A stretch of 64,000 nt of DNA from Pelomonas caseinilytica (lineage in GTDB: Bacteria > Pseudomonadota > Gammaproteobacteria > Burkholderiales > Burkholderiaceae_C), in assembly GCF_021353235.1 (NCBI RefSeq), contig NZ_JAJTWT010000001.1, positions 372,001-436,000 of the forward strand. The letters run 5' to 3'. Positions 1-64,000 of the stretch are shown here, in pieces. Numbering within the stretch: position 1 is the stretch's first letter; every line of letters begins with the position of its first letter. The notes beneath the pieces were generated by a model. It was not told where the DNA came from. It saw only the letters and a list, made by a program, of their open reading frames with translations, and made no database searches. Made by a program: the position numbers and the translations under genes.

Positions 1-916
1 TGATGGCGTCGGACAGCGCCGGGAAGTCGCTCTTGTGGCGCATGCGGCGCAGCAGGAAGTCCAGCACCGGCGCGTCCTGGGCTTCGGCGTCGGGCTCGGT
101 GACGGGGCGCAGCCAGGCGGCCAGGGCATCGTGCATCAGCGCGGCGCTGGGCCAGCGCGCTGCGGGCTCGCGCGCCAGGCCGCGTTGCACGATGGCACGC
201 AGGGCGTCGTCCACGTCGGCCGGCAGGCCTTCGGGCAGGACGAGGTCGGTGGTCTGCACGCGCTGGATGGCCCGCCAGGGGTCGGGGTCATGGTTGAGCC
301 GCTGGCCGGACAGCATCTCCGCCAGCATCACGGCGGCGGCGAACACGTCCATCTGCGGATGCGGCGGCGCGCCGCGCGCGGCCTCCGGCGAGATGTAGCC
401 CGGTGTGCCGACGATGCGCGAAGGCGTGTCGGAACCGGGCACGACCCGGGCGGCGATGCCGAAGTCCATCACCCGCGGCCGGCCGCGGGCGTCGAGCAGG
501 ATGTTGCTGGGCTTGAGGTCGCGGTGCACCAGGCCGGCCGCATGGGCGGCGGTGAGCCCGTCCAGCACGCCGAGCATCAGCCGCACGGCTTCGGCGGCCG
601 TCAGCCGGGGGCCTGCGCGCAGGCGCTGGCTCAGCGTGCCGCCGCTGACGTATTCGAAGACGAGGTAGGAGCGACCGCCCTGGGTGTCGGCCTCGAAGAC
701 GGGGACGATGTTGGGATGGGTGAGCCGGCTGACGGCCCGGGCCTCGTGCAGCCATTCGTCCACGCTGCCGGGCTCGTTGGCCGCCTTCAGCAGCTTGACG
801 GCGACTTCACGGTCCAGGAGGGGGTCGTGGGCCAGCCAGACCGTGGCCTGCGCGCCTTCGCCCAGGCGCTGCAGCAGCCGGAAGCGGCCGAGCTGGGGGG
901 GCAGGTCTTCGGCCAT
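1..916 (-). CDS. Serine/threonine protein kinase, C-terminal part beyond the left edge
   Basis: Hanks-type Ser/Thr kinase read from ATG at 916 leftward; 305 codons are visible with no stop, so the gene continues past position 1. Catalytic elements look intact: glycine loop GEGAQATVW near residue 19, VAVK lysine near residue 41, HRDLKPSN catalytic loop, DFG, and SPE in place of APE. After the kinase fold (about residue 265) the chain continues with acidic and then basic residues, so another domain may follow outside the window. It starts 10 bp after the stop of the pseudokinase-HDOD gene and is probably co-transcribed with it. Expected role: cytoplasmic phosphorylation of a partner protein. 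The neighbour is an obvious candidate partner, but that is inference. Confidence 0.88.
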   Translation of the reverse strand, partial: MAEDLPPQLGRFRLLQRLGEGAQATVWLAHDPLLDREVAVKLLKAANEPGSVDEWLHEARAVSRLTHPNIVPVFEADTQGGRSYLVFEYVSGGTLSQRLRAGPRLTAAEAVRLMLGVLDGLTAAHAAGLVHRDLKPSNILLDARGRPRVMDFGIAARVVPGSDTPSRIVGTPGYISPEAARGAPPHPQMDVFAAAVMLAEMLSGQRLNHDPDPWRAIQRVQTTDLVLPEGLPADVDDALRAIVQRGLAREPAARWPSAALMHDALAAWLRPVTEPDAEAQDAPVLDFLLRRMRHKSDFPALSDAI

Positions 917-926
917 GCGTCAGCGA

Positions 927-2708
927 TCAGGACGACGACGGGCCGCGGCCCGACAGCCGCTCACGCAGCGACGACGAAGCAGGCTCGGACTGGGGGGCTG
1001 GCGCGCCGCCCCCCGCTGGCCGCTGGGCGCCGGGGTTGATTGCGTCCATCACCTCGCGCAGCCCGACCCCGAGGGCCTTGGCGTAGCGCCGCGTGGCGGC
1101 CTCCACGCCGGCCCGCCGGCGGTGCTCAGGCAGGCCGAGGGCATCAACCAGTTCGTTGGCCAGGCTGCAGGTCAGCCGCAAGGTGTCGGTGTCGCTGCGC
1201 GGCGTGTGCACGGGCGCGTCCAGCGGCTGGCGGCGGATCATCTGCAGCAGTTCGTCGCCCAGGCCCCAATGCCGGGCCACGGCGGCGCCGAGGGCGTCCA
1301 GGTCGCAGCCGAGCACGGCGTAGGCCGCCGCCTGCTCGCTCATCGAGGGCGGGTTGGGCTGCTCCTCGGTGGGTTCCGGCGGCTGCATCAGCTGGCGGAT
1401 CTGCTGGGCGTCGTCGGGGAAGTGGTACTGCAGCAGCAGCCGGCCGAGGTTCTGCATGATGGTGATGAGGTAGACCACCTCCTCGTCATAACCCGCCGGC
1501 CGCAGGGCCTGGGCGACACGGGCCGCCTGGGTCACGCGGGCCATCAGCTGGCGCAGCATCTCGGCGGCCACCGGCTGCAGCGGGCCGGGCCAGGGCTTGA
1601 GGGCGTTGGCCGCCTGCTGCAGCCCCTCCAGGCCAATCATCTGGACGGCCCGTTGCATGTTCAGGATGGTGCCGCCCTGGTGGCCGGCCTGCCTCAGCGC
1701 GTTGTTCACGCGGCGGACCAGTTCCAGGCTCAGGGCCATGTCCTTCAGCACCAGCTCGGACAACGCGCTCGCATGCTGGGCCTCCAGGCCCGAGCCGCCG
1801 GTGAAGCGGTGCATGCCCGTCGTCGTGGTGGGCAGGTGGCCGACGCGCTGCAGCTTGTCCAGCAGCAGCACGACGGGACCGCCGTCGTCGTAGGAGGCGG
1901 CCTGCCGCCAACCGTCCAGCGCGCGCCAGAAGCTGCGCGCGAGGTGGTAGCGCTGGCGGGTCTGGCGGTCGGTCGCGCGGTTGGAGATGGCGCGCAGCGG
2001 ATCGGGAATGGGGTGGGGCGTCTCCCAGCCCAGGCGCACCATCTCGCGCCCGACCGGCTGCATCTGTTGCACCACCAGCTGCAGGTCGTTCTCTTCCAGC
2101 ACGGGCCGCCCGCCGAGCAGGCGGTTGAGCAGCAGGCCGACACAGAGCACGTCCTCCTCAGCCGACTCGCGCACTGCGCGGCGCGTGACGGTGCTGTAGT
2201 CGACGTTGGCGGGGAAAACCTCCTGGGCCACTTCCAGGCCGATCAGGCGCACCTTGTCGGCGGCGTCGATGAGGACGCTGGCGGTCTGGATGTCGCGGTG
2301 CGCATGGCCGGCCTCGTGGGCGAAGGCCAGGCCCTCGAGCAGCTGGGCCACCCAGCCGGCGGCGTCGATGGGCAGGGGCGCAGGCTGGCGGGCCAGACGC
2401 TCGTCCAGGGTCTCGCCCAGGGCGCGGTCATAGGCAACGTAGGGCCAGGCTTCGACCTGGCCGACCTCGAAGACCGCGGCCAGGTTGGGATGCTGCACCC
2501 GCGCGCCGGCCTGGGCCATGCGCAGCCAGTGCTCCAGCGCGGCGGGGCTGTTGGGCTTGTCGCGCGGCATGCACAGCAGCAGCTCCTGGCCATGGCGTGC
2601 GTCGAAGACGCGCCAGATCAGGCTGCGGCTGCTCTTGGACAGCAGGGCACGCAGCTCGAAGCGGCCAAAACTCCTCAGCGGTGTGGCGGCGGGGGTGGGA
2701 TCAGGCAC
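927..2708 (-). CDS. Pseudokinase-HDOD domain signalling protein
   Basis: 593 aa from a GTG start (no ATG upstream, no clear Shine-Dalgarno). Residues about 10-270 have a protein-kinase fold outline but have lost the catalytic residues: the glycine loop reads LLSKSSRSLIW, no VAIK lysine is visible, the catalytic loop is HRDIQTAS (Lys and Asn gone), and DFG is replaced by IGL. Residues about 280-490 form an HDOD domain (a non-catalytic relative of HD phosphohydrolases found in signalling proteins), containing the helical stretch LALSLELVRRVNNAL-like at 1680-1740. The tail is Pro/Ala-rich. An active Ser/Thr kinase follows 10 bp downstream, so this protein may be a scaffold or substrate for it. 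Function otherwise unknown. Confidence 0.85.
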   Translation of the reverse strand: MPDPTPAATPLRSFGRFELRALLSKSSRSLIWRVFDARHGQELLLCMPRDKPNSPAALEHWLRMAQAGARVQHPNLAAVFEVGQVEAWPYVAYDRALGETLDERLARQPAPLPIDAAGWVAQLLEGLAFAHEAGHAHRDIQTASVLIDAADKVRLIGLEVAQEVFPANVDYSTVTRRAVRESAEEDVLCVGLLLNRLLGGRPVLEENDLQLVVQQMQPVGREMVRLGWETPHPIPDPLRAISNRATDRQTRQRYHLARSFWRALDGWRQAASYDDGGPVVLLLDKLQRVGHLPTTTTGMHRFTGGSGLEAQHASALSELVLKDMALSLELVRRVNNALRQAGHQGGTILNMQRAVQMIGLEGLQQAANALKPWPGPLQPVAAEMLRQLMARVTQAARVAQALRPAGYDEEVVYLITIMQNLGRLLLQYHFPDDAQQIRQLMQPPEPTEEQPNPPSMSEQAAAYAVLGCDLDALGAAVARHWGLGDELLQMIRRQPLDAPVHTPRSDTDTLRLTCSLANELVDALGLPEHRRRAGVEAATRRYAKALGVGLREVMDAINPGAQRPAGGGAPAPQSEPASSSLRERLSGRGPSSS

Positions 2709-2841
2709 GGCGGCGCTAACGGGGCTGTAACAGTTGTAATCCCTGCATTGGACCCCAGCCTAGCGGGGCCGAGCTTGCTGCCAAACGTCGAAATGCGACG
2801 GATTTCCAGGCCGGGGCGCTGGAAGCTCCTGCCGGCGTGCA

Positions 2842-5800
2842 TCAACTCACGATCTGTGCCCAGACCTTGTCCAGCCGCTTCACGCTCACCGGCTGCGGCG
2901 TGCGCAGTTCCTGGGCGAAGAGGCTGACCCGCAGTTCTTCCAGCTGCCAGCGGAAATCATCGAGGCGAGCATCGCGCACGCCCTTGAGTTCCGCAAGCCG
3001 GCGCGTGTAGCGCTGCTCCAGCGGGCGGATCTCGGCCATCAGCCTGGCATCGCGCGCGGCATCGGCGCGCAGTTTGTCGAGCCGCGCCGTGATGGCCTTC
3101 AGATAGCGCGGCAGGTGCTGGAGCTGCCCCCAGGGCGTCTCAAGGGCGAAGCGCTTGGGCACGAGGCGCTGCAGCTGAGCGGCGATGTCGTCGGCGACGT
3201 CCTTGGCCGGCCGCGAGTCCTTGAGCTTGCGGGTGGCGTTGGCCAGTTCCTGCAGCACGGCGTGCACGGCGCGGGCGACCTCCTGGGCGATCAGGTTGAG
3301 CCGGCTGCGGCCTTCCTCGATGCGCTTCTTGAACGACATCGCATCGGTGGGCAGCGGGTCGGCCAGGAAGGCCCGGTCCAGGGCCACGCCGATGACCTGG
3401 TCGCGCAGTTCCTCGGCCGTGCCCAGGCCCATGAAGAGCACCGACATGCGCTGCAGGTCGGGGATGTTCTTCTCGAGGAACTTGAGCGGCTCCTTGAGCT
3501 GCAGGGCGATCAGCCGGCGCAGGCCGGCACGGTGCTTCGCCGCAGCCACCTCGGGCTCGTCGAAGACCTCGATCTCGACGTGAGCGCCCTTGTCGATGAG
3601 GGCCGGGAAGCCGATCAGCGTCTGGCCGCCCTTCCTCACCTCTAGCAGCTCGGGCAGTTCGCCGAAGGTCCAGTCGGTGTAGGCCTGGGCAGCGTCCCGC
3701 ACCGGCTCTGCCTTCTTCACGACCTCGGCCCGCACGCCCTTGCCGGCCACGGGCGCGGGCGCGGCCTTGGGCGCCTCGGCGGCCGGCAGCTTGAGCGCCG
3801 CCAGCGCCTGGAAGGCCGAGCGTGCCTGACCGCCGAGCTCGGCCTTCAGCGCCGCGAGCTGGCGCCCCTGTCCGAGCTGGCGGCCATGCTCGTCGACGAC
3901 GCGGAAGTTCATGAAGAGATGGGGCGCCAGTTGCTCGAGCTTGAAGTCGTTGCGCTGCACGGCGAGCTGGGTGCGGTCGCGCACGGCCTTCAGCAGCACG
4001 TCCATCAGGCTGCCCTGGGCGAAGGGGTTGAGCTCGATGAACTCGGCCACGAAGTCGGGCAGTGGCGTGAGGCGCGCCCGCGGCTTCTGGTGCAGGCTCT
4101 TGAGCAAGGCGGTCACCTTCTGGGCGAGCATGCCCGGCACCAGCCATTCGGCGCGTTCCTCGCTGACCTGGTTGAGCGCGAAGATGGGCACGGTCACCGT
4201 CAGGCCGTCGCGGGCGTCGCCGGGCTGGTGCAGGTAGTTCGCGGCGCAGTCCACGCCGCCCAGGCGGATGACCTTGGGGAAGGCCTCGCTCGTCACGCCC
4301 GCGGCCTCGTGGCGCATCAGCTCGTCCTGGCTGAGCTGCAGCAGCTTGTCGTCGGCCTTGCTCGCCTCGCGCCACCACTTCAGCAAGGTGGCGCCGGAGA
4401 ACACGTGGGCGGGCAGCTTGTCGTCGTAGAAGGCGTAGATGAGCTCGTCGTCCACCAGCACGTCCTGGCGGCGCGACTTGTGTTCGAGCGACTCGACCTT
4501 GGCGATCTGGCGGCGGTTGTGGCCGATGAAGGGCAGCTGGCGCACCAGGTCTTCGGGCAGCTCGTCGTCCACCAGGCCCTCGCGGATGAAGATCTCGCGC
4601 GCGGCCTTGGGGTCGACACGGCCGAAGTTCACGCGCTTGTTGCTGTAGAGCACGATGCCGTAGAGCGTCGCGCGCTCCAGCGCGACGACCTCGGCGGCCT
4701 TCTTCTCCCAGTGGGGCTCCAGCAGCTGGGTCTTGATCAGGTGGCCGGCGATGGGCGGCAGCCACTGCGGTTCGATGTTGGCCAGGCCCCGGCCGTACAG
4801 GCGCGAGGTGTCGACGAGTTCGGCCGCGACGATCCAGCGGCCGGGCTTCTTGCTCAGGTGGGCGCCGGGGTGGCGCCAGAACTTGATGCCGCGGGCGCCG
4901 AGATACCAGTCCTCGTCGTCGCTCTTCTGGCCGATGTTGCCCAGCAGGCCGGCCAGCATAGAGAGGTGGACCTGCTCGTAGGTGGCCGGGCTGGCGTTGG
5001 GCTTCCAGCCGTGCTCGGCGACGACGGTCTGCAGCTGGGAGTGCACGTCGCGCCACTCGCGCACGCGGCGCGGGCTGACGAAGTTCTCGCGCAGCAGCTG
5101 CTCGTGCTTGCGGTGGGACAGGCGGTGCTCGGTGCCATGGCCGCCGCGGCTTTCGTCCAGCCACTTCCAGAGCTTGAGATAGCCCATGAACTCCGACTTC
5201 TCGTCGTCGAACTTCTTGTGCTTCTCGTCCGCGGCCTGGGCCTGCTCCTGCGGGCGATCGCGCACGTCCTGGCCCGACAGCGCCGAGGCGATGACCAGCA
5301 CCTCGGTCAGCGCCTGGCGCTGGCGCGCCTCCAGGATCATGCGGCCCACCCGCGGGTCCAGCGGGAGCCGGGCGAGTTCCCGGCCGAGCGGTGTCAGCTC
5401 GTTGGCGTCGTCAGTGGCGCCCAGCTCGTTGAGCAGCTGGTAGCCGTCGGCGATGGCCTTGGGTCGGGGCGCCTCGATGAAAGGGAAGCGCTCCACCTCG
5501 CCCAGGTGCAGGGCCTTCATGCGCAGGATGACGCCGGCCAGCGAACTGCGCAGGATCTCGGGGTCGGTGAAGCGCGGGCGCTCGTTGAACTCCTTCTCGC
5601 TGTACAGGCGCACGCAGATGCCGTTGCTGACCCGGCCGCAGCGGCCGGCGCGCTGATTGGCCGCGGCCTGGCTGATGTTCTCGATGAGCAGCTGCTCGAC
5701 CTTGTTGCGGTAGCTGTAGCGCTTGACGCGGGCCAGGCCCGGGTCGACGACGTAGCGGATGCCGGGCACCGTGAGCGAGGTCTCGGCCACGTTGGTGGCC

Positions 5801-6684
5801 AGCACGATGCGGCGCGCGCCGTGGGGCTCGAAGACCTTGTTCTGCTCCGCCTCCGACAGGCGCGAGAACAGCGGCAGGATTTCCACCCCCGGCGGGTGGT
5901 GCTTGCGCAGCGCCTCGGCCGCCTCGCGGATCTCGCGCTCGCCGGGCAGGAAGACGAGCACGTCCCCGCCGCCCTCGCGCCAGAGTTCGTCCACGGCGTC
6001 GCAGATGGCGTTGTTGAGGTCGTACTCGCGGCTTTCCTCGAAGGGCCGGTAGCGCTGCTCGACTGGGTAGAGCCGGCCGCTGACCATCAACACCGGCGCC
6101 GGCCCCTTGGCCGATTCGAAGTGCTTCGCGAACCGCTCCGCGTCGATGGTGGCCGAGGTGACGACGACCTTCAGGTCCGGCCGGCGCGGTAGCAGCTCGC
6201 GCAGGTAGCCGAGCAGGAAGTCGATGTTGAGGCTGCGCTCGTGGGCCTCGTCGATGATCAGCGTGTCGTAGGCCTTGAGCAGCGGGTCGCTCTGGGTCTC
6301 GGCCAGCAGGATGCCGTCGGTCATCAGCTTGACCGAGGCGTCACGGGAGAGGCGGTCCTGGAAGCGGACCTTGTAGCCGACGACCTCGCCCAGCGGCGTG
6401 TCCAGCTCCTCGGCGATGCGCTTGGCCACGCTGCTGGCGGCGATGCGCCGGGGCTGGGTGTGGCCGATCAGGCCGCCGCCGTTGAGCCGGCCGCGGCCCA
6501 GGGCCAGCGCGATCTTGGGAAGCTGCGTGGTCTTGCCCGAGCCGGTCTCGCCGCAGACGATGACGACCTGGTGCTCGGCCATGGCCGCCATGATCTCGTC
6601 GCGGCGGGCGGAGACCGGCAGGCTTTCGGGAAACGAAATGGAGAGAGCCGGCTGGCGCCGGCTCTCGGGATGCGAAGCTGTCAT
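2842..6684 (-). CDS. hrpA: ATP-dependent RNA helicase HrpA (DEAH box)
   Basis: 1280 aa, the usual size for bacterial HrpA. Motifs in order: Walker A GETGSGKT near residue 45, DEAH near 149, SAT (motif III), and QRAGRCGR (motif VI). These are followed by the HA2/OB-fold helicase-associated region and the long C-terminal DUF3418-type domain. HrpA family enzymes unwind RNA and are linked to mRNA processing and rescue of stalled ribosomes. I chose ATG at 6684 because the frame upstream of it opens only with a TTG at 6705. The 133-bp gap to the next minus-strand gene (2709-2841) holds short hairpins but no convincing terminator. Confidence 0.96.
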   Translation of the reverse strand: MTASHPESRRQPALSISFPESLPVSARRDEIMAAMAEHQVVIVCGETGSGKTTQLPKIALALGRGRLNGGGLIGHTQPRRIAASSVAKRIAEELDTPLGEVVGYKVRFQDRLSRDASVKLMTDGILLAETQSDPLLKAYDTLIIDEAHERSLNIDFLLGYLRELLPRRPDLKVVVTSATIDAERFAKHFESAKGPAPVLMVSGRLYPVEQRYRPFEESREYDLNNAICDAVDELWREGGGDVLVFLPGEREIREAAEALRKHHPPGVEILPLFSRLSEAEQNKVFEPHGARRIVLATNVAETSLTVPGIRYVVDPGLARVKRYSYRNKVEQLLIENISQAAANQRAGRCGRVSNGICVRLYSEKEFNERPRFTDPEILRSSLAGVILRMKALHLGEVERFPFIEAPRPKAIADGYQLLNELGATDDANELTPLGRELARLPLDPRVGRMILEARQRQALTEVLVIASALSGQDVRDRPQEQAQAADEKHKKFDDEKSEFMGYLKLWKWLDESRGGHGTEHRLSHRKHEQLLRENFVSPRRVREWRDVHSQLQTVVAEHGWKPNASPATYEQVHLSMLAGLLGNIGQKSDDEDWYLGARGIKFWRHPGAHLSKKPGRWIVAAELVDTSRLYGRGLANIEPQWLPPIAGHLIKTQLLEPHWEKKAAEVVALERATLYGIVLYSNKRVNFGRVDPKAAREIFIREGLVDDELPEDLVRQLPFIGHNRRQIAKVESLEHKSRRQDVLVDDELIYAFYDDKLPAHVFSGATLLKWWREASKADDKLLQLSQDELMRHEAAGVTSEAFPKVIRLGGVDCAANYLHQPGDARDGLTVTVPIFALNQVSEERAEWLVPGMLAQKVTALLKSLHQKPRARLTPLPDFVAEFIELNPFAQGSLMDVLLKAVRDRTQLAVQRNDFKLEQLAPHLFMNFRVVDEHGRQLGQGRQLAALKAELGGQARSAFQALAALKLPAAEAPKAAPAPVAGKGVRAEVVKKAEPVRDAAQAYTDWTFGELPELLEVRKGGQTLIGFPALIDKGAHVEIEVFDEPEVAAAKHRAGLRRLIALQLKEPLKFLEKNIPDLQRMSVLFMGLGTAEELRDQVIGVALDRAFLADPLPTDAMSFKKRIEEGRSRLNLIAQEVARAVHAVLQELANATRKLKDSRPAKDVADDIAAQLQRLVPKRFALETPWGQLQHLPRYLKAITARLDKLRADAARDARLMAEIRPLEQRYTRRLAELKGVRDARLDDFRWQLEELRVSLFAQELRTPQPVSVKRLDKVWAQIVS

Positions 6685-6709
6685 TGCGGCGGGATTGTCC
6701 CGCAAGCCT

Positions 6710-7102
6710 CTACTCGGTGCGCGGGAAGTAGCTGATGACCTGGATGACCGCGCCCTGGGGGTCCTGCAGCACGGCCATGCGGCCGACCGTCGGGATGTCG
6801 AAGGGGCCCGCGCAGACCGTGGCGCCCAGGCCCTTGGCCTTCTCGACGCTGGCGTCGCAGGACTCGACCGTCACGTAGGCGCCCCACATGGCCGGCCCGG
6901 GCTGCTGCTGAGTCATGACGCCACCGACTGCGGTCTCGCCGACCTTGATGACGTGGTAGTCGCCCTGGCCCATGTTCATCGTGTCGAAACTCCAGCCGAA
7001 GAGGCTGCGGTAGAAGTCGCAGGCCGCCTTGGGATCGGGGCTGGAGAGCTCGTTCCAGCTGAAGGCGCCGGGGGTCATGTAGACGTCGTTGTAGTCCTGC
7101 AT
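6710..7102 (-). CDS. VOC (glyoxalase/bleomycin-resistance fold) family protein
   Basis: 130 aa, one VOC module, typical for a single betaalphabetabetabeta pair protein. The N-terminus (PGAFSWNELSSPDPKAACDFY) and the C-terminal signature DPQGAVIQVISY fit the subgroup that resembles hydroxylase or PhnB-like VOC proteins. Metal-ligand residues of true glyoxalase I are not obvious, so the substrate cannot be assigned. It sits directly upstream of hrpA on the same strand (25 bp gap) and diverges from argA. Start ATG at 7102. Confidence 0.85.
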   Translation of the reverse strand: MQDYNDVYMTPGAFSWNELSSPDPKAACDFYRSLFGWSFDTMNMGQGDYHVIKVGETAVGGVMTQQQPGPAMWGAYVTVESCDASVEKAKGLGATVCAGPFDIPTVGRMAVLQDPQGAVIQVISYFPRTE

Positions 7103-7189
7103 CGCGGTCTCCGGGGGGTGGTGGGGCGGCCATGGTCAGCGGCCACGATGACAGCGTCAAGTGCGCCCGGTCACGGCGACAATCCGGGC

Positions 7190-8533
7190 ATGACCGGCCT
7201 CGTCTTTCCCCACACCTTCGTGCCCTGGTTCCGCGCCGTGGCGCCCTACATCCATGCCTACCGCGGCGAGACCTTCGTCGTCGGCATGCCGGGCGAACTG
7301 ATCGCGGCGGGCAAGCTCAACGCCTTCGTGCAGGACCTGGCCATCCTGCACGCCATGGGCATCAAGATCGTGCTGGTGCACGGCTTCAGGCCCCAGGTCA
7401 ACGAGCAATTGGCCGCCAAGGGCCAGACGCCGCGCTTCAGCCACGGCCGGCGCATCACCGACGCCGTGGCCCTGGACTGCGCCCAGGAGGCCGCCGGCCA
7501 GCTGCGCTTCGAGATCGAGGCCGCCTTCAGCCAGGGCCTGCCCAACACGCCGATGGCCAATGCCACGGTGCGGGTCGTCTCCGGCAATTTCCTGACCGCC
7601 CGGCCGGTCGGCATCGTCGACGGCGTCGATTTCCAGCATTCGGGCCTGGTGCGCAAGGTGGACGGCGCCGCCATCCAGCGCGCCATCGACATCGGCGCCA
7701 TCGTGCTGCTGTCGCCTTTCGGCTTCTCGCCCACCGGCGAGGCCTTCAACCTGGGCATGGAGGACGTGGCCACGTCGACGGCCATCGCCCTGCAGGCCGA
7801 CAAGCTGCTCTTCGTCTGCGAATCGGCCGGCGTGCTGGAGAACCCCGACGACCCCGACAGCGGCATCGACACCGAACTGGCCCTGGCCGACGCCGAGCGC
7901 ATGCTGGCCAAGGCCACGCCCTACCCCGCGCCCACCGACGCCGCCTTCTACCTGCGCCACTGCGCCGAGGCCTGCCGGGCCGGCGTGGAGCGCTCCCACA
8001 TCATCCCGTTCGCCGTGGACGGCGCGCTGCTGCAGGAGGTCTACACCCACGACGGCATCGGCACCATGGTCGTCGACGAGAAGCTGGAGAGCCTGCGCGA
8101 GGCCAGCTCCGACGACGTGGCGGGCATCATCAAGCTGATCGAACCCTTCGAGCGCGACGGCACCCTGGTCAAGCGCAGCCGCACCGAGATCGAGCGCGAC
8201 ATCGAGGCCTACACCGTCATCGAGCACGACGGCGTCATCTTCGGCTGCGCGGCCCTCTACCCCTACGTCGAGGCGCGCACGGCCGAGATGGCGGCGCTGA
8301 CGGTGTCGGCCGAGGTGCAGGGCCAGGGCGACGGCGACCGGCTGCTCAAGCGCATCGAGCAGCGCGCCAAGGCCATGGGGCTGGACAGCATCTTCGTGCT
8401 GACCACGCGCACCATGCACTGGTTCATCAAGCGCGGCTTCCAGCAGGTCGACCCCGAATGGCTGCCCGAGGAGCGCAAGCGCAAATACAACTGGGACCGC
8501 CGCTCGCTGGTGCTGGTCAAGAAATTCAATTGA
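7190..8533 (+). CDS. argA: Amino-acid N-acetyltransferase ArgA
   Basis: 447 aa. N-acetylglutamate synthase: it transfers acetyl from acetyl-CoA to L-glutamate, the first step of arginine synthesis, in the cytoplasm. Residues about 20-280 are the amino-acid-kinase-like regulatory domain (VLVHGFRPQVNEQL, SPTGEAFNLG); residues about 300-447 are the GNAT domain, with the acetyl-CoA loop QGQGDGDRLL and the usual C-terminus LVLVKKF. Length matches classical proteobacterial ArgA. The frame is open far upstream, but ATG at 7190 is chosen because the protein from that point matches the family N-terminus (TFVPWFRAVAPYI). It is followed by a structured repeat element and then yggX. Confidence 0.96.
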   Translation: MTGLVFPHTFVPWFRAVAPYIHAYRGETFVVGMPGELIAAGKLNAFVQDLAILHAMGIKIVLVHGFRPQVNEQLAAKGQTPRFSHGRRITDAVALDCAQEAAGQLRFEIEAAFSQGLPNTPMANATVRVVSGNFLTARPVGIVDGVDFQHSGLVRKVDGAAIQRAIDIGAIVLLSPFGFSPTGEAFNLGMEDVATSTAIALQADKLLFVCESAGVLENPDDPDSGIDTELALADAERMLAKATPYPAPTDAAFYLRHCAEACRAGVERSHIIPFAVDGALLQEVYTHDGIGTMVVDEKLESLREASSDDVAGIIKLIEPFERDGTLVKRSRTEIERDIEAYTVIEHDGVIFGCAALYPYVEARTAEMAALTVSAEVQGQGDGDRLLKRIEQRAKAMGLDSIFVLTTRTMHWFIKRGFQQVDPEWLPEERKRKYNWDRRSLVLVKKFN

Positions 8534-8541
8534 ACCTGCCG

Positions 8542-8810
8542 GGGAGGGTCTGCAAAACCCCTGCGGGTCGCGTTTGCGAGAGAACCGGCCCGCAAGTAGG
8601 CGTGGCGTGAAGCTGGGGCTTGCCGCCCCAGCTTTGCGACGCAACACCCTGGCGGGCCGGTTATCTCGCAAACCCGTAGGGGCGTGGCTTTGCCGGCGCT
8701 GGGCGGCGTTGCGAACCTGGACCAGGCACGAGCCTGGGCGGCGGTCCGCGCCTTGCCCAGCATCCGGCAAAGACCTCGCCGCGGCCCACAGGGGTTTTGC
8801 AGACCCTCCC
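8542..8810. repeat. Nested inverted-repeat element between argA and yggX
   Basis: A 269-bp block bounded by a perfect 22-bp inverted repeat (8542-8563 and 8789-8810, beginning GGGAGGGTCTGC). Inside it lie a second inverted repeat of 22 bp with one mismatch (8572-8593 and 8652-8673), a perfect 8-bp stem around AGCTGGGG (8611-8633), and a further imperfect pair around CTTTGCCGG (about 8688-8704 and 8756-8773). No credible coding frame covers it. It could be a MITE-like non-autonomous element, a genome-wide intergenic repeat, or a structured RNA. It starts 9 bp after the argA stop and could also act as a transcription stop. Confidence 0.8.
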
Positions 8811-8890
8811 TTGGCCCCACGGGCCTGTCGATACGGCCGGCGCGCTAAAGTGCCGGCTGTTTTCATTTCCCGCGTTTCCAGGAGTCCGTC

Positions 8891-9169
8891 ATGCCCCGCA
8901 TCGTCCAATGCGCCTATCTCAAGAAGGAAGCCGAAGGGCTGGACTTCCCGCCCTATCCCGTCCACACCGAACTCGGCAAGAAGGTCTGGGAAAACGTCAG
9001 CAAGGAAGCCTGGGCCGCTTGGATGAAGCACCAGACCATGCTGGTCAATGAAAACCGCCTCAACCTCGCCGACCTGCGCGCCCGCCAATACCTGATGCGT
9101 CAGGCCGAGCAATTCTTCTTCGGCGCCGGCGCCGAAACGGTGGCGGGCTATGTCCCGCCCACGGCCTGA
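8891..9169 (+). CDS. yggX: Probable Fe(2+)-trafficking protein YggX
   Basis: 92 aa, the family's normal length. YggX proteins are small cytoplasmic proteins that protect Fe-S clusters and take part in iron handling during oxidative stress. Family features visible: the single conserved Cys7 in the N-terminal strand, [11 protein letters not shown], the ISKEAW-like segment [16 protein letters not shown], and NENRLNL. A good Shine-Dalgarno (AGGAG at 8880-8884) sits 6 bp before ATG 8891. The argA-yggX pairing is common in Burkholderiales; here the two are separated by the inverted-repeat element. Confidence 0.95.
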
Positions 9170-9518
9170 GCGCGATCTCGGGTAAAACCCCGAGCCACGG
9201 GAACGCCGACCGAATTAACAGCGCGCCAAACGCGCATTCGGACACGAATTAGCCCAGGGCCGGGACGCCAGTCGCCGGCCCTTGCCACATGGGCGGGGCA
9301 CTCTTGCCACAGGGCCGGCCAGCGGGCCAATAGTCAATTTGAGGCGGGCCGGATTGAAACTCGTCGCAACCCGCCAACGAAAACTCTTGCATCAAACCCA
9401 CCGGCCGCGTTTTAATTCGGCCACGGAGATACTCGCGGGCGCGTCGCCCCTGGAGCCTCCGAGGCCGCAGCCGCCGAGCCGCGAGTCTCAACGCCCAAAT
9501 CGCAAGAGGAATAGCAGC
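9170..9518. other. 349-bp region between yggX and the H-NS-like gene
   Basis: No credible gene. It begins with a short hairpin just after yggX (CTCGGG/CCCGAG, 9176-9193, without a T-run). It is less GC-rich than its surroundings around 9340-9420, as expected for a promoter region, and probably carries the promoter and a long leader of the H-NS-like gene. Confidence 0.5.
9387..9416 (+). promoter_or_regulatory. Possible sigma-70 promoter of the H-NS-like gene
   Basis: TTGCAT (9387-9392), then 18 bp, then TTTAAT (9411-9416; five of six bases match TATAAT). It would give a leader of about 95 nt before ATG 9519. Read by eye only. Confidence 0.35.
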
Positions 9519-9815
9519 ATGTCCAGTCTCAAGGAACTCCTGGCCCAACGCGCCGCGCTGGATGAACAGATCAACCAAACCAAGGAGCGCGAACGCTCCG
9601 AGGCCGTGGCCAAGGTCAAATCCCTGATGAGCGAATATGGCCTGACCGTGGCCGACCTCAGCATGCGCACGCCCAAGCCGGCCAAGGTGTCCAAGGTGGC
9701 GGCCAAGTATCGCAATCAGGCCACCGGCGAAACCTGGAGCGGCCGTGGCCTGCAGCCCAAATGGTTGAAGGCCGCGATTGCCGGCGGCGCCAAGCTGACC
9801 GATTTCGCCGTCTAA
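9519..9815 (+). CDS. H-NS family nucleoid-associated protein
   Basis: 98 aa. An N-terminal coiled-coil oligomerisation segment (residues about 1-50, rich in Glu/Lys/Gln) is followed by the H-NS DNA-binding motif YRNQATGETWSGRGLQPKWL at about residues 67-86. The TWSGRG core is the minor-groove AT-hook-like loop of the family. Such proteins silence AT-rich, often acquired DNA. Start ATG 9519 has an upstream AGAGGA at 9505-9510. It is monocistronic: a strong intrinsic terminator follows at 9866. Confidence 0.95.
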   Translation: MSSLKELLAQRAALDEQINQTKERERSEAVAKVKSLMSEYGLTVADLSMRTPKPAKVSKVAAKYRNQATGETWSGRGLQPKWLKAAIAGGAKLTDFAV

Positions 9816-9820
9816 ACCCG

Positions 9821-9896
9821 CCAGCCGCCAAATGGCGGCTGGCTGCGCGGCCTCCCCTCAAATCAGGGCCATCCCCGGGATGGCCCTTTTCTTTTA
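9821..9896 (+). terminator. Hairpin plus intrinsic terminator after the H-NS-like gene
   Basis: Two hairpins follow the stop. At 9821-9842 a perfect 10-bp stem (CCAGCCGCCA/TGGCGGCTGG) has a 2-nt loop and no T-run. At 9866-9886 a 9-bp stem (GGGCCATCC/GGATGGCCC, loop CCG) is followed directly by TTTTCTTTT (9887-9895). The second is a textbook Rho-independent terminator. Confidence 0.9.
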
Positions 9897-10076
9897 TCGC
9901 CGGCTCGCCGCCTAAACTCGGCGCATGCCCGTCGCCACGCCGTCCAGCCCCCATCGCCCCGGGTTTGACCCAGGCTTGGCGCTGCCGGCCTGCCGCGAGA
10001 TTCGGGGCATGTCCCCGCATCGCCGCCCCTGCCGCCCGAGCGCACGCGGGCCGGGCCTTGCGGCACGGGCCAAGCC

Positions 10077-13000
10077 ATGGGCCTGAACACTGCGGCGACG
10101 GACGCCCTCGACGCCCGCTCCACCACCTCCGGGCTCTCCGCGGATCCGCCCCCCTCCACGACCCTGCCGCCTGGGCCGCGCCGCATCCATGACCGACGCG
10201 GCTGGCGGCGGATGCGCCGCGTCCTGCTGGCGGGGCTGACCGGCCTGGCCGGGGGTGGCGTGGCCGCCTGGGCCCTGACGGGCCCGGCGCTGCCGGCCTG
10301 GCTGCGCCTGCCGCAGCCCGCGGGCACCATCCCGGCCACGGATCTCTTCATGCCCCTGCTGCTGGCCGCCATCGGCCTGGCGGCCCTGTGGCGGCTGAGC
10401 GCCTGGGTGCTGCCGCTGGTGATGGCAGGCCTGCTGCTGGGCTGCGGCGTGCCGCTGCTGCTGGACCCCCGGGCCGACCCGCTGGACCTGCTCGCCTCGG
10501 CGCCTCTGCTGAGCACCCTGGCCCTGCCCCTGCTGGCCGCTGTGCTGAACCGCGGCCTGATGCGCCGCCTCGGGCTGCCGGGCCGCCTGGCCAGCCGCCG
10601 GGAGATCGCCGGCTTTGCGCTGCTGGCAGGCGTGGCCGCGCCTGTGCTGGCGGGCCTGCTGGCCGTGGGCGTGCTGCTGGCCTTGGGCCTGACGCGGTCC
10701 GGCGCCGTGGCTGGCGCGCTCGAACTGGCCGGCGCCTGGTCCCTGGCCCTGTTGAGCGCCGGCACCGCCCTGCAGGCCAGCACTCAGCGCCCGCGGCGCA
10801 ACGGTCGCTGGGCCGCCCGGCTGATCGCCGTCGCCGCCCTCGCCACGCAGGCCGCCCTGGCGTGGCGGCCCGCCGCGGGCGACCTGCTGCTGGCACCCCA
10901 TCTGCTGCTGTGCCTGCACGCTTTGCAGGCCACGCCCCGCCACAACGCGCGGCTCGGCGCCGGCCTGCTGGCGCTGTGGGCCCTGGGCGCACCGGCCGAG
11001 CCCGCTGCCGTTGGCGCCGGCGCCCTGCTGGCTCTGCTGCCGCTGGCCTTCATCGCGCTGACGCGCCACCAGGTGCGCGAGCGCGACGGCTGGCGCATCG
11101 CCCTGGAGGCCCTGGGCCTGGCGCTGGCGGAATGGCGCCTGCCCGAGGGCCGCCGCCACGCCTCGGCACGCTGGCTCGCGCTGACGACCCCCGTCGACCC
11201 GGCCGCCCGCGCCGGCAGTGCGCCGCTGGATTGGGTCCGCGTCGCCCACCCGCGCGACCGCGAGACCGTGCGCCGTGCCCTGCGCGAACTGCTCGCCCGG
11301 CCGGGGCAGGACCAGCTCGGCCTGGCACTGCGCATCGCCGCCGACGGTGGCGACTGGCGCTGGCACGAGCTGCAGGCCCACGTCCCGCAACGCGACCGCC
11401 GGGGCCGCGCGCGCAGCCTCGTCGCCACCCTGGCCGACGTCAGCTGGCGCCACATGGCCGAGGAGCGCGAGCGCATGTCGGCCACCCTCTTCCAGCAGGC
11501 CGGAGAGGGCCTGGCGGTCATCGATACGCAATGGCGCATCGTCGAGGTCAACCCGGCCTACTGCGAGATCGTGCACGCCTCGCGCGAAGCCCTGATCGGC
11601 CGCGCCGCCGCGCCGCTCAGCCTGGCCAACCTGCAGCGCAGCGGCCTCGACCCGGCCGAGCTGCAGGCCGAGCTGAATGCCGGCCAGCCGTGGAGCGGCC
11701 AGCTGCAGGTGGAGCTGGACGATGGCGGCCGGCACGTCTTCGCGGCCAAGCTCAGCCCCGTGCCCGAGCCGGACGCCGCCAGCCCGCGCTGGCGCGTGCT
11801 CAGCCTCACCGACCTCGGCGAGACCCTGCGCCAGCAGGAGCTGCTGCGCCGCCGCCTGCGCTACGACATCACCACCGGCCTGCCCAACCGGGACGAATTC
11901 ATGCGCCTGATGCAGGAGGCGATGGCAGCGGCCAACCGTGACGGCTTCAAGCTCGTCGTGGGCGTCATCGACCTGGATGACTTCGGCCGCGTCAATTCGG
12001 AGCACGGCCAATTGGTGGCCGACGCCGTGCTGCAGCAGCTCAGCGGCCGGCTGCAGGCCACGCTGCGCGGCGCGCGCGGCGCCTGGCCCGACACGGCCGA
12101 CCACCTCGCACGGCTGCACGGCGACGAATTCGCCGTGCTGCTGCGCGTGCAGACGCCCGAGGAAGCCCAGCGCGCCGTGGACCGCCTGCTGGGCCTGCTG
12201 TCCACGCCGGTGGCCATCCGCGAAAGCCGGATCGGCAACGGCCTGGCGCTCGAGGTCGGCGCCAGCATGGGCGCGACGCTGTATCCGCTGGACGATGCCG
12301 ATCCCGAAACGCTGCTGCGCCACGCCGGCCACGCCCTCTACCGCGCCAAACATGCGGGCCGCCGGGCCGTGCAATTCCACGACCCGGCGCTGGACCAGCG
12401 CGACGAGGCCGGCCTGATCGCCGTCGCCCGGCTGCAGCGGGCCCTGGACCACGACGAGCTGCTGCTGTACTACCAGCCCCAGATCGACCTGCGCACCGGC
12501 CAGGTCGTGGGCGCCGAGGCGCTGCTGCGCTGGCAGCACCCGGATCGCGGCCTGCTGGCGCCGGCCCATTTCCTGCCGCTGATCGCCGCGACGGGCCTGA
12601 CCGTCCAGATCGGCGACTGGGTCATCGAGCAGGCCCTGGTGCAGGCGGCGGTCTGGCGGCAGGAGGGGCTCAACGGTGGCCGCGGCCTGCCCATCAGCGT
12701 CAACGTGGCCGCCCGCCAGCTGAGCCGCCCGGACTTCCCGCAGCGCCTGCAGGAGCTCATCCAGCGCCAGCCGCCCGAGATCGCTCATCTGCTGCAGCTC
12801 GACGTGCTGGAGTCCGACGCCCTGGCCGAAACCCTGGCCGCGCAGGCGCTGATCCAGCGCTGCCTGGCGCTGGGCGTCGGCGTCGCACTGGACGATTTCG
12901 GCGCCGGCTACTCGCGGCTGTCCTCTCTCAAGCAGCTGCCGGTCGACACCCTCAAGCTCGACCGCAGCTACGTGCAGGGCATGCTCGGCGACGCCCAGGA

Positions 13001-13238
13001 CCTGTCGCTGGTGGAGAGCGTCATCGGCCTGGGGCGCAACATCGGCTGCGCCGTGCTGGCCAAGGGCGTCGAGAGCCGCGCCCATGCGCGCGAACTCCTG
13101 CGCCTGGGCTGCCGGCTGGGCCAGGGCAATGGCATCGGGGCGGCGATGCCGGCCAAGGCCCTGCCCGGCTGGATCGAGTCCTTCGCCGGCAGCGACTGGG
13201 CGGAGCAGCTGAAGGCGCCGTCGCGGGTGAATCCGTAA
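10077..13238 (+). CDS. Membrane PAS-GGDEF-EAL protein with altered active-site motifs
   Basis: 1053 aa. The N-terminal third (about residues 45-330) holds several hydrophobic membrane segments. A PAS-like sensor region (about 380-580), a GGDEF domain (about 590-780) and an EAL domain (about 790-1040) follow. The GGDEF signature reads HGDEF (His681-Phe685), so the first glycine is lost. The EAL domain keeps EALLRW (Glu814), DDFGAGYS and KLDRSYV, but the usual AEGVET reads AKGVES (Lys996 for Glu) and LELTES reads LDVLES. In EAL enzymes that Glu is an active-site residue, so phosphodiesterase activity is doubtful; the protein may act as a c-di-GMP receptor. Start ATG 10077 is uncertain; Met46 is an alternative. 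It ends 9 bp before dnaG. Confidence 0.9.
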   Translation: MGLNTAATDALDARSTTSGLSADPPPSTTLPPGPRRIHDRRGWRRMRRVLLAGLTGLAGGGVAAWALTGPALPAWLRLPQPAGTIPATDLFMPLLLAAIGLAALWRLSAWVLPLVMAGLLLGCGVPLLLDPRADPLDLLASAPLLSTLALPLLAAVLNRGLMRRLGLPGRLASRREIAGFALLAGVAAPVLAGLLAVGVLLALGLTRSGAVAGALELAGAWSLALLSAGTALQASTQRPRRNGRWAARLIAVAALATQAALAWRPAAGDLLLAPHLLLCLHALQATPRHNARLGAGLLALWALGAPAEPAAVGAGALLALLPLAFIALTRHQVRERDGWRIALEALGLALAEWRLPEGRRHASARWLALTTPVDPAARAGSAPLDWVRVAHPRDRETVRRALRELLARPGQDQLGLALRIAADGGDWRWHELQAHVPQRDRRGRARSLVATLADVSWRHMAEERERMSATLFQQAGEGLAVIDTQWRIVEVNPAYCEIVHASREALIGRAAAPLSLANLQRSGLDPAELQAELNAGQPWSGQLQVELDDGGRHVFAAKLSPVPEPDAASPRWRVLSLTDLGETLRQQELLRRRLRYDITTGLPNRDEFMRLMQEAMAAANRDGFKLVVGVIDLDDFGRVNSEHGQLVADAVLQQLSGRLQATLRGARGAWPDTADHLARLHGDEFAVLLRVQTPEEAQRAVDRLLGLLSTPVAIRESRIGNGLALEVGASMGATLYPLDDADPETLLRHAGHALYRAKHAGRRAVQFHDPALDQRDEAGLIAVARLQRALDHDELLLYYQPQIDLRTGQVVGAEALLRWQHPDRGLLAPAHFLPLIAATGLTVQIGDWVIEQALVQAAVWRQEGLNGGRGLPISVNVAARQLSRPDFPQRLQELIQRQPPEIAHLLQLDVLESDALAETLAAQALIQRCLALGVGVALDDFGAGYSRLSSLKQLPVDTLKLDRSYVQGMLGDAQDLSLVESVIGLGRNIGCAVLAKGVESRAHARELLRLGCRLGQGNGIGAAMPAKALPGWIESFAGSDWAEQLKAPSRVNP

Positions 13239-13247
13239 ACTCCCGGG

Positions 13248-15152
13248 GTGATTCCCCAAGGCTTCATCCATGACCTGCTGTCCCGCGTCGACATCGTCGA
13301 CGTGGTGGGCCGCCATGTGGAGCTGAAGAAGGCGGGCATCAACCACAAGGGCCTGTGCCCCTTCCACGGCGAAAAGTCGCCGAGCTTCATCGTCAGCCCG
13401 AGCCGCCAGACCTACCACTGCTTCGGCTGCGGCGTCCACGGCAACGCCATCGGCTTCCTGATGGAGCACACCGGCGCCGGCTTCGTCGAGGCCGTGGAGG
13501 ACCTGGCCCAGCAGGTCGGCATGCAGGTGCCGCAGGACGAGCGCAGCCCCGAGCAGCGCGAGCGCGCCCAGGCCGAGAAGGCCAGGCAGCAGAGCCTCAC
13601 CGAGGTACTGGCCCGGGCGGCGGAGTTCTACAAGGCCCAGCTGCGCAAGTCGTCCCGCGCCGTCGCCTACCTGAAGGGCCGCGGCCTCACGGGCCAGATC
13701 GCCGCCCGCTTCGGCCTGGGCTACGCCCCGGAGGGCTGGCGGTCGCTCGCCAGCGGCTTCCCGTCCTACGACGACCCGCAGCTGGTCGAGTCGGGCCTGG
13801 TCATTGCGCCTGAGGCCGAGCCAGGTCAGGAAAGCAAACGCTACGACCGCTTCCGCGACCGGGTAATGTTTCCCATCCGCAACGTGCAGGGCGAAGTCAT
13901 CGGCTTCGGCGGGCGCGTGCTCGACAAGGGCGAGCCCAAGTACCTGAACTCGCCCGAGACGCCCGTCTTCAGCAAGGGCCGCGAGCTCTATGGCCTGTAC
14001 GAAGCCCGCCAGGCCCTGCGCCAGCGCGGCTACGCCCTGGTGGTGGAGGGCTACATGGACGTCGTCGCCCTGGCCCAGCACGGCTTCGGCAATGCGGTGG
14101 CCACGCTCGGCACCGCCTGCACGGCCGACCACGTGCACAAGCTCTTCCGCTTCACGGACAGCGTGGTGTTCAGCTTCGACGGCGACGCCGCCGGCCGCCG
14201 CGCCGCCGTGCGCGCGCTCGAGGCCGCCCTGCCGCACGCGACGGAGACCCACACCGTCAAGTTCCTCTTCCTGCCGCCGGAGCACGATCCCGACTCCTAC
14301 GTCCGCGAGCTCGGCGCCGAGGCCTTCGAGCGCTGCGTGGAGGGCGCCGTGCCGCTGTCGCGCCAGCTCATCGCCGTCGCCGGCGAGGGCTGCGACCTCG
14401 GCACGCCGGAGGGCCGCGCCCGCATGCTCAACCAGGCCCGGCCGCTGTGGGCCCTGCTTCCGGCCGGCCTGCTGCGCCGCCAGCTGCTCGGCGAGATCGC
14501 CCGCCAGGGCCAGATGCCCGAAGGCGAGTTACAGGGCCTGTGGCTGGGCGAGGCTGCCGCGCCGGCTCCGTCCGCGGGAGCACCCGCCGCCCCCCCGCCG
14601 CCCGAGAAACCCCGCTGGCAACCCAAGGGCGAATGGAAGCCCAAGGGAGAGTGGAAGGGCAAGGGCGGATGGAAGCGCCGCGACGAGGAGGAACGCCCCG
14701 CCGGCCCGCGCGCCACGCCCGCCACCGCGGCCGACCATGCCGTGCGGCTGCTGCTGCTCCACAGCGAACTGTGGGAAGGCCTGCCCGCCGAAGACCACGC
14801 CCTCCTGCACGACCTGAGCGGCAGCCATGGAGAACTCATCCACTGGCTGGAACGCCAGCTCACCCACCACGGCGCCACGCCCTGGGCGGCCGTCGAGGCG
14901 GGCCTGGCCGCCGACGGCCTGGCCGACACGGCGGCCCGCCTGATGCGCCCTGCCCGCGACCTCGGCGGCGAAGCCGAGCCCGCCAGCGAGCTGGCCGCGG
15001 TGATGCGCCAGCTCTGGCTGGCCCAGATCGAGGCCGAAATCGCCGCCCTTCTGGCCCGGCCGTCGCTCGGCGATGCCGACCGGCAGCGTTACCGCCAACT
15101 GCGCGAACGTGCCGACGAGCTCCGGGGCCGGGGTGGCGCCAAGGCAGCCTGA
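13248..15152 (+). CDS. dnaG: DNA primase DnaG
   Basis: 634 aa from a GTG start. Makes RNA primers for replication. The N-terminal CHC2 zinc ribbon is visible with ligands Cys37, His40, Cys58 and Cys61. The RNA polymerase core with Toprim follows (VVEGYMDVVAL and DGDAAGRRAA), and then the C-terminal DnaB-binding domain (about residues 490-634). Between core and C-terminal domain, at about residues 455-485, lies a basic, Trp-containing repeat of the type KGEW-KPKGEW-KGKGGW that lengthens the linker. Start choice: the N-terminus from this GTG (PQGFIHDLLSRVDIVDVV) matches the family exactly, and only 9 bp separate it from the preceding gene. Confidence 0.97.
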   Translation: MIPQGFIHDLLSRVDIVDVVGRHVELKKAGINHKGLCPFHGEKSPSFIVSPSRQTYHCFGCGVHGNAIGFLMEHTGAGFVEAVEDLAQQVGMQVPQDERSPEQRERAQAEKARQQSLTEVLARAAEFYKAQLRKSSRAVAYLKGRGLTGQIAARFGLGYAPEGWRSLASGFPSYDDPQLVESGLVIAPEAEPGQESKRYDRFRDRVMFPIRNVQGEVIGFGGRVLDKGEPKYLNSPETPVFSKGRELYGLYEARQALRQRGYALVVEGYMDVVALAQHGFGNAVATLGTACTADHVHKLFRFTDSVVFSFDGDAAGRRAAVRALEAALPHATETHTVKFLFLPPEHDPDSYVRELGAEAFERCVEGAVPLSRQLIAVAGEGCDLGTPEGRARMLNQARPLWALLPAGLLRRQLLGEIARQGQMPEGELQGLWLGEAAAPAPSAGAPAAPPPPEKPRWQPKGEWKPKGEWKGKGGWKRRDEEERPAGPRATPATAADHAVRLLLLHSELWEGLPAEDHALLHDLSGSHGELIHWLERQLTHHGATPWAAVEAGLAADGLADTAARLMRPARDLGGEAEPASELAAVMRQLWLAQIEAEIAALLARPSLGDADRQRYRQLRERADELRGRGGAKAA

Positions 15153-15174
15153 TCGGCTCTTTTGGGGGCCATTT

Positions 15175-15203
15175 TTGACCTGCCGATGAATTTGGCAGAT
15201 AAT
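15175..15203 (+). promoter_or_regulatory. Strong sigma-70 promoter of rpoD
   Basis: TTGACC (15175-15180), 17-bp spacer, GATAAT (15198-15203); five of six bases match the consensus in each hexamer. Transcription would begin near 15210, giving an rpoD leader of about 290 nt. Confidence 0.8.
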
Positions 15204-15497
15204 TCAACGTTTTCCGCGCGCGTCAACAAGAGTGACGGCAGAGAGATGCCGGGCCCGGCCACCCAGCGACACTGGGCAACCGAACAGGTTTTGAAGGCCA
15301 AACCATCCGCCACCTCTGCACTCCAAACGATCACGCCAGCTTGTTCGCGCCACGCCCGGTCCCTCGCCCGATCATCGAGTGATACCTGGCGACGAAAGCC
15401 ACCGCCCCCAGCCCCGCCGGCTTGACGCCGAGCCCGGGCCGGCAGCGGTGGCTGCTGCATTTGTGAATTGACCGCGCAAACCCCTCGAAGGACCTGC
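15204..15497. other. Long untranslated leader of rpoD
   Basis: No gene in this stretch. Short GC-rich inverted repeats are present but no riboswitch class was recognised. The leader may carry post-transcriptional control. Confidence 0.5.
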
Positions 15498-17753
<2,256 letters not shown>

Positions 17754-17868
17754 GGTTGGCCATGAACATGGCCGCCGCAAGGCGGCGCGGGCTGCGCAGC
17801 AGCCTGCACGGAGTTTGCGCCGTGACTCGCTCAGCGAGGCACGGCACAAATTGCGCGCGAACCCACGC

Positions 17869-17893
17869 AAAGGCCGGCCACTCCGGCCTTTTT
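17869..17893 (+). terminator. Intrinsic terminator after rpoD
   Basis: A 9-bp stem AAAGGCCGG/CCGGCCTTT (17869-17877 and 17883-17891) with a 5-nt loop runs into a short T-run (17889-17893). A second hairpin lies just upstream (17819-17845: GCCGTG/CACGGC and CTCGCT/AGCGAG). Confidence 0.8.
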
Positions 17894-17912
17894 GACGTCC
17901 TACACTGACCCC

Positions 17913-18881
17913 ATGACCGCGATCCGCGAGCGCACCGTCCTCTTCGCCGACCTGCGTGGCAGCACCGGGCTCTACGAGTCCCTGGGCAATGCCGAGGCGA
18001 GCGCCCTGGTGACGCAGACGGTCGGGCAGATCAGCGAGGCCGTGCTGGAGAGCGGCGGCCAGCTCATCAAGACCCTCGGCGATGGCCTGATGGCAGCCTT
18101 CGAGACGCCCCGCGACGGCGTGCGCGCCGCGCAGCGCATGCAGGAACTGCTCGAGCGCACCGTGCAGCGCGCCCGCCGCCTCAACAACCCCGCGATGCTG
18201 GCCATGCGATTGCAGGTGGCGCTGGCGCGCGGCGAGGTCGTCGAGCTCAACGGCGACTGCTTCGGCGACGCCGTCAACGTCGCCGCCCGGCTCATCGACC
18301 ACGCGGGCGATGGCGAGATCCTCATCACCGCCGAGGTGCTGGCCGGCCTGCACCACGCCTCCAAGGGGCGCTTCCGCAGCCTGGACCGCATCTCGGTGCG
18401 CGGCCGCGTCGAGCCCGTGCACGTCTACCGGCTGGACGCCGCGCCGCTGATGAGCGCCGATGCGGCGGCCACGCAGTTCGGCGAACCCATGCGCTCGGTC
18501 GAGCCCGACGGCATGCGGCTGATCTGGCAGGACCTGGACCGCGTCTTCGACATCGACGCCATGCCCATCATCCTCGGCCGCAGCGTACAGGCCACCTACT
18601 GCATCACCGACGCCCGGGTCTCGCGCTCGCATGCCCGCATCGACTGGCAGGGCAGCAGCTTCGAGCTGACCGACCTCTCCTACAACGGCACCTATGTGCG
18701 CTTCGGCGATTCGGGCGAGCTGCTCAGCCTCAAGCGGGGCAGTTGCACCCTGCACGGCAGCGGCATCATCAGCCTGGGCGGCCTGCCCAGCGATGAGCAG
18801 TCGCCCATCGTGCGCTTCGAGGTGCTGCACTTCGCCGACACCGAACCCCAGCCCTTCGGCAGCCCGCGCTCGCGGCGCTAG
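17913..18881 (+). CDS. Class III adenylate/guanylate cyclase with C-terminal FHA domain
   Basis: 322 aa. Residues about 1-175 are a class III nucleotide cyclase domain. The first metal-binding Asp is in VLFADLRGST, the second in KTLGDGLMAAF, and the substrate and transition-state region is GDCFGDAVNVAARL. Residues about 215-310 are an FHA domain (ILGRS, SRSHARI, LTDLSYNGTY), a phosphothreonine-binding module. The pair suggests a cyclase recruited by a Ser/Thr-phosphorylated partner; a kinase lies 17 kb away, but any link is speculative. ATG 17913 lies 19 bp after the rpoD terminator, so the leader must be very short. Whether the product is cAMP or cGMP cannot be told by eye. Confidence 0.88.
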   Translation: MTAIRERTVLFADLRGSTGLYESLGNAEASALVTQTVGQISEAVLESGGQLIKTLGDGLMAAFETPRDGVRAAQRMQELLERTVQRARRLNNPAMLAMRLQVALARGEVVELNGDCFGDAVNVAARLIDHAGDGEILITAEVLAGLHHASKGRFRSLDRISVRGRVEPVHVYRLDAAPLMSADAAATQFGEPMRSVEPDGMRLIWQDLDRVFDIDAMPIILGRSVQATYCITDARVSRSHARIDWQGSSFELTDLSYNGTYVRFGDSGELLSLKRGSCTLHGSGIISLGGLPSDEQSPIVRFEVLHFADTEPQPFGSPRSRR

Positions 18882-18894
18882 AGATGGAGCCCCT

Positions 18895-19100
18895 CGTCCA
18901 AGGAGTACCTTGGCCGGCCTTGCAGGCCGCGCAGCCGACAGAGCGACTGCCCTTCGGCAGGCACGGCAAGTCCACTGGACTTGCCGTGTCCGGCCTCAGC
19001 CCCCGAGGGGACGGCGATGCCCGCGGCGTCGAGCCGCAGGCACATCGCCCGTGCGGGCCGGCTCGGGAGCGGCCCAGCGCTCAGCCCGCAAACATCAACA
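18895..19100. repeat. Hairpin-rich intergenic repeat between the cyclase gene and hemH
   Basis: No gene. Hairpins in a row: CCAAGG/CCTTGG (about 18897-18912), CTGCC-CTTC-GGCAG (18947-18960), and a perfect 12-bp stem with a 3-nt loop (18962-18973 and 18977-18988, arm CACGGCAAGTCC). No T-run follows, so it is not a standard terminator. It looks like a dispersed intergenic repeat, which a genome-wide search would settle. Confidence 0.55.
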
Positions 19101-19106
19101 ACTGAC

Positions 19107-20204
19107 ATGCCTTTTCTGCCCGAACCGCCGCAGCGCCACGGCGCCGCCTCCACGGCCACCGACGTGGCCGTCCTGCTGTGCAACCTCGGCACGCCCGACG
19201 CCCCCACCGCGCCGGCGCTGCGCCGCTACCTCGCCCAGTTCCTGTCGGACCCGCGCGTCGTCGAGATCCCCCGGCTCGTCTGGGCGCTCATCCTGCACGG
19301 CATCATCCTGCGCGTGCGGCCGGCCAAGTCGGCCGCCAAGTACGCCACCGTCTGGACGCCCGAGGGCTCGCCGCTCAAGGTCTGGACTGAACGCCAGGCC
19401 AAGCTGCTGCAAGGCCTGCTCGGCGAGCGCGGCCTGCGCGTGCGCGTGGCCTGCGCCATGCGCTACGGCCAGCCCGCCATCGCGGCCACGCTCGACGCCC
19501 TCAAGCGCGAAGGCGTGCGGCGCGTGCTGGTGCTGCCGGCCTATCCGCAGTACTCGGGCGCCACGACGGCCAGCGTCGTCGACGACGTGGCCCGCTGGGC
19601 CCTCAAGACCCGCCACCTGCCCGAGCTGCGCTTCGTCAACCGCTACCACGACGACGCCGGCTACATCGCCGCCCTCGCCCAGACCGTGCGCGAGCACTGG
19701 CAGCGCGACGGCCGCGGCGAGAAGCTGGTGATGAGCTTCCACGGCATGCCCGAGCGCACCCTGCACCTGGGCGACCCCTACCACTGCGAGTGCCTCAAGA
19801 CCGGCCGCCTGCTGGCCGAGGCGCTGGGCCTGAAGGAGGGGGATTGGCTGGTGAGCTTCCAGAGCCGCTTCGGCCGGGCCAAGTGGCTGCAGCCCTACAC
19901 CGAGCCCAGCCTGGTCGCCCTGGCCCGGGGCGGCGCCAAGTCGGTGGACGTCATCTGCCCCGGCTTCGCGGCGGACTGCCTCGAGACGCTGGAGGAGATC
20001 GCCCAGGAGGCCCGCGACGCCTTCCTCGCCGCCGGCGGCCAGCGCTTCGCCTACATCCCCTGCCTCAACGACCATCCCGCCGGCATCCGCGCCATCGCCG
20101 CCCTGGCCGAGCGCCACCTGCAGGGCTGGCCGACGGACGCGCCCCATGCCGACACCCTGGCCCTGCAACGCCAGCGCGCCCTGGCCGCCGGAGCCCGCGA
20201 ATGA
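19107..20204 (+). CDS. hemH: Ferrochelatase HemH
   Basis: 365 aa. Inserts Fe2+ into protoporphyrin IX, the last step of protoheme synthesis; peripheral inner membrane or cytoplasm. Family motifs: LLCNLGTPDAP at the N-terminus, LPAYPQYSGATTASV, the catalytic-His motif SFHGMPERTL followed by GDPYHCEC, VSFQSRFGRAKWLQPYT, and CPGFAADCLETLEEI. ATG 19107 is chosen because the family N-terminus follows it; the frame is open further upstream but encodes repeat-like sequence. The stop overlaps the next start (ATGA, 20201-20204). It is the heme supply step in a window with very high heme demand. Confidence 0.97.
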   Translation: MPFLPEPPQRHGAASTATDVAVLLCNLGTPDAPTAPALRRYLAQFLSDPRVVEIPRLVWALILHGIILRVRPAKSAAKYATVWTPEGSPLKVWTERQAKLLQGLLGERGLRVRVACAMRYGQPAIAATLDALKREGVRRVLVLPAYPQYSGATTASVVDDVARWALKTRHLPELRFVNRYHDDAGYIAALAQTVREHWQRDGRGEKLVMSFHGMPERTLHLGDPYHCECLKTGRLLAEALGLKEGDWLVSFQSRFGRAKWLQPYTEPSLVALARGGAKSVDVICPGFAADCLETLEEIAQEARDAFLAAGGQRFAYIPCLNDHPAGIRAIAALAERHLQGWPTDAPHADTLALQRQRALAAGARE

Positions 20205-20629
20205 GCGAGGCGCCGGCCAGCATGCGCCTGGACAAATGGCTCTGGGCGGCACGCTTCTACAAGACCCGCGCCCTGGCCGTGGAGGAGATCAACCTCGGCC
20301 GGGTGCGCATCGGCGGCCAGCCGGTCAAGCCGGCGCGGGACGTGAAGGTCGGCGACCTGATCAGCGTGCGCATCGGCCCCCTGGTCCGCGAGGTCGAGGT
20401 CAAGGGACTGTCCAACCAGCGCGGCCCGGCGCCCCAGGCCCAGGCCCTCTACGCCGAGACGCCGGCCAGCATCACGGCCCGCGAAGCCGCCGCCGAGGCC
20501 CGCCGCCTGGCCCCCGAGCCGGCGGCTACCATCACCCAGGGCCGGCCCACCAAGCAGGACCGCCGCCGCCTGGCCGACTGGGACCGCTGGTCCGCCTCGG
20601 TCGACGACCTGGACGACGAACCGGGCTGA
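20201..20629 (+). CDS. hslR: S4-domain RNA-binding protein, Hsp15 (HslR) type
   Basis: 142 aa. An N-terminal S4 RNA-binding domain (MRLDKWLWAARFYKTRALA, then VRIGGQPVKPARDVKVGD) is followed by a basic tail (GRPTKQDRRRLADWDRW). Hsp15 binds free 50S subunits carrying a nascent chain and helps recycle them after heat shock. The gene is translationally coupled to hemH by a 4-nt ATGA overlap and precedes the grpE-dnaK-dnaJ heat-shock cluster. Confidence 0.92.
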   Translation: MSEAPASMRLDKWLWAARFYKTRALAVEEINLGRVRIGGQPVKPARDVKVGDLISVRIGPLVREVEVKGLSNQRGPAPQAQALYAETPASITAREAAAEARRLAPEPAATITQGRPTKQDRRRLADWDRWSASVDDLDDEPG

Positions 20630-20656
20630 ATCCCTTCATCTTTTCGAATCTCCCCT

Positions 20657-20684
20657 CTTGAAACCAGGGCATGGCGCCCCATGT
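20657..20684 (+). promoter_or_regulatory. Sigma-32 (RpoH) promoter of grpE
   Basis: CTTGAAA (20657-20663), 13-bp spacer, CCCCATGT (20677-20684): a full match to the RpoH consensus CTTGAAA-N11-16-CCCCATNT. The start point should be near 20691. This decides the grpE start, because the upstream candidate ATG at 20671 lies inside the promoter. Confidence 0.93.
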
Positions 20685-20709
20685 CCGCGCGATAGCCCTT
20701 TTTTCTGCC

Positions 20710-21231
20710 ATGACGACCGACACCCCCCTGCCCGAAGATCCGGCCGGTGCCTCCGAGCCCACGGCCGCCGACCTCAACCCGGAGATCAAGATCGCCGAAC
20801 TCGAAGGCCGCCTGGCCGAGATGAGCGATGCCTACCTGCGTGCCAAGGCCGAAGTGGAGAACATCCGCCGCCGTGCCGAGGAAGACGTTGCCAAGGCCCG
20901 CAAGTTCGCCATCGAAGGCTTCGCCGAGGCCATGCTGCCGGTGATGGACAGCCTGGAGGCCGCCATCGCGACGCCCGGCGCCGCCGTCGAGACCGTGCTC
21001 GAAGGCGTGCACGCGACGCGACGCCAGCTCTCCAGCGCGCTGGAGCGCAACAAGGTCGTCGAGGTCAACCCGGCCGCCGGCACGAAGTTCGACCCCCACC
21101 AGCACCAGGCCATCTCGGTCGTGCCGGCGGAGCAGGAGCCCAACACCGTCGTCGCGGTGCTGCAAAAAGGCTTCCTCATCGCCGACCGGGTGCTGCGCCC
21201 GGCCCTCGTCACCGTCAGTGCGCCGAAGTAA
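20710..21231 (+). CDS. grpE: Nucleotide exchange factor GrpE
   Basis: 173 aa. Releases ADP from DnaK in the chaperone cycle. An acidic N-terminal tail is followed by a long helix ([20 protein letters not shown], then [18 protein letters not shown]) and the C-terminal beta domain ending with [19 protein letters not shown], the family hallmark. ATG 20710 is chosen over ATG 20671 because the latter is within the RpoH promoter. It is followed after 79 bp by dnaK. Confidence 0.96.
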
Positions 21232-21248
21232 TTCACAGCCCGCCGCCT

Positions 21249-21276
21249 CTTGAAGCGCGGCGAGTTATCCACAAAT
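21249..21276 (+). promoter_or_regulatory. Probable second sigma-32-like promoter, before dnaK
   Basis: CTTGAAG (21249-21255), 13 bp, CCACAAAT (21269-21276): good -35, weaker -10 than the grpE promoter but with identical spacing. It would allow dnaK-dnaJ to be made independently of grpE. Confidence 0.5.
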
Positions 21277-21310
21277 CGAACAGCATCAAGCATTCATCAG
21301 GAGCACAACA

Positions 21311-23269
<1,959 letters not shown>

Positions 23270-23284
23270 AGCCGTCGACGTTCC

Positions 23285-23320
23285 GGCCCGGCGGCGCTCG
23301 TGTAGCGTCGCCGGGCCTTT
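23285..23320 (+). terminator. Strong hairpin between dnaK and dnaJ
   Basis: A 14-bp stem (23285-23298 and 23304-23317, one mismatch or wobble) with a 5-nt loop, followed by only TTT. Probably a partial terminator or mRNA-stabilising hairpin that sets the dnaK to dnaJ ratio. Confidence 0.65.
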
Positions 23321-23339
23321 GCCCTTGAAGAGAAGAGCA

Positions 23340-24491
23340 ATGGCTTCCAAGCGTGATTACTACGAAGTCCTCGGCGTCGCCAAGAACGCGACCGAGGAGG
23401 ACATCAAGAAGGCCTACCGCAAGCTGGCCATGAAATACCACCCTGACCGCAACCAGGGTGACGGGGCCAAGGCTGCCGAGGAGAAATTCAAGGAGGCCAA
23501 GGAGGCCTACGAGATGCTCACCGACGCCCAGAAGCGGGCGGCCTACGACCAGTACGGCCATGCCGGCGTCGACCCCAACATGGGCGCCGGCCGCGGCGGC
23601 CCGGGCGCGGAAGGCTTCGGCGGCTTCGCCGAGGCCTTTGGCGACATCTTCGGCGACATCTTCGGCGGCGGCGGCGGGGGTGGCCGGCGCGGCGGTGGCC
23701 AGCAGGTCTACCGCGGCAGCGACCTCAGCTACGCCATGGAGATCACGCTCGAAGAAGCCGCCCGCGGCAAGGAGACGCAGATCCGCATCCCGAGCTGGGA
23801 GAACTGCGAGACCTGCGGCGGCTCCGGCGCCAAGCCCGGCACCAGCGCCAAGACCTGCGGCTCCTGCGGCGGCTCGGGCACGGTGCACATGCGCCAGGGC
23901 TTCTTCAGCATCCAGCAGACCTGCCCGCACTGCCACGGCACCGGCAAGATCATTCCCGAGCCCTGCACCACCTGCAACGGCCAGGGCAAGGTCAAGAAGC
24001 AGAAGACGCTGGAGGTCAAGATCCCCGCCGGCATCAACGAGGGCATGCGCATCCGCTCCGCGGGCAACGGCGAGCCCGGCGTGAACGGCGGCCCGAGCGG
24101 CGATCTCTACATCGAGATCCGCATCAAGCAGCACGACATCTTCGAGCGCGACGGCGACGACCTGCACTGCACGATGCCGGTGTCCATGGTCACGGCCGCG
24201 CTGGGCGGGACCATCGAGGTGCCCACCCTCGGCGGCAAGGCCGAGATCGAACTGCCCGAGGGCACCCAGCACGGCAAGACCTTCCGCCTGCGCGGCAAGG
24301 GCATCAAGGGCGTGCGCTCCAGCTACCCGGGCGACCTGTACTGCCACATCGCCATCGAGACGCCGGTCAAGCTCACCGAGCACCAGAAGAAGCTGCTCAA
24401 GGAGCTGGACGAGTCGCTCAAGAAGGGCGGCGAACGCCACTCGCCCAACGCCAAGAGCTGGACGGACCGGGTCAAGGACCTCTTCAAGTAA
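23340..24491 (+). CDS. dnaJ: Chaperone DnaJ (Hsp40)
   Basis: 383 aa, type I DnaJ. J domain residues 1-70 with the HPD motif (KYHPDRNQ); Gly/Phe-rich linker about 75-125; zinc-finger region with four CxxCxGxG-type repeats ([32 protein letters not shown]); C-terminal substrate-binding domains. It delivers clients to DnaK and stimulates its ATPase. ATG 23340 follows GAAGAG and begins the family N-terminus ([11 protein letters not shown]). Confidence 0.98.
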
Positions 24492-24506
24492 GTCCCCGCT
24501 CGCACG

Positions 24507-24540
24507 AAGCCGCAGCGCCCGCCCGGGCCTGCGGCTTTTT
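24507..24540 (+). terminator. Intrinsic terminator after dnaJ
   Basis: The arms AAGCCGCAG and CTGCGGCTT enclose an inner GCCCG/CGGGC stem, followed by a T-run (24535-24540). It closes the heat-shock cluster. Confidence 0.9.
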
Positions 24541-24744
24541 CACGTCCGGCACCCGCCGGCCGCCGCAGAAGGCCGCGCGGCGGAAAGCGTCACGGATCGC
24601 CGCCCCATCGCACGTAAACCACCCCTCCCTTTCCGACTCGGAAACCCTAAAGTCCATGGACTGTCACAGCCATGCCTCATAAGTGATGCCCGAACCGCGA
24701 CCTCCGCTCAATCCTGGCGCCACCGCGCCGGTGCGGGAGTTCGC
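24541..24744. promoter_or_regulatory. Upstream region of the receiver-TPR gene with a 12-bp palindrome
   Basis: No gene. It contains the perfect palindrome AGTCCATGGACT at 24651-24662, a possible operator, and the Shine-Dalgarno-like GGGAG at 24735-24739 before ATG 24745. No clear promoter hexamers were found. Confidence 0.4.
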
Positions 24745-26379
24745 ATGTTCCTGATGGACGATCAGATCCAGGACGCCTCTGCGCTGATCATCGACAGCAA
24801 CGCCAATTCGCGCAGCCTGATGTCGGCCCAGCTGCGTGACCTCGGAGTCGGCACCGTGCGCCAGACGCCGCGCGTCAAGGACGCGCGCGTGATGCTGGAG
24901 CACCAGGCCTTCGACATCGTGCTGTGCGACTACCACTTCGACAGCAGCGATTCCTCCGGCCAGGACCTGCTCGACGAACTGCGCCGCGAAGGCCTGCTGC
25001 CCTACTCCACCGTCTTCGTCATGGTGACCAGCGAGGCCACCTACGCCAAGGTGGCCGAGGCCGCCGAGGCGGCGCTGGACGCCTACCTCATCAAGCCTTA
25101 CACCAGCGCCAACCTCGGCGAGCGCCTGGCCAGCGCCCGCCAGCGCAAGCGCATCCTCAAGGACATCTTCGAGGCCATCGAGGCCCAGGACTTCGAGACC
25201 GCCGCCAACCTGTGCCTGGCACGCTTCGAGGCCAAGGACAAATACTGGCTCTACGCCGCCCGCATCGGCGCCGAGCTGCTGCTGCGCCTGAAGCGATTCG
25301 CCGACGCCAGGCGCCTGTACGAGGCCATCATCGCCGCCAAGACCGTCCCCTGGGCACGGCTGGGCGTGGCGCGCACCGAGGTCGCCAGCGGCAACCTGCA
25401 GCAGGCCCGCCGCACGCTGGAGAACCTGATCGGCGAACTGCCCGACTACGCGGACTCGCACGACCTGATGGGCCATGTGCAGATGGAGCAAGGGGACCTC
25501 GCCGAGGCCCTCAAGACCTACCAGACCGCCGCCGCCCTGACGCCCGGCTGCCTGCTGCGCCTGCAGCGCTGCGGCACGCTCGGCTTCTACGCCGGCCAGC
25601 GCACCGAAGCCCTGCGCATGCTGGAGCGGGCCATGTCGCAGGGCCTGCGCTCCAAGCTCTTCGACATGCTCAGCCTCGTGCTCATCGGCCTGATGCGCTT
25701 CGACGCCAAGGACTACAAGGGCTTCAAGTACGCCCACGACGCGGTGGGCAGCGCGCTGGAGCGCGCCCCGCGTTCCATCCGGCTGCAACGCTTCGACCTC
25801 GTCTTCCGCGGCCTGTCCTTCCTGCTGGAGCGCCGCGTCGGCCAGGCCCTCGTCGTCGCGCGCGAGTTCACCGAGCATGCCGAGGCCGGCGACTTCGACC
25901 TGGAGGCCGCCTCGCTGCTGACGGCGCTGTGGATACGCCTGTCGAGCCAGGAGGTCGAGCTCGAGGAGATGATGCCCGTCCTGCGCAGGCAGGGCCTGCG
26001 CTTCTGCACGACCAAGGCCAGCACCGAGATCCTCGTGGCCATGGCCGAAGCGCATGCGGGCGCCGCCCAGCAGTTCCGCGACTGCCATCACCAGATCTTC
26101 AACGTCGCCGAGACCGCCATGCGCCATTCGATGCGCGGCAGCGCCCGCACCGCCGTCGAACTGCTCATCCAGCAAGGTGAAGCCACCCGCAACGCCAAGC
26201 TCATCGACATGGCCAGCCTCGTCCTGAAACGCCACGCCGAGAAGATCGAGGACGCCGAGGCGCTGGCCGGGCAGATCGAGACCCTGCACAACCGCTTCGT
26301 CAAGCCCATGGGCGGCGGACCCGCCAAGTCGCGCGAGACCGGCGGTGTCGCCCTGCGCACCGGCGCGACCCTCACCTGA
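24745..26379 (+). CDS. Response-regulator receiver fused to TPR repeats
   Basis: 544 aa. Residues about 10-135 are a CheY-like receiver: phospho-acceptor Asp in VLCDYHFD, Thr in MVTSEAT, Lys in YLIKPYT. The remainder is alpha-helical with TPR-like repeats, for example the segment starting ADSHDLMGHVQMEQGDLAEA near residue 235. There is no DNA-binding or enzymatic output domain, so output is presumably through protein-protein contacts. No kinase gene is adjacent, so it is an orphan regulator. ATG 24745 with GGGAG upstream; ATG 24757 is an alternative. Confidence 0.88.
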   Translation: MFLMDDQIQDASALIIDSNANSRSLMSAQLRDLGVGTVRQTPRVKDARVMLEHQAFDIVLCDYHFDSSDSSGQDLLDELRREGLLPYSTVFVMVTSEATYAKVAEAAEAALDAYLIKPYTSANLGERLASARQRKRILKDIFEAIEAQDFETAANLCLARFEAKDKYWLYAARIGAELLLRLKRFADARRLYEAIIAAKTVPWARLGVARTEVASGNLQQARRTLENLIGELPDYADSHDLMGHVQMEQGDLAEALKTYQTAAALTPGCLLRLQRCGTLGFYAGQRTEALRMLERAMSQGLRSKLFDMLSLVLIGLMRFDAKDYKGFKYAHDAVGSALERAPRSIRLQRFDLVFRGLSFLLERRVGQALVVAREFTEHAEAGDFDLEAASLLTALWIRLSSQEVELEEMMPVLRRQGLRFCTTKASTEILVAMAEAHAGAAQQFRDCHHQIFNVAETAMRHSMRGSARTAVELLIQQGEATRNAKLIDMASLVLKRHAEKIEDAEALAGQIETLHNRFVKPMGGGPAKSRETGGVALRTGATLT

Positions 26380-26450
26380 ACCCGCAGCCCAGCGCCGGCC
26401 GCGGTTGCCCGCGACAATGCGCGGTTGCACCGACCTTGCCCACCGTTCCG

Positions 26451-28136
26451 ATGTCCCTGCCCAAGCGCCTGCTGACCTGGTTCCGCCCCGACACCACCCG
26501 CCCGCTCACCCAGGCCTGGCTCGCCGCCCTCTGGATGGGCTTGCTGGCGAACTGGCCGCTGTGGCGGCAGCTGTCCTCCATGCCCGATGCGGGGCCGGGG
26601 TTCGCCGTGGTCTTTGCCGGCATGGTCACCGCCGCCACCGGCGCCCTGCTCAGCCTGCTGGCCTGGCCGCGCTTCATCAAGGGCCTGCTCGTGGTGCTGC
26701 TGCTCGCGTCGGCCGCCCTGGCGCATTTCATCGGCAGCTACGGCATCGTCTTCGACCCGACCATGGTCGTGAACATGCTGCAGACCGACGTGCGCGAGAC
26801 GCGCGACCTGCTCAGCTGGCGCCTCTTCGCCAGCCTGCTGCTGCTGGGCGCCCTGCCGGCCGCCTGGCTGCTGCGGCGCCCCGCCGCGCCGGCCCAGCCG
26901 CTGACGCGGCGACTGGGCGGCAACCTCGCGGCCTTCGCCCTGGCGCTGGTGGCGATGGTGGTGCTGGCGCTGAGCGTGTTCGCGACGCTGTCGTCGACCA
27001 TGCGCAACTACAAGACCCTCCGCTACATGGTCACGCCGCTGAACGCCGTCTATTCGCTGGCCAGCGCCGGTGCGCGCCGCCAGGCCGCGCCGAGCGGCCC
27101 GCCCGCCGTCATCGGCGCCGACGCCCGGCTGCTGCCTCAGCCCGCCGGCGCCAAGCCGCCCCTGCTGCTCTTCGTCGTCGGCGAGACGGCACGGGCGATG
27201 AACTTCAGCCTCAACGGCTACGAGCGGCCCACCAATCCCGAACTGGCCAAACTGCCGGTGCTCAGCCTGCGCCAGGTCACGTCCTGCGGCACGGCCACCG
27301 CCGCCTCACTGCCCTGCATGTTCTCGCCCCTGGGCCGCTCGGCCTTCGGCGACCTCAAGGGCCCGCAGGAGAACCTGCTCGACGTGCTGCAGCGCGCCGG
27401 CCTGGCCGTGCTGTGGCTGGACAACCAGAGCGGCTGCAAGGGCCTGTGCGACCGCGTGCCCAACAGCTCCACCGCACGCCTGCCCGAGGGCGCCGCGCCC
27501 CTGCCGCCGGGCCTGTGCACCAAGGACGAGCTCGGCGAGGAGGAGTGCTTCGACGAGGCGCTGCTGCACGGGCTGGACAAGCGCATCGCCGCCCTCGACC
27601 CCGAGCGCGTCAAGCGCGGCGTCGTGCTCGTGATGCACCAGATGGGCAGCCACGGCCCGGCCTACTTCAAGCGCTCGCCGCCCGACCTCAAGCCCTTCCT
27701 GCCCGAGTGCCGCAGCAACGCCCTGCAGCAGTGCCCGCGCGAGCAGGTCGTCAACGGCTACGACAACACCATCGCCACGACCGACCGCCTGCTGGCCCGC
27801 TCCATCGCCTGGCTGCAGGGCCAGGCGACGCGCTTCGACCCCGGCATGCTCTACGTCTCCGACCACGGCGAGTCGCTCGGCGAGAACGGCCTCTTCCTGC
27901 ACGGCATGCCCTACGCCATGGCGCCGGCCGAGCAGACCCGCGTGCCCATGATCCTGTGGGTGCCCGAGGGCGGCGGCCTGGCAGCGTCGCTCAAGCCCGG
28001 CTGCCTGGCAGCCCTGCGCGACAAGCCGGCCTCGCACGACAACCTCTTCCACACCGTGATGGGCTGGGTCGGCGCGCGGGCGGATGTCTACAAGCCCGAG
28101 TGGGACTTGCTGGCCGGCTGCCGCGCGGGCGGCTAG
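26451..28136 (+). CDS. eptA: Lipid A phosphoethanolamine transferase, EptA family
   Basis: 561 aa. The N-terminal third holds about five membrane segments; the C-terminal two thirds form a periplasmic alkaline-phosphatase-fold domain. Visible catalytic or zinc-site motifs: GETARAMNFSLNGY, CGTATAASLPCMFS (nucleophile Thr), and SDHGESLGENGLFLHG. Multiple Cys of the periplasmic disulfides are present (SCGT, CKGLCD, ECFDE). EptA adds phosphoethanolamine to lipid A and lowers polymyxin binding. Start ATG 26451; a TTG 15 bp upstream is ignored. The stop overlaps that of the convergent radical SAM gene. No PmrA-type box was seen in front of this gene. Confidence 0.92.
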   Translation: MSLPKRLLTWFRPDTTRPLTQAWLAALWMGLLANWPLWRQLSSMPDAGPGFAVVFAGMVTAATGALLSLLAWPRFIKGLLVVLLLASAALAHFIGSYGIVFDPTMVVNMLQTDVRETRDLLSWRLFASLLLLGALPAAWLLRRPAAPAQPLTRRLGGNLAAFALALVAMVVLALSVFATLSSTMRNYKTLRYMVTPLNAVYSLASAGARRQAAPSGPPAVIGADARLLPQPAGAKPPLLLFVVGETARAMNFSLNGYERPTNPELAKLPVLSLRQVTSCGTATAASLPCMFSPLGRSAFGDLKGPQENLLDVLQRAGLAVLWLDNQSGCKGLCDRVPNSSTARLPEGAAPLPPGLCTKDELGEEECFDEALLHGLDKRIAALDPERVKRGVVLVMHQMGSHGPAYFKRSPPDLKPFLPECRSNALQQCPREQVVNGYDNTIATTDRLLARSIAWLQGQATRFDPGMLYVSDHGESLGENGLFLHGMPYAMAPAEQTRVPMILWVPEGGGLAASLKPGCLAALRDKPASHDNLFHTVMGWVGARADVYKPEWDLLAGCRAGG

Positions 28137-29257
28137 AACAGGCTGCCCTGGGCCGAGGGCCTGACCGGCCGCTGGAACAGGGCCAGCTGCACCGGCCGCC
28201 GCTTGTCGCGCAGCCCCAGCTTGTTGACCGCACGAACGAACCGCGCCTGCAGCAGCTCGGCCCACACGCCCTCGCCGGTGAAGCGCGTGCCGAAGCGGGG
28301 GTCGTTGTCATTGCCGCCCCGCATGTCGCGGATGCGGGCCATGACGCGGTCGGCGCGGTCCGGGAAGTGGCGCTGCAGCCAGTCCTGGAACAGCGGGTTG
28401 ACCTCCCAGGGCAGGCGCACCGGGATGCTGAAGGCGCTGCTGGCGCCCGCGGCGGCGGCGGCCTCCAGGATGCGCTCCAGCTCAGGCTCGTTGATGAACG
28501 GAATGACGGGCGAGACGCTCACCCCCACCGGCACGCCGGCCTCGGCGAGCGCCTTGATCGTGCGCAGCCGCCGCGCGGGCGCCGCGGCGCGGGGCTCGAG
28601 GATGCGGGCCAGCTCGTTGTCCAGCGTCGTCACCGAGAGGTAGACCGACACCAGCCCCTGCTCGGCCATGGGCGCGATCAGGTCCAGCTCGCGCTCGACG
28701 CCGCTGGACTTGGTCACCACCGAGAAGGGGTGGCGCGTCTCGGCCAGCACCTCGACGATGCGCCGCGTGATGCCCAGCCTACGCTCGACCGGCTGGTAAG
28801 CATCCGTGGCCGTGCCCAGCACCAGCGAGCGCGGCTCGTAGCGCGGCGAGGCCAGGGTCTCGCGCAGGCGCTCGGCGGCATTCACCTTGGCAACGATGCG
28901 CGTCTCGAAATCCAGCCCTGGCGACAGGTTGAGATAGCTGTGCGTGGGCCGGGCGAAGCAGTAGATGCAGCCGTGCTCGCAGCCGCGATACGGGTTGACG
29001 GAGTAGTCGAAGCTGATGTCGGGCGACTGGTTGGTGGTGACGATCTTCTTCGCCAGCTCCTCGATGACCTGGGTGGCCGGCGGCAGGTGCTCCTCGGCCG
29101 CTTCCTGGTCGAGCGAACCCCAGCCGTCATCGACCTGCTCGCGCTGGCGCTGCTCGAAGCGGTGGGGCATGGCCGTCGCGCTGCCGCGGCCCTTGATGGA
29201 GTCGACGGGGACGAGGGCGGGCTGCGCAGCGGCGATGCGGGTGGGGGACGGCGACAT
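28133..29257 (-). CDS. PA0069-family radical SAM protein
   Basis: 374 aa. Radical SAM enzyme with the cluster motif CEHGCIYC (Cys93, Cys97, Cys100). The N-terminal signature SIKGRG and the motifs YSVNPYRG and GTATDAYQPVE are typical of the SplB-related PA0069 group, whose substrate is not established; a nucleic-acid repair or modification role is often supposed. ATG 29257 is chosen because the conserved IKGRG motif (residues 21-25) must be included; Met30 would lose it. A LexA box abuts and overlaps this ATG, leaving no room for a Shine-Dalgarno, so the SOS transcript may be leaderless. Its TAG stop shares CTAG with the eptA stop on the opposite strand. Confidence 0.92.
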   Translation of the reverse strand: MSPSPTRIAAAQPALVPVDSIKGRGSATAMPHRFEQRQREQVDDGWGSLDQEAAEEHLPPATQVIEELAKKIVTTNQSPDISFDYSVNPYRGCEHGCIYCFARPTHSYLNLSPGLDFETRIVAKVNAAERLRETLASPRYEPRSLVLGTATDAYQPVERRLGITRRIVEVLAETRHPFSVVTKSSGVERELDLIAPMAEQGLVSVYLSVTTLDNELARILEPRAAAPARRLRTIKALAEAGVPVGVSVSPVIPFINEPELERILEAAAAAGASSAFSIPVRLPWEVNPLFQDWLQRHFPDRADRVMARIRDMRGGNDNDPRFGTRFTGEGVWAELLQARFVRAVNKLGLRDKRRPVQLALFQRPVRPSAQGSLF

Positions 29258-29277
29258 ACTGTGAATATATACAGTAT
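29256..29277. promoter_or_regulatory. LexA (SOS) operator
   Basis: Core CTGT-N8-ACAG at 29259-29274 with an AT-rich centre (GAATATAT), extended to a 22-bp near-palindrome beginning ATACTGT and ending ACAGTAT. This matches the classical proteobacterial SOS box. It lies at the start codon of the radical SAM gene and 60 bp upstream of the divergent MFS gene, so it may control both. Confidence 0.9.
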
Positions 29278-29336
29278 TTTGCTAACCCACCAATCCCAAT
29301 GACGCCGGCCGGGATAATCGGGCCTGCGCCCCGCCG

Positions 29337-30635
29337 ATGACCACCGCCCTCCCCGCCTCCGCCGCGCTCCAGCTGCGCGACCAGCACGACTACCTGCGCC
29401 TGCTCGCCGCGCGCATCACCGGCGGCGCGGCCAACCAGATGCTGATGGTGGCGCTGGGCTGGCAGATGTACGACCTGACGGGCAGTGCCTGGGACCTCGG
29501 CCTCGTCGGCCTGGCCCAGTTCCTGCCCGCCCTGCTGCTGACCCTGCCGGCCGGCCACCTCGTCGACCAGCACGACCGGCGCCTGCTGCTGTGCCTGAGC
29601 CTGGCCCTGCAACTGCTGACGGCGGGCTGCCTGGGCCTGGCCAGCGGCGGCGGCTGGATCGGCGCGCCGCTGATCCTGCTGTTGTCCGTCGTGCTGGGCT
29701 GCGCCCGAGCCCTGCAGATGCCGGCCCAGCAGGCGCTGATGCCCGCCCTGGTTCCGGCCGCCCTGCTGCCGCGCGCCGTGGCCGCGGCCAGCTCCACCAT
29801 GCAGGCCGCCATCATCGCGGGCCCGGCCCTGGGCGGCGCGCTCTACGCGCTAGGCCCCTGGACGGCGCGACGACTGGGCCAGGGCGATTCGGCCGGCGCC
29901 GCCGCGCATTGGGGCGCCGCCGTCGTCTACGGGGTGTCGCTGTCGATGCTGGCAGCGGCGGTCTTCGCGGTGCTGACCATCCGCCACCGGCCGGTGGCGC
30001 CACGGCGGGCCTCGCCCGGCTTCGCCCAGCTCACGGCGGGCATACGCTTCATCCGCCAGCGGCCCGTGGTGCTGGGCGCCATCTCGCTGGACCTGTTCGC
30101 CGTGCTGCTGGGCGGGGCGACGGCCCTGCTGCCCATCTTCGCCCGCGACATCCTGGGCACCGGCCCGGCGGGCCTCGGCCTGCTGCGCTCGGCGCCGGCG
30201 CTGGGCGCGGTGGGCGTCGGCCTGTGGCTGGCGCGCCGCCCCATCGCGGGCCGCGCCGGGCTGTGGCTGCTCGGCGCCGTGGCGGTGTTCGGCCTGTCGA
30301 TGATCGCGTTCGCGCTGAGCCGCTCCTTCGTGCCGGCCTTCGTCGTGCTGGCCGTCAGCGGCGCGGCCGACATGGTCAGCGTCGTCATCCGCCAGTCGCT
30401 GGTGCAGTTGGAAACGCCCGACGAGATGCGTGGCCGCGTCGGCGCGGTGAACTCGGTCTTCATCGGCGCCAGCAACCAGCTGGGCGAGTTCGAATCGGGC
30501 GCCACCGCCGCCCTGCTCGGCCCCGTGGGCTCCGTGCTGCTCGGCGGCTTCGGGGTGCTGGCGGTGGTGGCTTTGTGGTTCAAGCTTTTCCCCGCGCTCG
30601 CGCAGAGAGACGCGCTGCACCCTCACGTCTCCTGA
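29337..30635 (+). CDS. MFS transporter, EntS/MFS_3-like
   Basis: 432 aa, about 12 hydrophobic membrane segments. The inner-membrane motif-A region between segments 2 and 3 reads GHLVDQHDRRLL, as expected for major facilitator proteins. The C-terminal motif (SLVQLETPDEMRGRVGAVNS) is characteristic of the EntS-like MFS_3 group, proton-driven exporters of siderophores and drugs. The substrate cannot be assigned. It diverges from the radical SAM gene across the LexA box; a GATAAT at 29313-29318 could be its -10. It ends 25 bp before the convergent patatin gene. Confidence 0.9.
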   Translation: MTTALPASAALQLRDQHDYLRLLAARITGGAANQMLMVALGWQMYDLTGSAWDLGLVGLAQFLPALLLTLPAGHLVDQHDRRLLLCLSLALQLLTAGCLGLASGGGWIGAPLILLLSVVLGCARALQMPAQQALMPALVPAALLPRAVAAASSTMQAAIIAGPALGGALYALGPWTARRLGQGDSAGAAAHWGAAVVYGVSLSMLAAAVFAVLTIRHRPVAPRRASPGFAQLTAGIRFIRQRPVVLGAISLDLFAVLLGGATALLPIFARDILGTGPAGLGLLRSAPALGAVGVGLWLARRPIAGRAGLWLLGAVAVFGLSMIAFALSRSFVPAFVVLAVSGAADMVSVVIRQSLVQLETPDEMRGRVGAVNSVFIGASNQLGEFESGATAALLGPVGSVLLGGFGVLAVVALWFKLFPALAQRDALHPHVS

Positions 30636-30660
30636 GCGCGCCAGGGGCCGCGGCAAGCCG

Positions 30661-33600
30661 CTACGGTTGCCCGGGGCAGCCGCCGGCGAGGCGGCAGCGC
30701 ACCTGCTCGGCTCGGTCGCGTGCGCGCGTGTCCATGGCCGTGCGCGCCGCTTCGGAGAGCGACCAGCCCAGCGGCACGAGGGAGGCGTCTTCCATCTGGT
30801 CGAGCAGGCAGACGGCCGAGGCCGGGCCGCAGCCCATGCCGCCTTGCAGCGGGGCGCTGGCGGCGAGGGCGGCCAGCGCCGCGACGGGCTCGCGCCCGTG
30901 GGCACCGGTGCCGAGGTTGTTCAGCACGGTCACGGCGGGGCCGAACAGGTCGGCATACAGCTTGAGCCGCTGGGCGTCGCGAGGGGGCAGCAGCTCCCGG
31001 TCGTCGGAGTTGTTGTGGTCGAAGCAGGTTTCCGGCGGCTCGTCACCGTTCTCCTCGATGGCCTGGGGCAGGCAGCGCGTGGGCACCTGGCCGTTGCGGA
31101 TGAGCACCAGCTGAACACGCCGCTCGGGGCCGGTCGCACGCAGCAGGGCCAGCACGTTGGCGACGCTGGCCGTGCCGCTGTTGTCGTGATAGCCGCCGTC
31201 CACCAGATGGGCCGCCGCCGGACCCGAAGCCTGGTGCGGGAGCGAGGCCAGCGGGTTGGTGCCGGGGAAGCGTGCCGACGTATGGGCCGCGGTGACGAGG
31301 GCCGGCGAGCGCGGGATGCGGCCCGAGGCGAGGAGGTCCTCGGCGCCGGGCAGGCCGCTGCCATCGAAGCGGTGGGTGCTCAGCACGCCGCGGTTGCCGC
31401 TTTCGACGACAGTGCTGTTGAACAGCAGGTCGGGCTCGCCGGGCCGCCGCATGCCCAGCGGCTGGGCCAGGCCCTGGAAGGCGCGCATCCACTCGCGCTC
31501 GAAGGCCATGGCCCGGCTGCGCATGCCGCAGCCGCTGTCGGGATGGCAGAGCGTGTCGGTCGGCAGCAGCCGCATCCACACGTCCTCGAACATCAGCCCG
31601 GCCAGCAGCGGCGAGAGGGGGTCGAGGTCGCGAAAGCCTTTCCTGATGCAGTCCTCCAGGCCGGGGCGCCTGCCCTGGCTGTCGAGCGCATGCGAGGGGT
31701 CGCGGGCGCAGGCGCGCCAGACGGCGATGCCCATGGACCCGCCGGAAACGCCGCTCATGGCCGCGATGCGGCCGTCCCAGCCGGGGTTGGTGCGCGCCAC
31801 CTCGGCCAGCACCATGGCCGTCCAGTAGGCGGCCCGCACGCCGCCGCCCTCGCTGGCCACCAGCAGCACGGGGTCGGCACCGGGCGCCGCCAGCGCCGCC
31901 TCGCCTTCGGCTGCCGTGGCGGCAGGCTGCGGCATGGCGCTGGCCGCCCAGCGGTCGAGCCCGATCAGCCCGGCGCAGAGCAGGACCAGGCAGCCCAGGC
32001 ACAGGCCGGTGCGCCAGTAGTCCGCCACGCGATGGCGGCGTTCGGGGTCGACTCGCCGGCGCAGAAGCCGCAGCAGGTCGCGCGACCGCAGCGCCAGGAT
32101 CAGCCAGGCCAGGCCGCCCAGCACGGCCAGCAGCGTGAAGCCGGCGAGCGCGACGCGGGCGAGCGCCTGCAGCGTCGGCTGCACCGCGGCGAGATCGTCG
32201 ATGACCAGCGCCGGCAGCGTGTGGTTGTCCGACCAGAAGCCGACCAGGCCGGCGACCAGGAGGAGCAGCAACCCCCAGGGAAAGACCGCGCGCTGCTCCG
32301 ACATCGCGATCAGCCCCAGCGGCCCCAGCCACCACACGATGGACAGGGCCAGCACGGCCAGGGCGGGCGGCGCGGCCGCCGTCATGTCAGGGTCGAGCAG
32401 CATGCAGGCCCTCACCACGCCCAGCATGGCCAGCGCGAACAGGGGTTGGCGCACGGGGGCCGCCAGCACGTCGACGACCTCGCCCAGCAGGCGCACGGGA
32501 TGGCGCAGCCGGGCGATGGATGCCGGGGCTGGCGCCTCGGGTGGCGGCGTGGTCTCGGCCGGCGCCTGCGCTGCGCGCCGCAGGGCCGTCGGCGGGCAGT
32601 CGGGATCGTGCAGCAGGATGCGCACGTCCTCCACGCTGTTGTAGTAGTCCTGCGGGCGCTTCAGGGCCTTCTTGCGCTTCTGGTGCAGCAGCCACAGCGC
32701 GAAGGCGACGATGAGCAGGGCGAACAGGGCCAGCTTGGCCTGGGTCCAGAGCAGGCCGCCGGGGGGCTCGTGGTCCTTGGCGGCGATGACGGCATCGCCG
32801 GCGACATTGGCGATGAGGGTGAGCGTCAGCAGCAGGGGCAGGAGCATCAGCAGCCGTGCCCAGGTCCGTGCCCACTCGCCGGCCCAGGCGGCGACGCCAT
32901 CCAGGCCCGAGACGTCGTAACCGCTGCGCTTGATGCGGCCGATCAGGCGCGCCCAGCGCCAGCAGGCGTGCGACAGCATCCCCAGCGCCATCGCGCCCAC
33001 GGCCATGATGAACAGCCACCACCAGCTGAACTCCGCCGTCGCCAGGGCCAGCAGCACGTCCCGGCATTGATCCAGCATCAGCGTGAAGGCCGCGAACAGG
33101 CCCAGCAGGGCCAGGACGTAACGGCTGCGTCCGATGACGCCCATCGCCACCTGGCGGCAGGCGGAGCGGATCTCGCCGGGACGGTCGGCCGCACGCGGAT
33201 CGAGGTCCAGCCCGAACCACCAGGCCAGCCACAGGCCGGCCAGGGGCGCCAGGGCGGCCAGCGTGGCCCAGCGCTTGCCCTCGTGCGCCCAGCCGCCGAA
33301 AGGCCTCGGCGTGGCCGGCTGCCCCGCATCGATGTGATAGGACGCGAACCCCGCCAGCAGCAGCACCACGGTCAGCCAGGCGATGGCCACGAGGCCGCTG
33401 CCCGTCTGCGGGTCCCGGGCCCAGCGCCGCATCAGCCAGAAGGCCGTCAGGGCCGCCGCCAGGGCGGCCAGGCCCCAGCCGATGCTCACGCCCAGGCGGG
33501 TGAAGCCGCCCAGGTTCTCGATCAGGTCCAGGCCCCACAGCACCAGCAGCGCCGGCACCGCCAGGGCGTAGAGGATGTCGATGAAGCCCGCGAAGCCGCC

Positions 33601-33951
33601 GCCCTTGAGCGTCTGCCGCAGCTGCCGTGTCGCCCACAACAGGGCCAGGCCATACAACGGCATGAAGAGGGCCGTGTCGATCAGCAGGTAGGCGGTGGCG
33701 GCGGGGATGCGCTCATGGCCGTGGACGAGGCGCCAGGCGTCCAGCGTGCGGGCCAGCGTTGCCGGGTTCTTCCAGCCCAGCCAATCCTCGACGCCGAAGT
33801 GCGCCGGCAGCCGCAGCGACTGGGCCAGCGCGAACAACACCAGGGCCACCAGCACCGTGCCGCCCGCCAGCCAGCTCATGACCTCGGTCCCGCGGTCGTC
33901 TTCCTGCGCCATGGCGGGCCCGGTGCCCAGCATCGTCTCGACCCACGCCAT
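30661..33951 (-). CDS. Large membrane protein with C-terminal patatin-like phospholipase domain
   Basis: 1096 aa. Residues about 25-680 contain roughly a dozen or more hydrophobic helices interrupted by charged loops. The remainder is a patatin-like lipase domain: oxyanion loop EGGGVRAAYW near residue 700, nucleophile elbow GVSGGS with Ser736, and catalytic Asp918 in DGGYHDNSG. All parts of the Ser-Asp dyad are present. Several Cys are in the lipase domain. Such proteins hydrolyse acyl esters of membrane lipids; the natural substrate is unknown. ATG 33951. It stands alone between the convergent MFS gene and the two-component kinase gene (87 bp gap). Whether the lipase faces cytoplasm or periplasm depends on the helix count. 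Confidence 0.87.
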   Translation of the reverse strand: MAWVETMLGTGPAMAQEDDRGTEVMSWLAGGTVLVALVLFALAQSLRLPAHFGVEDWLGWKNPATLARTLDAWRLVHGHERIPAATAYLLIDTALFMPLYGLALLWATRQLRQTLKGGGFAGFIDILYALAVPALLVLWGLDLIENLGGFTRLGVSIGWGLAALAAALTAFWLMRRWARDPQTGSGLVAIAWLTVVLLLAGFASYHIDAGQPATPRPFGGWAHEGKRWATLAALAPLAGLWLAWWFGLDLDPRAADRPGEIRSACRQVAMGVIGRSRYVLALLGLFAAFTLMLDQCRDVLLALATAEFSWWWLFIMAVGAMALGMLSHACWRWARLIGRIKRSGYDVSGLDGVAAWAGEWARTWARLLMLLPLLLTLTLIANVAGDAVIAAKDHEPPGGLLWTQAKLALFALLIVAFALWLLHQKRKKALKRPQDYYNSVEDVRILLHDPDCPPTALRRAAQAPAETTPPPEAPAPASIARLRHPVRLLGEVVDVLAAPVRQPLFALAMLGVVRACMLLDPDMTAAAPPALAVLALSIVWWLGPLGLIAMSEQRAVFPWGLLLLLVAGLVGFWSDNHTLPALVIDDLAAVQPTLQALARVALAGFTLLAVLGGLAWLILALRSRDLLRLLRRRVDPERRHRVADYWRTGLCLGCLVLLCAGLIGLDRWAASAMPQPAATAAEGEAALAAPGADPVLLVASEGGGVRAAYWTAMVLAEVARTNPGWDGRIAAMSGVSGGSMGIAVWRACARDPSHALDSQGRRPGLEDCIRKGFRDLDPLSPLLAGLMFEDVWMRLLPTDTLCHPDSGCGMRSRAMAFEREWMRAFQGLAQPLGMRRPGEPDLLFNSTVVESGNRGVLSTHRFDGSGLPGAEDLLASGRIPRSPALVTAAHTSARFPGTNPLASLPHQASGPAAAHLVDGGYHDNSGTASVANVLALLRATGPERRVQLVLIRNGQVPTRCLPQAIEENGDEPPETCFDHNNSDDRELLPPRDAQRLKLYADLFGPAVTVLNNLGTGAHGREPVAALAALAASAPLQGGMGCGPASAVCLLDQMEDASLVPLGWSLSEAARTAMDTRARDRAEQVRCRLAGGCPGQP

Positions 33952-34038
33952 GCCCGCCCCTTTCGGTCTGGTGATGGCGGCGCACTCTAGGCAGCCGGCA
34001 GGCGCCGGTCATCCCCAAAATCGCGGAACCGGCCGGCT

Positions 34039-35388
34039 TCAGCCTGGTTGGCCCCGTTCGGTGCCGGCGTTGGCCGGAAGGTGAGTCGACAACCAGAGCT
34101 CGACGAGAAAACCCAGTTGGTCAGGCAGCGGCCGGGGCAGCCTGAGCTGCCCGCCGTGGGCCTCGGCCACCAGCGTGGCCAGGCGCAGCCCCAGCCCGAG
34201 GCCGGAACCCACCTCCTCCGCCTTGAGCGCCTTCTGCACTTCCTGCCAGCGCGCCTCCGTCATGCCGGTGCCGTCGTCCTGCATGCGCAGGCAGACGTTA
34301 TGCAAGTCGATCGAGCCGTAGAGCCGCACGTGGCGTGCGTTGAACCGCACGGCGTTGTCCAGCAGGTTGACGAGGGCGATGGTGACGAGGTTGGGGTCGG
34401 CCATGAAGTCGACGTCCGCCTCGACGGTGACGGCCAGCCCCTCGACCGGGATCTCGGCCACCAGCTCCGAGAGCCGGCACAGGCGCAGTTCCAGGCCCCA
34501 GTCCTCGCCGGCGCGGAACAGCGCGAGCAGGGACTGCACCACCCGCGTCAGCCGCGTCAGCGCGGCGCGGGTGCGTTCCAGGCGCTGCGGCACGGCGTCG
34601 GCCGGCTCGCGCTGGGCGAGCGCGAGTTGCGCATCCATGCCCGCCAGGGGCGTGCGCAGCGAGTGCGCCGCGCAGGCGGCAAAGGCCTGCTCCAACCTCA
34701 CCTTGTGAGCGAGCCGGCGGCCCAGGGAGCGCACCGCCTCCGAGATGGCCGCCGTCTCCTCGCGGTGGCCCGCCGCCGGTTCGGTCGCCGGCCGCAGCGG
34801 GTCGTAGGTCTCGATCTGCCGGGTCAGCTGCACCAGCGGGCGCAGCGCGCGGTCGACGCGCTGGCGAAGCAGCGCGGCCCAGAGCAGGCTGACCGTCAGC
34901 GCGGCCAGCAGCACGGTGCTGATGGCTTCGAGGCGGTCCTTGTTGCGCTCCGCGCCGACCTGGGCCACGTAGAGCATCTGTGGCGCTTCCCCGCCCACGG
35001 ACACGCCGTACACCCGCCACTGCCCGGCATGGTCGAACCAGCCCGTCCGCGTCACGTCGCTGAGGGGGGTGACCGGGGCCTTGTGTGAACGGCGGATGAC
35101 CCGCCCCCGGGCGTCGACGAGCTGCCAGACGAACTTCTCGTCGTGCGGCGGGGCGGGCAGCACCTGCGGCAGCGAACTGCCGCTGTCCGCCAGCTGCGGC
35201 GCGGTCGTCAGCACGCCGTACATGACCTCGGCCGCTTCGCGCAGGGCCTCGTCCAGCAGTTCGTCCACTTCATGGCGGGCGGCCCAGGTCACGGTGAAGC
35301 CGAGCACGATGAGCCAGCCGATGGCGACGGCGGTGGTCACGCGCAGGAGTTCCCTGCGCAAGGAAGGGAAGACCCGGGGCGTGGTCAT
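34039..35388 (-). CDS. Sensor histidine kinase of the efflux operon
   Basis: 449 aa. Membrane segment about 18-36, periplasmic sensor about 37-155, second membrane segment about 156-173, HAMP-like linker, then kinase core. The phospho-acceptor motif reads AAHSLRTPL (His242), with Ser where the conserved acidic residue after His normally stands (HELRTPL). N box NLLDNAVRF, G1 DDGTGM, and G2 GSGLGLGL are intact. The periplasmic domain resembles QseC/TctE-type short sensors. Start ATG 35388; the frame upstream of it encodes intergenic repeat. It is the last gene of the minus-strand efflux operon, 145 bp after its response regulator. Confidence 0.92.
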   Translation of the reverse strand: MTTPRVFPSLRRELLRVTTAVAIGWLIVLGFTVTWAARHEVDELLDEALREAAEVMYGVLTTAPQLADSGSSLPQVLPAPPHDEKFVWQLVDARGRVIRRSHKAPVTPLSDVTRTGWFDHAGQWRVYGVSVGGEAPQMLYVAQVGAERNKDRLEAISTVLLAALTVSLLWAALLRQRVDRALRPLVQLTRQIETYDPLRPATEPAAGHREETAAISEAVRSLGRRLAHKVRLEQAFAACAAHSLRTPLAGMDAQLALAQREPADAVPQRLERTRAALTRLTRVVQSLLALFRAGEDWGLELRLCRLSELVAEIPVEGLAVTVEADVDFMADPNLVTIALVNLLDNAVRFNARHVRLYGSIDLHNVCLRMQDDGTGMTEARWQEVQKALKAEEVGSGLGLGLRLATLVAEAHGGQLRLPRPLPDQLGFLVELWLSTHLPANAGTERGQPG

Positions 35389-35451
35389 TGGGGCACCCTT
35401 CGGCCTGCGGCCTTGCCTGTCCGACGGATCGGCCAGGCGTTCGCCAGGCAT

Positions 35452-35502
35452 GAGATGCCCTCAGGGCATCTCAAGTCCGGGCTTACTCCCGCCAGGCGGG
35501 AG
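35452..35502. repeat. Intercistronic hairpins between response regulator and kinase genes
   Basis: Two perfect hairpins: GAGATGCCC/GGGCATCTC with loop TCA (35452-35460, 35464-35472), and CTCCCGC/GCGGGAG (35486-35492, 35496-35502). They lie in the 145-bp gap at 35389-35533. They probably belong to a dispersed repeat or an mRNA-processing site. Confidence 0.65.
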
Positions 35503-35533
35503 CGAGCTTGCTGGGGGCGGCCCTGCGCTGCGC

Positions 35534-36190
35534 TCATTTCGGCACTCGGTAGCCCAGGCCGCGGACGGTCTCGATGAGGTCCCGCCCGAGCTTGCGGCGC
35601 AGGTTGGACACATGGACCTCCAGCACGTTGCTGCTGGCGTCGCCGTCGAAGCCCTGGGACAGCGACTCCAGCTCGGAGCGTGTCACGACGCGACCGGCGC
35701 GCGAGGCCAGGGCCTCCAGCAGCGACCATTCGCGCGCCGTCAGCTCGACCTGGACGTCATCCCGCCACACCGCGCGGCCCGGCAGATCGACGCTGACGCC
35801 GCCGGGCAGGCCGAGGCGGGGCGCTCCCTGGGCCAGCTGCCGCCGGCGCACCGCGCGCAGCCGCGCCACCAGCTCCTCCGGGGGAAAGGGCTTGACCAGG
35901 TAGTCGTCGGCGCCGCTGTCCAGGCCGTGGATGCGGTCCTGCAGCAGGTCGCGCGCGGTCAGCACGAAGATGGGCATGGTGCGGCCCTGCGCCCGCAGCT
36001 GGCGCACCCAGTCCACGCCGGAGCCGTCGGGCAGCTGCCAGTCGATGAGCAGCACGTCGAAGGGCTCGCCCATCACGGCCCGCGCATCGCCGAGGCGCTG
36101 GAACCAGTCCACCACATGGCCTTCCAGTCGAAGGAAGCCGCTCAGCGCCTCGCCGAGCGTGGCGTCGTCCTCTAGCAAAAGCAAACGCAT
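35534..36190 (-). CDS. OmpR-family response regulator, QseB/PmrA-like
   Basis: 218 aa. Receiver residues 1-115 with acidic pocket EDD (7-9), phospho-acceptor Asp50 in LIDWQLPDG, Thr in VLTARD and Lys in LVKPF. The winged-helix DNA-binding domain lies at about 130-218, ending with the QseB/PmrA-like NVLEVHVSNLRRKLG and IETVRGLGYRVPK. Proteins of this branch bind direct repeats CTTAAG-N5-CTTAAG. Such repeats occur upstream of the efflux genes and of both cytochrome modules in this window. The gene follows the outer-membrane factor gene (67 bp gap) and precedes its kinase. Confidence 0.93.
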   Translation of the reverse strand: MRLLLLEDDATLGEALSGFLRLEGHVVDWFQRLGDARAVMGEPFDVLLIDWQLPDGSGVDWVRQLRAQGRTMPIFVLTARDLLQDRIHGLDSGADDYLVKPFPPEELVARLRAVRRRQLAQGAPRLGLPGGVSVDLPGRAVWRDDVQVELTAREWSLLEALASRAGRVVTRSELESLSQGFDGDASSNVLEVHVSNLRRKLGRDLIETVRGLGYRVPK

Positions 36191-36257
36191 GTCGTCCTCA
36201 TCGCGATGGCGTCACCCGACGCCACCCCGAAGTGTCGTTCCTGCATCGGCCGCCCGC

Positions 36258-37499
36258 TCAGTCATGCTCGAGGTCCCACACCTGGTGGGCGTCGATCAGC
36301 AGCCGCGCCTGCGCGCGCAGCCCCTCGGCCTGGGCCTCCAGCGCCGCCGTCATGCCGAGCGCGGCCTGGCGGCGGGCCGACAGCAGGGTCTGCAGGTCGG
36401 CCTCGCCGAGGGCATAGGCGCGCTGCACCAGGCGGGCGTTCTCGCCAGCCAGCCGCGCCGTCTCGCGGCTCAGGCGCCAGCGCTCGCGGCTGCCCTCGGC
36501 ATCGGCCCAGGCCTCGCGGGCCTGCAGGTCGACCTCGCGCCGCAGCTGCTCCAGCGCGGCCTCAGCCATGTCGGCCTCGCGGGCCATCCGCAGCGACTGC
36601 TGTTCGCGATGGGTGCCGCCGAGCGGCAGCGTCAGGCTCAGGCCCAGCAGCCGCTCGTTGCCGCGCGCCTCGCTGGCGGTGAAGACGCCCACGACCGGGT
36701 CCGCCACCCGGTCGGCCCGGGCGCGGGCGGCGGTCAGCCGGGCGCGGCGCAGCTCCGCCTCGCGTGCCTTGATCGCGTCGGACTCCTCCATGACGCGGGC
36801 ATGCCATGCCGCCTCGGGCAGCGCCGGCTCGCCGACCTCGCCCAGGGCCGCATCGGCCGGCAACTCGGCCCCGAAGCGGGTGGACAGCGCCGCACGCGCC
36901 TTGGCCAGCACGGTGCGCGCCAGGGCCTGCTCGCGCTGCGCCTCGCCCAGGTCGGCCCGGGCCTGCTGCTCGTCCAGCAAGGCGGCGTCGCCCGCGCGGC
37001 GGCGCTTCTGCACGGCAGCGAGGTTGGCCTCGGCCAGGCCCACCTGGGCGGCGGCCAGGGCCTCGCGGCGGCGGGCGGCCAGCTCGCCGATCCACAGTTC
37101 GGCCAGGGCCCGCGCCGATTCATGCCGGGCCTCGCCGAGCAGGGCGCGGGCCAGTTCGCGCTCGGTGTCGCCGAGCTGGGTGTCCAGCGCCGCCTTGCCG
37201 TTGATGCGCAACGGCCGCTCCAGGTGCGCCTGCCATTCGCGCGACGGCGAGCCGCCGTCCTGCATCTGGCGGCGCTGGGCCTGCAGGCGCAGGGCCCACT
37301 CATGCGGGCCCGCGGACAGGGCCTGCGCCGCATGCCCTGCCGCCGCCGTGCCATGGCGTGCCAGGGCGACGCTGGCATCGCCCTCGATCCAGGCCGTCGC
37401 CTGGGCCGTGCCCGGCAGCCAGTCCGGTGTGGCGACGGGCTGGGCCTGCAGCGCCGCGGACAGCAGCAGGCCGAGGCCGGCCGTGAGGATGCGCCTCAT
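36258..37499 (-). CDS. czcC: TolC-family outer-membrane efflux protein (CzcC-like)
   Basis: 413 aa. Signal peptide about 1-19 (ends LQAQ). Two long helical repeats with high Ala/Arg/Glu content follow, the layout of the outer-membrane efflux (OEP) family. It forms the outer-membrane channel of the tripartite RND pump whose other parts are encoded just upstream. ATG 37499 overlaps the stop of the DUF3240 gene (37496-37498), so translation is coupled. Placement of this gene after the pump, rather than first as in classical czcCBA, is unusual. Confidence 0.9.
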   Translation of the reverse strand: MRRILTAGLGLLLSAALQAQPVATPDWLPGTAQATAWIEGDASVALARHGTAAAGHAAQALSAGPHEWALRLQAQRRQMQDGGSPSREWQAHLERPLRINGKAALDTQLGDTERELARALLGEARHESARALAELWIGELAARRREALAAAQVGLAEANLAAVQKRRRAGDAALLDEQQARADLGEAQREQALARTVLAKARAALSTRFGAELPADAALGEVGEPALPEAAWHARVMEESDAIKAREAELRRARLTAARARADRVADPVVGVFTASEARGNERLLGLSLTLPLGGTHREQQSLRMAREADMAEAALEQLRREVDLQAREAWADAEGSRERWRLSRETARLAGENARLVQRAYALGEADLQTLLSARRQAALGMTAALEAQAEGLRAQARLLIDAHQVWDLEHD

Positions 37500-37798
37500 G
37501 CCAGTTCCCCCTGGCGCTGCACCTCGGTCACCCAGTAGCGCACGCCGCTGTGGGGCAGCTCGCGGCTCAGCTCGGCCAGCAGGCCGTCGACCTCCCGTGC
37601 CGGCAGCACGAGGTGGATCAGGCTGGCGCGGCTGCGGCCGCTCACCTGCTCGGCCGCATTCAGCCGGCCGTGGGCGAAGCCGTGGGCATGGGTGGGCGCG
37701 CTGGTGAAGACGCCGGACTCGCCGAGGGCGAGCAGCAGGTCGACGACACGTTCCTCGACGGCCAGCGGGCACAGCAGGTGCAGGCAGCAGTCACTCAT
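37496..37798 (-). CDS. DUF3240 family protein, P-II-like
   Basis: 100 aa. Begins SDCCLHLLCPLAVEERVVDL and contains QVSGRSRASLIHLVLP, features of the DUF3240 family, predicted to fold like P-II proteins. This family is repeatedly found next to CzcA/CusA-type pumps and is presumed to sense or carry metal; three Cys/His-rich positions lie at the N-terminus. It overlaps the pump gene by 8 nt and the outer-membrane factor gene by 4 nt. Function in detail is unknown. Confidence 0.82.
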   Translation of the reverse strand: MSDCCLHLLCPLAVEERVVDLLLALGESGVFTSAPTHAHGFAHGRLNAAEQVSGRSRASLIHLVLPAREVDGLLAELSRELPHSGVRYWVTEVQRQGELA

Positions 37799-40700
37799 GG
37801 GCAATCTCCGGGGTGGCGAGGCCGGCGGGGGCCGGCTTGCCGTGGCGCAGGTAGAGCACGGGCAGCAGGACCAGCGTGAGCGCGGTCGCGGTGATGAGGC
37901 CGCCGATGACGACGATGGCGAGGGGCCGCTGGATCTCGGAGCCGGGGCCCGTGGCCAGCAGCAGCGGGATCAGGCCGAAGGCCGTGATCGAGGCCGTCAT
38001 CAGCACCGGCCTGAGGCGCCGCTGGCAGCCCTGCACGACGCACTCCTGCAGCGACAGGCCTTCGGCATGCAGTTGATTGAAGTAGCTGACGAGCACGACG
38101 CCGTTCAGCACGGCGATGCCCAGCAGCGCGATGAAGCCCACCGAGGCCGGCACCGACAGGTATTCGTCCGTGACCCACAGGCCGATGACGCCACCCACCA
38201 GGGCGAACGGGATGTTGCTGAGCACCAGCAGCGACTGCCGCAACGAGCCGAAGGTGGAGAACAGGATGATGAAGATGATGCCCAGCGCCAGCGGCACGAC
38301 GAGGCCGAGCCGCGCCGCCGCGCGCTGCTGGTTCTCGAACTGGCCGCCCCAGCTCAGCCGGTAGCCGGTCGGCAGCTTGACCTGCTCGCTGACCTTCTGC
38401 CGCGCGTCCTCCACGAAGCCCACCAGGTCGCGGCCTTCCACGTTGGCGATGACGACGCTGTAGCGGCTGCCGAGCTCGCGGTTGACCTGCACCGGCCCGC
38501 CGCTGCGCGACAGCGTGGCCAGGCTGCGCAGCGGCACCGAGCGCCCGTCGGGCGTGGCGATCTGCAGGGCCTCGAACTCGGCCGGCGACAGCCGCACCGA
38601 CTCGGGCCCGCGCAGCAGGATGGGCGTGCGCCTCACCCCCTCGATCAACTGGCCGGCACGCTGGCCTTCGACCTGGGCGCGCAGGGCGTCCTGCACGTCT
38701 TCCACCGTCAGGCCGTGCTGGCCGGCGGCGAGCCGGTCGACGACCACGCGCAGGTATTGCACGCCGTCGTTGCGCACGGTGTAGACGTCGCGGTTGCCCG
38801 GCACGGTCTTGAGCACCGTCTCGATGCGGCCCGCCAGCTCGTTGAGCACCGTGAGATCGGGGCCGAACACCTTGACCGCGAGGTCGCCCCGCACGCCGAG
38901 GATCATCTCGGAGACGCGCATGTCGATGGGCTGGGTGAAGGCGTAGCGGATGCCGGGCATGCCGTCCAACACCTCGCGGATGCGGGCGATCAGCGCGTCC
39001 TTGTCGGCGAGCTGCCACTCGTGGCGCGGCTTGAGCACGAGGAAGGTGTCCGTCTGGTTCAGGCCCATCGGGTCCAGGCCGATCTCGTCGGCGCCCGCGC
39101 GGGCCACCATGCCCTGGATCTCCGGGATGCGGGCAAGCAGCGCCTGCTGCAGCTTGAGGTCCAGCGCGGCCGACTCCTCCAGGCCGATCGACGGCAGCTT
39201 CTCGATGCCGACGATGAGGTCGCCCTCGTCCATGGTGGGCAGGAAGGTCTTGCCCACGCGCAGGTAGACGGCCGCGGCCAGCGCCAGCAGCAGCACGGCG
39301 ATCAGGTAGACCGCCTTCTCGCGCCGCAGGGCCAGGCCCAGCACCGGGGCATACAGGCGCTGCAGCTGGCGCACCAGCCAGGGCTCCCCGTGAGAGGCCT
39401 GGCGGATGAGCAGGCTCGCCACCACGGGGATGACGGTCAGCGACAGCAGCAGCGAGCCGGCCAGCGCGAAGACGATGGTCAGGGCCACCGGCACGAAGAA
39501 CTTGCCTTCCAGGTTCTGCAGCGTCAGCAGCGGCAGGAAGACGGTGACGATGATGAGCACGCCGGCGGCCACCGGCGAGGCCACCTCGCGCACCGCGCGC
39601 AGCAGCACGTGCAGGCGCGGGAGGCGGCCGGCCGCGGGCTCGTGGGCCAGGTGCTGCACCACGTTCTCGACCACGACGACGGCCGCATCCACCAGCATGC
39701 CCAGCGCAATGGCCAGGCCACCGAGGCTCATCAGGTTGGCCGACATGCCCCACAGCCGCATGGCGATGAAGGTCCACAGCGCGGCCAGCGGCAGCACCAG
39801 GGCCACGGTGACGGCCGCCCGCAGGTTGCCCAGGAAGGCGCCCAGCAGCACGAGCACCAGCACGGTCGCCTCGAGCAGGGCCTTGGAGACCGTGCCCACC
39901 GCCTTGTCGACGAGCTGGGCGCGGTTGTAGAAGGGCTTGAGCGCCACGCCCTTGGGCAGGGTGGCCTGCAGCTCGGCCAGCTTGCCGGCCACGCCCTCGA
40001 CGACCTTGCGCGCGTTCGCGCCCGCCAGGCCCAGCACCAGGCCCTCCACGGCCTCGCCCTTGCCGTCCTTGGTGACGACGCCGTAGCGCGTCAGGCTGCC
40101 CAGGCGCACCTCGGCGACGTCGCTGATGCGCACCGGCACGCCATTGCGCCGCGTGACCACGGTGGCCGCCACGTCGTCGGCCGTGCGCAGGTTGCCTTCG
40201 GCGCGCACCAGCAGCACCTCGTCGCCGTCGCCGAGCCGGCCGGCCCCGTCGTTGCGGTTGTTCTGCTCGATGGCCGTCTTGAGCGACGCCGTCGACAGGC
40301 CCAGGGCCGCGAGCCGGGCCAGGTCGGGCACCACCTCGAAGGCGCGGACCTTGCCGCCCAGCGCATTCACGTCGGCGACGCCGGGCACGGTGCGCAGGGC
40401 CGGGCGGATGACCCAGTCCAGCAGCGCGCGGCGCTCCTCCAGGCTCATGTCGGGCGCCTCGACGGTGAACTGGTACATCTCCCCCAGCGGCGTCGTGATC
40501 GGCGCCATGCCGCCGCTCAGTCCGGCGGGCAGCTCACCCTGGATGCCCGACAGGCGCTCGGCCACCTGCTGGCGCGCCCAGTAGATGTCGACGCCGTCCT
40601 CGAAGTCCACCGTCACGTCGACGATGCCGTACTTCGAGACCGAGCGGAGCATCTTCTGCCGGGGGATGCCGAGCATCTCCACCTCGATGGGCGCGGCGAT

Positions 40701-40895
40701 GCGTGTCTCGACCTCCTCGGGCGTCATGCCCGGCGCCTTCAGGATGATCTTGACCTGGGTGCTGGAGACGTCGGGGAAGGCGTCGATGGGCAGGTCGCGG
40801 AAGGACCACCACCCGAAGCCGCCCAGCAACACCGCACCCAGCAGCACGAACAGGCGCTGCGACAGCGCGAATTGCACGAGACCGGCCAGCATCAC
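37791..40895 (-). CDS. czcA: CzcA/CusA-family heavy-metal RND efflux pump
   Basis: 1034 aa, twelve predicted membrane segments with two large periplasmic loops, as usual for HME-RND proteins. N-terminal motif LPIDAFPDVSSTQVKI is diagnostic. The segment-4 signature reads AIALGMLVDAAVVVVEN: it keeps the proton-relay Asp, but has AIAL...VDAA rather than the DFG...VDGA of zinc/cobalt pumps, so the metal is uncertain and could be of the CusA-like or an unassigned class. The GTG at 40895 overlaps the stop of the membrane-fusion gene; the next codon is ATG. It exports metal from the periplasm or cytoplasm, driven by protons. Confidence 0.95.
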   Translation of the reverse strand: MMLAGLVQFALSQRLFVLLGAVLLGGFGWWSFRDLPIDAFPDVSSTQVKIILKAPGMTPEEVETRIAAPIEVEMLGIPRQKMLRSVSKYGIVDVTVDFEDGVDIYWARQQVAERLSGIQGELPAGLSGGMAPITTPLGEMYQFTVEAPDMSLEERRALLDWVIRPALRTVPGVADVNALGGKVRAFEVVPDLARLAALGLSTASLKTAIEQNNRNDGAGRLGDGDEVLLVRAEGNLRTADDVAATVVTRRNGVPVRISDVAEVRLGSLTRYGVVTKDGKGEAVEGLVLGLAGANARKVVEGVAGKLAELQATLPKGVALKPFYNRAQLVDKAVGTVSKALLEATVLVLVLLGAFLGNLRAAVTVALVLPLAALWTFIAMRLWGMSANLMSLGGLAIALGMLVDAAVVVVENVVQHLAHEPAAGRLPRLHVLLRAVREVASPVAAGVLIIVTVFLPLLTLQNLEGKFFVPVALTIVFALAGSLLLSLTVIPVVASLLIRQASHGEPWLVRQLQRLYAPVLGLALRREKAVYLIAVLLLALAAAVYLRVGKTFLPTMDEGDLIVGIEKLPSIGLEESAALDLKLQQALLARIPEIQGMVARAGADEIGLDPMGLNQTDTFLVLKPRHEWQLADKDALIARIREVLDGMPGIRYAFTQPIDMRVSEMILGVRGDLAVKVFGPDLTVLNELAGRIETVLKTVPGNRDVYTVRNDGVQYLRVVVDRLAAGQHGLTVEDVQDALRAQVEGQRAGQLIEGVRRTPILLRGPESVRLSPAEFEALQIATPDGRSVPLRSLATLSRSGGPVQVNRELGSRYSVVIANVEGRDLVGFVEDARQKVSEQVKLPTGYRLSWGGQFENQQRAAARLGLVVPLALGIIFIILFSTFGSLRQSLLVLSNIPFALVGGVIGLWVTDEYLSVPASVGFIALLGIAVLNGVVLVSYFNQLHAEGLSLQECVVQGCQRRLRPVLMTASITAFGLIPLLLATGPGSEIQRPLAIVVIGGLITATALTLVLLPVLYLRHGKPAPAGLATPEIAHE

Positions 40896-41998
40896 TCGCC
40901 CCCGCCGTGGCCGAGCCAGGCCGACTTGAGCGCCACGACGGCGCGCACGGCCACCTCCTGGCCGGCCTTGAGATCGCCCGTGACCTGGGCGACGCCGGCC
41001 GCGCCGCCGAGCAGCTGCACCGGCGTCGCGACGAAGCCGCGCGCGCCGCGCACGAAGACATAGGCCTGGCCCTCGTGATGGACCACGGCGGCCTGGGGCA
41101 GCGCCCAGCCGCTGCCAGCCGTGCGCGACACGTTGACCTGGACGACCTCGCCCGGCCGCAGCAGCGAGGCGCCGCGGGTGACCCGGGCGCGCAGCGTCTG
41201 CGTCTGGCCTTCACCCACCAGCGGCCCCAGCGCCTGCGCCACCGCCGACACGTCGCGCCCCACCACGGCAACAGGCTGGCCCGCCGCCACCGCGGAGCCC
41301 ACCGGCAGCTGCGCCTCCAGCCAGACCTCGCGCGGGTTGGCCAGGCGCGCCAGCACGTCGGCCTCGCGGACCCGCTGGCCGGGGCGCACCTCCAGCGCCG
41401 TCACCCAGCCGGCGGCGCGCGCCGGCACCGTCAGGGCATCGTCCAACGGGCCGCCGGCCACCACGCGCTTGATCGTCGCGTCGCCCACGCCGGCCAGGCG
41501 CAACGCCGCCTCCGCCTGGCGCTGGCCCGCCTCGGCGGAGCGCTGCGCGGCCTGGGCCTCCTGCACGCGCCGCTCCGGGATGATGCCTTCGTCGAACAGG
41601 CGGCGTTCGCGGTCGAGCGTCTGCCGGGCCAGCTGGAGCCGGGTGCCGGCCTCCATCAGGCGCAGCTGCATCTCGCCGAGGGCGGGGCTGGTCAGGCGCA
41701 GCAGGGGCTGGCCCGGCCTGACCGCGTCCTGCGCGCTCACCAGGACTTGCGTCACGACGCCGTCGACGGGGGCGCTGACCACGGTGTCCAGCTCGGGAGG
41801 CAGGACGACCCGGGCCGGCGACGGCGCGCCGACGGCAGTCGACGGCGCCGTCAGCTTCTGCGTGGCGACGCCGAGCGCCTGCAACTGCGCCGGGTCGACG
41901 GCGAATTCCGCTGTTGGCGCCGCGGATGCGGATGCGGCCACGCCCGCCAGGGCGGACACCAGGGCGAGCCAAATGCTGCGCCGACGAAGAGAAAACAC
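40892..41998 (-). CDS. czcB: RND efflux membrane-fusion (periplasmic adaptor) protein
   Basis: 368 aa from GTG 41998, supported by GGAG seven bases upstream and by the signal peptide that follows (SLRRRSIWLALVSALAG, cleavage after about ASA). The lipoyl/barrel-sandwich and alpha-hairpin halves are visible (SAPVDGVVTQVLVSAQDAVR, then helical residues about 105-170), followed by the beta-barrel (LPVGSAVAAGQPVAVV). It bridges the pump and the outer-membrane channel. It is the first gene of the efflux operon proper. A PmrA/QseB-type box (42121-42137) lies about 125 bp upstream. Confidence 0.93.
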   Translation of the reverse strand: MFSLRRRSIWLALVSALAGVAASASAAPTAEFAVDPAQLQALGVATQKLTAPSTAVGAPSPARVVLPPELDTVVSAPVDGVVTQVLVSAQDAVRPGQPLLRLTSPALGEMQLRLMEAGTRLQLARQTLDRERRLFDEGIIPERRVQEAQAAQRSAEAGQRQAEAALRLAGVGDATIKRVVAGGPLDDALTVPARAAGWVTALEVRPGQRVREADVLARLANPREVWLEAQLPVGSAVAAGQPVAVVGRDVSAVAQALGPLVGEGQTQTLRARVTRGASLLRPGEVVQVNVSRTAGSGWALPQAAVVHHEGQAYVFVRGARGFVATPVQLLGGAAGVAQVTGDLKAGQEVAVRAVVALKSAWLGHGGGE

Positions 41999-42104
41999 AG
42001 GCGTACTCCAAATCAGGCCTGGATTGCCGCGTCGCGCTCGGCAGGGATGCCGGCGCCGGCCTGCCAAACGGGTCGGTCCGGTGGCATCAGGGGGTGGAAA
42101 TTCG

Positions 42105-42137
42105 AGTGTGGAAGCCAGCCCTTAAGCACGGCTGAAG
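42105..42137 (-). promoter_or_regulatory. OmpR-type box and possible -10 of the efflux operon
   Basis: On the minus strand: CTTCAG-CCGTG-CTTAAG (42137-42121), then exactly 10 nt, then CACACT (42110-42105) at the position of a -10. Direct repeat with 11-bp period as bound by PmrA/QseB-type regulators. Confidence 0.6.
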
Positions 42138-42194
42138 CCCCGGCGGAAGCGGCCGGGCAGGCAAGCACTCTTGTCGTTAGGTCTGCGGCCGTCT

Positions 42195-42815
42195 TCAGCG
42201 CCGCGCGATGAGCACGTAGCCGTAGCCGCGCACCGCGCGGATGCCCGCATCGGGCAGCTTGTGCCGCAGGCGATGGACGTGCACGTCGAGGGTGTTGCTC
42301 TCGAACTCCTGGCCCCAGGCGTGCAGCTCGGCCTCCAGCGTCTCCCGGGCCACCGCCTGGCCGGCGTGGGCCAGCAGCACCTGCAGGATGCGGCATTCCT
42401 TGGGGGTGAGCCTCACCGTCTGGCCGCGGTGGCACACCGCGCGCCTGGCGGCGTCGAGCTGCAGCGGCGCGGGCGCCAGCAGCTGCAGCAGCTGGTCCAG
42501 CAGCGCAGAGGCCTCGCAGGGCCAGGGCAGGACGGCGCCGGGCACGTCGCCCGGCAGCTCCGGCAACTGCTGCGCGTCGTCGCCCGGCGGCGGCGCCAGC
42601 AGCAGCAGGCCGCGCGGGCGGCGGCGCTGGGGTGCAGCTTGCCATTGGGCGGCCATGGCCACGACCACGTCGCCGCTTTGCACGCGCGGCGCGGGCCGCT
42701 CGTCGCAACGCACGTACCAGCCGCGCGCGGCCGCCAACGCCCTCAGCAGCGCGCAGGCCTCGGCCGGCATGCCGTGCACAGCCAGCATCAGGAGGTGTCC
42801 GCCGCTCGTCCGCAT
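42195..42815 (-). CDS. OmpR-type transcriptional regulator lacking a functional receiver
   Basis: 206 aa. The C-terminal half (about 110-206) is a clear OmpR winged helix: VRLTPKECRILQVLLAHAG, then DVHVHRLRHKLPDAGIRAV and GYGYVL. The N-terminal half is the size of a receiver but shows no acidic pocket, no phospho-acceptor Asp in context and no conserved Thr or Lys, so phosphorylation control is unlikely. Start ATG 42815 is tentative; the frame is open upstream and Met10 or Met16 are alternatives. It lies between the efflux operon (same strand) and the divergent giant cytochrome operon, with OmpR-type boxes on both sides. Confidence 0.82.
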   Translation of the reverse strand: MRTSGGHLLMLAVHGMPAEACALLRALAAARGWYVRCDERPAPRVQSGDVVVAMAAQWQAAPQRRRPRGLLLLAPPPGDDAQQLPELPGDVPGAVLPWPCEASALLDQLLQLLAPAPLQLDAARRAVCHRGQTVRLTPKECRILQVLLAHAGQAVARETLEAELHAWGQEFESNTLDVHVHRLRHKLPDAGIRAVRGYGYVLIARR

Positions 42816-42823
42816 GGGCCGCG

Positions 42824-42856
42824 AGCTTTGGCGGGGAGGCTTAAGCGGACATGAAC
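42824..42856 (-). promoter_or_regulatory. OmpR-type box before the receiver-less regulator
   Basis: Minus strand: GTTCAT-GTCCG-CTTAAG (42856-42840), 10 nt, AAAGCT (42829-42824). The implied start point is within a few bases of ATG 42815, so either the mRNA is nearly leaderless or translation starts at a downstream Met. Confidence 0.5.
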
Positions 42857-42909
42857 CAAGCCGGTGCAACTTCGCGCAATCCGAAGGCTCGCAGGCTCCC
42901 GACAGCCAG

Positions 42910-42942
42910 CTTAAGGCGGGCTTCAGCCGGGACGGCCAACGT
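42910..42942 (+). promoter_or_regulatory. OmpR-type box heading the giant cytochrome operon
   Basis: Plus strand: CTTAAG-GCGGG-CTTCAG (42910-42926), 10 nt, CAACGT (42937-42942). It points towards the cytochrome b gene at 43021. Confidence 0.6.
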
Positions 42943-42987
42943 CCGCCCAAGATTTCAAGCGCAGCAACATTTCATTACGTACTTCAT

Positions 42988-43005
42988 GTGGCCATAAGAG
43001 GCCAC
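42988..43005 (+). promoter_or_regulatory. Leader hairpin just upstream of the cytochrome b gene
   Basis: GTGGCC-ATAAGA-GGCCAC, a perfect 6-bp stem ending 15 bp before ATG 43021 and 8 bp before its GAGG ribosome site. It may modulate translation or mRNA stability of the operon. Confidence 0.45.
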
Positions 43006-43020
43006 TGACACCCTTGAGGC

Positions 43021-43890
43021 ATGGCGGAAATGACAACTACAAGCTCCCCACGCCAGTCGGGCGGAGCAACACGCGGTGGGCGCTACTCCCTGGGCGAAGG
43101 CTGGATCAGCCTTGCCATCGCCCTGCTGGTGGCCGCGGCCTGGGTGGTCGTGCGGCTGGCAAACCTGCAGGCGACCTCGGACCTGGGCTATGGCCTGGGC
43201 ATCGCCGGCGGCGTGGCGATGTTGTTACTTTTTGCATATCCGCTGCGCAAACGGGTGCGCGCCCTGCAGCAGCTCGGCTCCGCCAAGCCCTGGTTCGTCG
43301 TCCACATGGTGCTGGGCGTGGCCGGGCCGCTGCTGATCCTGCTGCACTCCGGCTTTCGCATCGGCTCACTGAACGCCGGCGTGGCGCTGTGGAGCATGCT
43401 CATCGTGGCCGGCAGCGGCGTCGTCGGCCGCTTCCTCTACCTGCTGACCCACCGCGGCCTGAACGGCGAGCATGAGGAACTCGGCCGCCTGCTGCAGGGC
43501 CTGGGTGTGGCGGAGGCCCGCGGGGAATCCGTCTGGAGCGACACGCCCACGGTCACCGCGCCGCTGCACCGCTTCGCCACGTCCGCCCGGCAGCTCGCCG
43601 CACGGCCGGGGCATGACCTCGCGGGTCATTTCGAGGCCTTCGTGCTGCTGCCCTGGCGGCGGCGGGCTGAGCTGCATGCCGTCCGCAAGGCGCTGCGCCG
43701 GCTGGAGCGCCGCGGCGAGAGGACGCACAGCCTGGCCGCCATCGCCGAGGCCTATGCCGGCGCGCTGCGCGTGGCGCAGTACGGGCGCGCGACGCGGCTC
43801 TTCGAGCTCTGGCATGTGCTGCACATCCCCTTCGTGTACCTGATGGTGGTCTGCGCCGTCGTGCACATCGTGGCGGTCCACGTCTATTGA
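43021..43890 (+). CDS. Membrane cytochrome b-like protein, entry point of the multiheme operon
   Basis: 289 aa. About four membrane segments (residues about 28-47, 58-76, 90-112 and 262-287), with a cytoplasmic or periplasmic central domain of about 130 residues rich in Arg and His. Candidate heme ligands are paired histidines in the membrane parts: HMVLGV, LLHSGF, LWHVLHIPF and VVHIVAVHVY. It resembles inner-membrane di-heme cytochromes b that oxidise or reduce quinol for periplasmic multiheme partners; family assignment is by pattern only. It is the first gene of a plus-strand operon; 45 bp separate it from the 24-heme cytochrome. Confidence 0.75.
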   Translation: MAEMTTTSSPRQSGGATRGGRYSLGEGWISLAIALLVAAAWVVVRLANLQATSDLGYGLGIAGGVAMLLLFAYPLRKRVRALQQLGSAKPWFVVHMVLGVAGPLLILLHSGFRIGSLNAGVALWSMLIVAGSGVVGRFLYLLTHRGLNGEHEELGRLLQGLGVAEARGESVWSDTPTVTAPLHRFATSARQLAARPGHDLAGHFEAFVLLPWRRRAELHAVRKALRRLERRGERTHSLAAIAEAYAGALRVAQYGRATRLFELWHVLHIPFVYLMVVCAVVHIVAVHVY

Positions 43891-43935
43891 GGCCATGGCC
43901 CATGGGCAACCCCACCTCCACCAGGGACGGCGCGG

Positions 43936-45753
43936 ATGACGCCGCGCGCGCTCGCCCGCCGCATCGGCGCCCTGGCGCGCTGGGCCGCCGCCCTGGCGCT
44001 GCTGTGGCTCGGCCAGGCGGCGCTGGCCGCGGGCTCGATGGAGTCCGCGCTGTCGCCCGGCGTGCTGACCCAGGCGCATGCGAAGTGGGACGACGCCTGC
44101 CGCAGCTGCCACACGCCCTTCGACCGCAAGGACCAGGACCGGCTCTGCGCCGACTGCCACAAGGACATCGGCCGCGACCTGTCGGCCCGGACCGGCCTGC
44201 ACGGCCGCATGAAGGCCGGGCAGAGCTGCCGCTCCTGCCACACCGAGCACAAGGGGCGTGACATGAGGATCGCCCCGCTCGACACCAAGTCCTTCGACCA
44301 CGCGCAGACCGACTACGCCCTGCGCGGCAAGCACCGCGACACCGACTGCGCGAAGTGCCATGCGGCCGGCCGCAAGTACAGCGCGGCACCGCAGGACTGC
44401 AACGGCTGCCACCGCAAGGACGACGTGCACAAGGCCTCGCTCGGCACCAAATGCGAGAGCTGCCACGACGAGCGCGGTTGGCGCGAGACGCGCTTCGACC
44501 ACTCGACGACGCGCTTCCCGCTGCTCGGTGCCCACGACGCGGCCAAGTGCGAGGACTGCCACCGCACGCGCGAGTACAAGGACACGCCGCGCGAGTGCGT
44601 CGGCTGCCACCGCAAGGACGACAAGCACAAGGGCCAGTTCGGCGACAAGTGCGAGAGCTGCCATGGCGAGAAGCGCTGGCGCGACATCGCCTTCCGCCAC
44701 GACGTGGACACCCGCTACCCCCTGCGGGACCGGCACCGCGACGTGAAGTGCACCAGCTGCCACGCCGGCAACCTCTACCGCGACAAGCTCGAGACCGCCT
44801 GCATCGCCTGCCACCGCAAGGACGACAAGCACAAGGCGACGCTCGGCACCGAATGCAGCAGCTGCCACAGCGAGCGCGGCTGGCGCGAGGTGAGGCGCTT
44901 CGACCATGACCGCACCGCCTTCCCGCTGCTGGGCCGCCACGTCAAGGCCGGCTGCAAGGACTGCCACCAGAGCCTGGTCTACCGGGAGGCCCCCGGCACC
45001 TGCATCGGCTGCCACAGGAAGGACGACAAGCACGAGGGTCATCTCGGCGAGCGCTGCGCCGACTGCCACACCGAGAACGACTGGGCGGCACGCCGCTTCT
45101 CCCACGCCCAGACCCGCTTCCCGCTGCGCGGCGCCCACGCGGCCGCCACGCTGAAGTGCGAGAGCTGCCACCGCGACCTGCGCAGCTACCGCGGCACGCC
45201 GACGGCCTGCATCGACTGCCACCGCAAGGACGACAAGCACGAGGCCCAGCTGGGCGAGCGCTGCCAGGCCTGCCATGGCGAGACGGGCTGGAAGGTCGAG
45301 AACTACGACCATCGCCGCGCCCGCTTCGCGCTGACGGGCGCCCACCAGACCACCGAGTGCAAGGCCTGCCATGCCAGCCGGCGCTTCCGCGACGCGCCGC
45401 GGGCCTGCGTCGGCTGCCACCTCAAGGACGACCGGCACAAGGCCCGCTTCGGCACGGCCTGCGAGTCCTGCCACGGCACGCGCAGCTGGAAGACCTGGCG
45501 CTTCGACCATGCCCGTGAAACCCGCTACGTGCTGGAGGGCAGGCACCTGAGTGCCGCCTGCGAAAGCTGCCACACGCAAGCGGCGCCGGCCGGCAAGCGC
45601 GCCGCGCCTCTGGACACGATCTGCGTGGCCTGCCACGCCCGCGACGACGTGCATGAGCGCAGCTTCGGCGTGCGCTGTGACCAATGCCACCAGCCCAGCG
45701 GCTGGCGTGACCTCGACACGCGCCGCAGCGCGCGCCCTGTGGGAGCCTCCTGA
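43936..45753 (+). CDS. 24-heme c-type cytochrome
   Basis: 605 aa with a signal peptide (about residues 1-33, ending LAAG). I count 24 CXXCH heme-binding motifs. The chain is a repeat of a three-heme module of about 62 residues with recurrent CHRKDDKH, a C-ESCH-GxRxW stretch, an FDH and an L-GRH. Each module therefore supplies three extra His, enough for bis-His coordination of every heme. It is strongly basic (Lys/Arg-rich), expected for a soluble periplasmic electron carrier. AGGGA precedes ATG 43936. The stop overlaps the start of the 53-heme gene by one base, so the two are translationally coupled. Confidence 0.93.
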   Translation: MTPRALARRIGALARWAAALALLWLGQAALAAGSMESALSPGVLTQAHAKWDDACRSCHTPFDRKDQDRLCADCHKDIGRDLSARTGLHGRMKAGQSCRSCHTEHKGRDMRIAPLDTKSFDHAQTDYALRGKHRDTDCAKCHAAGRKYSAAPQDCNGCHRKDDVHKASLGTKCESCHDERGWRETRFDHSTTRFPLLGAHDAAKCEDCHRTREYKDTPRECVGCHRKDDKHKGQFGDKCESCHGEKRWRDIAFRHDVDTRYPLRDRHRDVKCTSCHAGNLYRDKLETACIACHRKDDKHKATLGTECSSCHSERGWREVRRFDHDRTAFPLLGRHVKAGCKDCHQSLVYREAPGTCIGCHRKDDKHEGHLGERCADCHTENDWAARRFSHAQTRFPLRGAHAAATLKCESCHRDLRSYRGTPTACIDCHRKDDKHEAQLGERCQACHGETGWKVENYDHRRARFALTGAHQTTECKACHASRRFRDAPRACVGCHLKDDRHKARFGTACESCHGTRSWKTWRFDHARETRYVLEGRHLSAACESCHTQAAPAGKRAAPLDTICVACHARDDVHERSFGVRCDQCHQPSGWRDLDTRRSARPVGAS

Positions 45754-48700
45754 TGCCAAGACGACACCTCGGTCTCCTGCGCCCGTGGCTCATCGCCGCG
45801 CTGCTGCTCGTGGCGCTCGCGATGGGCCTGCACGCATCCCGCGTGGCACACGCCGCGACCGGCGGCACGGAGTTCGACCACCTCAAGACCGGCTTCGCAC
45901 TGACGGGCGCCCACCAGAACCAGCGCTGCGAGAGCTGCCACCAGGCCGGCGTCTTCAAGGGCACGCCGCGCGACTGCGAGTCCTGTCACACCTCGGGCGC
46001 GCGCCTGGCCAAGACCAACATCGTCAAGCCCGCCACCCACATTCCCACCAGCCAGAGCTGCGACAGCTGCCACGGCACGCGCAGCTTCACCGGCGCCAAG
46101 ATGGACCACAAGGGCATCGCCGCGGGCAGCTGCGCCAGTTGCCACAACGGCGTCATGTCGACCGGCAAGCCGGCCGACCACATCGCCACCACCGCATCCT
46201 GCGACAGCTGCCACCGCACCAGCGCCTGGAAGCCGGCCTCCGGGTTCAACCACGCGGGCGTGGTGCCCGGCAGCTGCGCGAGCTGCCACAACGGCGTCAA
46301 GGCCACCGGCAAGTCCGCCAACCACACGCCCTTCACGGCCGTCGCCTCGCTGGCCAACCTCGCCTGCGACAGCTGCCACAAGGCAGGCTTCTCGTCCTGG
46401 ACGCCCGCCAAGCTGCACGCCAGCGTCAACGTGACGGACAGCTGCGCGACCTGCCATGCGTCGAGCAAGCCCAACACCGCCGTGCACGCGGGCCAGACCG
46501 TCTGCGAAAGCTGCCACAAGAGCACCACCGCCTGGTCCGGCGCCAAGGTCGACCACGCCGCCTTCACCACGGCCACCAACTGCGCCAGCTGCCACAACGG
46601 CAGCGCGGCCACCGGCAAGCCCGCGGCCCACATCCCCGTGGGCGCCGCCAACTGCGCGACCTGCCACGCCACCTCGGGCTGGAAGCCGACCAAGTGGAAC
46701 CACACCCAGCTGCCGGTCACCGGCCAGTGCGCCAGCTGCCACAGCGGCGCCTATCCGCCGGCCGACGGCAAGCCGGCCACGCACACGCCCTACACCAACG
46801 TCTCGGCGCTGGCCTCCCTGGGCTGCGACAGCTGCCACAAGGCCGGCTACACCGCCTGGGCACCCGCCAAGCTGCACGCCAGCGTGAACGTGACGGACAG
46901 CTGCGCGACCTGCCACGCCTCCACCAAGCCCAACACCGCCGTGCACGCGGGGCAGACGGTGTGCGAGAGCTGCCACAAGAGCACGACGAGCTGGTCCGGC
47001 GGCAAGGTGGACCACGCCAGCTTCACCACCGCCACCAACTGCGCCAGCTGCCACAACGGCAATGCCGCCACGGGCAAGCCCGGCAGCCACATCCCCGTGG
47101 GCGCCGCCAACTGCGCGGCCTGCCACGCCACCTCGGGCTGGAAGCCCACCAAGTGGAACCACACCCAGTTGCCGGTCACCGGCCAGTGCGCCAGCTGCCA
47201 CAGCGGCGCCTACCCGCCGGCCGACGGCAAGCCCGCCACGCACACGCCCTACACCAGCGTCACCGCGCTGGCCTCGCTAGGCTGCGACAGCTGCCACAGG
47301 GCCGGCTACACCGCCTGGACGCCCGCCAAGCTGCACACCAGCGTGGCCGTGACCGGCAGCTGCGCGACCTGCCATGCGTCGAGCAAACCCAACACCGCCA
47401 TCCACGCCGGCCAGACCGTCTGCGAGAACTGCCACAAGAGCACGACGAGCTGGAGCACGGCCAAGGTCGATCACGGCAGCTTCAACGCCGCCACCAACTG
47501 CGCCAGCTGCCACAACGGCAGCGGCGCCACGGGCAAGCCCGCGACCCACATCCCCAGCGCCGCCACCAACTGCTTCAGCTGCCACAGCACTTCGGGCTGG
47601 AAGCCCACCAAGTGGAACCACACCCAGCTGCCGGTGACCGGCCAATGCGCCAGCTGCCACAGCGGCGCCTACCCGCCGGCCGATGGCAAACCCGCCACGC
47701 ACACGCCCTACCAGCTGGTGGCCACGCTGGCCTCGGCCAACTGCGACAGCTGCCACAAGGCCGGCTACACGGCCTGGGCGCCGGCCCGGCTGCATGCCAG
47801 CGTCACGGTCGTCGACAGCTGCGCGAGCTGCCACGCGTCGAGCAAGCCCAACACCGCCATCCACGCCGGCCAGACCGTCTGCGAGAGCTGCCACAAGAGC
47901 ACGTCGAGCTGGAGCACGGCCAAGGTCGACCACAGCACCTTCACCGCCGCCACCAATTGCACCAGCTGCCATAACGGCAGCAGCGCCACCGGCAAGCCGG
48001 CGGCCCACATCCCCGTGGCGGCCACCAACTGCATCAGCTGCCACAGCACCTCGGGCTGGAAGCCCACCAAGTGGAACCACACGCAGCTGCCGGTGACTGG
48101 CCAGTGCGCCAGCTGCCACAGCGGTGCCTACCCGCCGGCCGACGGCAAGCCCGCCACGCACACGCCCTACCAGCTGGTGGCCACGCTGGCCTCGGCCAAC
48201 TGCGACAGCTGCCACAAGGCCGGCTACACGTCCTGGACGCCGGCGCGACTGCACGCCAGCGTCACGGTCGTCGACAGCTGCGCGAGCTGCCACGCGTCGA
48301 GCAAGCCCAACACCGCCATCCATGCCGGCCAGACCGTCTGCGAGAGCTGCCACAAGAGCACGTCGAGCTGGAGCACGGCCAAGGTCGACCACAGCACCTT
48401 CACCGCGGCCACCAACTGCGCCAGCTGCCACAACGGCAGCAGCGCCACCGGCAAGCCGGCGGCCCACATCCCCGTGGCCGCCACCAACTGCATCAGCTGC
48501 CACAGCACCGCGGGCTGGAAGCCGACCAAGTGGAACCACACCCAGCTGCCCGTCACCGGCCAGTGCGCCAGCTGCCACAGCGGCGCCTACCCGCCGGCCG
48601 ACGGCAAGCCGGCCACGCACACGCCTTACCAGCTCGTCGGGACGCTGGCCTCGGCCAACTGCGACAGCTGCCACAAGGCCGGCTACACGTCCTGGACGCC

Positions 48701-49997
48701 CGCCCGGCTGCACGCCAGCGTGACGGTGGTGAACAGCTGCGCCAGCTGCCATGCCGGCATCAAGCCCAACACGGCCATCCATGCCGGCCAGACGGTCTGC
48801 GAGAACTGCCACAAGAGCACCACGAGCTGGACGAGCGCCAAGGTGGACCACAGCACGTTCACCGTCGCCACCAACTGCGCCAGCTGCCACAACGGCAGCA
48901 GCGCCACCGGCAAGCCTTCGGCCCACATTCCCGTGGCCGCCACCAACTGCATCAGCTGCCACAACACCACGGGCTGGAAGCCCACCAAGTGGAACCACAC
49001 CCAGCTGCCCGTGGCCAACCAATGCGCCAGCTGCCACAACGGCGCCTATCCGCCGGCCGACGGCAAGCCCGCCACGCACACGCCCTACCAGCTCGTCGCG
49101 ACGCTGGCCTCGGCCAACTGCGACAGCTGCCACAAGGCCGGCTACACGTCCTGGACGCCCGCCCGGCTGCACGCCAGCGTGACGGTGACGACGAGCTGCT
49201 CGTCATGCCACCTCTCGGTGCGCCCAGCCACCGCGGTGCATGCGGGCCAGACGGTGTGTGAGAACTGCCACAAGAGCACGACGAGCTGGACCGGCGCCAA
49301 GGTCGACCACAGCAGCTTCACCGTCGCCACCAACTGCTCGAGCTGCCACAACGGCAGCGCGGCCACGGGCAAGGCCGCCAGCCACATGCCGGTCGGCGCC
49401 ACCAACTGCATCGCCTGCCACAGCACCACGGCCTGGAAGCCCACCAAGTGGAACCACACCCAGCTGCCCGTGGCCAACCAGTGCGCCAGTTGCCACAGCG
49501 GCGCCTACCCGCCGGCCGACGGCCGTCCGGCCGGCCACATCCCCTACCAGACGCTCACCGGCGTCGTCATCACCAACTGCGACAGCTGCCACAAGGCCGG
49601 CTACGCCTCCTGGGCGGGCGGGCGCTTCCACGCCAACGTGAGCGTCACCGGCCAGTGCAAGACCTGCCACAGCGGCAGCTACACCTCGCAGGGCGCCACC
49701 GCCAAGCCGAGCAACCACATCCCCGAGGCGCAGCTGCTCAACGGCGCCGCCATGGAGTGCAACGCCTGCCACACCAGCGTGACCAGTTGGGCCCAGAAGA
49801 TGAACCACAACGGCAGCCAGGGCAGCGGCGCCGGCTGGTGCAAGGCCTGTCATGCCTCGGGCACCAACTACCTCGGGTCGATGGAGCGCATGTCGCTGAC
49901 CCACCGCACCAAGACGCCGGTACCGACCGACTGCTCCACCTCAGGCTGCCACCGGCCGCTCGGCAGCAAGGGATCGCCTTACACGAAATGGGACTGA
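45753..49997 (+). CDS. 53-heme c-type cytochrome made of tandem six-heme repeats
   Basis: 1414 aa with a signal peptide (about residues 1-34, ending AHAAT); no lipobox. I count 52 CXXCH motifs plus one terminal CSTSGCH (CX4CH). Six hemes occupy the N-terminal region, then seven 153-residue units each carry six CXXCH, then four CXXCH and the CX4CH close the protein. Each unit also has exactly six other His (KLH, VH-AGQ, VDH, HIP, NHTQ, THTP), one per heme, implying bis-His ligation throughout. Heme density is about one per 26 residues. It is Ser/Thr/Ala-rich and less charged than its neighbour, which suits an outer or extracellular location. Probably an electron-transfer wire; the terminal acceptor is unknown. 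Confidence 0.93.
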   Translation: MPRRHLGLLRPWLIAALLLVALAMGLHASRVAHAATGGTEFDHLKTGFALTGAHQNQRCESCHQAGVFKGTPRDCESCHTSGARLAKTNIVKPATHIPTSQSCDSCHGTRSFTGAKMDHKGIAAGSCASCHNGVMSTGKPADHIATTASCDSCHRTSAWKPASGFNHAGVVPGSCASCHNGVKATGKSANHTPFTAVASLANLACDSCHKAGFSSWTPAKLHASVNVTDSCATCHASSKPNTAVHAGQTVCESCHKSTTAWSGAKVDHAAFTTATNCASCHNGSAATGKPAAHIPVGAANCATCHATSGWKPTKWNHTQLPVTGQCASCHSGAYPPADGKPATHTPYTNVSALASLGCDSCHKAGYTAWAPAKLHASVNVTDSCATCHASTKPNTAVHAGQTVCESCHKSTTSWSGGKVDHASFTTATNCASCHNGNAATGKPGSHIPVGAANCAACHATSGWKPTKWNHTQLPVTGQCASCHSGAYPPADGKPATHTPYTSVTALASLGCDSCHRAGYTAWTPAKLHTSVAVTGSCATCHASSKPNTAIHAGQTVCENCHKSTTSWSTAKVDHGSFNAATNCASCHNGSGATGKPATHIPSAATNCFSCHSTSGWKPTKWNHTQLPVTGQCASCHSGAYPPADGKPATHTPYQLVATLASANCDSCHKAGYTAWAPARLHASVTVVDSCASCHASSKPNTAIHAGQTVCESCHKSTSSWSTAKVDHSTFTAATNCTSCHNGSSATGKPAAHIPVAATNCISCHSTSGWKPTKWNHTQLPVTGQCASCHSGAYPPADGKPATHTPYQLVATLASANCDSCHKAGYTSWTPARLHASVTVVDSCASCHASSKPNTAIHAGQTVCESCHKSTSSWSTAKVDHSTFTAATNCASCHNGSSATGKPAAHIPVAATNCISCHSTAGWKPTKWNHTQLPVTGQCASCHSGAYPPADGKPATHTPYQLVGTLASANCDSCHKAGYTSWTPARLHASVTVVNSCASCHAGIKPNTAIHAGQTVCENCHKSTTSWTSAKVDHSTFTVATNCASCHNGSSATGKPSAHIPVAATNCISCHNTTGWKPTKWNHTQLPVANQCASCHNGAYPPADGKPATHTPYQLVATLASANCDSCHKAGYTSWTPARLHASVTVTTSCSSCHLSVRPATAVHAGQTVCENCHKSTTSWTGAKVDHSSFTVATNCSSCHNGSAATGKAASHMPVGATNCIACHSTTAWKPTKWNHTQLPVANQCASCHSGAYPPADGRPAGHIPYQTLTGVVITNCDSCHKAGYASWAGGRFHANVSVTGQCKTCHSGSYTSQGATAKPSNHIPEAQLLNGAAMECNACHTSVTSWAQKMNHNGSQGSGAGWCKACHASGTNYLGSMERMSLTHRTKTPVPTDCSTSGCHRPLGSKGSPYTKWD
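46365..49577 (+). repeat. Seven in-frame tandem repeats of 459 bp inside the 53-heme gene
   Basis: The TGC of the first CDSCH motif of each unit recurs every 459 bp: the first is at 46365 and the eighth (start of a partial unit) is at 49578, a difference of 3213 = 7 x 459. No indel has accumulated. Adjacent units, especially the fourth and fifth (about 47742-48659), are nearly identical at DNA level, which points to recent duplication or gene conversion. Confidence 0.95.
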
Positions 49998-50002
49998 CAA
50001 CA

Positions 50003-52216
50003 ATGCACTTCACCGGCCGCGGCACTGCCGCCTTCCGCTCCCGCCTGCACGCCGTCGCGCTGGCCCTCCTCCTTGGCGCCACGCTGCTCCCGGCCGAGGC
50101 CCAGGTGCTGGACGACGTCGAGGCCCGGCGCGAGGGCCGCAACGCCATCGTCACCGTGCGCTTCGCGGCGCCGGTGCAACTGGTGCGGACGGTGTCGGCC
50201 CGCGACGGCAACCTCGCCCAGGTCTACTACGACGTGCTCGCCACGGGCGATGCGCTCAATCTCGTGGCCAGCGAACGCCGCGTTCCCCTGCCCCGGGGCG
50301 GCTACCTCGTGCTGCTGACCGACGAAGCCAGCGGCACCGCCGAGCGCAGCCGCAAGCTGGTGCTGCGCTTCAGCACGGCCACGGCCTTCACCGCCCGGCC
50401 CGGCCAGGGCAACCGCAGCATCGAGCTGGTGCTGGCCAACCAGGCGGAGGCCCTGTCGCCGCCGGCACCGGCCGCTGCCGCCTCGGCCGCCGCGCCCACG
50501 CCCGTGGCCCCGGAGCCCGAGGCGCGCCCGCTGACCGACGCCGAGCGCGAACGCTCCCGCGTGGCGCTCGCGGCGGCGCGCCAGCTCATCGAGCAAGGCG
50601 AGCATGGCCAGGCGCTGGAGCGGCTGGACGAAGTGCTGGCCCTGCCGCCGCACGAGGGCCGCATCGACGCACTGGAGCTGCGCGCCACGGCGCGCTGGCG
50701 CCAGGGCGACCCGGAAGGCGCGCGCGCCGACTACGAACGCTACCTGGCCCTCTACCCGCAAGGGCCGGGCGCCGCGCGGGCGCGCGAAGCCCTGCTCACG
50801 CTGGCGCCACCCGTGGTGGAAGCCGCCATCCAGGCGGGCCGCGAGCCCGGCCGCACGGCCGTCACGACCACCCTCGCCGGCTCGCTCGCGCTGATGTACT
50901 ACGGCGGCCAGTCCAAGGTCCGCACCCAGGAGTTCCAGGACTCGCCGATCGGCGGCCTGCCCCAGCTCGTCAACGACGCGACCCTGTCCGGCACCGACCA
51001 GCGCCAGCTCCTCTCCAGCGTGGACGTGAACTGGCGCCGCCGCGACGCCGACAGCGACCTGCGCCTGGTGCTGCGCGACACCAAGACCAACGACCTGATG
51101 CGGCCCGAGAAGAGCCGCAACAAGCTGACCGCGCTCTACGTGGACTACAAGCTCACGACGCCGGGCGTGCAGATGCGCCTGGGCCGGCAGTCGCCCACCG
51201 GCGGCGGCGTGATGGGCCGCTTCGACGGCGTGCAGGCGGGCTACCGCTTCGCGCCGCGCTGGCGCGTCAACGCCGTGGCCGGCGCGCCCACCGACGCCCT
51301 GCTCGACACCAAGCGCCGCTTCTGGGGCGTCTCCGTCGACGCCGACGAGATCGCCAAGGGCTTCGGCGGCAGCCTGTACTGGATCCAGCAGACCCTGGAC
51401 GGCCAGTCGGACCGCCGGGGCCTCGGCGCCGAGCTGCGCCTGCTGGCCGGCCAGTTCACCGCACTGGGCTCGCTCGACTACGACCCCCAGCTCAAGGGCT
51501 GGAACATCGTCTCCACGCAGAGCACCTGGCAGGGCGCGGACAACACCATCGTCAACGTCCTCTACGACCGCCGCGCCACGCCCATGCTGATGCTGGGCAA
51601 CGCGCTCTTCTTCCAGAACCCCGTGGCCCAGGTGCAGGCGCGCACGCTGTACGAACTGCTGCTCACGCAGAGCCTGCCGGTGCTGCGCCAGCAGGTGCGC
51701 AGCACCACCGCCTTCAGCACCCAGGCCATGGTGAGCGTCACCCACCCCGTCACCGCCCACTGGCAGGCCGGCGCGGACCTGCGCCTGACCAACGTCGGCG
51801 CCCTGCCGCCCGTGGCCGACATCCTGCCCAACGGCCAACCCGGCACCGGCAATGTGTGGAGCATGGGGGCGCAACTGATCGGCACCAACCTGTACTCGGC
51901 CCGCGACACCCACGTCGTGCTGCTGACCCTGCTGCGCGGGCCGACCTACCACGGCGAGCTGCTCTCCTACAACAACGCCTCGGCCGTCGGCGAAGGCTGG
52001 CTGCTGGAGCCGTCGCTGCGCCTGTACCAGCAGTCGGAGGACAGCGGCCTGCGCACGCGCCGCTGGGCCCCGGGCCTGCGCGCGAGCAAGCGCTTCCTGG
52101 CCCGCTGGGTGGCCGAAAGCGAGCTCAGCATGGAGTTCAGCAAGTCGCAGAGCGCCAACCGCAACGAAAGCTCGCACCGCACCTTCTACTACGTCGGATT
52201 GCGCTATGACCTCTGA
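50003..52216 (+). CDS. Outer-membrane beta-barrel protein with periplasmic TPR region
   Basis: 737 aa. Signal peptide about 1-31 (ends AEAQ). A beta-rich domain at about 32-140 is followed by an Ala/Pro linker (about 150-180), TPR-like helices (about 185-270) and a C-terminal part of about 440 residues with alternating amphipathic strands (LRLVLRDTKTND, VQMRLGRQSPTGGG, YVGLRYDL at the end), as in outer-membrane barrels. No Cys is seen. In MtrB-type conduits a barrel holds a multiheme cytochrome across the outer membrane; here the upstream 24- and 53-heme cytochromes are the obvious partners. Start ATG 50003, 5 bp after the cytochrome stop; ATG 49988 is an alternative. It overlaps ccmA by 11 nt. 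Confidence 0.82.
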   Translation: MHFTGRGTAAFRSRLHAVALALLLGATLLPAEAQVLDDVEARREGRNAIVTVRFAAPVQLVRTVSARDGNLAQVYYDVLATGDALNLVASERRVPLPRGGYLVLLTDEASGTAERSRKLVLRFSTATAFTARPGQGNRSIELVLANQAEALSPPAPAAAASAAAPTPVAPEPEARPLTDAERERSRVALAAARQLIEQGEHGQALERLDEVLALPPHEGRIDALELRATARWRQGDPEGARADYERYLALYPQGPGAARAREALLTLAPPVVEAAIQAGREPGRTAVTTTLAGSLALMYYGGQSKVRTQEFQDSPIGGLPQLVNDATLSGTDQRQLLSSVDVNWRRRDADSDLRLVLRDTKTNDLMRPEKSRNKLTALYVDYKLTTPGVQMRLGRQSPTGGGVMGRFDGVQAGYRFAPRWRVNAVAGAPTDALLDTKRRFWGVSVDADEIAKGFGGSLYWIQQTLDGQSDRRGLGAELRLLAGQFTALGSLDYDPQLKGWNIVSTQSTWQGADNTIVNVLYDRRATPMLMLGNALFFQNPVAQVQARTLYELLLTQSLPVLRQQVRSTTAFSTQAMVSVTHPVTAHWQAGADLRLTNVGALPPVADILPNGQPGTGNVWSMGAQLIGTNLYSARDTHVVLLTLLRGPTYHGELLSYNNASAVGEGWLLEPSLRLYQQSEDSGLRTRRWAPGLRASKRFLARWVAESELSMEFSKSQSANRNESSHRTFYYVGLRYDL

Positions 52217-52829
52217 AGGCCAGGAGCTGCTGCGCGCCGAGGGCCTGGCCTGCGACCGCGGCGGGCAGCGGGTGCTGTCGCTGCGGCGGCTCACGCTGTC
52301 GCGCGGCGCGGGGCTCTGGCTCAGGGGGCGCAACGGCTCCGGCAAGACGACGCTGCTGCGGGCGCTGGCGGGCCTGCTCGAGCCGGCCGCTGGCGAAGTC
52401 TGGCGCGACGGCGCCGAGGGCCTGCTGTACGTGGGCCACACGCTGGCGGTGAAGGACGACCTCAGCGTCGCCGAGAACCTCGAATGCCTGGCCGAGCTGA
52501 GCGCCCTGGAGACGCGCCCGCGGGCCCTGCAGGGGGCGCTGGTGCGCTGGCAGCTGTGGGAGCGGCGCCACCACCCGGCGCGACGCCTGTCCCAGGGCCT
52601 GCGCCGGCGCGTCAGCCTGGCGCGGCTGGACCTGGCGGCAGCCCGCCCGCTGTGGCTGCTGGACGAACCTTTCGACGCCCTCGACGACGAGGGTCAGGCC
52701 CTGCTGGCCCAGGCCCTCACGCGCCACCGCCTGCGCCAGGGCGGCTGGGTGCTCAGCAGCCACCAGGGCCTGCCGGCACAACTGGACGGTGTCCAGGCCC
52801 TGTGGCTGGACGGCGGAGCCGCCGCATGA
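52206..52829 (+). CDS. ccmA: Heme exporter ATPase CcmA
   Basis: 207 aa ABC ATPase: Walker A GRNGSGKTT, signature LSQGLRRRVSLARL, Walker B LWLLDEPFDALD. With CcmB and CcmC it drives release of holo-CcmE from the CcmC complex in System I cytochrome c maturation. Its ATG lies 11 nt inside the preceding outer-membrane gene, which couples cytochrome maturation to the multiheme cluster. Confidence 0.95.
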   Translation: MTSEGQELLRAEGLACDRGGQRVLSLRRLTLSRGAGLWLRGRNGSGKTTLLRALAGLLEPAAGEVWRDGAEGLLYVGHTLAVKDDLSVAENLECLAELSALETRPRALQGALVRWQLWERRHHPARRLSQGLRRRVSLARLDLAAARPLWLLDEPFDALDDEGQALLAQALTRHRLRQGGWVLSSHQGLPAQLDGVQALWLDGGAAA

Positions 52830-53551
52830 GCCATGCGATGGCCCGCACGCCCGCTGCCAGCGGCGACGCCGGGGCCTACCAGGCCCTGCGCGCGGCCCGG
52901 GCGATGTGGCGGCGCGACTGGCGGCTGGCCCTGCGCCGCCGCGGCGAGGCGCTGCTGCCGCTGGGCTTCTTCCTCGTCAGCGCCGCGTTGCAGCCCCTGG
53001 GGTTGAGCCCCGAGCCGGCACTGCTGCGCCAGGTGGCGCCGGGCCTGATCTGGTCGGCCGCCCTGCTGGCCGCTCTGCTGCCCCTGCCCGCGCTGTTCGC
53101 GCAGGATCAGGCCGACGGCAGCCTCGACCAGATGTGCCTCAGCCCCGCCCCGCTCTGGCTGCTGGCCACCGCCAAGGTCGCCGGCCACTGGTGCTGGGCG
53201 GGGGCGCCGCTGGTAGCGATGTCGCCGTTGCTGGGCGTGCTCTACGGGCTGGACGCCAGCGCCATCCTCACGCTGGCCCTGGGCCTGCTGCTGGGCACGC
53301 CCGTGCTCAGCCTGCTGGGCGCCGTGGGCGCGGCCCTGACCGTGGGCCTGCGCCAGGCCGCGGCCCTCATCCTGCTCATCGTGCTGCCGCTGGCCGTGCC
53401 GGTGCTCGTCTTCGGCAGCAGCGCCGTGCAGGCCACCCAGGCCGGCCAGTCGCCGCTGGCGCCGCTGGGGCTGATCGCCGCCCAGCTGCTCGTCATGGCC
53501 TGGCTGGCGCCCTTCCTGATTTCCAAGGCCCTGCGCCTTGCCTGCGAGTGA
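52826..53551 (+). CDS. ccmB: Heme exporter membrane protein CcmB
   Basis: 241 aa, about six membrane segments. Motifs PGLIWSAALLAALL and FAQDQADGSLDQM are typical of CcmB. It forms the ABC complex with CcmA. ATGA overlap with ccmA (52826-52829); ccmC follows after 3 nt. Confidence 0.94.
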   Translation: MSHAMARTPAASGDAGAYQALRAARAMWRRDWRLALRRRGEALLPLGFFLVSAALQPLGLSPEPALLRQVAPGLIWSAALLAALLPLPALFAQDQADGSLDQMCLSPAPLWLLATAKVAGHWCWAGAPLVAMSPLLGVLYGLDASAILTLALGLLLGTPVLSLLGAVGAALTVGLRQAAALILLIVLPLAVPVLVFGSSAVQATQAGQSPLAPLGLIAAQLLVMAWLAPFLISKALRLACE

Positions 53552-53554
53552 CCC

Positions 53555-54343
53555 ATGGCTGCCGCTGACATCACCCCTGCCCTCCCCGCTTCCACGCACC
53601 GCTGGCGGGCCTTCGCCCTCGCCTCCCCGGCGGCCTTCTGCCGCGTGCTGGCGCGGGCGCTGCCGGCGCTCTGGGCGTCGAGCGCCCTGCTGGCGCTGGC
53701 GGGCCTGTACGTCGGCTTCGTCGTCGCGCCGACCGATGCCACCCAGGGCGAGGCCTACCGCATCATCTACATCCACGTGCCGGCGGCCTGGCTGTCGATG
53801 GTGCTCTACCTGGCCATGGCCTTCTGGGCGGTGCTCGGCTGGGCGTGGAAGGTGCGCATGGCCTCGGTGCTGGCCCAGGCCATCGCGCCCACCGGGGCGC
53901 TGTTCACGGTGCTGGCGCTGTGGACGGGCGCCTGCTGGGGCAAGCCCACCTGGGGCACCTGGTGGGTGTGGGACGCGCGGCTGACCAGCGAACTGGTCCT
54001 GCTCTTCCTCTACGTCGGCTTCATGGCCCTGGCCGCCAGCTTCGAGGAGCCGCGCCGCGCGGACGTCGCCTCGGCCCTGCTCGCGCTGGTCGGCGTCGTC
54101 AACGTGCCCATCATCTATTTCTCGGTGCGCTGGTGGAACACCCTGCACCAGGGCGCCTCGGTCAGCCTGACCGCCGCACCCAAGATGGCCTCGACCATGC
54201 TGACGGCCATGCTGCTCATGACCCTGGCCTGCTGGGCCTACGCCTTCGCGGCGGTCTTCGCGCGCGCCATCGCCGCGGTGATCGAGCGCGATGCCGACCA
54301 CCACTGGGTGGCCGAGTACCTGGATTCGGAGTCCCGCCGATGA
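53555..54343 (+). CDS. ccmC: Heme-handling protein CcmC
   Basis: 262 aa, six membrane segments, with the periplasmic heme-binding WWD motif [13 protein letters not shown] flanked by the conserved HVPAAW and NTLHQG histidines. It presents heme to CcmE for covalent attachment. The ORF overlaps ccmD by ATGA. Confidence 0.96.
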
Positions 54344-54567
54344 ACCCCTCCCCGCTGACCGAGCTGCTGCACCTGCACGGCTACGGCATCTACGTCTGGC
54401 CCGCCTATGCCGCCATGCTGGCCGGGATGCTGGCCGAGCCCTGGCTGATCCACCGCCGCATGGCCCGTGCGCGCGCCCTGGCCCGCCAACAGTGGCGCAC
54501 CACCGAGCCCGACGACGACGGTGCCTCCGCCTGGGGCCCGACCCGAGCGCCGCAGGAGCTGCCGTGA
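54340..54567 (+). CDS. ccmD: Small membrane protein CcmD
   Basis: 75 aa, one membrane helix near the N-terminus ([19 protein letters not shown]) followed by a basic stretch, the standard layout of CcmD, which stabilises the CcmCDE complex. It overlaps ccmC (ATGA) and ccmE (GTGA). Confidence 0.92.
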
Positions 54568-54998
54568 AGCCCCGCCACTGGAAACTGGCCGCCGCCGCCG
54601 GCCTGCTGCTGACGCTGGGCGTCGTCGCCGCGCTGGTGCTGCGCGCCTTCAACAGCAACCTGGTGTTCTTCTACACGCCCAGCCAGGTGAGCGCCGGCGA
54701 GGCACCGAACGGCCGCGTCTTCCGCGTGGGAGGCCTGGTCGAGCCCGGCAGCCTGCAGCGCGACGGCGTGAAGGTGAGCTTCCGCGTCACCGACACCGCG
54801 CGGACGATGACCGTCGCCTACGAGGGCATCCTCCCCGACCTGTTCAAGGAGGGCAAAGGCGTGGTGGCGCAGGGCCGCCTGGTGGACGGCCGGTTCGTCG
54901 CCCAGGAGGTGCTCGCCAAGCACGACGAGAACTACATGCCGCCCGAAGCCGCGGCAGCCATGAAGGCGGCCTCGGCCGCCCGCGGAGGCCGCACGTGA
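54564..54998 (+). CDS. ccmE: Heme chaperone CcmE
   Basis: 144 aa from a GTG start in a GTGA overlap. An N-terminal membrane anchor is followed by a periplasmic beta-barrel. The heme-attachment His120 and Tyr124 lie in the family motif [10 protein letters not shown]. It carries heme from CcmC to CcmF/H. Confidence 0.96.
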
Positions 54999-56974
54999 CG
55001 GCGGAACTCGGCCATCTCGCGCTGTGGCTGGCCCTGGGCGCCTGCGCGCTGCAGGCGTTCGTGCCGTTATGGGCCCTGCGCCGCCGGCAGGCCGACTGGC
55101 TGGCCCTCACGCGGCCGGTGGCCTTCGCCACCGCCGCACTCGTGGCGCTCGCCTTTGCCTGCCTGACCCTGTGCTTCGTGCAGGACGACTTCTCGGTGCT
55201 CTACGTGGCCGAGCACTCCAACACGGCGCTGCCGCTGGCCTACAAGGTGGCCGGCGTGTGGGGCGGGCACGAAGGCTCGCTGCTGCTGTGGCTGCTGATG
55301 CTGCAGGTCTGGACGGTGGCCGTCGCGCTGGCCAGCGGGCGGCTGCCCGAGGCGCTGGTGACGCGGCTGCTGACCGTGCTGGCCTGGGTGGCCCTCGGCT
55401 TCCTGCTGTTCATGCTGCTGACCTCCAACCCCTTCGAGCGGCTGTGGCCCGCGCCCCCGGACGGCCGCGACCTCAACCCGCTGCTGCAGGACCCGGGCAT
55501 GGTCATCCACCCGCCCATGCTCTACATGGGCTACGTGGGCTTCTCGGTGGCCTTCGCCTTCGCCATCGCCGCGCTGCTCAGTGGCGAGCTGGACGCGCAA
55601 TGGGCGCGCTGGACGCGGCCCTGGACGACGGCGGCCTGGGTCTTCCTGACGCTGGGCATCGCCCTGGGCAGCGGCTGGGCCTACTACGAGCTGGGCTGGG
55701 GCGGCTGGTGGTTCTGGGACCCGGTGGAGAACGCCTCCTTCATGCCCTGGCTGGTGGGCACGGCGCTGATGCATTCGCTGGCCGTGACGGAGAAGCGCGG
55801 CGCCTTCAAGTCGTGGACGGTGCTGATGGCCATCCTTGCCTTCTCGCTGTCGCTGCTGGGAACCTTCCTCGTGCGCTCCGGCGTGCTGAGCTCGGTCCAC
55901 GCCTTCGCCTCGGACCCGAAGCGCGGCCTCTTCATCCTCGCGCTGCTGGGCATCACCGTGGGCGGCGCGCTGGGGCTGTATGCCTGGCGGGCGGCCAGGG
56001 TGGGCCTGGGGGCGCGGTTCGCCTTGCTCTCGCGCGAGACCCTGCTGCTGGTCAACAACGTCGTGCTGCTGGCCGCGGCCGGCGCGGTGCTGCTGGGCAC
56101 CCTCTACCCGCTGGTGCTGGACGCGCTGGGCCTGGGCAAGATCTCCGTCGGCGTGCCCTACTTCGAGGCCGTGTTCGCGCCGTTGATGGCGCCGGTGCTC
56201 TTCCTGATGGCGCTGGGGCCGCTGGCGCGCTGGAAGCAGGCCGAGGCCGCGCCCCTGCTGCGCCGGCTGCGCTGGGCCCTGGGCGTTTCCGTCGCCACCG
56301 GCGTGCTCGCGAGCTGGGCGGCCGGCCGCATCGGCTGGGCCAGCGCTGCGGGCCTGGCGGCGGCCTGCTGGATCCTGCTGAACCTCGCGGCCGACCTGTG
56401 GCCCGCCCACGGCGGCTGGCGCCGCCTGTCCACCCACCTGGGGCAGATCGGCCGCGCCACCTGGGGCATGACGCTGGCCCATGCCGGCGTGGCCGTGTTC
56501 ATCATCGGCGTGACCATGGTCAAGGGCTACGAGGTCGAGAAGGACGTGCGCGTGCATGCCGGCGAGACCGTGACGATGGCCGGCTACCAGTTCCGCTTCG
56601 ATGGCACGCGCGACCTGGCCGGCCCCAACTACCAGGCCGTGCAGGCGGGGGTCAGCGTCACGCGCGACGGCGCGCCCGTGGCCTTCCTCGCGCCCGAGAA
56701 GCGCGTCTACCGCGTGCAGCAGAACCCCATGACCGAGGCCGCCATCGACCCCGGCTTCACGCGCGACCTCTACGTCGCCCTCGGCGAGCCCCTGCCCGAC
56801 GGCGGCTGGACGCTGCGCGTCTACGTCAAGCCCTTCGTCGACTGGATCTGGGGCGGCTGCCTGCTGATGGCCTTGGGCGGCGCCCTGGCCGCGAGCGATG
56901 CCCGCTACCGCCGGCGGCGCCGGGCCGCGCAGCCGGCGCCCGCGGCAATGCCGCTGAAGGAGGAACTCGCATGA
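54995..56974 (+). CDS. ccmF: Cytochrome c heme lyase subunit CcmF
   Basis: 659 aa, large polytopic protein with the WWD heme-handling motif [19 protein letters not shown] and conserved His in HPPMLYMGY. It attaches heme to apocytochrome CXXCH motifs together with CcmH/I. GTG start at 54995 in a GTGA overlap with ccmE. It must handle at least 77 attachment sites from this operon alone, including one CX4CH. Confidence 0.97.
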
Positions 56975-57537
56975 CCGCGCGACGCCGCCGTCTCTGGCCC
57001 GTGCTGCTGCCGCTGGTGGCGTTCGGCGCCCTCGTGGCCGTGCTGGCCGTGGGCCTGAACCGCGACCCGCGCGAGGTGCCCAGCCCCCTCATCGGCAAGC
57101 CCGCGCCGCCGCTGCTGCTGCCCCGGCTGGACGACCCCGCCGCACGCGTCTCGGGCGAGGCCTTGAAGGGCAAGGTGTGGATGCTCAACGTCTGGGCGAG
57201 CTGGTGCGGCGCCTGCCGCGAGGAGCATCCGATGTTCGTGGCCTTCGCCAAGCGCCAGGCCGTGCCCATCTACGGCCTGGACTACAAGGACACCCGCTAC
57301 GCCGGCCAGGACTGGCTGCGCCGCCTGGGCAACCCCTACGTGGCCTCCGCCTTCGACGAGGACGGCCGCGCGGGACTGGACTGGGGCGTCTACGGCGTGC
57401 CCGAGACCTTCATCATCGACGCGCGCGGCGTGGTGCGGCACAAGCACATCGGGCCCGTCACGCCCGAGGTGCTGAAGGACAGCATCGAACCCCTGCTCGC
57501 CCAGCTCCAGGCCGAAGCCGCCGGAGGCACGCCATGA
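56971..57537 (+). CDS. ccmG: Thiol:disulfide oxidoreductase CcmG (DsbE)
   Basis: 188 aa, N-terminal anchor and periplasmic thioredoxin fold. The active site is WASWCGACREEH with Cys79 and Cys82, and the cis-Pro loop is GVPETFIID. It reduces the Cys pairs of apocytochromes before heme attachment. It overlaps ccmF and ccmH by 4 nt each. Confidence 0.96.
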   Translation: MTARRRRLWPVLLPLVAFGALVAVLAVGLNRDPREVPSPLIGKPAPPLLLPRLDDPAARVSGEALKGKVWMLNVWASWCGACREEHPMFVAFAKRQAVPIYGLDYKDTRYAGQDWLRRLGNPYVASAFDEDGRAGLDWGVYGVPETFIIDARGVVRHKHIGPVTPEVLKDSIEPLLAQLQAEAAGGTP

Positions 57538-58040
57538 AGGCCGCGATCACCGGCCGCCAGGCCCTGTGGCTGCGCGCCGCAGTCGTCGCGCTGCTGGCCT
57601 TGGCCAGCCTGGTGCTGCAAGCCCGGGCGCAGGCCCAGACCCAAGAGGCCCAGCCCACCGCCGACGACCCGGCGCTGGAGGCCCGCATGCTGGCCCTCAC
57701 CGCCGAGCTGCGCTGCCTCGTCTGCCAGAACCAGACCGTGGCCGACTCCCACGCCGCCCTGGCCGTGGACCTGCGCAACCAGGTGCGCGAGATGCTGCGC
57801 AAGGGCGCGAGCGACGACGAGGTGATGCGCTACATGACGGACCGCTATGGCGACTTCGTCCGCTACCGCCCGCCGCTGCAGGGCCGCACGGCGCTGCTGT
57901 GGGCGGGGCCGGCGGTGCTCGCCCTCGGCGGCCTGGCCGGCCTGCTGTGGCATTTGCGCCGGCGTCAGCAATGGGCCGAGTCCGACTTCGAGCCCGATCC
58001 CGAAACCCCCGAGACTTCCGAGGACGCCCATGTCGGCTGA
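57534..58040 (+). CDS. ccmH: Cytochrome c maturation protein CcmH
   Basis: 168 aa with signal peptide and one C-terminal membrane helix. Thiol motif RCLVCQNQ (Cys61, Cys64) and the family motif DRYGDFVRYRPP. It takes part in apocytochrome reduction and delivery to CcmF. It overlaps ccmI by 11 nt. Confidence 0.95.
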   Translation: MKAAITGRQALWLRAAVVALLALASLVLQARAQAQTQEAQPTADDPALEARMLALTAELRCLVCQNQTVADSHAALAVDLRNQVREMLRKGASDDEVMRYMTDRYGDFVRYRPPLQGRTALLWAGPAVLALGGLAGLLWHLRRRQQWAESDFEPDPETPETSEDAHVG

Positions 58041-59211
58041 ACTCCAACGCGTGCTCGCGCAGATCGAGCAGATCGAACAAGCCCACCGCCAGGGCGTGCT
58101 GCCCGCGGACCTCTATGCCGAGGCTCGCCAGCGCCTGGATGCCTTGCTGATGGCGGCGGTGGGGCCCGCACCGACCACGCCGGCGGCGCCACCGCCCGCA
58201 CGGAGAACCCGCTGGGCGACGCGCCAGGGCGCGGTACTGGCCGCCGTGGCCCTTGCCATCGGCGGCGCCGGTTACGCCTGGAAGGGCAGCCCCCGCCTCG
58301 GCGCGGCGGCGCCCGCCGCGTGGCCGGCCCCGACGGCAGCGCCGCAGGCCGCGGCCTCCGCGCCGCATGCCCTGGGCAACGACGCCATGGCCGGCATGGT
58401 CCAGGCCCTGGCCGAGCGCTTGAAAGCCAAGCCCGACGATGCCGAAGGCTGGGCCATGCTGGCCCGCTCGTACACGACGCTGGGCGACGTGGCCGCGTCG
58501 CTGCCGGCCTATGCCCAGGCCCTCAAGCTGGCCCCCAAGGACGCCGAGCTGATGGCCGACTACGCCGACGCGCTGGCCCTGCAGCAGGGCCGCCGGCTCG
58601 CTGGCGAACCGCTGGCCTGGGTGAAGAAAGCCCTGGCCCAGGACCCGCGCCAGCCCAAGGCCCTGCTGCTGGCCGGCACCGAGGCCTTCGACCGGCAGGA
58701 CATGGCCGCGGCGATCCGCTACTGGGAGCAGGTGGTGGCCGCAGGCCCGGCGGGCAGCGGCCTGGTCGAGCAGGCCCGCAACGGCCTCGACGACGCCCGC
58801 AAGGCGCAAGGCGGCGGCGCGGCCAGCCCGGTGCCGGCGGCGCCGGCCCAGGCGCAGCAGGTGGCCGCGGCCAAGGTGGGCGGCACGGTGCGCCTGTCGC
58901 CCGAGCTGGCGCGCGACGCCCGACCCGACGACACAGTCTTCGTCTTCGCCCGCGCCGCCGAGGGGCCACGCATGCCGCTCGCGCTGCTGCAACGCCGCGT
59001 GCGCGACCTGCCGCTGCGCTTCGAGCTGGACGACAGCCAGGCCATGAACCCCGCGGCCCGCCTCTCCAGCGCCCAGCGCGTGGTGGTGACGGCCCGCGTG
59101 AGCCGCTCGGGCCAGGCCCAGCCCCAGCCCGGCGACCTGGAAGGCGCCACGCAGGCCGTGGCCCTGGGCCGCAGCGACCTCGACGTGCTGATCGCCTCGC
59201 GCGTGCGCTGA
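58030..59211 (+). CDS. ccmI: Apocytochrome chaperone CcmI
   Basis: 393 aa. N-terminal CcmI segment, a membrane helix (VLAAVALAIGGAGYAW), TPR repeats (residues about 110-235) that bind apocytochrome C-termini, and a C-terminal CycH-type domain (FVFARAAEGPRMPLAL). It is the last gene of the operon; 8 bp separate its stop from the convergent FAD oxidoreductase gene. Confidence 0.92.
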   Translation: MSAELQRVLAQIEQIEQAHRQGVLPADLYAEARQRLDALLMAAVGPAPTTPAAPPPARRTRWATRQGAVLAAVALAIGGAGYAWKGSPRLGAAAPAAWPAPTAAPQAAASAPHALGNDAMAGMVQALAERLKAKPDDAEGWAMLARSYTTLGDVAASLPAYAQALKLAPKDAELMADYADALALQQGRRLAGEPLAWVKKALAQDPRQPKALLLAGTEAFDRQDMAAAIRYWEQVVAAGPAGSGLVEQARNGLDDARKAQGGGAASPVPAAPAQAQQVAAAKVGGTVRLSPELARDARPDDTVFVFARAAEGPRMPLALLQRRVRDLPLRFELDDSQAMNPAARLSSAQRVVVTARVSRSGQAQPQPGDLEGATQAVALGRSDLDVLIASRVR

Positions 59212-59219
59212 CGCCGCCT

Positions 59220-60512
59220 TCAGGCGGTGCCGTGCTTGGTGTCGAAGGCGATGCCCATGGCCTGCAGCAGCGGCGTCGGCAGCACCCCGCCGGCGCAGAC
59301 GATGACGTCGTCGTTGTCCACGGTCTCGGCGGTGCCTGCCGAGCTGAGCGAGACGTGGCCGAGGTCGATGGATGCCACCTCCGTGTTCAGGTGCAACGCC
59401 ACGCGCCCGCGGGCCACCGCGGCCTCCAGGGCCTGGCGGTTCTTGACCTTGACACGGTTGAACGCCGCGCTGCGATAGGCCAGGCGCACCGTCGTGCCGG
59501 GCTGCTCCGACAGCTGCACGGCGGCTTCCAGCGCGCTGTCGCCCCCGCCCACCACCAGCACGCGCCGGCCGCGGTACTGCTCGGCGTCGATCAGGCGGTA
59601 GACAACGTTGGGCAGCTCCTCGCCCGGGCAGCCCAGCTTGCGCGGGCTGCCCCGCCGGCCGATGGCCAGCAGCACCGACTGCGTGCGGTAGTCGCCCCGC
59701 GTGGCATGCACGACGAAGCCGGTGCCATCGGGCTCCACGCGCTGCATGGCGTCCTTGAAGCTGAGCTTGAGCCCGTGGCGCTCCACGACCTCCTGCCAGA
59801 AGGCCAGCAGCTTCTCCTTGGACACCTCCGACATGCGCACCTGCCCGACCAGGGGCAGCGTGACCGGCGCCGTCATCGCGATCTTGGCGCGCGGGTAGTG
59901 GTAGACGGAGCCGCCGAGCGAGTCCTCCTGCTCCAGCACCACGTAGCGCAGGCCATGCGCCTGAGCGGCCAGCGCCGCGCCAAGGCCCGCCGGGCCGGCG
60001 CCGATGATGACGACGTCGTAGCGGTCCGCCGGCGCCCGCCCCCGCCGCCGGATGCTGTCCACGGCCTGCACGCCCTGGGCCGCCGCCTTGCGGATCAGCC
60101 CCATGCCGCCGAGCTCCCCGGCGATGAAGAGGCCCGGCACGTTGGACTCGAAGTGCGGGTCCACCCGCGGGATGTCCACGCCCCGGCGCTCGGTGCCGAA
60201 GACGAGCTGGATGGCCTCCACCGGGCAGGCCGCCGCGCAGGCGCCATGGCCGATGCACGCCGCGGCGTTGATCAGTTCGGCCTTGCCAGCCACGATGCCC
60301 AGCGCGCCCTCCGGGCAGACGTGGGTGCAGCCCCCCGAGCCGATGCAGCGGATGGGGTCGACGATGGGATGCAGGGACGGGGGTTCGTTCAAGCCGGCGG
60401 CCAGCACCTCGGCCTTGACGGCGGCACCCTTGCGCTCACGGCGGTGGCGAAGGTAGAGGTGCAGGCTGACGGCGAGCGCAGCGAGCACCAGGTAGGGCAA
60501 CACGTTGGACAT
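59220..60512 (-). CDS. Membrane-anchored ferredoxin-FAD/NAD(P) oxidoreductase
   Basis: 430 aa. One N-terminal membrane anchor, then a two-cluster ferredoxin domain, then a thioredoxin-reductase-like FAD domain (VVIIGAGPAGLGAAL) and NAD(P) motif (RVLVVGGGDSALEAAV). The cluster motifs read CIGSGGCTHVCP (Cys56, 62, 66) and CIGHGACAAACP (Cys86, 92, 96): the second Cys of each is replaced, by Ser59 and His89. The clusters may therefore be 3Fe-4S or have non-Cys ligands. ATG 60512. An OmpR-type box lies 46 bp upstream. It probably feeds or drains electrons of the neighbouring cytochrome b/DHC/SHP module; substrate unknown. Confidence 0.85.
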   Translation of the reverse strand: MSNVLPYLVLAALAVSLHLYLRHRRERKGAAVKAEVLAAGLNEPPSLHPIVDPIRCIGSGGCTHVCPEGALGIVAGKAELINAAACIGHGACAAACPVEAIQLVFGTERRGVDIPRVDPHFESNVPGLFIAGELGGMGLIRKAAAQGVQAVDSIRRRGRAPADRYDVVIIGAGPAGLGAALAAQAHGLRYVVLEQEDSLGGSVYHYPRAKIAMTAPVTLPLVGQVRMSEVSKEKLLAFWQEVVERHGLKLSFKDAMQRVEPDGTGFVVHATRGDYRTQSVLLAIGRRGSPRKLGCPGEELPNVVYRLIDAEQYRGRRVLVVGGGDSALEAAVQLSEQPGTTVRLAYRSAAFNRVKVKNRQALEAAVARGRVALHLNTEVASIDLGHVSLSSAGTAETVDNDDVIVCAGGVLPTPLLQAMGIAFDTKHGTA

Positions 60513-60541
60513 CGGCCGGGTCAGCGTGAGGTCGGCGGCCC

Positions 60542-60574
60542 AGTGTCCGCACCCAGGCTGAAGCCGAGCTGAAC
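60542..60574 (-). promoter_or_regulatory. OmpR-type box and -10 of the FAD oxidoreductase gene
   Basis: Minus strand: GTTCAG-CTCGG-CTTCAG (60574-60558), 10 nt, GACACT (60547-60542). The start point would be near 60535, leaving a leader of about 23 nt. Confidence 0.6.
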
Positions 60575-60601
60575 GCCTGGCGCAGCAGCCGGCCGCCGGC
60601 T

Positions 60602-61351
60602 TCAATCATCGTCGTCGTGGTGGTGGTCGCGGTGATGCCCATCACGGCGTTCGCCCTGGGTCGCCGACGTGCCCTCGGTGCCGCCTTGCAGGGTCTGCCA
60701 ACCCACGAAGCCCAGGTAGGCCGCGACCACCAGGCCGGCCAGCCACGCGCGGTTGGCCTTGACGAGGTCGGGACCCGCGCCGGGCGTGCGCCCCGTCAGC
60801 ATCGGGGCCGCGAGGTTCCTGCGTCGCAGGACCGACAGCACGACGATCAGGGCCAGGTGAGCGACGACCAGGGCCATGGCCGAGTTGGCGAAGAACTCGT
60901 GCACCTCCTCCCAGGCGTCCTCCAGACCCAGCCATTCGATGTAGCCCGCGTAGCCGGCCAGCACCAGCGGCGCCGCGACGAGCACCAGCAGACCCATGGC
61001 CGCGCCCATGCCGAGCGTGGCCGCACGCGGCAGGTCGACCTGCCCGGCCCGGGCATTGCGCAGCCAGTCGCCCAGGCCACTGACGCGGTGCCACAGCAGG
61101 GCCAGCCTGGCCTGGCGCGGCCCGACCAGGCCGTAGACCAGCCGGAACAGCAGCAGGCCGCCGAAGGCATAACCCAGCGTCACATGGACGCCGCGCCAGC
61201 GCTCGGACTCGGCCGTGATCCAGGCGCCGGCAAAGCTCAGCGCGAACAGCCAGTGGAAGGCCCGCACCGGGGCGTCGATCGTCAGCCGCCCGGGGCGGGC
61301 GGTGGCCGCGCGGCCCGCGGCTTCGGGGACAGGGGTGGTCGTGAGGCTCAT
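60602..61351 (-). CDS. Cytochrome b561-type membrane protein of the SHP/DHC module
   Basis: 249 aa, about four membrane segments. Heme-ligand candidates: His33 (APVRAFHWLF), His56 (GVHVTLGYAFGG) and a later pair (EVHEFFANS, VVAHLAL), as in the Ni-hydrogenase-type cytochromes b. The extreme C-terminus is His/Asp-rich (GHHRDHHHDDDD), a likely metal-binding tail. It is expected to pass electrons between quinol and the diheme cytochrome encoded upstream. Start ATG 61351; the diheme gene ends 20 bp before. Confidence 0.9.
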   Translation of the reverse strand: MSLTTTPVPEAAGRAATARPGRLTIDAPVRAFHWLFALSFAGAWITAESERWRGVHVTLGYAFGGLLLFRLVYGLVGPRQARLALLWHRVSGLGDWLRNARAGQVDLPRAATLGMGAAMGLLVLVAAPLVLAGYAGYIEWLGLEDAWEEVHEFFANSAMALVVAHLALIVVLSVLRRRNLAAPMLTGRTPGAGPDLVKANRAWLAGLVVAAYLGFVGWQTLQGGTEGTSATQGERRDGHHRDHHHDDDD

Positions 61352-61371
61352 GGAGGGCTCCGTGATCGGGT

Positions 61372-61881
61372 TCAGTCGTCCCAGGCCGCGCGCTGGCGGG
61401 CGCTGAGGCCTTCGGGCATGCGCAGGCCGTGCTCGCTGTACCGGCCTTGGTCGGCACCGCTGTGGCAGGCCATGCAGTTCGCGGCCGAACGGACGCTGGG
61501 CAGGCGCCAGGTGGCCGCCTCGATGTGCCGGTGCTTGTGTTCGAACCGCGCTGTGCGGGTGATGCGGTCCTCGGGCACGGTGGCGCGAGCGTCGCGCCCG
61601 GCGTTGTCCTGCAGCCATTGGCCGAGGCGCTGGACGTCCTGCGGGTCCAGCGAGGCGTCGGTGCCGAAGTGCCTGTCCAGCCCGCCCATCAAACGGGCCC
61701 ACGATGCGGCGGGCAGCATGCGCGGCGGGTAGGCCACGTGGCAGGCCGCGCACTCCTGCACGTAGGCCTTGGGCCAGGCGACGGCGGTGCGGCCTTCGTG
61801 ATCATCGGCGTGGACCGCCGGGCTCAGCGGCAGGGCCGACAGGGCGAGCGCGGCACGGGAGAGGAAGGTGTGGAAGTTCAT
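61372..61881 (-). CDS. Diheme cytochrome c (DHC)
   Basis: 169 aa, signal peptide to about residue 25, two heme motifs: CAACH (44-48) and CMACH (135-139). Arrangement and length fit the DHC family, the electron donor of SHP in photosynthetic and other proteobacteria. It sits between the SHP gene (15 bp) and the cytochrome b gene (20 bp) in one minus-strand operon. Confidence 0.9.
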   Translation of the reverse strand: MNFHTFLSRAALALSALPLSPAVHADDHEGRTAVAWPKAYVQECAACHVAYPPRMLPAASWARLMGGLDRHFGTDASLDPQDVQRLGQWLQDNAGRDARATVPEDRITRTARFEHKHRHIEAATWRLPSVRSAANCMACHSGADQGRYSEHGLRMPEGLSARQRAAWDD

Positions 61882-61896
61882 CGCGGCCTCCCCGGT

Positions 61897-62295
61897 TCAG
61901 CGCAGCGACTGCAGCCAGGCCAGCACGTCGGCCTTCTCGGCCGGGGTGCATTCGCGCTTCACCACGTCCTTGCAATTGCGGCGGAACCACTTCTCCACGC
62001 GGCGCTCGTCGGTGAAGGCCTTGGGGTTGAAGGCGGGAGCCAGCGGATCGATGGGCTTGGCCGTGACGGCATGGCGCCCGGCATCGACGGGCAGCTGGCC
62101 GTGGCATGAGGCGCAGGACCACTCGGCGCCGTGGCGGCTGATGAAGAAGGAGCGGCCACGCTCGGCCTGGGCCGGCGCGTCCGCGGCGGCTTCGTAAGCT
62201 TTTTGCAGCCGGGCAGGCGAAGTCGCCTGGGCGAGCGCCGGCAGCGCAGCGGCGGCCAGCAGAGGCAGCAGGGCAAGGGCAGGTTTCAGTCTCAT
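61897..62295 (-). CDS. SHP-type monoheme cytochrome c (DUF1924)
   Basis: 132 aa, signal peptide about 1-23, single CASCH motif (61-65). The C-terminal half (NPKAFTDERRVEKWFRRNCK, then ECTPAEKADVLAWL) is the DUF1924 signature of sphaeroides heme protein. SHP has an unusual Asn heme ligand and binds oxygen and NO when reduced, and works with DHC and a cytochrome b. ATG 62295. First gene of the operon, with two OmpR-type boxes upstream. Confidence 0.9.
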   Translation of the reverse strand: MRLKPALALLPLLAAAALPALAQATSPARLQKAYEAAADAPAQAERGRSFFISRHGAEWSCASCHGQLPVDAGRHAVTAKPIDPLAPAFNPKAFTDERRVEKWFRRNCKDVVKRECTPAEKADVLAWLQSLR

Positions 62296-62337
62296 GGGCA
62301 GTCCTCGAGCAGGCGCAGCCATCATCGAAAACCGCCC

Positions 62338-62376
62338 TTGAACGCCTGCTGAACCGGCCGTTCATGTGGCGTTCAG
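62338..62376. promoter_or_regulatory. Pair of OmpR-type boxes upstream of the SHP operon
   Basis: Minus strand GTTCAG-CAGGC-GTTCAA (62354-62338), followed after 11 nt by GATGAT (62326-62321) as possible -10 for the SHP gene. Immediately beside it, on the plus strand, is a second box GTTCAT-GTGGC-GTTCAG (62360-62376). Confidence 0.6.
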
Positions 62377-62409
62377 CGTGGCGCCGCGGGCCGGCGCGGG
62401 TCGGCCCGC

Positions 62410-63339
62410 TCAGCCCCGCTGGCGCTCCGCCAGCATCTCGACGAAGCGCCTCACCTTGGCCGGCCGGAAGCGAGCCGCCGGATAGACGACGTGGACGCCA
62501 CCGCTCGCCAGGGTCCACTCGGGTAGCAACTGGACGAGACGGCCCTGCGCCACGTCCGCCGCCACGGCGTAGTCGGGCAGGACGGACAGGCCGGCCCCTT
62601 GGCAGACGGCTTCGCGCACCGCCAGCGTCGCGTCCAGGCGGATGGCGGCGTCGACCTTCACCCGGCACTGCTTTCCATGCGCATCGGTGAACGCCCAGTC
62701 CTCGGGCGCCCGCAAGGCCGAGTTGGCGACAAAGGGCAGCGCAGCCACCTGCTCAGGCCCACCCGAGCGGTGGAGCCGGCGGGCCCAGTCGGGCGTTGCG
62801 ACCAGCAGCTGCCTGAAGCTGCCGATCTGCCGCGCCTGCAGCCCCAGGTCCGTCAGCCAGCCAACGCGGATGGCGAGCTCGGCCTCGCCGGCGTGCAGGT
62901 CGAGGAACTGGTCGCTGAGCATCATCTCCACCTTGCACTGCGGATAGGCTCGCGAGAACTCGACGACGACGCCGACCACCGTCGTCAGGCCGTAGTCCAG
63001 CGGCGCCGTCAGTCGCAGGGTGCCGGTGGGCTCCGTCGGCACGCCGGCCAGTTCGTCGAAGGCATCGCCGGCCTCCCTCAGGATGACCGCGCAGCGCTCG
63101 TAGAAGCTCCGCCCGGCCTCGGTCGGCACGACCCGGCGGGTGGTGCGGGTCAGCAACTGGGCGCCGAACTCGGCCTCCAGCCGCGCCACCTGCTGGCTGA
63201 CGACGGCCTTGGTGATGCCCAGGCGCTCGGCGGCGGCCGTGAAGCCGCCGGCCTCGACGACGGCGGCGAAGTAGGCCAGCCGTTTCAGGTTGGCCAGATT
63301 GGCATGGCCGGATGGCCGCCGACTGTTTGCTGTTGGCAT
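62410..63339 (-). CDS. LysR-family transcriptional regulator
   Basis: 309 aa. N-terminal winged helix-turn-helix (LAYFAAVVEAGGFTAAAERL then KAVVSQQVARLEAEFGAQLL), typical of the group that resembles DhcR/TrmB-like LysR proteins of Burkholderiales; C-terminal substrate-binding domain about 105-305. It is divergent from the DsbA-family gene and most probably regulates it and itself through the intervening 82 bp. Effector unknown. Confidence 0.93.
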   Translation of the reverse strand: MPTANSRRPSGHANLANLKRLAYFAAVVEAGGFTAAAERLGITKAVVSQQVARLEAEFGAQLLTRTTRRVVPTEAGRSFYERCAVILREAGDAFDELAGVPTEPTGTLRLTAPLDYGLTTVVGVVVEFSRAYPQCKVEMMLSDQFLDLHAGEAELAIRVGWLTDLGLQARQIGSFRQLLVATPDWARRLHRSGGPEQVAALPFVANSALRAPEDWAFTDAHGKQCRVKVDAAIRLDATLAVREAVCQGAGLSVLPDYAVAADVAQGRLVQLLPEWTLASGGVHVVYPAARFRPAKVRRFVEMLAERQRG

Positions 63340-63359
63340 ACAGAAAGTCTACAGAGTAT
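63338..63359. promoter_or_regulatory. Possible LysR operator
   Basis: ATAC (63338-63341) and GTAT (63356-63359) form an inverted repeat with a 14-bp centre, overlapping the LysR start codon in the divergent promoter region. Short, so only suggestive. Confidence 0.3.
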
Positions 63360-63421
63360 GGATTTTTCTTGTGATCTCCGCTTCCTAGGATGAGGGCATC
63401 CGAGACAGGAATCGCCGTCCC

Positions 63422-64000
63422 ATGAAACCCACCCTCCACTACGTCTTCGATCCGCTCTGCGGCTGGTGCTATGGCGCCAGCCTGGCGGTCGGGATCGTCG
63501 CCGCCACCGGCGCGGCCCAGCTCCGACTGCTGCCCAGCGGCCTGTTCCAGGGCGACGGTGCGCGCCCGATGGACGACAACTTCGCCGCCTACGCCTGGTC
63601 CAACGACCAGCGCATCCAGCACCTGACGGGCCAGCTTTTCTCGCAGCGCTACCGCGACGGCGTGCTGGCCGACCGCCGGCAGCGCTTCGACAGCGGCCCC
63701 GCGACGCTGGCGCTGAGCGCCGTCGCCCTGACGGCGCCCGAGCAGGAGGTGCAGGCGCTGGCGGCCATCCAGCGTGCCCGTTATGTCGACGGACAGGACG
63801 TCACCAGCCCAGACGTCCTGGCCGCGACCCTGGCCGCCCTGGGCCTGACCCAGGCGGCACGGCGCTTCCAGGCCGCCGACCCGGCCGTCCAGGCCACCGC
63901 CGACGCCCGCATCGCCCAGGCGCGGGCCCTGATGCAACGCCACGGTGCGCGCGGCGTGCCGACCTTCATCCGCGAAGCCGGCGGCCACGAGCGGTTGCTC
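63422..64000 (+). CDS. DsbA-family (FrnE-like) thioredoxin-fold protein, 3' end beyond the window
   Basis: 193 codons visible, no stop before the right edge. The N-terminus HYVFDPLCGWCYGAS carries the CGWC redox motif (Cys13, Cys16) at the start of a thioredoxin fold with a helical insert (residues about 60-150). GARGVPTFI is the cis-Pro loop. There is no signal peptide, so it is a cytoplasmic thiol oxidoreductase or isomerase of the FrnE-like group. It is divergent from the LysR gene, its likely regulator. Confidence 0.88.
   Translation, partial: MKPTLHYVFDPLCGWCYGASLAVGIVAATGAAQLRLLPSGLFQGDGARPMDDNFAAYAWSNDQRIQHLTGQLFSQRYRDGVLADRRQRFDSGPATLALSAVALTAPEQEVQALAAIQRARYVDGQDVTSPDVLAATLAALGLTQAARRFQAADPAVQATADARIAQARALMQRHGARGVPTFIREAGGHERLL

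Follow-up and report, generated by a model that had tools for sequence, protein, structure and literature searches.

The analysed window, a stretch of 64,000 nucleotides from Pelomonas caseinilytica, encodes a 53-heme cytochrome, which is likely (with a probability of about 0.65) to be the outer wire of a PCC3 porin-cytochrome conduit, whose inner end is probably a FAD/Fe-S oxidoreductase. The PCC3 system, its members of 85-86 hemes and the length argument are already in print (He et al. 2017, PMC5566968; Edwards et al. 2019, PMC7096707). New here are the scaling of spare histidines with heme number, the constancy of a 24-heme periplasmic partner as against a variable outer part, and the co-occurrence of the FAD/Fe-S gene with PCC3. 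The features are reported in Table 1.

Table 1. Position of the PCC3 genes, the ccm operon and the FAD/Fe-S gene within the window.
Feature	Position	Strand	Description
PCC3 inner-membrane protein (IMP)	43021-43890	+	289 aa; predicted di-heme-b membrane cytochrome
Periplasmic multiheme cytochrome (predicted)	43936-45753	+	605 aa, 24 CXXCH; Pfam Cytochrome_C7, Cytochrom_c3_2
Extracellular multiheme cytochrome (predicted)	45753-49997	+	1414 aa, ATG start, 53 heme sites
Seven hexaheme units, 459 bp each	46365-49575 (approximate; CXXCH at residue 205 to residue 1276)	+	from spacing and unit extraction
PCC3 porin	50003-52216	+	737 aa; beta domain at the N-terminus, then TPR and a predicted C-terminal barrel (about 22 strands)
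ccmA	52206-52829	+	TIGR01189 159.9 bits (cut-off 131.6); 11-base overlap with porin gene
ccmB	52826-53551	+	PF03379
ccmC	53555-54343	+	TIGR01191 209.8 bits
ccmE	54291-54998	+	NF009729 191.7 bits, residues 93-230; conserved part from about 54561, start uncertain
ccmF	55007-56974 (start approximate)	+	PF16327, PF01578 in ORF 54467-56974
ccmG/dsbE	56989-57537 (start approximate)	+	TIGR00385 168.4 bits
ccmH	57534-58040	+	PF03918 7.5e-48
ccmI	ORF 57847-59211, true start further downstream	+	PF23914, PF23892; domains at residues 172-445
Membrane-tethered FAD/NAD(P)/Fe-S oxidoreductase	59220-60512	-	Pyr_redox_3, Fer4_10; candidate cytoplasmic PCC3 partner

The earlier note, made from the letters of the DNA, had counted in the outer cytochrome 52 CXXCH motifs plus a terminal CX4CH, seven hexaheme core units and one spare histidine per heme: all three counts were reproduced. 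The terminal site is CSTSGCH, at residue 1394. A chance origin of the CXXCH motifs is ruled out, since 1000 shuffles of the same residues contain 0.585 of them on average and never more than 5. The heme sites are laid out as a 6-heme N-cap, seven core units of six and a 5-heme C-cap, where the number of core units may be wrong by whole units, because the genome is a 40-contig draft and the units are near-identical (DNA identity 78-95%; 94.8% between units 4 and 5). Heme spacing within a core unit is 26-20-26-24-25-32, and the residue-to-heme ratio of the protein is 25.9. G+C at codon positions 1/2/3 of the ORF is 0.51/0.63/0.96.

Outside the CXXCH motifs 57 histidines are found: three belong to the signal peptide (H5, H26, H33), while H1400 is the histidine of the CX4CH, so that 53 spare histidines are available in the mature protein for 53 hemes. 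Exactly one is present in 51 out of 52 inter-heme gaps. Judging from this pattern, the chain is probably bis-His ligated; its sites would all be loaded, and its hemes would form a straight chain. A signal-like hydrophobic segment is present at residues 6-24; no lipobox cysteine or lipid anchor was seen in the signal region, and the outer-surface location of the protein thus rests on published predictions for relatives. AlphaFold2, applied to the first 18 hemes (17 sequences), reached a pLDDT of 46.4 and a pTM of 0.20, and the repeats gave no usable model.

By sequence, the protein corresponds to the extracellular cytochrome in a PCC3 cluster. In the window the genes for the IMP, the 24-heme cytochrome, the 53-heme cytochrome and the porin follow each other, and an overlapping ccm operon comes next; the start of the 53-heme gene and the stop of the 24-heme gene overlap at base 45753. 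The order IMP-periplasmic-extracellular-porin is also found in L013, L014, L015 and many other named loci. Cultured relatives sharing this architecture include Roseateles subflavus (L018) and Caenimonas koreensis (L021). PCC3, as described by He et al. 2017 (PMC5566968), features the same four parts, the same IMP motifs, a low residue-to-heme ratio and repeats. Accordingly, the porin gene of the window adjoins the cytochrome genes, the periplasmic cytochrome carries 24 hemes (about 21-27 expected), and the IMP has 289 aa (about 300 expected) and five predicted transmembrane segments, with the expected SGXXG (TM4) and WX3HX13H (TM3 and TM5) motifs. Within the available text of the published PCC3 accounts, no closely similar characterised protein was found; a literature search found no paper linking Roseateles or Pelomonas to extracellular electron transfer.

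In the IMP, where five hydrophobic segments are recognized, the motif is SGVVG at 132, beginning at the end of predicted TM4, and the WX3HX13H pairs are W91/H95/H109 (TM3) and W264/H268/H282 (TM5). W91, H95, H109, S132, G133, G136, W264 and H268 are kept in 93 out of 93 relatives, and H282 in all the 72 whose match extends that far. The 24-heme cytochrome, for which no related solved structure was found at E 0.001, is the predicted periplasmic part of PCC3. The AlphaFold2 model of the porin (23 sequences; pLDDT 81, pTM 0.58) has its strands in residues 288-736 and, in Foldseek, retrieves outer-membrane barrels, but with low TM-scores; a sequence search gave only weak TPR matches. Within PCC3 loci, porin relatives are 31-68% identical.

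MtrCAB and MtoAB also combine a porin with periplasmic and surface cytochromes, but their subunits have 10 hemes, unlike the 24 and 53 of the window. The MtrA-type decaheme model TIGR03508 is matched by both the 53-heme protein and its 24-heme neighbour; assignment of the former to the DmsE/MtrA decaheme family was rejected, as its 271.3 bits (cut-off 192.2) are made of seven repeated partial matches and it carries 53 hemes, not ten. The MtrC/OmcA family was also rejected (TIGR03507, 95.1 bits; cut-off 209.3), and a Gin match was taken as a chance match of the cysteine pattern. Among solved chains only 6r2q chain A was matched, presumably MtrA, though its record names another molecule.

Outer cytochromes of PCC3 relatives carry 11 to 71 hemes in 38 complete ORFs, a set from which L081, L086 and L134 were left out, their extracted frame being without the N-cap motif. 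In 36 of these proteins, with 12-71 hemes, spare histidines follow heme number with a slope of 0.996 and r 0.996 (two frameshift-like ORFs, L024 and L079, were left out of the fit): the two numbers are equal in 23 and differ by at most one in 32. One spare histidine per heme across the family is what is expected for bis-His ligation. The periplasmic partner, in contrast, has exactly 24 hemes in 76 out of 85 complete ORFs, L134 and L138 being left out as re-fetched contigs of L086 and L020. Before all counts L017 was removed, as it is the same contig as L013; the 9- and 15-heme ORFs of L054 were counted separately, yet resemble one split gene. As far as these ORFs indicate, the outer cytochrome varies by lineage-specific modules, and the periplasmic partner is mostly fixed at 24 hemes.

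The heme count had been presented as far above that of most described cytochromes, which is true in general; within its own family the protein ranks mid-to-high. A record or an orphan it is not: relatives reach 71 CXXCH (L127, complete) and at least 72 (L076, partial), and PCC3 extracellular cytochromes of up to 85 hemes have been reported (PMC5566968). It is one part of PCC3, not a lone protein. It had also been suggested that the chain would exceed the width of the periplasm and reach beyond the outer membrane. Edwards et al. 2019 (PMC7096707) describe length as rising linearly with heme number, to 200 A at about 27 hemes and 630 A at 86; a cytochrome of this kind, they suggest, exits through a porin. 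Applied here, the relation gives about 39 nm for 53 hemes and about 18 nm for 24. The predicted reach agrees with this published reasoning. As a separate 24-heme cytochrome is the predicted periplasmic part, the chain would not have to span the periplasm on its own.

The FAD/Fe-S protein has a hydrophobic N-terminal segment, FAD and NAD(P) glycine motifs, and conserved but unusual Fe-S motifs, where the second cysteine is replaced by serine and histidine. With a match threshold of E 1e-80, its gene is present in every genome where the extracellular cytochrome is strongly matched (32/32), versus 1 out of 367 others; four weak matches (G033, G143, G154, G163; E 1e-4 to 6e-8) were left out, and keeping them gives 32/36. 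In a class-wide draw it is present in 33 of the 34 genomes with a strong IMP match and in 1 of 240 others, nine weak IMP matches out of 43 (E 1e-12 to 1e-22) being left out; if kept, the figure is 33/43. Exceptions are G404 and G013, having the gene and no IMP or extracellular-cytochrome match, and, in the class draw, G637 (the gene, no IMP) and G650 (IMP, no such gene). Gene and PCC3 share a contig, at most 16.2 kb apart, in 23 of the 32 strong-match genomes; in the class draw they share one in 29 out of 33, with a gap below 1 kb in 22. Three two-copy genomes (G493, G496, G561) have two of each. Inside the 93 fetched PCC3 loci the gene is absent from 57, eight of which have no upstream room; of the 36 loci carrying it, 18 have it adjacent to and divergent from the IMP gene.

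The FAD/Fe-S protein may be an overlooked partner, coupling the wire to the NAD(P)H of the cell. In the main text of He et al. 2017 neither such a partner nor a joined ccm operon, both present in the window, is mentioned: "FAD", "pyridine nucleotide", "ccm", "heme exporter" and "cytochrome c biogenesis" occur 0 times each. The available text of the other PCC3 accounts likewise holds no mention of the oxidoreductase in connection with PCC3, and that of PMC10734462 does not join a Fe-S flavoprotein to it. In Table 1 of the latter paper, 41 of 87 genomes of Fe(II) oxidisers are recorded with a cluster named "4Fe-4S ferredoxin iron-sulfur binding domain protein", versus 42 with the periplasmic PCC3 cluster; the former might be the same gene.

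Electrons would pass along NAD(P)H, the FAD/Fe-S protein, the two b hemes of the IMP, 24 hemes, the porin and 53 hemes. In length the 24-heme cytochrome would roughly match the width of the periplasm. Beyond the porin, with its predicted 22 strands, the 53-heme chain, probably lengthened by internal duplication of six-heme units, would extend tens of nanometres outside the cell; its N-cap, related to the repeat of the periplasmic cytochrome, is the probable porin-docking end. At the inner side, the IMP hemes and NAD(P)H would probably exchange electrons via the membrane-tethered oxidoreductase, by the logic of NOX and ferric reductases. In the bacterial MsrQ-Fre pair, a flavoprotein feeds a two-b-heme membrane protein. 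NOX and ferric reductases, whose likeness to the IMP was noted by He et al. 2017, hold two b hemes on HX13H pairs and are flavoprotein-fed. Unlike them, the flavoprotein of the window is of thioredoxin-reductase/YpdA type, with a Fe-S domain and its own membrane anchor, and the IMP does not match the Pfam ferric-reductase transmembrane domain at E up to 5.

The membrane potential, inside negative, favours outward electron flow. For this reason, and because S. lithotrophicus ES-1 lowers the expression of its two PCC3 clusters on Fe(II) (PMC8788666), flow out of NAD(P)H towards an extracellular acceptor is tentatively favoured; what is left by the two directions falls to an undecided or reversible flow. 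The upregulation of the copy 2 PCC3 IMP of Sideroxydans CL21, when cells can oxidise iron (PMC12442390), counts against outward flow. The ES-1 extracellular protein Slit_1448, with a reading of 0 in each of the eight proteome columns given (PMC12016527), counts against the proposed explanation. It is conceivable, if doubtful, that PCC3 is a five-part NAD(P)H-driven exporter, a NOX-like reductase of distant acceptors and not (mainly) a Fe(II) oxidase, with a fixed 24-heme inner wire and an outer length set by lineage-specific modules, which for this protein means 53 hemes and about 39 nm.

Inward flow, the model of the papers describing PCC3, is rather unlikely. Extracellular Fe(II) or minerals would be the electron source of the 53-heme protein, with the IMP handing the electrons on to quinone or NAD(P)+. 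A route to NAD(P)+ would run via the FAD/Fe-S protein, driven by other energy. The discovery of PCC3 in bacteria that oxidise Fe(II), and in related ones (PMC5566968, PMC10734462, PMC13386937), fits this direction, as does the CL21 response. The ES-1 response does not; transfer across the IMP would have to overcome the membrane potential, and delivering electrons from Fe(II) to a flavoprotein of NAD(P)H type would be costly. To our knowledge, moreover, no metal oxidation is known for Pelomonas, the genus of the window. PCC3, published since 2017, is described in the available text by genomics, transcriptomics and proteomics only and is termed "functionally unverified" (PMC12442390): it has no tested function, the IMP is the innermost part known, and its inward direction is assumed. 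If the FAD/Fe-S protein is an obligate partner, a cytoplasmic donor or acceptor becomes assayable, and direction directly testable.

Storage of charge in the dozens of hemes, with length as a by-product, has been suggested for PCC3 (PMC10734462) and agrees with an outer part of widely differing length next to a mostly constant periplasmic one; a wire with unconstrained outer reach is equally expected to vary, and a store needs neither a regular spacing of one histidine per heme nor a porin partner, making this role improbable. Read as a wire, the fixed inner and variable outer parts, with one spare histidine per heme, form a natural length series, from 12 to more than 70 hemes, usable to measure how conduction scales with chain length.

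There is likewise little likelihood that the FAD/Fe-S protein stands outside the electron path, as thiol or heme reductant of the Ccm system. Its FAD domain resembles YpdA and thioredoxin reductases, and its gene abuts ccmI in the window and adjoins it in G013, where PCC3 is absent. Yet ccmE, found in 30 of the 32 genomes with a strong extracellular-cytochrome match, is also found in 133 of the 367 others, only one of which has the FAD/Fe-S gene; the conserved Fe-S motifs and the divergent position beside the IMP gene also point away from maturation.

Geobacter OmcS, OmcE and OmcZ are also bis-His multiheme chains outside the cell, and show that multiheme cytochromes do make filaments (PMC9473688); a comparable polymer of the 53-heme protein is very improbable, as the known filaments are built of small subunits of 4-8 hemes (PMC9473688), with no porin in a joint cluster and no match to it in the search of solved chains, while in this protein a single chain, capped differently at its N- and C-terminal ends and paired with a porin, already contains the repeats.

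Covalent heme attachment would be provided by the linked ccm operon. The porin-ccmA junction measures -28 to +7 nt in 10 out of 22 loci.

Each sequence feature of PCC3, the porin-cytochrome cluster type described by He et al. (2017, PMC5566968), is found in the window cluster. The inner-membrane protein (IMP), predicted to bind two b hemes, has five hydrophobic segments and carries SGVVG as well as both WX3HX13H motifs; eight of its nine motif positions are conserved in 93 of 93 relatives, the ninth in all 72 relatives covering it. The porin, modelled from 23 sequences (pLDDT 81, pTM 0.58), is predicted to form a barrel of about 22 strands (counted by eye) in addition to a TPR stretch and a beta domain at the N-terminus, and Foldseek with this model returned outer-membrane barrels, with low TM-scores. 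The 53-heme protein is matched in 2 of the 20 searched genomes of the window's genus, to which the relative G005 also belongs.

Features of the PCC3 cluster and its surroundings in the window
Feature	Position	Strand	Arrangement
IMP gene	43021-43890	+	same direction as 53-heme gene, upstream
24-heme periplasmic cytochrome gene	43936-45753	+	same direction, upstream; stop overlaps start of 53-heme gene
53-heme extracellular cytochrome gene	45753-49997	+	
Porin gene	50003-52216		downstream of 53-heme gene
ccmA			downstream; overlaps porin gene
ccmB, C, E, F, G, H, I			in that order after ccmA
FAD/Fe-S oxidoreductase gene	59220-60512	-	beyond ccm genes
Cytochrome b561, dihaem DHC cytochrome, DUF1924 monohaem cytochrome genes	60602-62325	-	adjoin FAD/Fe-S gene

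The 53-heme protein was correctly described in the earlier note: its 1414 residues include 52 CXXCH and one CX4CH motif, and its mature part holds 53 histidines outside heme-binding motifs (spare His). The CXXCH number is far above chance (at most 5 in 1000 shuffles of its own composition), and exactly one spare His lies in 51 of the 52 inter-heme gaps. Heme spacing divides the protein into seven hexaheme units, each encoded by 459 bp, between a six-heme N-cap and a five-heme C-cap; the number of units is provisional, because the assembly is a 40-contig draft. Among the seven units (approximately window 46365-49575), units 4 and 5 share 94.8% DNA identity, and are a likely spot for assembly error as well as for a recent duplication.

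Loci of relatives were obtained by scanning the IMP alignment against genome contigs, and the best 80 of 237 were taken. Complete extracellular ORFs feature 11 to 71 heme sites (n=38), and truncated ORFs run to 72 or more CXXCH. The periplasmic cytochrome contains exactly 24 CXXCH in 76 of 85 complete ORFs; the others have 27 (three ORFs), 21 (two), 18 (two), 15 and 9 (one each, from the same locus). In 36 extracellular proteins, compared after leaving out two frameshift-like rows, the numbers of spare His and hemes are the same in 23 and differ by at most one in 32 (slope 0.996, r 0.996). Per heme, Lys varies five times more than spare His does (SD 0.25 vs 0.048). The parity of spare His and hemes fits a putative bis-His ligation. 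Over the first 18 hemes of a 17-sequence alignment, the invariant heme sites and the invariant spare His number 16 each, as read by eye. Three loci (L070, L083, L091) lack the usual extracellular cytochrome; besides IMP and FAD/Fe-S genes they encode a cytochrome with 18 or 27 hemes and, separately, a protein with 11. This gene set is possibly a relative of PCC3.

Extracellular cytochromes fall into three spacing types: hexaheme (window and relatives), diheme (24-23, e.g. the Thiobacillus-titled loci L046, L053, L056) and heptaheme (28-29-35-36-40-44-56, e.g. L037, L128). All share an N-cap, beginning 16-26/28-24-23. Among the 17 complete proteins of hexaheme type, 14 follow 11 + 6k in heme number. 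The window's terminal unit clusters with those of loci L013, L018 and L019, while inner units cluster mostly by genome, and therefore appear to have been duplicated or homogenised separately. The units of locus L021, likewise seven, cluster with each other.

The product of the FAD/Fe-S gene has an N-terminal hydrophobic segment with basic residues after it. It carries an FAD motif, an NAD(P) motif of sequence GGGDSA and two ferredoxin-like motifs (residues 87-97 and 117-127 of the 461-aa ORF). In place of the second Cys, the ferredoxin-like motifs carry Ser (34 of 37 relatives) and His (37 of 37), possibly indicating a non-Cys cluster ligand or a three-iron cluster. The closest solved relatives are of thioredoxin-reductase/YpdA types; its use of NAD(P)H, its cluster type and its topology are putative.

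At a threshold of E 1e-80, this gene is present in 33 of 399 family genomes: every one of the 32 that match the extracellular cytochrome strongly, plus G404. The FAD/Fe-S and extracellular cytochrome genes lie on one contig, at most 16.2 kb apart, in 23 of the 32. In 12 genera holding both kinds of genome, 1 of 31 listed negatives (again G404) has the gene. Of 274 genomes drawn from across the class, 34 have the FAD/Fe-S gene, 34 a strong IMP match and 33 both, on one contig in 29 (gap below 1 kb in 22); three genomes have two of each. Within the fetched loci, the gene is found in 36 of 93, divergently adjoining the IMP gene in 18, and was not found within the examined stretch in 57. Exceptions to the pairing are G404, G637, G650 and G013. 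The last, from the window's genus, keeps the FAD/Fe-S gene and ccmI; neither the IMP nor the extracellular cytochrome finds a match in its genome. Its locus L144 (8217-10797; 79% DNA identity to window 58018-60576) has the two genes arranged as in the window, followed by unrelated genes, and may be what is left of a PCC3 island that was lost. Locus L085, titled as a Klebsiella pneumoniae MAG, probably by a binning error, carries Thiobacillus/Burkholderiales-like IMP, porin-like, FAD/Fe-S and ccm genes; a 24-heme gene was not found in it.

The link to cytochrome c maturation (ccm) genes is frequent, not universal. Where the porin is complete and followed by at least 1.2 kb of sequence (22 loci), 10 loci have a ccmA whose start lies between -28 and +7 nt relative to the stop of the porin gene. 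ccmE is present in 30 of the 32 strong-match genomes (within 15 kb of the extracellular cytochrome in 12), and in 133 of the 367 others. The operon at PCC3 is an extra, linked set, since the window's genome also carries a System II ccsB gene (above cut-off) and a second ccm set.

Most likely, electrons would pass from NAD(P)H to FAD, Fe-S, the two IMP b hemes, the 24 hemes, the porin and the 53 hemes, or in reverse. By the relation of heme number to length in multiheme cytochromes, as given by Edwards et al. (PMC7096707), 24 hemes would span about 18 nm and 53 hemes about 39 nm. Either direction may apply. Outward flow is favoured by the membrane potential, and agrees with Sideroxydans lithotrophicus ES-1, whose PCC3 transcripts are lower on Fe(II) (PMC8788666). 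Two points speak against it: there are iron oxidisers among PCC3 hosts, and in Sideroxydans CL21 the IMP of PCC3 copy 2 goes up with iron-oxidising ability (PMC12442390). The cluster type, huge heme numbers, repeats, wire idea and extended AlphaFold2 models of PCC3 cytochromes are already published. The proposed FAD/Fe-S partner and the linked ccm operon were not found in the searched passages of the PCC3 literature, within partial journal coverage; given this coverage, and one published table listing a cluster of Fe-S proteins at a comparable frequency, priority is uncertain.

The b561/DHC/DUF1924 trio, next to the FAD/Fe-S gene in the window, occurs in only two other PCC3 loci, L016 and L045. 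By gene description, its make-up is similar to that of ircABCD, an iron-responsive cluster reported as diheme, monoheme, hypothetical and b-type (PMC12442390).
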